Below, piece after piece: positions 1 through 23,809 of a DNA stretch of 23,809 nt. Location: positions 1-23,809 of IMG/VR virus record IMGVR_UViG_3300034051_000039. One strand, 5' to 3'. Each line of letters begins with the position of its first letter. Position 1 is the first letter of the stretch. The DNA comes from a virus. A model generated the notes under the pieces. It was given only the letters and a program-made list of their open reading frames with translations, did no database searches and was not told the origin of the DNA. Position numbers and translations under genes: made by a program.

Positions 1-25
1 TGGAATTTATTTTGTTTATTTGCAC

Positions 26-37
26 AAAACCAATCTT
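26..37 (+). promoter_or_regulatory. Leader motif AAAACCAATC before ATG 38
   Basis: AAAACCAATC (26-35) ends two bases before ATG 38. The same ten bases stand three bases before ATG 3120 and ATG 3497. The upstream bases 1-25 are T-rich (TTTATTTTGTTTATTTGC). It may be a translation initiation element or the 5' end of a shared leader. Confidence 0.5.
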
Positions 38-940
38 ATGCATCCAGACATCCTGTCCATTACGGACACAAGCCCGTATCTCGAACGGGCGCAAAAAGGT
101 TCCTACTTTGATATGGGACGAATCGGCAACGAGAAGATTGATGAGTTCCTGCGCTTCAAGGAGGGTGAGTTCATCGTCTGCACGGGTCACGCCAACGTGG
201 GCAAGACGCACACGATGTTCTATCTGATGCTGATGCAGTCCATCACCCACGGGAAGAAGTGGCTCTGCTATGCGGCGGAGAACGAGGTTCACTCCATCCA
301 ACGAAAGCTGATTGAGTTCCTGCACGCAAAGCCAATCAACTTGATTCCAGAGGCGAAGATGCACTCCGACCTGTGCTTCATTGATGAATACTTTAAGTTC
401 ATAAACCCGAACAAGATTCTCTCGGCATTCGAGCTGCTACAAATCTTCAACGAGGTATTGAACGAATGGCAGTACACGGGTGCCTTCATTGACCCGTACA
501 ACTCCCTGCGTACCGACCAGAGCGTATTGGGCAAAACCTCGATGCACGAGTACCACTATGAGGTAGCAAGTGCCTTTCGGGTGTTCTCACACAAGGAGAA
601 GGTCACCTTGATACTTTCCACCCACCCAGTCACGGAAGCAATGCGGAAGGTTCACCACGATAAGCACGAGTACGCCCGCCTCCCGATGCCTGTAAACATC
701 GCCGACATTGAACACGGGGGCAAGTGGGGAAACCGCTCTGACTGTGTAGTCGTAATTCACCGCTATTCGGGCCACCCTACCGACTGGAAGCATACCCACA
801 TCCACGTCCGCAAGGTCAAGGAGACGGAGACAGGAGGACGCATCACCCCTTATGACAACCCGATCGTGCTGACCTCGATGATGGGTAACGTAGGATTTAC
901 GATTGACGGACAAAATTTATTGAACTGTGTTGCCGTTTGA
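38..940 (+). CDS. RecA/DnaB-type replicative helicase-like ATPase
   Basis: This 300-aa protein is a P-loop ATPase of the RecA fold, probably the phage replicative helicase or a RepA/DnaB-like helicase. Walker A is GHANVGKT at residues 50-57. A Walker B-like strand ends in GAFIDPYNSL at 148-157, and a sensor-like STHP sits at 194-197. The segment DIEHGGKWGNRSDCVVVIHR further on is typical of phage DnaB-like ATPases. I chose the ATG at 38 because the motif AAAACCAATC lies two bases before it, as it does before two other starts here. A TTG at 20 would add six residues. No primase domain is present; one may lie upstream of the window. The RecA-fold ATPase call is firm, the helicase role is inferred. 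Confidence 0.8.
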   Translation: MHPDILSITDTSPYLERAQKGSYFDMGRIGNEKIDEFLRFKEGEFIVCTGHANVGKTHTMFYLMLMQSITHGKKWLCYAAENEVHSIQRKLIEFLHAKPINLIPEAKMHSDLCFIDEYFKFINPNKILSAFELLQIFNEVLNEWQYTGAFIDPYNSLRTDQSVLGKTSMHEYHYEVASAFRVFSHKEKVTLILSTHPVTEAMRKVHHDKHEYARLPMPVNIADIEHGGKWGNRSDCVVVIHRYSGHPTDWKHTHIHVRKVKETETGGRITPYDNPIVLTSMMGNVGFTIDGQNLLNCVAV

Positions 941-1184
941 GTTCTTCCTCCAGCAGAAGGTCATCGATCTTGGCACAACTGCCCAATGGATTTTGGAGCA
1001 GCACGGTTACGATGGGGCAAAGCACTTCAACAATGTCTTTGACGCCTCCCGAACCATCGAACAGTACCGACAATTTCACAACGAAATATCAATGAAATTC
1101 TACCAGATGTCAGTTGAGAAGCAGGCACTCGAACAGAAGGTCTTGCAACTTGAACTTGAACTCCAAAAAAAATATGAACTATAA
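927..1184 (+). CDS. Small hypothetical protein with C-terminal coiled coil
   Basis: This 85-aa protein overlaps the end of the upstream ATPase gene by 14 bases. It starts at GTG 927 or, one codon later, at TTG 930; there is no ATG near. The N-terminal half is mixed (FEFFLQQKVIDLGTTAQWIL). The last 35 residues form a heptad-like helix rich in E, Q, K and L (EKQALEQKVLQLELELQKK), which suggests oligomerisation. I recognise no family. Its place between a helicase-like ATPase and a DnaA domain IV-like protein suggests a role in replication, but that is only context. Confidence 0.6.
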   Translation: MLPFEFFLQQKVIDLGTTAQWILEQHGYDGAKHFNNVFDASRTIEQYRQFHNEISMKFYQMSVEKQALEQKVLQLELELQKKYEL

Positions 1185-1569
1185 AGATTTTTGCGTACTG
1201 GTCGACCATAAGGACGACGGCAGACGGACGCTTGTGAATGTCAAGGTGCGAGCAGCATTCGCACATTCATTCCGAAAGCGGTATAAATTGGTAGAGCTTG
1301 CAGAGCAAATGGGAAAGACCCACGCTACGGTGATTCATTATATGAACCTTGAGTTCAGAAAGGATGCCGAATACTGGAGATGCTACCAGATAGCGCAGTC
1401 AATAATCAATTCAGAGGAAGTAGTAGACACCCTTGACATTGATACTTTGGTCAAGGAACGTACCCAGATGCAGCAGCGTTTGGCGATGAAAACTACGGAA
1501 GTGGCTATGTTACAGGAGGAAGTGGTACATTTACGTCTAAAATTAGAGCGATTAAAGCAAATGATTTAA
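1174..1569 (+). CDS. DnaA domain IV-like helix-turn-helix protein
   Basis: A 131-aa protein starting at ATG 1174, 11 bases inside the preceding gene and just after an A8 run. Residues about 24-60 resemble the DNA-binding domain IV of the initiator DnaA: a helix with VRAAFAHSFRKRYKL, then ELAEQMGKTHATVIHY, where THATVIHY (49-56) matches the DnaA signature around D-H-T/S-T-V-x-H. No ATPase domain is present, so it is a stand-alone DNA-binding module. Residues 85-131 look like a coiled coil (TQMQQRLAMKTTEVAMLQEE). It may bind an origin or act as a regulator. The fold is a fair inference from the motif; the role is unknown. Confidence 0.72.
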   Translation: MNYKDFCVLVDHKDDGRRTLVNVKVRAAFAHSFRKRYKLVELAEQMGKTHATVIHYMNLEFRKDAEYWRCYQIAQSIINSEEVVDTLDIDTLVKERTQMQQRLAMKTTEVAMLQEEVVHLRLKLERLKQMI

Positions 1570-1601
1570 TATCGCAATTCTACGCAAAGAAGCGTAAGGT
1601 C

Positions 1602-2117
1602 TTGGTGAATTTCACGAAGGGTTACGTTGGCGTCGAAGTAGCCGAGGACGTGGTGCAGGAGGTGTTCATTCGCCTCTTGCAACTTGCCGAGGAAGGGAGA
1701 GTTCACTTCATCCAGAACGGAGAGGTGAACTTTTTTTTTGTGTACCGCTCCTGCATCAACCTGTGCATTAAACTTCAAAAGCAAAAGGAGAATTTGCACA
1801 AGCTGAACTTTGGGGATATGTACGAGTTGGATGAATGGCTCCGACAACCAGAGAATGAATACAACTACGAGGAGGACGTGGCCTACGAGCAGCTGCTGAA
1901 CTCCGTCAAGGATCAAGTCGAGGTCATCCGATGGTACGACCGTATGATACTGGAAATAAACCAAGAGATGAGCATCAGCGAAATGAACCGCTCCATCGGC
2001 ATCTCTCGTGACTCAATTCGCAACACATTAAAACAAGCAAAGAATGAAATCAGAACAAACATCCAAGCCGACTACGAAGCGTGGAAGAAAGCCAAAAGGG
2101 GCGGGAGACGTGATTGA
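1602..2117 (+). CDS. Phage sigma-70-like (ECF-type) factor with uncertain start
   Basis: From TTG 1602 this gives 171 aa. AEDVVQEVFIRLLQ (residues 14-27) matches sigma region 2. A C-terminal helix-turn-helix (SISEMNRSIGISRDSIRNTL, about 124-143) fits region 4, so it is probably an alternative sigma factor or sigma-like regulator that directs host RNA polymerase. The TTG start cuts off the first region 2 helix. The same frame is open further upstream and encodes a fitting SQFYAKKRKVLVNF segment, but without ATG, GTG or TTG. The best candidate is ATA at 1569, overlapping the TAA of the upstream gene as TAATA. A T9 run at 1731-1739 lies inside the gene. Family call moderately sure, start doubtful. 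Confidence 0.7.
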   Translation: MVNFTKGYVGVEVAEDVVQEVFIRLLQLAEEGRVHFIQNGEVNFFFVYRSCINLCIKLQKQKENLHKLNFGDMYELDEWLRQPENEYNYEEDVAYEQLLNSVKDQVEVIRWYDRMILEINQEMSISEMNRSIGISRDSIRNTLKQAKNEIRTNIQADYEAWKKAKRGGRRD

Positions 2118-2445
2118 AAGCATCACGGAAGCGACAGGAATCAAAGCAGCCGTTGAATGGTTCTCCGAGGTTACTGGAGTTGACTGCGGTTGCGATGCCC
2201 GCAAAGAGAAGCTGAACAAGTTGTTCCCTATCAAACAACCGCATTGCCTTGAGCAGGCGGAGTACACGTTCTTGGGAACCGTCTTGGGTAAGCACAAGTT
2301 GACCGCCATTGAGCGTGAGGAGATTGCTCGCATTCACGCACGGACTTTCCAGCACAAGATGGTTGTGCCTTGCACCTGCTCCCCTAAATTATGGGCTGGG
2401 TGGATTCGTGACCTCCAGAACTTATACGACACCTATGGTGAGTGA
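2044..2445 (+). CDS. Conserved small phage protein with Cys motifs
   Basis: A 133-aa protein that overlaps the end of the sigma-like gene by 74 bases in another frame. After a basic N-terminal tail (KPTTKRGRKPKG) comes DVIESITEATGIKAAVEWFS. Next is a Cys cluster (VDCGCDARKEKLNKLFP), and near the C-terminus a second one (VVPCTCSPK) followed by WAGWIRDLQNLYDTY. The arrangement GD-IE-ITEATGIK then D-CGC-RKEKLNKLFP is one I recall from Bacteroidota phages, where the protein has no known function. The four or five cysteines could bind a metal. The start is the ATG at 2044, which keeps the conserved part whole. Confidence 0.7.
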   Translation: MKSEQTSKPTTKRGRKPKGAGDVIESITEATGIKAAVEWFSEVTGVDCGCDARKEKLNKLFPIKQPHCLEQAEYTFLGTVLGKHKLTAIEREEIARIHARTFQHKMVVPCTCSPKLWAGWIRDLQNLYDTYGE

Positions 2446-2938
2446 TGCTCGCTGGGCGCAGTCCAGAGAGGTCGGAAAGCAGGGTGAGGAGAGTTTTGTC
2501 TTGGCTTGCGAAGCACTTGGGTACCGCTGCCGAAAGAGCAGCAGGCAAGAAGACATTGAATTGCACATTGACTATTGGGTAACCCGACCGCAAGGGGAGA
2601 CCTCTGTTGACGTCAAAGGACAGAAGAAGAACGAGGAGGTCTGGGTTGAGTTAAAGAACGTCAGAGGCCACGCAGGGTGGCTCTACGGCCACGCTGGGTA
2701 CATTGCCTTTGAGATGGCTTCGCTTGGTGGGTTTGTTGTGGTGTCAAGGTCGCAGCTGGCAGAGCTGATTGAGATAACAGTTGAGGAAGTGTTCGTCCGC
2801 AGGGACGATGCCTACCTCAAATTGTACCAACGAGATGACCGCCTTGATGTAATTACACGCATTGAATTAAGTGACCTTGAACTTTTACCAACTTTCAAAA
2901 TCATAAACTATGCCCATTCCAGTTCCCAAGCCCGCTGA
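2435..2938 (+). CDS. PD-(D/E)XK nuclease-like protein
   Basis: A 167-aa protein from ATG 2435, overlapping the previous gene by 11 bases. The same frame is open further upstream, but that segment (FTHGLSSTRWLCLAPAPLNY) looks like read-through of another frame. The fold suggested is a restriction-endonuclease-like core: GEESFVLACEALGYRC (acidic helix, residues 17-32), then IDYWV with D46, then SVDVKG with D59 and K61, and WVELKN with E72 and K74. The spacing D-(12)-D-V-K is typical of phage PD-(D/E)XK proteins. It could be a resolvase-like or repair nuclease. The nuclease fold is likely; the substrate is unknown. Confidence 0.72.
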   Translation: MVSDARWAQSREVGKQGEESFVLACEALGYRCRKSSRQEDIELHIDYWVTRPQGETSVDVKGQKKNEEVWVELKNVRGHAGWLYGHAGYIAFEMASLGGFVVVSRSQLAELIEITVEEVFVRRDDAYLKLYQRDDRLDVITRIELSDLELLPTFKIINYAHSSSQAR

Positions 2939-3053
2939 AACGCAGGAAAAATTCATCCAAAGATGCGTCTCAAATGACGTAATGAACACGGAGTTTCCCG
3001 ATGAAAAGCAAAGGATTTCAGTTTGTTACGCCCAATGGCGAAAAAAAATGTAA
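2910..3053 (+). CDS. Small phage protein of the RC-QR-CYxxW type
   Basis: A 47-aa protein from ATG 2910, overlapping the nuclease gene by 29 bases, ending at TAA 3051-3053 right after an A8 run. It reads PKPAETQEKFIQRC, then FPDEKQRISVCYAQW. This short module (acidic residue, F-x-x-RC, then P-D-x-x-QR-x-x-C-Y-x-x-W) recurs in many phages, either alone or at the end of head proteins, with no function known to me. Two cysteines flank it. Here it stands alone, far from the head genes. It is followed by a 66-base gap, so it may close the first transcription unit. Confidence 0.72.
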   Translation: MPIPVPKPAETQEKFIQRCVSNDVMNTEFPDEKQRISVCYAQWRKKM

Positions 3054-3106
3054 ATAATTTTTGGTGGTCTGGTTTTTTGTTTGTTACTTCGCTTCATCAA
3101 ACAAGT

Positions 3107-3119
3107 AAAACCAATCACA
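3107..3119 (+). promoter_or_regulatory. Leader motif AAAACCAATC before ATG 3120
   Basis: AAAACCAATC at 3107-3116 is followed by three bases and then ATG 3120. The gap 3054-3119 also holds a T-rich stretch with TTTTGTTT (3075-3082) that is also present at 10-17. A Bacteroidota-type promoter (TAnnTTTG) is only approached, by TAATTTTTG at 3055-3063. Confidence 0.5.
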
Positions 3120-3446
3120 ATGAAAACCCTACAAGATTATCTCAACGAAGAAGGCGGAGCGAATTATCTTTTCAACTGCGCTATGTATAATTTATTCTCA
3201 TCTTATAGCGACCGTGAATATGCTTCTATTTGTGGTTCGTTCTATGATGGCGTGGTTACTTGGGCAGACCACAACATTGATGACGTGGAGGAGGTTTGTA
3301 ATACAAAGTATAAGGGCTGGGTTCTTCACCTTTCGGAAGGTTATGTCGGCAAAGCTTACATCCCTAACTGGGTATTGAACCTTAACGTAAGCAACTATAA
3401 GCACGCCAAGTGCTTGTTCAACAAGTACATCAGAAAGGTTAACTAA
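3120..3446 (+). CDS. Hypothetical protein, 108 aa
   Basis: It starts at ATG 3120, three bases after the motif AAAACCAATC, and follows a real intergenic gap, so it may begin a transcription unit. A longer reading from TTG 3081 would run through the leader and is unlikely. The protein is rich in aromatic residues (YLFNCAMYNLFSSYSDREYA, then CGSFYDGVVTWADHNIDD and KYKGWVLHLSEGYVGKAYIP). It has four cysteines, no membrane segment and no motif that I recognise. The C-terminus is basic (FNKYIRKVN). It is likely a real gene because of its own leader and coding-like composition. No function can be named. Confidence 0.68.
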   Translation: MKTLQDYLNEEGGANYLFNCAMYNLFSSYSDREYASICGSFYDGVVTWADHNIDDVEEVCNTKYKGWVLHLSEGYVGKAYIPNWVLNLNVSNYKHAKCLFNKYIRKVN

Positions 3447-3483
3447 ATCAAAACGGGGAGCAGCATCCGAACAACTGCATCTT

Positions 3484-3496
3484 AAAACCAATCAAG
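3484..3496 (+). promoter_or_regulatory. Leader motif AAAACCAATC before ATG 3497
   Basis: AAAACCAATC at 3484-3493 is followed by AAG and then ATG 3497. It lies in the 50-base gap 3447-3496 after the 108-aa hypothetical gene. This is the third copy at the same place relative to a start codon. Confidence 0.5.
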
Positions 3497-3637
3497 ATGA
3501 ACAAACTCCAAAACATCATCATCGACATCACCGTCCCTTTGGCGTGGATGCTCATCCTGTCGGCTGCCTTCTTTGCAGTTGTACTCCTTCCTCAAATCAT
3601 ATTCGTTCAGCTATGCGACTGTCAGCCGACTTTCTAA
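3497..3637 (+). CDS. Small single-pass membrane protein
   Basis: A 46-aa protein starting three bases after the AAAACCAATC leader. After a short N-terminus (MNKLQNIIIDITV) comes one long hydrophobic helix (PLAWMLILSAAFFAVVLLPQ continuing to IIFVQL), then a short Cys-containing tail (CDCQPTF). It is therefore predicted to sit in the inner membrane with a single pass. Its stop TAA overlaps the next ATG as TAATG, which suggests coupled translation. A role in lysis (holin-like) or superinfection exclusion is possible from size and topology alone, but nothing in the sequence proves it. Confidence 0.65.
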   Translation: MNKLQNIIIDITVPLAWMLILSAAFFAVVLLPQIIFVQLCDCQPTF

Positions 3638-3888
3638 TGGACTATGCCGAGCGAATCGGTATCGCCCCAGAGGATGCAGGCCCTCGCACTTGGAATGAAA
3701 TCTTCGCCGACTGGGCAGGGTTCAAATCCGTAGACGATATGATACGATATGAGCTGCACGTTGATATTGACAACTGCGATGCTCCAGACGGCAAGTTCCA
3801 CGATGTGGACTTCGTTCACTACCCTTACGAACCAAACCTCCCGTTTGATGTGAACGAGATGTACAAGGCAATAGAGAAGGATTTATGA
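3637..3888 (+). CDS. Hypothetical acidic protein, 83 aa
   Basis: From ATG 3637, sharing TAATG with the stop of the membrane protein gene, this gives 83 aa. An in-frame ATG at 3613 would add MRLSADFL. The protein is acidic and aromatic (WNEIFADWAGFKSVDDMIRY, then DIDNCDAPDGKFHDVDFVHY). It has no motif I recognise and no membrane segment. It ends in an ATGA overlap with the next gene. Its acid-rich surface resembles small inhibitor or mimic proteins of phages, but that is speculation. Confidence 0.62.
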   Translation: MDYAERIGIAPEDAGPRTWNEIFADWAGFKSVDDMIRYELHVDIDNCDAPDGKFHDVDFVHYPYEPNLPFDVNEMYKAIEKDL

Positions 3889-4094
3889 TGCCCCGTATAT
3901 TCAAAGAGCTTGTGACCCGTGAATGCACGGACTGCAAGGAGGTAGTGGCAGGCAATTACTTCACGCATTGCAAGCGCACCAACAAGAACGAGGTGGTGTA
4001 CTATCAGCGTTCAGATTGCAAATTCTGTCGAGCAAAGAAGGAACGTGACCGCAGGGCAGCATCCAAAAAAAAGTCAAACGTACAGACCATATGA
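3885..4094 (+). CDS. Small zinc-ribbon-like protein
   Basis: A 69-aa protein with two Cys pairs. TRECTDCKEV near residue 14 gives one C-x2-C pair, and SDCKFCRAKKERDRR near residue 45 gives another, with HC between them (YFTHCKRT). This fits a treble-clef or zinc-ribbon domain, followed by a basic tail (RRAASKKKSN) that could bind nucleic acid. It looks like the zinc-finger part of HNH proteins, but the HNH residues are missing. ATG 3885 and ATG 3888 are both possible starts. It overlaps the genes on both sides by four bases. The methyltransferase follows directly. Confidence 0.65.
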   Translation: MMPRIFKELVTRECTDCKEVVAGNYFTHCKRTNKNEVVYYQRSDCKFCRAKKERDRRAASKKKSNVQTI

Positions 4095-4747
4095 GAGCGG
4101 ACATAATACACGGAAACTGTCTGGAGGAACTGGCAAAGATTGACCTCAATTTAATCAATCCAGTATTCGTGAGCGACCCTCCGTTCAATGTTGGGTATAA
4201 GTACGCAACATATAAAGACAGAATGAAGGAGGCGCAATACTATCAGATGCTCGCTTCAGTTTTTTCAGCTCATCCTCACGTCTTGATTCACTACCCAGAG
4301 CAACTGCACAGGTACTCGATTGAAATTGGAACAATGCCCTCAAGGGTGGTGAGTTGGGTATATAATTCTAACACGGCAAAACAACACAGAGACATCGCCT
4401 TCTATAATGTGTCTCCAGATTTCAAGCAGTACGGGCAGGAGTACAAAAACCCAAAAGACAAGCGAATAGCAAAGCGAGTCGAGGAAGGAAAGAAAGCCCG
4501 CCTCTATGATTGGTGGCAAATCAATCAAGTCAAGAATGTAAACAAAGACAAGACAGACCACCCCTGCCAAATGCCACTTGAAGTGATGCGGAGGATTGTC
4601 GGAGTTCTTCCCGCTGGAGTTACTGTCATAGACCCATTCCTCGGAAGCGGAACAACTGCTCTCGCTTGTAAGCAACTGGGAGTCCCATTCATCGGAATTG
4701 AGATGGATGAGAAGTATGTCGAGATTGCAAAAAAAAGAATACAATGA
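4091..4747 (+). CDS. DNA methyltransferase, N6-adenine/N4-cytosine type
   Basis: A 218-aa protein of the N6_N4_Mtase family, which transfers a methyl group from S-adenosylmethionine to an exocyclic amino group in DNA. The catalytic motif IV is DPPF at residues 29-32, the form usual for adenine enzymes. The cofactor-binding motif I, DPFLGSGTTALACKQLG, comes later, at 181-197. Motif IV before motif I defines the beta class. HPCQMPLEVMRRIV just upstream of motif I is the usual helix for this family. No partner restriction enzyme is adjacent, so it is probably an orphan phage methylase protecting phage DNA from host restriction. It overlaps both neighbours by four bases (ATGA). The target sequence cannot be read from the protein. 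Confidence 0.92.
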   Translation: MRADIIHGNCLEELAKIDLNLINPVFVSDPPFNVGYKYATYKDRMKEAQYYQMLASVFSAHPHVLIHYPEQLHRYSIEIGTMPSRVVSWVYNSNTAKQHRDIAFYNVSPDFKQYGQEYKNPKDKRIAKRVEEGKKARLYDWWQINQVKNVNKDKTDHPCQMPLEVMRRIVGVLPAGVTVIDPFLGSGTTALACKQLGVPFIGIEMDEKYVEIAKKRIQ

Positions 4748-5523
4748 AAACAATCAAACTTCTTGACGGCTCCATCTGGGACACCGTCACCCTCAAAGAG
4801 AAGATGCTGGACGATTCGTTCTACTACGGAGACCTCGGCCGCACGGCTCTATCAAGCAGCGCAGCAAAGCTCCTGCTTCAATCCCCAAAGACGTACCACT
4901 ATGTGACGAAGTACGGACAGGAGGATTCCGATGCCTTCTCCGTTGGGCGTCTGGTTCACTTGATGGTATTGCAACCCGATCTCGTAAAAGAGTACGAGGT
5001 CATCGATGTGCAATCCAAGAACACCAAGACGTGGCAAGAGGCAAAAAAAACAGGAGCCAAAATCATCACGGCAAAGGAGTTCAGCGAAGCCGAAAGAATC
5101 GCCAACGCACTTCTCCGCAATGAGCAGGTGATGGACTACGTTAACGACTGCGAATACGAAGTTCCCCAAGTGGGAACTATTGGAGGCCTGCCCTTCCGTG
5201 CGAAGGCGGACATCTACACGAGCGGGTTTATAGCAGATTTGAAGACCACAACAGACCTTCGTGCCTTCCCCTTTTCAGCACGAAAATATTCTTATGATAT
5301 GCAAGCGTTTATCTACACCCGACTCTTTGGAGTGCCGATTGACAAGTTCATCTTCATCGCCATCGACAAGGCGTCCCTTGATATTGGAATCTACACGGTC
5401 TCTCCAGAGTTCGTGGCGGAAGGAGAGCGCAAAGCGCACGAGGCGATTGAACTGTACAAAGAGTTCTTCCTCGGAAATGACAACCCAGAGCTTGACTCCT
5501 ACACCATCATCGGTCAACTTTAA
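4744..5523 (+). CDS. RecE/exonuclease VIII-like PD-(D/E)XK nuclease
   Basis: A 259-aa protein of the phage exonuclease family related to RecE/exonuclease VIII (DUF3799-like). GRLVHLMVLQPD at residues 68-79 is the usual helix holding the conserved GxxxH. FRAKADIY (151-158) supplies an acidic metal ligand, D156, and IADLKTTTD (163-171) supplies D165-x-K167. Q186 in SYDMQAFIYTRLFG is the further family-typical glutamine. It is expected to resect double-stranded DNA ends for recombination or replication, usually with a single-strand annealing protein, which I do not see here. It starts in an ATGA overlap with the methyltransferase. Family call confident, in vivo role inferred. Confidence 0.88.
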   Translation: MKTIKLLDGSIWDTVTLKEKMLDDSFYYGDLGRTALSSSAAKLLLQSPKTYHYVTKYGQEDSDAFSVGRLVHLMVLQPDLVKEYEVIDVQSKNTKTWQEAKKTGAKIITAKEFSEAERIANALLRNEQVMDYVNDCEYEVPQVGTIGGLPFRAKADIYTSGFIADLKTTTDLRAFPFSARKYSYDMQAFIYTRLFGVPIDKFIFIAIDKASLDIGIYTVSPEFVAEGERKAHEAIELYKEFFLGNDNPELDSYTIIGQL

Positions 5524-5533
5524 TCCTTACAAA

Positions 5534-5749
5534 ATGAAAATAGACCACATCGCACACTTCTGGGCAGGTATGGCAATCCTTGCCGTTACGGGTAGCTGGC
5601 CGCTTCTTATTGCAGCAGCATTCGGGCGTGAATTAAAAGGCATCCTGCTGGACAAACGAACGGACTACGATGATAGCGTCTGGGACGTGGTATACACTTT
5701 GGCTGGTGGCCTTGCTGCAATGTTAGCTCAATTCTTGTTTGCCTTATGA
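5534..5749 (+). CDS. Small membrane protein, YfiM/VanZ-like
   Basis: A 71-aa protein from ATG 5534, ten bases after the exonuclease stop. It has two hydrophobic stretches: HFWAGMAILAVTGSWPLLIAAAF near the start and VVYTLAGGLAAMLAQFLFAL at the end. Between them is a polar turn, GRELKGILLDKRTDYDD. The order DHIAHFWAG, then GRELKG, then DSVWDVVYTLAGG resembles small YfiM/DUF2279-like membrane proteins, in which D-H, K/R-E and D residues are conserved. Location is the inner membrane. A lysis-related role is conceivable but not shown. The gene ends in an ATGA overlap with the next one. Confidence 0.68.
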   Translation: MKIDHIAHFWAGMAILAVTGSWPLLIAAAFGRELKGILLDKRTDYDDSVWDVVYTLAGGLAAMLAQFLFAL

Positions 5750-5964
5750 AAGCGATTCTTGAGTTCAATTTGCCCGATGACGAGCAAGAGTTCAGCGATG
5801 CGACCAACGGAGGGATGTACAAACACGTCCTCTGGAAACTTGACCAAGACCTTCGTGGAAAGATGAAGCACGGGATGCTGAACGAGTGCGAATACAGTTG
5901 CTACGATCAAGTGCGTGAGGACATCCGTAACCTGTTGCAGGTTCACAATTTGAATATAGAATGA
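5746..5964 (+). CDS. Conserved small phage protein (MKAxLEFxLP family)
   Basis: A 72-aa protein beginning MKAILEFNLPDDEQEFSDAT, followed by VLWKLDQDLRGKMKHG and a C-terminal helix VREDIRNLLQVHNLNIE. This pattern (MKA-L-F-LP-E--EF--A, then LW-LDQ-LR---K) is a common small phage protein in many host groups, found in accessory or early regions, with no established function. A distant relative is encoded at 7509-7739. It overlaps both neighbours by four bases. The family resemblance is from memory, not from a search. Confidence 0.72.
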   Translation: MKAILEFNLPDDEQEFSDATNGGMYKHVLWKLDQDLRGKMKHGMLNECEYSCYDQVREDIRNLLQVHNLNIE

Positions 5965-6119
5965 AGACACACATCCAAGAACTGATGGCTCTTTATCATC
6001 TGCTTGACGAAATCGGTCAAATCATAGATTCCGAGAATAGCGGCCTATCCGCAGAGCAGCGATTGAGCGAGATTGAAAGAACGATAAAAAAACTATTTCA
6101 AAACACCAAAGAGAAATGA
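5961..6119 (+). CDS. Small helical hypothetical protein, 52 aa
   Basis: This gene reads MKTHIQELMALYHLLDEIGQ, then SENSGLSAEQRLSEIERTIK and ends KLFQNTKEK. The whole protein is predicted to be two amphipathic helices separated by a loop, a helical hairpin that may dimerise. It sits in a chain of overlapping genes (ATGA at both ends), which supports it despite its size. I recognise no family. Confidence 0.62.
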   Translation: MKTHIQELMALYHLLDEIGQIIDSENSGLSAEQRLSEIERTIKKLFQNTKEK

Positions 6120-6343
6120 GCGAAGTCCGCCCCGATCACTACAAGCAAAATAACAAAGAGGTGTGGGAAATGATGCTTGACATCTGGGGGCCTGCTGCCT
6201 TCATTGCCTACTGTGAAATCAACGCCTTCAAATATCGAATGCGAGCAGGACGCAAACCCAATAACCCAATCGAGCAGGACATTCTCAAGGCACAATGGTA
6301 CGAGGGGAAAGCCAGCGAAATAGCAAGAATCGAAAATGAGTAA
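6116..6343 (+). CDS. DUF3310-like phage protein
   Basis: A 75-aa protein with the marks of the DUF3310 (SaV-like) family: RPDHYKQNNKEVWEMMLDIW at the start, FIAYCEINAFKYRMRAGRK in the middle and DILKAQWYEGKASEIARIE at the end. The family hallmarks PDHYK, KYRxRxGxK and D-x-x-KAxWY are all present. The length matches the usual compact form. Members are common in phage nucleotide or replication clusters and have been called nucleotide kinase-like, though I know of no proven activity. It overlaps its neighbours by four and eight bases. Confidence 0.85.
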   Translation: MSEVRPDHYKQNNKEVWEMMLDIWGPAAFIAYCEINAFKYRMRAGRKPNNPIEQDILKAQWYEGKASEIARIENE

Positions 6344-6584
6344 TGCGATTTGGATGCTTGACCTTGAGGTATCGTACACCAAGAGCAAAAAGAAGCACAC
6401 AAAAAAGGTCTGGGCTTCCTCCAGATGGGAGGAGTTTCGCTCGGTAGTCAAGGACGAGGAGTGCATCGAGCAAATCAAATCCCGCTACGACTTACAGACG
6501 GCAACTGACTTCCGCATCACAAAAGTCCTCGGAGCGGTTTATTTAGGTGAGCGTTATGGTAAAACACAAGAAGGTATACTTTGA
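6336..6584 (+). CDS. Hypothetical basic protein, 82 aa
   Basis: It starts at ATG 6336, eight bases inside the DUF3310 gene. The sequence begins MSNAIWMLDLEVSYTKSKKK, with a beta-rich N-terminus and a run of lysines, then WASSRWEEFRSVVKDEECIEQ and a C-terminal ITKVLGAVYLGERYGKTQEG. It has one cysteine, no membrane segment and no family that I recognise. It overlaps the HNH gene by 29 bases. Coding-like composition and the tight packing support it. Confidence 0.62.
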   Translation: MSNAIWMLDLEVSYTKSKKKHTKKVWASSRWEEFRSVVKDEECIEQIKSRYDLQTATDFRITKVLGAVYLGERYGKTQEGIL

Positions 6585-6819
6585 TGCCACAGGGCTATCG
6601 CCCGTCGAATTCGTGGAATGCGAAGTGTGTGGAGGCCGTGCGGTTGACATCCACCACATCCAACCGAGAGGAATGGGAGGGAGCAAGAGCCGTGACGTAA
6701 TAGAAAATCTGATGGCGGTATGCCGACCTTGCCACCACGAAGCCGACTTTGGCACTAAACTATCAAAAGAGTACCTATATGAAATCCACTTACAGTACCT
6801 ATCACGGATTCTCCCTTGA
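6556..6819 (+). CDS. HNH endonuclease
   Basis: An 87-aa HNH nuclease from ATG 6556; a GTG at 6547 would add three residues. The zinc-binding Cys pair C22-x2-C25 (ECEVCGG) precedes the catalytic DIHHIQPRGMGG (H33/H34). Then N51 in ENLMAVC and the second Cys pair C56-x2-C59 with H60/H61 (CRPCHHEADFG) complete the beta-beta-alpha-metal fold. It cuts or nicks DNA with a divalent metal. About 1.2 kb before the terminase, it could be the HNH nuclease that assists packaging in many phages, or a small homing nuclease. Motifs are complete; the role is inferred. Confidence 0.88.
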   Translation: MVKHKKVYFDATGLSPVEFVECEVCGGRAVDIHHIQPRGMGGSKSRDVIENLMAVCRPCHHEADFGTKLSKEYLYEIHLQYLSRILP

Positions 6820-6994
6820 CACCGTCATCGGTTCCTACTACATTATGCGTATCAACGTATCGATGGCGGGCATTATGCTTCACCATTACGAGGTGTACAG
6901 ACGAAAGGGAAAGGACTTCTTTTTGGAGTACCAGAGCGAGGAGATGAACGATGACGCCTTCAACGATTGCGTGAACTACATCCGCCTCAAATGA
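6779..6994 (+). CDS. Hypothetical protein, 71 aa
   Basis: From ATG 6779 it overlaps the HNH gene by 41 bases, a longer overlap than usual here. In-frame upstream starts exist (6749) but would extend the overlap. The sequence is aromatic-rich: TYSTYHGFSLDTVIGSYYIM, then HHYEVYRRKGKDFFLEYQSE and a tail NDDAFNDCVNYIRLK. No motif is recognised. The stop shares ATGA with the glycosyltransferase start, consistent with coupled translation. Confidence 0.58.
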   Translation: MKSTYSTYHGFSLDTVIGSYYIMRINVSMAGIMLHHYEVYRRKGKDFFLEYQSEEMNDDAFNDCVNYIRLK

Positions 6995-7512
6995 TACACA
7001 TCCTCACGCCCTGCTCTCGTCCGTGGAACCTTGTGATGATAGCCCCAAGCATTCCACCCAAATGCAGCTGGAAGGTGGCCTTTGATAAATCAACAGGCGT
7101 ACAATCAAGAGGCAAATGGTATACGTCTCAATTCACTGGCAGCTGGGGTCATCCTGTACGGAACGAAATGCTCTCCCGCCTAAAGGCCAAGCCAGACGAT
7201 TACATCCTCTTTCTCGACGATGACAACCTCATCCACCCCAACTGGTACGAACACATCCAAGGAAGCACCGCAGATATGGTCACGTGGGGGCAGGAGAACA
7301 AGGACGGCTCCCTCCGACTGCGAGCAACAGACCAGCCACAGATAGGCAATATCGATATGGCTTCCTTTATGGTGAAGTATAAAATCGCCAAGCAACTGAA
7401 ATTCACCGACGTATACGAGGCAGATGGTATCTTTGCAATGCAGGCAGCCCAAAAAGCGAGCGACATTCAAGTAATAAACGAAAGCATTTCATACTACAAC
7501 TACCTAAAATGA
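6991..7512 (+). CDS. GT-A fold glycosyltransferase-like protein
   Basis: A 173-aa protein with the short GT-A (family 2-like) pattern: MIHILTPCSRPWNLVMI at the start, GHPVRNEMLSRL around residues 53-64, and the metal- and nucleotide-sugar-binding DDYILFLDDDNLIHPNWYEH with DDD at 76-78. A later GNIDMASFMVKYKIA and FTDVYEADGIFAMQ fit the acceptor side. It should transfer a sugar from an activated donor, on phage DNA, a virion protein or a host surface molecule; the acceptor is unknown. It is shorter than cellular family 2 enzymes, as usual for phage versions. It overlaps both neighbours by four bases. A second glycosyltransferase follows the terminase. Confidence 0.82.
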   Translation: MIHILTPCSRPWNLVMIAPSIPPKCSWKVAFDKSTGVQSRGKWYTSQFTGSWGHPVRNEMLSRLKAKPDDYILFLDDDNLIHPNWYEHIQGSTADMVTWGQENKDGSLRLRATDQPQIGNIDMASFMVKYKIAKQLKFTDVYEADGIFAMQAAQKASDIQVINESISYYNYLK

Positions 7513-7739
7513 AAGCAACTTTGACCTATAAGGTGGAGACCCACGAACAGGAGGCCATCTTCAAACGAGCAGTACGTTCCGAGGACGCTTGGAACTCCCT
7601 CTGGGAGACCGAACTATTCTTGCATACAATGGTGCAGGAAGCCAAGCACGAATACGAGCTGATTCTTTGGAAACAAGCGCAGTCCGTATTCCGCAACATC
7701 CTACAAACGAACTCAATATCTCTGGAGAATGAGTACTAA
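7509..7739 (+). CDS. Small phage protein related to the 5746-5964 product
   Basis: A 76-aa protein beginning MKATLTYKVETHEQEAIFKR, then EDAWNSLWETELFLHTMVQE and ending VFRNILQTNSISLENEY. It lines up loosely with the product at 5746-5964: MKA-L, EQE, LW, RN-LQ-N are shared at similar places. It probably belongs to the same broad family of small phage proteins of unknown function. The relation is weak and needs an alignment. It overlaps the glycosyltransferase by four bases and the terminase small subunit by 11. Confidence 0.66.
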   Translation: MKATLTYKVETHEQEAIFKRAVRSEDAWNSLWETELFLHTMVQEAKHEYELILWKQAQSVFRNILQTNSISLENEY

Positions 7740-8076
7740 AACGGACATTACAAAAAGGGCAATGATTGAAGCCCTCGAAAAGTCGCTTGGTATTGTGTCT
7801 ACCGCAGCACGAGTGGTAGGCATCAGCCGCAATACGCACTACGAATGGTACCGTGAAGACCCCAAGTACAAGCAAGAGGTAGACGCTATCGCAGATATGG
7901 CGATTGACTTTGCGGAGTCCTCCCTTCACAACCAGATAAAGGACGGCAACCCTACCTCCACCATCTTCTACTTAAAGACAAAGGGCAAGAGCCGTGGCTA
8001 TGTAGAACGGCAGGAGATAGAACACCACGCAGACAAATCCTTCAAGGTCACCATTGTCGGAGATACGAACGAATAA
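7729..8076 (+). CDS. Terminase small subunit-like DNA-binding protein
   Basis: A 115-aa protein directly before and overlapping the terminase large subunit. The N-terminal half has a helix-turn-helix, KSLGIVSTAARVVGISRNTH followed by YEWYREDPKYKQEVD. The C-terminal half reads DFAESSLHNQIKDGNPTSTI and then FYLKTKGKSRGYVERQEIE, the pattern I know from small terminase-like proteins of Bacteroidota phages. It is expected to recognise the packaging site on phage DNA and to load the large subunit. Length is typical for the compact form. Position and motif agree. Confidence 0.82.
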   Translation: MSTKTDITKRAMIEALEKSLGIVSTAARVVGISRNTHYEWYREDPKYKQEVDAIADMAIDFAESSLHNQIKDGNPTSTIFYLKTKGKSRGYVERQEIEHHADKSFKVTIVGDTNE

Positions 8077-9211
8077 GGTCTTTGCCCACCTACTGCGGAG
8101 CGACAAGCGCATCACAGTAGAGCAGGGTGGAACTCGGAGCGGGAAGACGTATAACATCCTACTCTGGGTTATTTTTCATTATTGTGCTACCAACAGGGAC
8201 AAGGTGGTCACGGTATGCAGAAAGACGTTCCCGTCTCTACGTGCATCGGTGATGCGTGACTTCATCGACATACTGCGAGCGCACGACCTGTATCGGGAAG
8301 AAGACCACAATATGTCCAACCACGAATACCAGCTCAATGGTAACCTGGTGGAGTTCATATCTCTTGACCAACCGCAAAAGATACGGGGACGCAAACGGAA
8401 CCTCCTATACATTAACGAGGCGAACGAACTGTTCTTTGAGGACTGGCAGCAGCTCATCTTCCGTACGGACGGCAAAATCATTCTGGACTACAACCCCTCC
8501 GACTCGTTCCACTGGATATACGACAAGGTACTGACCCGTGACGATTGTGACTTCTACCAAACGACCTACAAAGACAACCCGTTTCTGGATGCCGTCATCA
8601 TTGACGAAATTGAACGCCTCCAGTTTACGGACGAGGACTACTGGCGGGTTTATGGTCTGGGGGAACGTGGCAGCAACCGAGCAGCAGTATTCTCCTTCTC
8701 AGCAAGCGACATCCCAAAAGAAGCAAAACTACTGGCATATGGAATGGACTTCGGTTACACAAACGACCCAACCTCCCTCGTGGGTGTCTACGAGTACGGG
8801 GATGCTCTTTATATGGACGAACTCATCTACCGCACGGGGATGACGAACAGGGACATCCACAACGTCCTGACCGACCTCGGCATCAGCAGATATGCGGAAA
8901 TCTTTGCCGATAGCGCAGAACCGAAATCTATTGACGAGCTGCACCGCTTTGGGTGGAACGTGAAGCCCACCGCCAAAGGCCCAGATTCCGTAATGGCGGG
9001 GATTGATATGATGAAACGCTTTCGCTTACTGGCTACCCCACGAAGCACGAACCTAATCAAGGAACTCCAGAACTACAAGTGGGCGGAGGACAAGAACGGG
9101 AACCTGCTCAATAAACCGATGGACGCTTTCAACCACGCCTGCGATGCTGCGAGATATGCGGTATTTAATAAGAAGGCAAACCCTAACTTTGGACGATACA
9201 CTTTGAGATGA
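8054..9211 (+). CDS. terL: Terminase large subunit
   Basis: A 385-aa PBSX-type large terminase, the motor and nuclease that packages DNA into the prohead. Walker A is GGTRSGKT at 25-32, Walker B with the catalytic glutamate is LLYINEANE at 117-125, and LDYNPSD (144-150) fits motif III. The RNase H-like nuclease has GMDFGY (230-235), FADSAEP (284-290) and DAFNHACDA (357-365), each giving an acidic metal ligand. No ATG is available; the start is TTG 8054, which gives a full N-terminus and overlaps the small subunit by 23 bases. The C-terminus overlaps the next gene as ATGA. Complete and confident. Confidence 0.95.
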   Translation: MSEIRTNKVFAHLLRSDKRITVEQGGTRSGKTYNILLWVIFHYCATNRDKVVTVCRKTFPSLRASVMRDFIDILRAHDLYREEDHNMSNHEYQLNGNLVEFISLDQPQKIRGRKRNLLYINEANELFFEDWQQLIFRTDGKIILDYNPSDSFHWIYDKVLTRDDCDFYQTTYKDNPFLDAVIIDEIERLQFTDEDYWRVYGLGERGSNRAAVFSFSASDIPKEAKLLAYGMDFGYTNDPTSLVGVYEYGDALYMDELIYRTGMTNRDIHNVLTDLGISRYAEIFADSAEPKSIDELHRFGWNVKPTAKGPDSVMAGIDMMKRFRLLATPRSTNLIKELQNYKWAEDKNGNLLNKPMDAFNHACDAARYAVFNKKANPNFGRYTLR

Positions 9212-10128
9212 TATTAGTTGTAGGTCAACCAAACGGAGTTTACTACCACCGACTCCAAGTTCCTTACGAGGATTTGTTAATGCGTGGTTTTGCAGTGAAG
9301 TTCGGCACGATTGCCGACCTCGACCAGTTGAAGGGGCATATCACGCACCTCGTGGTGAATCGGGGTCTGGCAACAAAAGACCACAACAAGTTCAAAGCCC
9401 TGCTGCGGAGTTACGACATCAAGTTCATCGTTGACTTGGATGACTGGTGGAACCTGCCCACCGACCACGTGAACAAGTCACTTGCAAAGGGAACGCAGAT
9501 TCTCAACTCGCTTAAAATAGCGGACGAGATTCACACCACGAACGAGTACCTCGCCGAGAAGATTCAAAAGATAAATCCATACGTTCCAATCTACATCCTG
9601 CCGAATGCGATCGACCCACGGCGGGAGCAATGGACAACAGAGAAGACCACGGAGGAGTTGACCATCGGGTACCTCGGTGCCTTGCATCACGACTACGACC
9701 TCAAGTGGAATGAGATTGACCTGTCAGCTCACAACTCGTATTCAATCGAATACTACCAACAGGCGATTGGTACACGGCAGGCATTCGAGAAAAAGAACTA
9801 CGAGAATTACGGGGAACTGTACAGGCAGGTGGACGTGTCCATCGCACCACTCGCACCAACCGAATTTAACCGATGCAAGTCCAACCTCAAAGCGTTGGAG
9901 GCAGGATTCACCAAGACCTGTATCATCGCACAAAAGATGCACCCGTATACGCCTCTGTTGAACGATAGCAACTCAATCCTTTGCCGTACTCCGAGTGACT
10001 GGAGGGAAGCCCTTGCGTCCATAACAAAAGAGAAAGCGCAGGAGCTGGCCGAGAACCTGTATCACGACGTGCAATTTTTTGACATTGAGAATATCAATAA
10101 CACCCGACAGGAATGCTTCGTAAAGTAA
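9208..10128 (+). CDS. GT-B fold glycosyltransferase-like protein
   Basis: A 306-aa protein resembling group 1 (GT4-like) glycosyltransferases. The N-terminal Rossmann half has MILVVGQPNGVYYHRLQVP and IVDLDDWW (74-81), then DEIHTTNEYLAEKI and YILPNAID (129-136). The C-terminal half has LTIGYLGALHHDYD (151-164), VDVSIAPLAPTEFNRCKSN (208-226) and the donor-binding helix KALEAGF (228-234). Phage proteins of this kind often modify virion or DNA components. It starts by ATGA in the terminase gene and overlaps the chaperone by 16 bases, so it is embedded in the morphogenesis operon. The acceptor is unknown; a virion glycosylation role is inferred from the position. Confidence 0.8.
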   Translation: MILVVGQPNGVYYHRLQVPYEDLLMRGFAVKFGTIADLDQLKGHITHLVVNRGLATKDHNKFKALLRSYDIKFIVDLDDWWNLPTDHVNKSLAKGTQILNSLKIADEIHTTNEYLAEKIQKINPYVPIYILPNAIDPRREQWTTEKTTEELTIGYLGALHHDYDLKWNEIDLSAHNSYSIEYYQQAIGTRQAFEKKNYENYGELYRQVDVSIAPLAPTEFNRCKSNLKALEAGFTKTCIIAQKMHPYTPLLNDSNSILCRTPSDWREALASITKEKAQELAENLYHDVQFFDIENINNTRQECFVK

Positions 10129-10775
10129 TCGTACCCACCGAACTCGCTGACATCACGCTAAAGGATTACCAGCGTTTTATGGGGGCAAACCCCACGGATG
10201 ACACCTTTAACCAACTGGCTCTGTCTATCTTCTGCGGAATCGATGCGGAGGAGTACCCGCTATTCCCAAAGGCGCAACTGGAGGAGATTGAAACGCTTGT
10301 GCAGTTCACCTTGAACGAGAAGCCAGATCTCAAGCGCATCATCAAAATAGGTGACGTTGAGTACGGCTTTCACCCCAACTTGGAGGACATCACCACGGGC
10401 GAGTTTATTGATGCACAGGAATACCTCAAGGACTCCATCAAGAACGCCACCAAATGGCTTGGTGTGCTGTACCGACCAATCACACAGAAGGCCGCAGGAC
10501 GCTACGAGATCGAGGCGTACAACCCAGCGAAACACGACGGAGCAGCATTCGAGAATGTAACGATGGACATCGTGGAGGGGTGTCGACTTTTTTTTACTCG
10601 TTTGCAACTATCATTACAGATAGGTACCCTACTGTCTTCGAGTCCGAACCCAGCGACCAAAGAGCTGCGGACATCAAATCCCAGTTCTCTAAAAAATGGG
10701 GATGGTTTGCAGTCATCCATCAACTTGCTGGCGGAAATGTACTCAATAGTGAGGCCGTCACGAATCTCCCGCTGA
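10113..10775 (+). CDS. Tail assembly chaperone, zero-frame product
   Basis: The zero frame encodes 220 aa from ATG 10113. The first 161 residues look like a genuine phage tail assembly chaperone-like domain (VPTELADITLKDYQRFMGAN, then FNQLALSIFCGIDAEEYPL and FENVTMDIVEGC). At 10588-10595 the gene crosses a T8 run. After it the zero frame reads TRLQLSLQIGTLLSSSPNPA and so on, a low-complexity tail unlike a conserved domain. The -1 frame continues a plausible helical domain to 10855. The slippage yields a longer protein of about 247 aa. The family assignment rests on position, frameshift and pattern, so it is moderate. It overlaps the glycosyltransferase by 16 bases. Confidence 0.72.
   Translation: MLRKVIVPTELADITLKDYQRFMGANPTDDTFNQLALSIFCGIDAEEYPLFPKAQLEEIETLVQFTLNEKPDLKRIIKIGDVEYGFHPNLEDITTGEFIDAQEYLKDSIKNATKWLGVLYRPITQKAAGRYEIEAYNPAKHDGAAFENVTMDIVEGCRLFFTRLQLSLQIGTLLSSSPNPATKELRTSNPSSLKNGDGLQSSINLLAEMYSIVRPSRISR
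10588..10595 (+). other. Candidate -1 slippery site (T8)
   Basis: Read in the zero frame as CTT TTT TTT ACT, the run gives T TTT TTT, a perfect X-XXY-YYZ slippery heptamer. Moving back one base joins the 161-residue N-terminal part to the open -1 frame. A small 5-bp hairpin (CTATC, loop ATTACA, GATAG; 10608-10623) lies 12 bases downstream. Alternatives are transcriptional slippage on U8, or a sequencing loss of one T in a true T9 run. Confidence 0.65.
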
Positions 10776-10855
10776 ACCAATGCCTTACTTGGCTTGCTTA
10801 CGAAGTTGACAAGGCACGAGTCGACCAAGCCCTGATGCGACAGCAAAGCAGGTAG
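10589..10855 (+). CDS. Tail assembly chaperone, C-terminal part in -1 frame
   Basis: This is the -1 continuation of the preceding gene, read only if ribosomes or RNA polymerase slip on the T8 run. It encodes FFYSFATIITDRYPTVFESE, then FSKKWGWFAVIHQLAGGNVL and LPLNQCLTWLAYEVDKARVD, ending at TAG 10853-10855. KWGW, INQLA-like and LP-x-QCL-x-W-L-Y-E patterns fit the end of the same family in Bacteroidota phages. No start codon fits here; codons upstream in this frame (from 10454) are a shadow of the first frame. The fused protein would be about 247 aa. Confidence 0.68.
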   Translation, partial: FFYSFATIITDRYPTVFESEPSDQRAADIKSQFSKKWGWFAVIHQLAGGNVLNSEAVTNLPLNQCLTWLAYEVDKARVDQALMRQQSR

Positions 10856-10857
10856 GG

Positions 10858-10872
10858 GGTTTTATAGTTATG
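10858..10872 (+). promoter_or_regulatory. Leader motif GGTTTTATAGTTATG
   Basis: The 15 bases ending in the start codon of the 10870 gene fit GGTTWTATANNTATG. They match the leaders at 21161-21175 and 23577-23591 with the ATG at the same place. The 14-base gap after the chaperone stop is filled by it. Promoter or translation element, not decided. Confidence 0.5.
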
Positions 10873-11337
10873 AAATACGGATACTATCAACTCTGCGAGG
10901 CGTTGCAATCGGCAGCGACCTCGGCTGATTATATTACGACTACGACTTGGGGAAACATCTTTGACGTTGATATGCGTAAGATGACCCTCTTTCCCCTGTG
11001 TCATATCTTGGTGGGGAACGCCACCGTCAACGAACGGACAGTCACCTACGAGGTTGACCTTCTGGTGATGGACGTAGTGGACTACTCTAAGCAAGACCCG
11101 AACGTAGACCCGTACTCATTTCAAGGGGTAGCGATTAAGCAGGACATCTACCACCGTGCGCTCTTTTCAGCGCAGCAAATGATTGCATCCCTCCGCAGAG
11201 GTGCTTTGTATTCCGATGGCTTTGAGTTGGTGAACGACCCCGTATGCGAGCCGATTGATGAGGACTACGAGAACACCCTTTGCGGGTGGAAGTTCACCCT
11301 CCAAATTATGACCCCGAACCCGACAATCATCTGCTGA
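10870..11337 (+). CDS. Phage tail-region structural protein, likely tail completion or terminator
   Basis: A 155-aa protein of unknown exact function, but of the type I recall in tail modules of Bacteroidota phages. It reads YYQLCEALQSAATSADYITT, then VDMRKMTLFPLCHILVGNAT, VTYEVDLLVMDVVDYS and a C-terminal NDPVCEPIDEDYENTLCGWK. The pairing of CEP-x-x-x-x-x-N-x-L-x-G-W near the end with a beta-rich core suggests a tail terminator or connector fold. It has its own AT-rich leader and overlaps the next gene as TGATG. Structural role fairly likely, specific role inferred from context. Confidence 0.68.
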   Translation: MKYGYYQLCEALQSAATSADYITTTTWGNIFDVDMRKMTLFPLCHILVGNATVNERTVTYEVDLLVMDVVDYSKQDPNVDPYSFQGVAIKQDIYHRALFSAQQMIASLRRGALYSDGFELVNDPVCEPIDEDYENTLCGWKFTLQIMTPNPTIIC

Positions 11338-11849
11338 TGGCGTCTGGAAAGCCCGACTTAAAGAAAGCCGAGAACACCAAGTTTGCCCTTGACAAATTTG
11401 GGAAGTACCTCGTGCAGCAATCACGGGCGAACCTAACCAAGCAGAAAAAGAACGTCACCAAGAACCTGTACAACTCCCTTGCCTACGAAACGAAGGTGAA
11501 CCCCCGCTCCATTGAGTTCGACTTCTTGATGGCTGAATACGGGGAGTGGGTAGATAAGGGAAGGAAGAAGGGCAAGATGCCTCCGTTCGGGGCAATCTAT
11601 GCGTGGGTAGCACGGCGCAAGATTCAATTCAAGGACACCAAGACAAAGAAGTTCCTGTCCTACTCCCAGACCGCCAGTATGGTGATGCTGAAAATTAAGA
11701 ACAAAGGAATCGACCCAACCTACTTCTATTCACGCCCCTTTCAACTGGGGTACGAGAAACTGCCAGATGAGATACGCCAAGCATACGAGCTGGACGTGAT
11801 GCAGTTCCTTGAATTTACAATAAACGAATTGAACAAAAAATATAAGTAA
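11337..11849 (+). CDS. HK97 gp10-like tail/neck completion protein
   Basis: A 170-aa protein from ATG 11337 (TGATG overlap); a longer reading from 11280 would run back into the previous gene. The core fits the HK97 gp10/neck group: helix KFALDKFGKYLVQQSRANLT, then FLMAEYGEWVDKGRKKGKMP with the usual YG-WVD-G---GK-PP, then IYAWVARRKIQF, SYSQTASMVMLKIKNKGIDP and TYFYSRPFQLGYEKL. The G-x-x-PT-x-F-x-x-RPF ending is typical. It likely joins the head and the tail or completes the tail. Next to the tail genes here, not the head genes. Confidence 0.75.
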   Translation: MASGKPDLKKAENTKFALDKFGKYLVQQSRANLTKQKKNVTKNLYNSLAYETKVNPRSIEFDFLMAEYGEWVDKGRKKGKMPPFGAIYAWVARRKIQFKDTKTKKFLSYSQTASMVMLKIKNKGIDPTYFYSRPFQLGYEKLPDEIRQAYELDVMQFLEFTINELNKKYK

Positions 11850-13138
11850 TGGCCATCACTATAGTACAACAACCACCCGCCTACGCCTTCGGCAGTTCAC
11901 CTATGGTGTACGGACTGGACTCTACGGCATACGCATCTACGGGCTTTGCCTACATTGCAGACGTATTCGTGTGGACGGGTTCCATTGCATCCGTTCCTGC
12001 GAGTTACACGTACCGCTTCAAGCTGCGCCCCGATCCCGTTTCCGCTCGTTATGGGTACTTGGATATTCGGAACGTGGTTGACCAGTACCTATCTGCTACC
12101 ACGATAGCCCACGATGACGGCACGGCACAGAACAACGTGGCCTCTGTCGTGAACGTGCAGGTGAAGTTTCGTGAGTACACCAATAGCGGTGGACTTTCTG
12201 GCGTGCTGGCTACATCGAGCAGCATTCGTGCATACGATGGATGGAGTGAGGTGAGTGATGGACTGAATGTGAATCTTGAAACGCAAACGGGAGGCATACT
12301 GACCTCGATGCCGCAGTCCCCTTCTTGGGTTCCTATCTGGGAGGAGCAGCAGATGACGCTTGGAGTGATGCTCGGCTCTACTCCGCCGCCAGACCGCATA
12401 CAAGTAAACTACTCGGACGGCACCTACGGGACGCTATTGTTCTCTACCTTGTCCGTGACGGGAGGCAACAACTCGCAGAACTGGATGTGGTTTATTCCTA
12501 TTGGAATCACCAACCTAAACGCTTCTGCTATTGACCGAAAACCAGAGGACGTTGCGAACCTGCAATGGTATACGATTGACTTCCAACAGGGCTACGCTGC
12601 GGCATACGAGACCCGTGTACTTGCTGATGGCGGCGTATGCGAGGGGCTTGCCTGCTTACAAGCAGCACTCATTGAACTGGCAGGAATCCAAAGCACCTAC
12701 AAGTTTGAGGTTCAATGCGAGCCACGCTACACCCCGCTTACTATTGCCTTCCAAAATAGGTACGGGGCGTGGGATTATTTGCTCGTGCAAAAGAAGTCCG
12801 TGGAGAGCATCAATATCGAGCGAGATACCTATACCGCAAATGTTATTACTCGTTCAGCAGGAACCGCCTCAATACCCTCATACGCAGCGTCAAAGCAATA
12901 CTTCAACACGCAAGGCCAAGAGCAACTGATTGTGAACACGGGATTCATTTCGGAAGGGATGAATGAGATGGTGAAAGATATGATGCTTTCCTCCACCTTG
13001 CAGTTGGTGGAGCAGCAGCAGGGCGTAATTTTGAAGGATACGCAGGTCACCTACAAGACCTCCGTGAATGACAACCTCGTGCAGTACACCTTCACTTTGG
13101 AATACGCAAACCCTGTGAAAAACAAACTATGGCTCTAA
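11849..13138 (+). CDS. Large tail/baseplate-type structural protein
   Basis: A 429-aa protein that starts in a TAATG overlap. It is rich in beta-strand-type sequence (FAYIADVFVWTGSIASVPAS, then YGYLDIRNVVDQYLSATTIA and RIQVNYSDGTYGTLLFSTLS). The LDIRNVVDQYL motif and the paired position with the following very large protein recall the two structural proteins placed before the tape measure gene in several Bacteroidota phages. It may form part of the distal tail or baseplate. Alternatively it is a Fn3-like/Ig-like tail fibre base. No enzyme motif or transmembrane segment is visible. It overlaps the next gene by ten bases. Confidence 0.65.
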   Translation: MAITIVQQPPAYAFGSSPMVYGLDSTAYASTGFAYIADVFVWTGSIASVPASYTYRFKLRPDPVSARYGYLDIRNVVDQYLSATTIAHDDGTAQNNVASVVNVQVKFREYTNSGGLSGVLATSSSIRAYDGWSEVSDGLNVNLETQTGGILTSMPQSPSWVPIWEEQQMTLGVMLGSTPPPDRIQVNYSDGTYGTLLFSTLSVTGGNNSQNWMWFIPIGITNLNASAIDRKPEDVANLQWYTIDFQQGYAAAYETRVLADGGVCEGLACLQAALIELAGIQSTYKFEVQCEPRYTPLTIAFQNRYGAWDYLLVQKKSVESINIERDTYTANVITRSAGTASIPSYAASKQYFNTQGQEQLIVNTGFISEGMNEMVKDMMLSSTLQLVEQQQGVILKDTQVTYKTSVNDNLVQYTFTLEYANPVKNKLWL

Positions 13139-15717
13139 AGATTCAAACCACCACGGGGTATCTTGATACCTACGGGGACGAGTCAATCTCGCTGGACTAC
13201 AACGTGGCGGACTTGCGTGACCCTGCGGTCATCTTCTCTCCGATCACGCAGAACTTCAACCTGCCAGCAACAGACGCCAACAATGCTTTCTTCAAGCACT
13301 ACTACGACGTTAACATACAGGGAGGGTACAACGCCTACTCCAAGCAGCAAATCACCCTGTTCTCGGACGGGGTTGCTCTTTTAGATGGGTACATCCAACT
13401 GCTGAACGTCACCATCCAAGATGGGATGATTAAGGGGTACGAGGTATTGGTTGCTGGAGAGGTGGGCGGCATTGCCCGCACGTTAGGAGAAAGTGAGTTG
13501 AGCGAGTTGCCTCTTGATGCTTTGAATCACACCTTCAACTGGGACAATATCTACGACTCGTGGGTGACGCCTATCGGAGACGCCATAACGTACGGAATGG
13601 TGGACGCAAAGGGATTCGCCACCGATTCGGTGTTCGCTCCGCAGAACCCATTAAAACCGCTTGCTGAAACCAACTTCTACCCGCATATCAAAGTCAAGTA
13701 TCTCATTGAGCAGATATTTGAATCGGCTGGGTACACAATCAACGCAACGGGCTTCTGGGAATCAGAGTACCTCACGGATTTGTATATGCTCCTTTGGACG
13801 AATGATGCTATCGTTCCCAACGAGGAGGCATTCAATTCTCGCCTGTTCCAAGTAGAGAATGATGCCGCCACAACTATAAATAATGGCAATGCCGCCGCCC
13901 CAACGCCACTTACTTTCCCGACAGAGATATACGACAACGGAGGGAACTTTGCATCCGACACCTACACGGCAAACGCAAGAGGCGCATATCAATTCAATTT
14001 TGAAGGAACTCTTGACGGAAACTACAACCTACGAATCCAACCCCGTATCAATGGGGTAGTTGGGCCGAGTTACTGGGTAACTGCAAACACGGACTTCTCG
14101 GTGGACTTCACCTTGAACTTGGAAGCAAATGATGAAGTTCGGTTGTACGCTGCTCACAACGGCGCATTGGGGGTTACCAATTACAGGGATATAAATAGAT
14201 ACACTTGGACGTGTAACTCTGCCCCTTCTTCCCCCGTTGGATTGACGGTATCAATGACGGACTTGATGCCCAAGATGAAGCAGCGGGACTTCATTGCAGG
14301 GGTGGCAAAGCTGTTCAACCTTGTCATCGTTCCCGATCGGGATACGCCAAACACGCTCAACGTGTACGACTATCAAACTTGGATTGCAACGGGAGCAGTA
14401 AAGGACTGGACGTACAAGGTCGACATTTCGCAACCAATCACCATCCAACCGACCACCGACCTACAAGGTCGCTCAATTAACTTCACCTTCCAAGAGGGCG
14501 GGGCAATCATCGAGCAGGCGTTCAAGAACTCCTTTGGCTACTCCCACGGAACGCTGCAAATTGCAGACACCGCAAACGAGTTCGCACAGGGCGAGTTCAG
14601 CGTAGAGGTTCCCTTTGTGTCTTCCCTGTACAACCGACTGAACAACACCGCCAATCTGGAGATATTGCAGCTCTTTGACCTTGAAGGAAAGGCCATCGAT
14701 AGCCAACCCCGATTGATGTGGTACCACGGGCGGCGTGAGTGCGTTCGGTATTCGGTGATTGACCAGTCCACTACGACCTTTCTGCAACTGTACGAATACC
14801 CAAAATTCGGGGTATACACGGAGGGATATACCAAAGACATCACCCTCACCTTTGGGCAGGCGGTCTTGGACAACCGCATCCCGCCTCCGTACAATTTGTT
14901 CACGGAGTTCTGGGCTACCTATCTAACCGAAATCTACGCATCGGATGCGGTGATGCTTACGGCGCAAGTGGTGCTTGAACCATCGGAGGTATACAACCTC
15001 GACTTGAACACCCAAATCTACCTCGACCAAGAATACTGGCGAATCAACAAGCTGACAGGATACGACCCCGAGAAGCGCACAGGAACGATTGAACTATTCC
15101 GTGCCTCGTTTGCGAACGGCATCATCTGTACCGACCTACCTACAATAATGAACTATGACGGGAGTGTCGGAGGGTTAACTACACAGAGCTGCTGCGAATA
15201 CTACGGCTACCGATGGAACTCTACAAATAGCACTTGTTACTGGCGCACCTCTAAATTGCTATCGTTAAAGGATGACCTTCAAGCGATGCGCCACACGGCA
15301 ACAGTTTCCCTTGAGCCAGAGCAACCGACCAGCACACAACCAAACCAAGTGTTCTTATTCGATGCTGAACTTACGGAGGAAGGCGTAAGCGAGGCGGCAG
15401 CATACGCCCTGCTCGACTACTCACGCAGCCCGTTTGACCTTGTTGAAGGTCAGCGCAAGATGTTCCTGCTATCGGCAGTAATCGAAGAATCAGGAGGTGT
15501 AACTCACACGGACTCGCATTATTATGTAGTGGAGCGTGCGTCAGTTGGTGATATTATTACCGAGATCCGACCAACAACTCACGACCACGATTTTGGAATA
15601 GCTCTGCTTGCGGTTTTTGATGTTACTGATCGAGTGGTGGGAGTACATTGCCTATCCTTAAAAAATGCAAATGGCCCAAGCGTATGGAAAATCCGAATGG
15701 AAGTACAACAGATATGA
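13129..15717 (+). CDS. Large distal tail / tip protein
   Basis: An 862-aa beta-rich protein beginning MALKIQTTTGYLDTYGDESI and SLDYNVADLRDPAVIFSPIT, followed by FNLPATDANNAFFKHYYDVN. This opening (Y-D-D-x-S-I-x-L-D-Y-x-x-x-D-I/L--P, then LPAT--NN-FF-Y-DVN) is typical of distal tail proteins of Bacteroidota phages. A Cys-rich module CCEYYGYRWNSTNSTCYW lies near residues 687-704. The C-terminal 150 residues differ in character and may carry a receptor-binding or fibre-attachment part. The length fits tip proteins with a receptor-binding appendage. It overlaps both neighbours. Confidence 0.72.
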   Translation: MALKIQTTTGYLDTYGDESISLDYNVADLRDPAVIFSPITQNFNLPATDANNAFFKHYYDVNIQGGYNAYSKQQITLFSDGVALLDGYIQLLNVTIQDGMIKGYEVLVAGEVGGIARTLGESELSELPLDALNHTFNWDNIYDSWVTPIGDAITYGMVDAKGFATDSVFAPQNPLKPLAETNFYPHIKVKYLIEQIFESAGYTINATGFWESEYLTDLYMLLWTNDAIVPNEEAFNSRLFQVENDAATTINNGNAAAPTPLTFPTEIYDNGGNFASDTYTANARGAYQFNFEGTLDGNYNLRIQPRINGVVGPSYWVTANTDFSVDFTLNLEANDEVRLYAAHNGALGVTNYRDINRYTWTCNSAPSSPVGLTVSMTDLMPKMKQRDFIAGVAKLFNLVIVPDRDTPNTLNVYDYQTWIATGAVKDWTYKVDISQPITIQPTTDLQGRSINFTFQEGGAIIEQAFKNSFGYSHGTLQIADTANEFAQGEFSVEVPFVSSLYNRLNNTANLEILQLFDLEGKAIDSQPRLMWYHGRRECVRYSVIDQSTTTFLQLYEYPKFGVYTEGYTKDITLTFGQAVLDNRIPPPYNLFTEFWATYLTEIYASDAVMLTAQVVLEPSEVYNLDLNTQIYLDQEYWRINKLTGYDPEKRTGTIELFRASFANGIICTDLPTIMNYDGSVGGLTTQSCCEYYGYRWNSTNSTCYWRTSKLLSLKDDLQAMRHTATVSLEPEQPTSTQPNQVFLFDAELTEEGVSEAAAYALLDYSRSPFDLVEGQRKMFLLSAVIEESGGVTHTDSHYYVVERASVGDIITEIRPTTHDHDFGIALLAVFDVTDRVVGVHCLSLKNANGPSVWKIRMEVQQI

Positions 15718-15875
15718 TTGACCTCGGTTTTATAGTTAACGCCCTCAAGCAACCCAACCTCGGCCTGTCCGAGGAGGTGGAAATCGCAAAAGGAAAGTAT
15801 CACATCATCAGCAGCATCGCCCAAGCAGGGGTACAAATCAAGAGACAATGGCAACGGAGAAGGTTATCAAATTAA
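15714..15875 (+). CDS. Small hypothetical protein between tail tip and tape measure
   Basis: A 53-aa protein from ATG 15714, in ATGA overlap with the tip protein and 28 bases inside the start of the tape measure gene. Sequence: MIDLGFIVNALKQPNLGLSE, then EVEIAKGKYHIISSIAQAGV and a basic end QIKRQWQRRRLSN. A longer reading from 15648 would overlap the previous gene by 70 bases and is less likely. No family recognised; small proteins in this position sometimes help tail assembly. Moderate confidence that it is expressed. Confidence 0.55.
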   Translation: MIDLGFIVNALKQPNLGLSEEVEIAKGKYHIISSIAQAGVQIKRQWQRRRLSN

Positions 15876-17578
15876 AGGTTGAAAATGGTGAAGCCATCCT
15901 TGCCGTTGACGAACTCAACAAGGCGTTAAAGGAGACGAACACCCAAGCGGACAACCTTGACAATACCATCGACGCAGGAACCGAAGCCCTTGACAAGTTC
16001 ACAAAGGGTGGGGTAAGTGCGATGAAGGGTCTCATCAGCGGTGCCAAGACCGCTATTGGTGCGATGACTACCCTCAAGGGTGCGTTAATATCGACAGGTA
16101 TTGGTGCGCTGGTAGTTGCCGTTGGTACCCTTGCTGCCTACTTCACGCAGACCAGCCGAGGCGCAGACCAGTTTGCCGTGATTCTTGGAACGGTAGAGGC
16201 GGCTATCAAGGTGGTAATTGACCGTGCTGTAATGCTCGGAGAATCAATCACCCTTATATTCTCTGGCAAATTTAGTGAAGCAGCAGACAAAGCCAAAAAT
16301 GCTTTCAAGGGAATCGGTGACGAAATCGCCAGAGAAGCAAAGCAAGGTGGTGAACTTGCGAAGGCATTGGATGCGGTAGAAGACCGTGAGCGTGCCTTGA
16401 TTGTCTTGCGTGCCAAAGCGAATAAGGAAATCGCCAAAGCACGGATGATTGCTGATGACGTCAACAAATCCACAAACGAGCGAATCAACGCAGTACAGCG
16501 TGCGTTCAAGTTGGAGAGTGATGTAGCAGCAGCCGAACAAAAGAACGCCCGTGCGTACCTCAAATACTTGGACGATCGCATCAAGATGGGCGAGTCCACG
16601 GACGAGGACTTGAAAGCCCGTTCAGAAGCCCAAGCGAAGGTCTTGGAACTGGAGACGGAATCACTCCGCAGGCAGAAGCGATTGCAGGGTGAAATTATTT
16701 CCTTGCGTAACGAGGAGCGTACCAAGACAGAGGAGTACGACAAGAAGCGAGCGGAAGCCGCACAGAAGGAATTGGGATACCAGCGGTTCTTGGTAGACGG
16801 AGAAAAGGAACTGATTGAACTGGCCAACAAGCGACAAGCGTCACGAGTAAAAGCCCTTGAGGAGTTCCAAGCGGCACTTGACCGCCTACGGGGTGTGGGT
16901 CAGACCGAACGCCAAAGGGAAATTAAGCAAGTCGAGGCAGACGCAAAGGCGGCTCTTGACGCATTGATAGCGTCTGGGAATGCCAGTATCTACGAGGCAG
17001 AAAGAATTGAGGCAGAGAAGCGCAAAGCCGAGCGCAAGGTCAACGAGAAGTACGATTCGTTAGACCGCCAACGGCAGATGGAGAACAACGCCAAGAAGCT
17101 GGAGTTAGCAGGGCAGGCGTTTGGTGCTTTGGCACAGTTGGCGGAATCGTTCTCCAAAGGGGACGAGAAGAACGCACGGAGAGCATTCGGAATCACCAAA
17201 GCCCTGCGTATTGGTGAGGCGGTAGCAAACACCGCAGCAGCCATTATGACGCAACTGGCAGTACCACAGGACGCATTGACTGGTGCTAACTTCGTGAAGG
17301 CGGGAATCGTTGCCGTAACAGGCGCAGCGCAAATCGCAACCATTGCCCGCTCTAAATTTGAGCCAAGTGGTGCAGCAGCAGAAACTCCGAGAATGGGGGC
17401 CGCACCTCCAGCGGGCGGCGGAGGGTTTACCCCGAACATCTCATTCACGGGAATCGGACAGAATCCGCTCTCTGGTATCTTTGACCGCCCGATGCAGGCG
17501 TATGTAGTCAATCAACAAATGAATAACAATAATATGCTGGAGCGCAGAATCCGTACCAGCGCAAATTTCGGAGGATGA
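15848..17578 (+). CDS. Tail tape measure protein
   Basis: A 576-aa protein whose length sets the tail length. Residues 60-98 are hydrophobic (MKGLISGAKTAIGAMTTLKG, then GIGALVVAVGTLAAYF), as usual for tape measure proteins. Long charged coiled-coil stretches follow (EAADKAKNAFKGIGDEIARE, LELETESLRRQKRLQGEIIS, then AERKVNEKYDSLDRQRQMEN). The end is Gly-rich (RMGAAPPAGGGGFTPNISFT). At 576 aa it is short, suggesting a short flexible-tailed (siphovirus-type) virion. It starts after the small upstream gene and ends in an ATGA overlap with the protease. No lytic transglycosylase or peptidase domain is visible. Confidence 0.86.
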   Translation: MATEKVIKLKVENGEAILAVDELNKALKETNTQADNLDNTIDAGTEALDKFTKGGVSAMKGLISGAKTAIGAMTTLKGALISTGIGALVVAVGTLAAYFTQTSRGADQFAVILGTVEAAIKVVIDRAVMLGESITLIFSGKFSEAADKAKNAFKGIGDEIAREAKQGGELAKALDAVEDRERALIVLRAKANKEIAKARMIADDVNKSTNERINAVQRAFKLESDVAAAEQKNARAYLKYLDDRIKMGESTDEDLKARSEAQAKVLELETESLRRQKRLQGEIISLRNEERTKTEEYDKKRAEAAQKELGYQRFLVDGEKELIELANKRQASRVKALEEFQAALDRLRGVGQTERQREIKQVEADAKAALDALIASGNASIYEAERIEAEKRKAERKVNEKYDSLDRQRQMENNAKKLELAGQAFGALAQLAESFSKGDEKNARRAFGITKALRIGEAVANTAAAIMTQLAVPQDALTGANFVKAGIVAVTGAAQIATIARSKFEPSGAAAETPRMGAAPPAGGGGFTPNISFTGIGQNPLSGIFDRPMQAYVVNQQMNNNNMLERRIRTSANFGG

Positions 17579-18531
17579 AGTATTACGAATTGGTGCTTGA
17601 AAATGAGCAGTTTATGGGGGTGAATGCTATCTCGGTAGTGGAGAACCCCGCAATCGAGGAGGAGTTTGTAGCCCTCTCCGCACAACAGGTGTCCTTCGCT
17701 ATCCAAAACGAGGAGAAGCGTATCATCATCGGGCCAGTCCTAATCCCGAACAAGCCCATCTACCGCAGGGACGACAAGACAGGCGAGGAGTATTACGTCT
17801 TCTTTACGGACAAAACCATCCGCCAAAGTGCGGAGTTGTTCCTCAAAAAGGGTCTCCAAGCGTCTACCACCACGGAGCATTCGCAACAGGTGAACGGGGT
17901 CACGACCATCGAGCAATGGATTATTGAGGACGAGGTACACGACAAGTCACGCAAGTACGGAATGAACTACCCAATCGGTACTTGGATGCAGACCCGCAAG
18001 GTCGACAACGACCAAGTGTGGGAGGACGTAAAATCTGGCAAGTACAAGGGCTATTCCATCGAGGGATGGTTCGCACACAAGCCATCGTTGGAAGTGGCGA
18101 TGAGTTCAATGCAGGAGATTGAGGAGCAAGAGGCAGAACACCTCGTTGAACTGTACGTTCTGGGAGCCGTCAAGGGAATCCTAAAAAAAGACAAGCGAGT
18201 AAAGGCAGGCCAACGGGTAGTTATGGAATCATATTCTGACTACCCCGAGGCCGTGCGCAATAACGCAAAGCGAGGCATTGAGTTGAACGAGAAAGGCGGT
18301 AACAAGTGCGCCACGCCAGTTGGCAAGATACGAGCGCAGCAACTCGCAGACGGAAAGCCCGTATCGTTTGACACCGTGAAGCGGATGTTCTCCTACCTAT
18401 CAAGAGCCGAGGAGTATTACGACGAAACCGACTCTACCGCTTGCGGCACTATCTCCTACCTCCTTTGGGGTGGACTGGCTGCGAAGCGTTGGGCAGAATC
18501 TAAAATAAAGGAAAATGAAAAACAATCCTAA
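17575..18531 (+). CDS. XkdF-like prohead protease with C-terminal extra domain
   Basis: A 318-aa protein. Residues about 50-175 match the XkdF family of putative prohead proteases: GPVLIPNKPIYRRDDKTGEE, YYVFFTDKTIRQSAELFLKK, STTTEHSQQVNGVTTIEQWI and KYKGYSIEGWF. The H in TTTEH and S in GYSIEG may be the catalytic pair, by analogy with phage HK97-type serine proteases. The C-terminal third (YPEAVRNNAKRGIELNEKGG, then CATPVGKIRAQQLADGKPVS and GTISYLLWGGLAAKRW) is a separate conserved module, usually fused to or near phage head proteins. It would process scaffold and capsid. Overlaps the tape measure and the next gene. Confidence 0.85.
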   Translation: MKYYELVLENEQFMGVNAISVVENPAIEEEFVALSAQQVSFAIQNEEKRIIIGPVLIPNKPIYRRDDKTGEEYYVFFTDKTIRQSAELFLKKGLQASTTTEHSQQVNGVTTIEQWIIEDEVHDKSRKYGMNYPIGTWMQTRKVDNDQVWEDVKSGKYKGYSIEGWFAHKPSLEVAMSSMQEIEEQEAEHLVELYVLGAVKGILKKDKRVKAGQRVVMESYSDYPEAVRNNAKRGIELNEKGGNKCATPVGKIRAQQLADGKPVSFDTVKRMFSYLSRAEEYYDETDSTACGTISYLLWGGLAAKRWAESKIKENEKQS

Positions 18532-18667
18532 ACCACCCGTACCCCCCAACTCACGGCGTGGATGCCTCTGCAAAGACGGCACCTACTCCCGAAAATGCTG
18601 CGACCCGAATGATATGTGGGCGCAAGGAATCGGATTTATCGGAGGCAAAAATACCCAAAACCCCTAA
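18515..18667 (+). CDS. Small Cys-rich phage protein (RRGCLC family)
   Basis: A 50-aa protein from ATG 18515, overlapping the protease by 17 bases. It reads PPVPPNSRRGCLCKDGTYSR then KCCDPNDMWAQGIGFIGGK. The order RRGCLC-x-DG-x-Y-S-x-x-CC then QGIG is a conserved small-protein pattern I recall from Bacteroidota phages, always near capsid genes. Four cysteines (17, 19, 28, 29) could bind a metal or form disulfides. Function unknown; presumably a head accessory. Confidence 0.7.
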   Translation: MKNNPKPPVPPNSRRGCLCKDGTYSRKCCDPNDMWAQGIGFIGGKNTQNP

Positions 18668-18684
18668 TCTCTAATTATTATACT

Positions 18685-19236
18685 ATGAACTTGAACGACA
18701 TTTTCAAGAAAATTGAGTTCGCTCTGCAACCCGAAGCGGTTGCCCTTGCGAGCGCAAAGTTGGCTGATGGTACTATGGTGGAAGCCGAGGTACTTGAGGC
18801 AGGTCAAAACATCTTCCTTATCGGAAGCGAAGGCGAGAAGGTGGCTGTACCCGTTGGTGAATACCAAATGGAGGACGGTCGCATCTTGGTCGTGACGGAA
18901 GAAGGCGTGATTGCCGAAATCAAAGAGAAGGCAGAGGAAGCAGAGCAGGAAGTGACCATCGAGGTCGAGGCAGCTGCTGAACCTACCCTCCCAGAGATGA
19001 TGGCGATGATTCAATCCCTCAAAGAGGAGGTTGAAATGATGAAGGCAGAAATGGGCAACAAAGAAGAAATGTCCGTGGAAGTCGAGAAAGAGGAGGAAGT
19101 GAAAGAGGTGGTAATGGCCGCAGAGAAGCCCATCGTGGCTGCCCCTGTCGAGGTTAAACCCGAACTGAAATTCCAAATCGGTGCGAAGCGTACTGCGACA
19201 ACCGCAGACCGAGTATTCAACAAATTATTTAACTAA
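18685..19236 (+). CDS. Scaffold/capsid assembly-like protein
   Basis: A 183-aa protein from ATG 18685 after a short AT-rich gap; a reading from 18616 would run through the stop region of the previous gene. The first half is beta-rich with LADGTMVEAEVLEAGQNIFL, PVGEYQMEDGRILVVTEEGV and IAEIKEK. The second half is a long glutamate-rich helix (EAEQEVTIEVEAAAEPTLPE, then MMAMIQSLKEEVEMMKAEMG). The end is basic (FQIGAKRTATTADRVFNKLF). Placement directly before the major capsid gene and the helical middle suit a scaffolding protein cleaved by the protease. Role inferred. Confidence 0.75.
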   Translation: MNLNDIFKKIEFALQPEAVALASAKLADGTMVEAEVLEAGQNIFLIGSEGEKVAVPVGEYQMEDGRILVVTEEGVIAEIKEKAEEAEQEVTIEVEAAAEPTLPEMMAMIQSLKEEVEMMKAEMGNKEEMSVEVEKEEEVKEVVMAAEKPIVAAPVEVKPELKFQIGAKRTATTADRVFNKLFN

Positions 19237-19252
19237 CCCCCCCACATAGATA

Positions 19253-20185
19253 ATGGCAACGACCACTTCTATCACGACCACTTACGCTGGTCAGTTTGCA
19301 GGCCAGTACATCTCTGCTGCCCTGTTGAGCGGTGACACCATCGCAAAAGGCGGCTTGACTGTCAAGCCAAACATCAAATTCAAAGAAGTAATCAAGCGTG
19401 TAGAGCTGGATGGTATCGTAAAAGACCAGACCTGCGACTTCACCGACACTTCCACTTTGACCTTGACCGAGCGCATCTTGCAGCCCGAGTTCTTGCAGGT
19501 TAACTTGGAGTTGTGCAAGAGCGACTTCGAGAGCGATTGGGAAGCCATCCAAATGGGCTACTCCGCTTTTGACGTTCTGCCCAAGAACTTCGTTGACTAC
19601 TTCATCGCCTACAACTCTGCTAAAGTAGCCGAGTGGATCGAGCAGAAAATCTGGACTGGTGCTACTGCCAACGCAGGTGAGTTCAACGGCTTCCAAGCGT
19701 TGCTTGCTGCTGACTCTACTGTCATTGACGTAACTGCTGCAACTGCTGGCGTATCTTCTTCCAACGTCATCGCTGAATTGGGCAAGGTTGTAGACGCTAT
19801 CCCTACCGCATTGTTCGGTAAGGAAGACCTGCACATCTACATCCCGACCAACGTGATGAAGGCATACGTCCGTGCATTGGGCGGATTCGGTGCTTCTGGC
19901 TTGGGTGCTGCGGGTGTGGACTCAAAAGGTTCTACGTGGTTCAACAACCAAGAGCTGATGTTCGAAGGTATCAAGTTGTTCCACGCTCCTGGTCTTGGTT
20001 CAAACAAAATGGTTGCAGGTCAGAAGTCAAACTTGTACTTCGGCTGCGGGCTTTTGAGCGATACCAACGAAGTCAAGGTGCTGGATATGAGCGACTTGGA
20101 TGGCAGCAAGAACGTACGTTTCATTATGCGTATGACTGCTGGTGTTCAGTTTGGAGTAGGTGCCGACTTGGTATACTACGCCTAA
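19253..20185 (+). CDS. Major capsid protein
   Basis: A 310-aa protein with a HK97-like capsid-fold order. It opens MATTTSITTTYAGQFAGQYI, then VKPNIKFKEVIKRVELDGIV and QPEFLQVNLELCKSDFESDW, FVDYFIAYNSAKVAEWIEQK (long spine-like helix) and a C-terminal MRMTAGVQFGVGADLVYYA. It lies after protease and scaffold genes, as expected, and before the HNH gene and the major tail protein. Codon use is biased toward GCT, GGT and CGT compared with neighbours, which fits very high expression. No signal peptide. It starts after a C7 run, without an obvious Shine-Dalgarno. Confidence 0.87.
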   Translation: MATTTSITTTYAGQFAGQYISAALLSGDTIAKGGLTVKPNIKFKEVIKRVELDGIVKDQTCDFTDTSTLTLTERILQPEFLQVNLELCKSDFESDWEAIQMGYSAFDVLPKNFVDYFIAYNSAKVAEWIEQKIWTGATANAGEFNGFQALLAADSTVIDVTAATAGVSSSNVIAELGKVVDAIPTALFGKEDLHIYIPTNVMKAYVRALGGFGASGLGAAGVDSKGSTWFNNQELMFEGIKLFHAPGLGSNKMVAGQKSNLYFGCGLLSDTNEVKVLDMSDLDGSKNVRFIMRMTAGVQFGVGADLVYYA

Positions 20186-20195
20186 TCGCTGAAGG

Positions 20196-20534
20196 ATGAC
20201 GCAGGGGGAGGGCTTGGGTAAAACACCCTCGTCCTCCCTTTTGTGTTTGAACTGTTCAAAGCAGTTGACGGGTCAGCAGGCGAAATTCTGCTGCGAGAAG
20301 TGCAAGCAATCGTGGAGGTATAAAACAAAAGGAGCAGTACGACCAAAAGATGTCTATCGAAAGCACAAGAAAGCGACTTGCGAAATGTGTGGATTTATTC
20401 CTGTCCACCCTTGCCAGCTTGATGTCGACCATATAGACGGCAACCGCCACAACCACGAATTGAGCAACCTGCAAACACTATGCGCTAATTGTCACCGATT
20501 AAAAACTCACATTTCTAACGATTACAAAAAATAA
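20196..20534 (+). CDS. Free-standing HNH endonuclease (homing type)
   Basis: A 112-aa protein with an N-terminal zinc ribbon (C17-x2-C20 in LLCLNCSKQL; C32/C33 and C36 in KFCCEKCKQSW) and an HNH core. The core has C62-x2-C65 (TCEMCGF), DVDHIDGN with D78/H79, LSNLQTLC with N91, and C96-x2-C99-H100 (CANCH). It is complete. Its insertion between major capsid and major tail genes, with its own AAGGATG start, is typical of homing endonucleases that invade conserved phage genes and spread by cutting related phages. It does not interrupt a gene. Nuclease call firm; mobility inferred. Confidence 0.88.
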   Translation: MTQGEGLGKTPSSSLLCLNCSKQLTGQQAKFCCEKCKQSWRYKTKGAVRPKDVYRKHKKATCEMCGFIPVHPCQLDVDHIDGNRHNHELSNLQTLCANCHRLKTHISNDYKK

Positions 20535-20540
20535 AATAAA

Positions 20541-21095
20541 ATGGCTTGTTCATTAACACTTGGGCGCATCGAGCCCTGCAAAGACCAAGTTGGAGGACTG
20601 AATGCGGTCTACTTCATCAACTCCATTGACTTGGCACAAATCTCCTACGACACCGCTGACACGGATGTCATTGACCAACTGGCCACTACTGCCACGAGTG
20701 CCTACAAGTACGACTTGAAAGGAACTTCAAACTTTGAGCAGGCCATCACTTCCAGCCGTGACAACGGCACGACCTTCTTCGAGCAGGTGTTGAACATCGT
20801 TCTCAAGAAGCAAGATGCCGATACCCACAAAGAGGTAAAGTTGCTCGCTTGGGCGAAGCCCGTAGTGATTGTCGAGGACAACAACGGCAACGCTTGGGTG
20901 ATGGGCTTGGAACACGGTTCAGAAGTAACGGGTGGTTCTATCGTAACTGGTTCTGCAATGGGAGACCTTACGGGCTACAACTTGACCTTGACGGGTCAAG
21001 AGCGTGTGCCTGCAAACTTCCTGCTCGGAGCGGTGGCGAATAACCCGTTCGCTGGATTGTCTGGTACCAAACCAACAATCGTACTTGGGTCGTAA
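20541..21095 (+). CDS. Major tail (tube) protein
   Basis: A 184-aa protein from ATG 20541, seven bases after the HNH stop, with an A-rich leader (AAAAAATAAAATAAA). It begins MACSLTLGRIEPCKDQVGGL, then AVYFINSIDLAQISYDTADT, YDLKGTSNFEQAITSSRDNG and AWVMGLEHGSEVTGGSIVTG, with LTLTGQERVPANFLLGAV near the end. This fits the tail tube proteins of Bacteroidota siphovirus-like phages. It sits directly behind the capsid module and before a strong terminator. Tube role inferred from pattern and place. Confidence 0.8.
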   Translation: MACSLTLGRIEPCKDQVGGLNAVYFINSIDLAQISYDTADTDVIDQLATTATSAYKYDLKGTSNFEQAITSSRDNGTTFFEQVLNIVLKKQDADTHKEVKLLAWAKPVVIVEDNNGNAWVMGLEHGSEVTGGSIVTGSAMGDLTGYNLTLTGQERVPANFLLGAVANNPFAGLSGTKPTIVLGS

Positions 21096-21112
21096 TTAGA
21101 CCAACGGGACGT

Positions 21113-21141
21113 GAGAGGGGGCTTCGGCCCCCTTTCTTTTT
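21113..21141 (+). terminator. Rho-independent terminator
   Basis: A 10-bp stem, GAGAGGGGGC pairing with GCCCCCTTTC (one G-T pair), closes a TTCG tetraloop and is followed by TTTTT. It lies 18 bases after the major tail protein stop, so it ends the head-tail transcription unit. The stem and tail are visible directly; strength is inferred. Confidence 0.88.
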
Positions 21142-21160
21142 CACATAAGTCCCACTCTTG

Positions 21161-21175
21161 GGTTATATAGGTATG
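21161..21175 (+). promoter_or_regulatory. Leader motif GGTTATATAGGTATG
   Basis: The 15 bases ending in ATG 21173 fit GGTTWTATANNTATG, as at 10858 and 23577. They stand 19 bases after the terminator's T-tract, so a new promoter must lie in or near 21142-21172. The TTATATA could act as its core. Confidence 0.55.
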
Positions 21176-21580
21176 ACTTTCGTATCATATAAAGCCCAGA
21201 ACACTATCACTCTGCCCGTGCGTGACTGGCAGGTGGGGGTTGATACCCTCGCAGGGTACAATACAACGTGGCGAGTTCAGATGGTTTTGTACTCCAAAGA
21301 CGGACGCACGGACACTATCTACAACGTGACCTCCCCTACCTTTGACGCAGACACTCGTGAGTTCACGTTCACTTACAATACCACCCCACTTGATGCCGAG
21401 GTAGTGTATATGATTCGCCTCACGGAACAGACATTCAACGTGGCTTGGACAAATACCAAGATACTCGCATTCGATCGTTTGCTGATGCTTCCGAGTGGTC
21501 AAACAACAAGCACCTATCAACCCGTCCTCCCGACAGTAGAGGAGACAATGAACAATCAGTTCAAGATTTATGGAGAATAA
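21173..21580 (+). CDS. Small phage structural protein, 135 aa
   Basis: From ATG 21173, right behind the GGTTATATA leader. An in-frame alternative start at 21158 lies inside the leader and is less likely. It is beta-rich and looks Ig-like: SYKAQNTITLPVRDWQVGVD, then TWRVQMVLYSKDGRTDTIYN, FDADTREFTFTYNTTPLDAE and VVYMIRLTEQ. The C-terminus reads LPTVEETMNNQFKIYGE. It overlaps the portal by 11 bases in a different frame. A head or tail accessory protein is likely from its context; no family is recognised. Confidence 0.65.
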   Translation: MTFVSYKAQNTITLPVRDWQVGVDTLAGYNTTWRVQMVLYSKDGRTDTIYNVTSPTFDADTREFTFTYNTTPLDAEVVYMIRLTEQTFNVAWTNTKILAFDRLLMLPSGQTTSTYQPVLPTVEETMNNQFKIYGE

Positions 21581-23576
21581 CATTCGCCTCGTTCAGTTCG
21601 AGTCCTACGTTGCACCTGCAATCGTAGAGAACCCCCGCCTTGATTGGGTGGAATATGGGGATGACAACAACTACTACCAGTACCTCATTGACCGCAGGAA
21701 CGGGTCTGCTACGAACAATGCCGTAATCACGGGTATCGTGGATATGATATACGGAAAGGGTCTGGACGCTACCGATTCGGCTACCAACCCGTCCGCATTC
21801 CTTGAGTTCCGCAGGTTGATCTCGGAGGAGTGTGCGTACCGCTTTGCAAATGACGTGTACTGGCTCGGCAACGGAGCTTTGCAGGTCTTGTGGAATGCTG
21901 ACAAATCAGCAATCGCAGAGGTGACGCATATGCCAGTGCAGACATTGCGAGCCGAGAAGTGCGACCAAGATGGAACCATCAAGGCATACTACTACGCTTG
22001 GGACTGGACGAAGGTTCGGAACCGCTCTGGAGTGCAGCGCATCGCCGCCTTTGAGGAGTCCAACGAGAAGCGTGAAATCTTCTACTACCGCCCCTATTCG
22101 GCAGGTTCGTACTACTACTCACCCCCTCGTTACTTGGCGGCTCTGCCGTATGCGGAGTTGGAGGAGGAGATTGCAAACTACCACATCAATAACATCAAGA
22201 ACGGACTCGCTCCGTCGATGATTATTAACTTCAATAACGGCATCCCACCACAGGAGGAGCAGGACAATATCAATTCCACCATTGCTCAAAAGTGGCAGGG
22301 AAGCACTAACGCAGGACGTTGGATTCTTGCGTTCAACGATGACAGCACAAAAGCGGCTACGATTGAGCCAGTCACCCTATCCGACGCCCACTTGCAGTAC
22401 GAGTTCCTTTCTTCAGAGTCCGCTCAAAAGGTTCTTGTAGGCCACCGCATCACGTCTCCGATGCTCTTTGGTATCAAGGAGAACACGGGGCTTGGAAGCA
22501 ATGCGGACGAAATCAAGAACGCTTACTTGCTTTTGGACAATACGGTGATTCGTCCTATCCAGATGGGCATCTTGAAGGCATTTGACGAGCTTCTTGCGGT
22601 GAACAATGTCTCTTTGAATTTGTACTTCAAGCCGCTCTCTCCGATGGAGTTCAACGACATCAAGGTCACGGACTCCACAACAGTCGAAGAAGAAACTGGA
22701 GTGAAGGAAGCCGACCAAGTGACTACGGAAGTGGTATCTACCGTGAACGAGGAAATCGCCCAGAAGGAGGCATCGTACAACGGAGCGCAGATTGCGTCCT
22801 CTCTGGACATTATGCGAGCCGTACAGGAGGGCGTTCTTACCCAAGACCAAGCAATCACCTTCCTTGTTCAGATGCTCCAGTTCGAGCCGTCTGTTGCGAA
22901 GGCGTTATTCGCTGGGAACTCCTCTGCGGTCATCACGCAAATGAAGTCGCAAAAAAAGCTTGAAGCATCATCCCCTGCCTCCGAGGAGTTGGTGCGTGAA
23001 TTGACCTCGCTTGGTGAAGACGAGGATTTGGAGGAGTGGGAACTGGTCGGTGACGAGCAGCTTTCCGAGCAAGATATCGTAAAGATGCGGGAGGTGAACT
23101 TCGCATCCACAGGAAGCGCATTCCCGAACGCCAAGAGCGCACAAGACGGCGTAACGAAAGAAGGGTTCAAGTACAAGGTTCGGTATGCTTACGCAGGCGA
23201 AAAGAAGGGTGAGCGGGAGTTCTGCAGTTTGATGCTACAAGCGAATAAAATCTACCGCATTGAGGACATCGAAGCGATGAGCGGTAAGGCCGTGAATGCA
23301 GGATTCGGAAAGAACGGAGCAGCCACTTACGACATCCTGTTGTACAAAGGTGGCCCGAACTGTCATCACTTCTGGATGCGTAAGACGTACCTCTCAAGAG
23401 CGAAGGGAGTGACACCCGACCCCAAGAACAAACGCTCCGAGGTGAGCGTCAACGACCTCCGCAAGTTGGGAGTGAAGTTACCAGTCAATGATTCGTTAGT
23501 CGCCAAACCGCCTATCTCGCAGGACTATCGGGGCTACACTCCCGAATACGCAAAAAAGATAGGTATCCCCAAATAA
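21570..23576 (+). CDS. Portal protein with C-terminal accessory domain
   Basis: A 668-aa protein. The first about 380 residues fit phage portal proteins: VEYGDDNNYYQYLIDRRNGS, NAVITGIVDMIYGKGLDAT, VYWLGNGALQVLWN, FYYRPYSAGSYYYSPPRYLA, then GHRITSPMLFGIKENTGLGS and NADEIKNAYLLLDNTVIRPI. After a charged linker comes a distinct domain from about residue 507: FASTGSAFPNAKSAQDG, REFCSLMLQANKIYRIEDIE, NAGFGKNGAATYDILLYKGG and CHHFWMRKTYLSRAKG. This module is common as the C-terminus of head proteins in Bacteroidota phages and may be a minor head domain. A portal this far from the terminase is unusual. It starts in an 11-base overlap. Confidence 0.85.
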   Translation: MENNIRLVQFESYVAPAIVENPRLDWVEYGDDNNYYQYLIDRRNGSATNNAVITGIVDMIYGKGLDATDSATNPSAFLEFRRLISEECAYRFANDVYWLGNGALQVLWNADKSAIAEVTHMPVQTLRAEKCDQDGTIKAYYYAWDWTKVRNRSGVQRIAAFEESNEKREIFYYRPYSAGSYYYSPPRYLAALPYAELEEEIANYHINNIKNGLAPSMIINFNNGIPPQEEQDNINSTIAQKWQGSTNAGRWILAFNDDSTKAATIEPVTLSDAHLQYEFLSSESAQKVLVGHRITSPMLFGIKENTGLGSNADEIKNAYLLLDNTVIRPIQMGILKAFDELLAVNNVSLNLYFKPLSPMEFNDIKVTDSTTVEEETGVKEADQVTTEVVSTVNEEIAQKEASYNGAQIASSLDIMRAVQEGVLTQDQAITFLVQMLQFEPSVAKALFAGNSSAVITQMKSQKKLEASSPASEELVRELTSLGEDEDLEEWELVGDEQLSEQDIVKMREVNFASTGSAFPNAKSAQDGVTKEGFKYKVRYAYAGEKKGEREFCSLMLQANKIYRIEDIEAMSGKAVNAGFGKNGAATYDILLYKGGPNCHHFWMRKTYLSRAKGVTPDPKNKRSEVSVNDLRKLGVKLPVNDSLVAKPPISQDYRGYTPEYAKKIGIPK

Positions 23577-23591
23577 GGTTATATAACTATG
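23577..23591 (+). promoter_or_regulatory. Leader motif GGTTATATAACTATG
   Basis: Immediately after the portal stop, the 15 bases ending in ATG 23589 match the leaders at 10858-10872 and 21161-21175. Thirteen of 15 positions fit a fixed GGTTWTATANNTATG pattern. Third copy of the late-region motif. Confidence 0.55.
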
Positions 23592-23809
23592 TATCCCCTA
23601 TTCATTTCCCCCGATGACCTCGTAAAGCGCACCGCCATCAACGGCAACGTTGACCGTGACCAGATGGTGCAGTTCATCAAGATAGCCCAAGATATTCACG
23701 TCCAAGCACTTCTTGGTACTGCCTTGTACAACGCCTTGAAGAACGACGTGCTGAATGACACGCTGACAGGCAACTACGAAACGCTGATGACCGACTATGT
23801 GCAGGACGT
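23589..23809 (+). CDS. Head-tail connector-like protein (partial)
   Basis: The first 73 codons of a gene cut by the end of the window. It reads MYPLFISPDDLVKRTAINGN, then VDRDQMVQFIKIAQDIHVQA and LLGTALYNALKNDVLNDTLT. The order FIS-DDL---T-I-GNVD-D-----I-AQ---I--LLGT-LY is typical of the DUF6712-like head-completion/connector proteins of Bacteroidota phages, which sit after the portal. Its own leader motif precedes it. C-terminal end and exact role cannot be seen. Confidence 0.72.
   Translation, partial: MYPLFISPDDLVKRTAINGNVDRDQMVQFIKIAQDIHVQALLGTALYNALKNDVLNDTLTGNYETLMTDYVQD

Follow-up and report, generated by a model that had tools for sequence, protein, structure and literature searches.

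A conserved poly-T frame transition joins two reading frames of a putative structural-module gene in a family of aquatic phages

The window, by which we mean the whole stretch of DNA that was analysed (a virus record of 23,809 bases), holds a gene that runs into a tract of eight T's and can be read beyond it in two frames. Is this one gene broken by a lost base, two separate genes, or a single gene programmed to make two proteins? An earlier note took it for a tail assembly chaperone gene with a -1 frameshift, and the arrangement that it described, with the run in the phase CTT TTT TTT ACT and the -1 frame ending at 10855, is the one that we find (Table 1). Joined through the -1 frame, the N-part and the C-part give a fused product of 247 residues, which is identical whether a ribosome slips by -1 or the mRNA carries one extra U. 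A T8 run is unremarkable in the window by itself (8 matches against 2.1 expected), and the case therefore rests on comparison. The C-part modelled alone reaches only modest confidence (pLDDT 70).

Table 1. Features of the frame-switch gene in the window, with the evidence for each
Feature	Position	Strand	Evidence
Zero-frame ORF, 220 residues: common N-part (161 residues) and 59-codon zero-frame tail	10113..10775	+	PHROG 32199, E 4.6e-15; N-part model pLDDT 92
N-part common to both products, ending in GCRLFF	10113..10595	+	Aligned in 22 representatives; present in 250 loci; matches columns 13-209 of the single-frame family
Shine-Dalgarno-like GGAGGGG, 7 bases before the T run	10574..10580	+	In nearly all members of the T8 genus; at every locus that covers the site, as GGAGGGA in L009 and L010
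Slip run T8, read in the zero frame as CTT TTT TTT ACT	10588..10595	+	Uninterrupted T run of at least 8 at this place in 250/250 loci
C-part in the -1 frame, 86 residues and stop	10595..10855	+	PHROG 38404, E 2.7e-5; aligned in 21 representatives; matches the C-terminal end of the single-frame family directly after FF
Dual-coded overlap, 59-codon zero-frame tail over the -1 C-part	10596..10772	+	Zero-frame openness, and substitution pattern in the first 12 codons, both family-wide
Small hairpin ACAGAUAGGUACCCUACUGU, 3' of the run	10616..10635	+	Predicted; one A-U to G-U change keeps it; not conserved outside the genus

The gene belongs to a large family of aquatic phages whose cultured members infect Flavobacteria. 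Loci were recruited by patterns in the N-part only, and profile HMMs then placed the N- and C-parts in any of the three forward frames, with no frame presupposed. The C-part lies in the -1 frame in all 188 distinct loci of the first round (77 lineages at <70% identity) and in all 250 distinct loci of the second (94 lineages), while the six loci that lack a C-part are all cut at most 59 bases from the junction. Among these 250 loci and 94 lineages, neither a single-frame gene nor a different heptamer occurs. The run is T8 in 14 loci, T9 in 164, T10 in 70 and T12 in 2; counted by N-part lineage, 73 have T9, 19 have T10 and one has T12, and the sole T8 lineage is the window's own genus. Every junction carries an A/T run of at least 8, and there are 191 such runs elsewhere in about 1 Mb of the first-round loci. 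Within the T8 genus, the 21 close relatives whose contigs include the site (N-part identity 92–100%) all read exactly C-T8-A, and the zero-frame stop is unchanged wherever the contig extends to it. The gene pair is present in the isolated Nonlabens phages P12024L and P12024S, in the same -1 relation with T9, and is annotated there as two hypothetical proteins (genes 40 and 41 in P12024L). The C-terminus that the earlier note thought plausibly conserved in the -1 frame is present across the family, and there is strong support for a programmed transition that links the frames of the N-part and the C-part. From the frame relation and the invariant T run, together with the single-frame homologues and the selection on both tails described below, we regard a programmed two-product arrangement as nearly certain.

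Two loci depart from the common layout. At L063 (1942-1956) the -1 frame stops soon after a T10 run (LQFRE*), and the long form appears to have been lost or the contig to be in error. At L062 (2537-3440) the gene merges with the apparent next gene into a chimeric ORF of 301 residues that looks like a deletion or an assembly chimera. The PHROG 38404 match at 10688-10828 of the window shows that the C-part is listed as an unknown family by itself. Databases probably split the protein wrongly, and the isolates annotate the C-part as a gene of its own.

A structure search with the N-part model led to a protein of Flavobacterium phage 6H and from there to a group of phages in which the corresponding protein is a single ORF of 259–301 residues: 23T, FPSV-F7, laban6-1 and Cellulophaga phage Ingeline, and more remotely Polaribacter phage Leef and Microcystis phages. 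In profile comparisons, columns 13-209 of this single-frame family match the N-part (hhalign prob 96.9, E 1.6e-10), columns 209-292 match the C-part (prob 53.5, E 1.3e-4), and the two alignments are contiguous at the junction FF. Ten loci of the single-frame type match in one frame along their length, two of them being isolates of this group. PHROG 25418 (23T, laban6-1, Ingeline) and the remote Leef and Microcystis relatives thus share with the poly-T family the order of the two parts and an FF or similar pair at the junction, but unlike it they have one uninterrupted ORF, at most T6 at the junction and no apparent second product. From these sequences, the FF is a feature of the protein, and the long pure T run is particular to the two-frame family. 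The fused protein is real, as these remote relatives have N-part and C-part within a single frame; this is what the alignment of homologues that the earlier note had called for brings out. The note would have given up its reading had raw reads shown T9 at the site and all relatives a single open frame; single frames are found only in the remote relatives. In the deposited 6H genome (L249, KC959568, 10050-10927, minus strand) the homologous gene is split over two frames, whereas in 23T and FPSV-F7, which are 98% identical to 6H, it is a single ORF of 293 residues; the out-of-frame C-part of 6H is probably a sequence difference of that record.

These comparisons bear on two simpler readings of the locus. 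One is that a true T9 lost a T in sequencing or assembly and that the gene is really single-frame. Homopolymers are prone to such errors, and the deposited 6H record has its gene out of frame, unlike its close relatives; but T8 recurs in 21 contigs, 250 loci share one frame relation with runs of 8, 9, 10 or 12, and the isolate genomes P12024L and P12024S have the same arrangement. The independent T8 contigs and the constant relation across 250 loci lead us to reject the loss of a T, which the earlier note had kept in play, as practically impossible. The other is that the locus makes two separate proteins, the N-part with its zero-frame tail and an independently initiated C-part, as the two annotated genes of the isolates (P12024L genes 40 and 41) would have it. 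Against this, every lineage has the start of the profile-defined C-part at the T run, within the N ORF; in the single-frame relatives N-part and C-part form one continuous sequence; and separate proteins would leave the strict phase and the conservation of the T run unexplained. We consider that reading very unlikely.

The zero-frame tail had been described in the earlier note as a shadow and its product as broken. The tail has 59 codons in the window and 50–59 codons in about half of 238 loci. When the synonymous codons of the -1 frame were shuffled, the zero frame was expected to stay open for 21 codons; about 55 are observed, and five control stretches in the N-part lie near expectation (5.5–10.6 observed, 5.2–9.2 expected). 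Codon-position rates were taken from 67 independent pairs. The -1 third positions change at a rate of only 0.028 [0.015–0.045] in codons 2–12 after the run, compared with 0.105 in codons 13–48, 0.158 in codons 61–80 and 0.196 in the N-part, while the -1 first positions, which are the third positions of the zero frame, change at 0.06–0.07 throughout. Low third positions next to unaffected first positions are what zero-frame coding leaves behind and an RNA signal would not, and this trace is strongest in the first 12 codons. Together with the openness, this pattern indicates that both products are under selection over a long dual-coded overlap. The tail is therefore no shadow. The note's view of the zero-frame product as broken, from which it took the fused form to be the working protein, is not supported, as the zero-frame tail is selected.

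The conserved overlap might instead reflect a signal in the RNA and not dual coding. The very low third-position change falls in the first 36 bases after the run, and a stretch of some 54 bases hardly varies within the T8 genus, both of which such a signal would explain. But the -1 first positions change at the normal rate, as zero-frame coding predicts and an RNA signal does not, the zero frame stays open for about 55 codons and not 21, and the family has yielded no structural signal. We think an RNA-level signal improbable; it competes with one part only of our account, and its probability is not exclusive of those given to other readings.

Stimulatory elements are common, though not required, in ribosomal -1 frameshifting, and we looked for them around the run in the window, in its genus and in the family. 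The 118 bases downstream of the run in the window fold with a z of -2.59, and no compensatory changes or covariation support this fold within the T8 genus. The small hairpin that the earlier note placed 12 bases after the run lies about 20 bases after it, within this significant fold, but it has neither compensatory changes nor a counterpart in the family. An ACUCG/CGAGU stem seen in the single-sequence fold of the window is broken in three loci (L015, L020 and L022) and was discarded. Across the family no structure 3' of the run is conserved: z averages +0.11 in 77 lineages and lies between -0.37 and -0.01 in control stretches from those loci. Upstream Shine-Dalgarno-like elements are not enriched either (2 of 77 lineages, control mean 3.2). 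GGAGGGG is a possible ribosomal stimulator in the T8 genus only. In that genus about 54 bases 3' of the run (10610-10671 in the window) are near-invariant, more so than the surrounding gene.

Standard decoding would give the N-part with its zero-frame tail, a protein of 220 residues in the window, and a fraction of expression events would enter the -1 frame inside the T run to give the 247-residue form, the presumed counterpart of the full-length protein that remote relatives encode in a single frame. Both products are probably made in cells. How the frame is changed may differ between members. Across the family the switch would be due mainly to slippage at transcription, with RNA polymerase inserting an extra U at T9 or T10 as in Shigella mxiE; in the T8 genus, with its T8 only, its upstream G-rich element and its foldable downstream region, slipping of the ribosome by -1 on U UUU UUU may play a part or even predominate. 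Slippage at transcription, which the earlier note had left open, is favoured for the family over slipping of the ribosome because there is no conserved RNA structure or Shine-Dalgarno-like stimulator and because the run is held at 9–10 in each of the three registers relative to the codons. With the T8 genus set aside, it has at least 9 T's in every register, while the heptamer T TTT TTT requires just 7, 8 or 9 according to register. In the clade with the H-F/W/Y-G motif (53 lineages) T's at the two outer positions are nearly mutually exclusive (25/27/1/0; Fisher 3e-14, which excludes independence of the two positions but not a strict requirement for U UUU UUU, since that also forbids a non-T at both), and this near-exclusion is what holds the run at 9–10. 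Such a strict requirement does not explain why T11 is absent or why there are excess T's. Nine A's or T's is the commonest length with selection against slippage in bacteria, and some IS elements carry A8 instead of A9 and still appear productive (PMC1088944). In E. coli, U UUU UUU and U UUU UUA are far less shift-prone than A AAA AAG (PMC5009743).

The main competitor is programmed -1 frameshifting by the ribosome, which would slip on U UUU UUU with little or no stimulator and yield a low level of the fused product; lambda G/GT and P2 E/E' are the precedents. U UUU UUU is in phase at every locus, and a strict ribosomal heptamer in each run accounts for much of the length floor. The precedents among tail genes are ribosomal as well (P2 E+E' is annotated as a -1 frameshift; PMC5009743), and the window has GGAGGGG before its run and a downstream fold at z -2.59. 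Hydrophobic flanking residues may alone force some of the T's; as FF is present in the single-frame relatives, FF and its hydrophobic neighbours are partly dictated by the protein. The upper limit on run length may reflect a general purging of long homopolymers. A further point against slippage is that the window's own T8 lies below the family floor and is accompanied by the Shine-Dalgarno-like element and the foldable region. Against ribosomal frameshifting, not one of the 94 lineages has an alternative heptamer, even U UUU UUA, UUG or UUC, in place of a T run of 8 or more, no conserved structure or Shine-Dalgarno element was found in the family, and the floor of 9 outside the T8 genus departs from the register-specific minima of the heptamer (7, 8 and 9). 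Ribosomal frameshifting for the family as a whole is in our judgement a serious but lesser possibility. Our preferred account, two proteins from a structural-module gene through a poly-T frame transition that is mostly transcriptional slippage across the family, with a chaperone-like role the likeliest, is probable by a modest margin. For the window's T8 genus, transcriptional and ribosomal mechanisms are nearly even, and this is the least certain part of the account. A bolder version, in which length-tuned slippage on poly-T makes a two-form chaperone-like structural protein with about 55 codons read twice and the T8 genus has perhaps turned ribosomal, a phage counterpart of dnaX, is one that we hold tentatively, at slightly less than an even chance.

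Ribosomal frameshifting has its textbook example in the tail genes of phages, and to our knowledge the tail assembly chaperones known so far use it. Like lambda G/GT, the window gene has a short form and a -1-extended long form with a common N-part, a slippery run and a place in the structural module of a phage, and in all 250 loci a conserved frame shift links the two overlapping ORFs. It differs from lambda in its junction, which is always poly-T and not GGGAAAG, in its zero frame, with about 55 further codons under selection where lambda G ends near the slip site, and in having remote relatives that encode the fused form in a single frame. P2 E/E' has a T-rich slip site, TTTTTTG, into the -1 frame and in this resembles the window family with a shorter run; sequence similarity to P2 E/E' and Mu gp41 (Phage_TAC_7) is not significant (best E 0.028), and Mu uses a -2 shift. 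Shigella mxiE also consists of overlapping ORFs that are joined by an extra U on a T run, the longer product requiring slippage; mxiE is an unrelated gene, whereas the window family belongs to phages, its arrangement is conserved in about 94 lineages and its slippage is predicted from sequence. An A/T run of about 9 or longer at the junction, as expected of slippage systems, is conserved in 93 of the 94 lineages, the window's T8 genus being the exception; the in-phase heptamer X XXY YYZ expected of ribosomal systems is present as T TTT TTT at all listed junctions. The dnaX genes of E. coli (ribosomal) and Thermus (slippage) are homologues that reach one two-product result by both routes, a parallel to the T8 genus, with its possible ribosomal stimulators, and the T9/T10 members; the shorter dnaX product is in effect truncated, whereas both ends of the window family are long coding tails.

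The name "tail assembly chaperone" given in the earlier note is plausible but has weak support. Architecture and weak similarity make a chaperone-like pair, short and long with a common N domain, the likeliest role. Phage_TAC_7 (P2 E, Mu gp41) is the commonest Pfam match, in 3 of 22 and 2 of 11 members in two scans whose alignments partly overlap in members, at E 0.03–0.04, below significance. Alignment to Mu gp41 gives E 0.028 with prob 1.8 (hhalign), and Foldseek gives E 7.2 for the HK97 chaperone 2OB9 in the PDB and E 0.25 for a viral model annotated as a chaperone. No significant chaperone homology was found with Pfam, NCBIfam, hhalign or Foldseek/PDB, the results being suggestive or nil. 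Position argues against the name: unlike lambda G/GT, which lies between the tail tube and tape measure genes, the window gene comes right after terminase and glycosyltransferase genes, and not between a major tail protein and a tape measure. Next comes a short conserved gene (10870-11337), whose homologue stands behind the gene pair in P12024L (E 6e-12); the tape measure candidate (15848-17578) lies several genes downstream. We class the frame-switch gene as one that plausibly works like a chaperone pair, at most a putative member of that family. The gene order over 7729-23576 is unusual: terminase, glycosyltransferase, frame-switch gene, further genes, tape measure candidate, protease, and then a scaffold-like gene, a capsid candidate, an HNH-like ORF and portal.

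We found no description of the frame switch of the poly-T family in the literature searched, which lay largely outside subscription journals. What is new here is the switch tuned by poly-T, the long dual-coded overlap and the single-frame relatives; the two-product logic was already known. If it is the length of the run that is conserved, and not a codon-phased heptamer, slippage of RNA polymerase would be a second route to that logic. Natural T8, T9, T10 and T12 sites together with single-frame relatives form a ready test set. Annotation splits or truncates the protein in the isolates examined, and the long dual-coded region had been missed. The window has a T9 run also at 1731-1739, within a single-frame sigma-factor-like ORF (1602-2117), and if the host polymerase slips on T9 this ORF would leak out-of-frame products.
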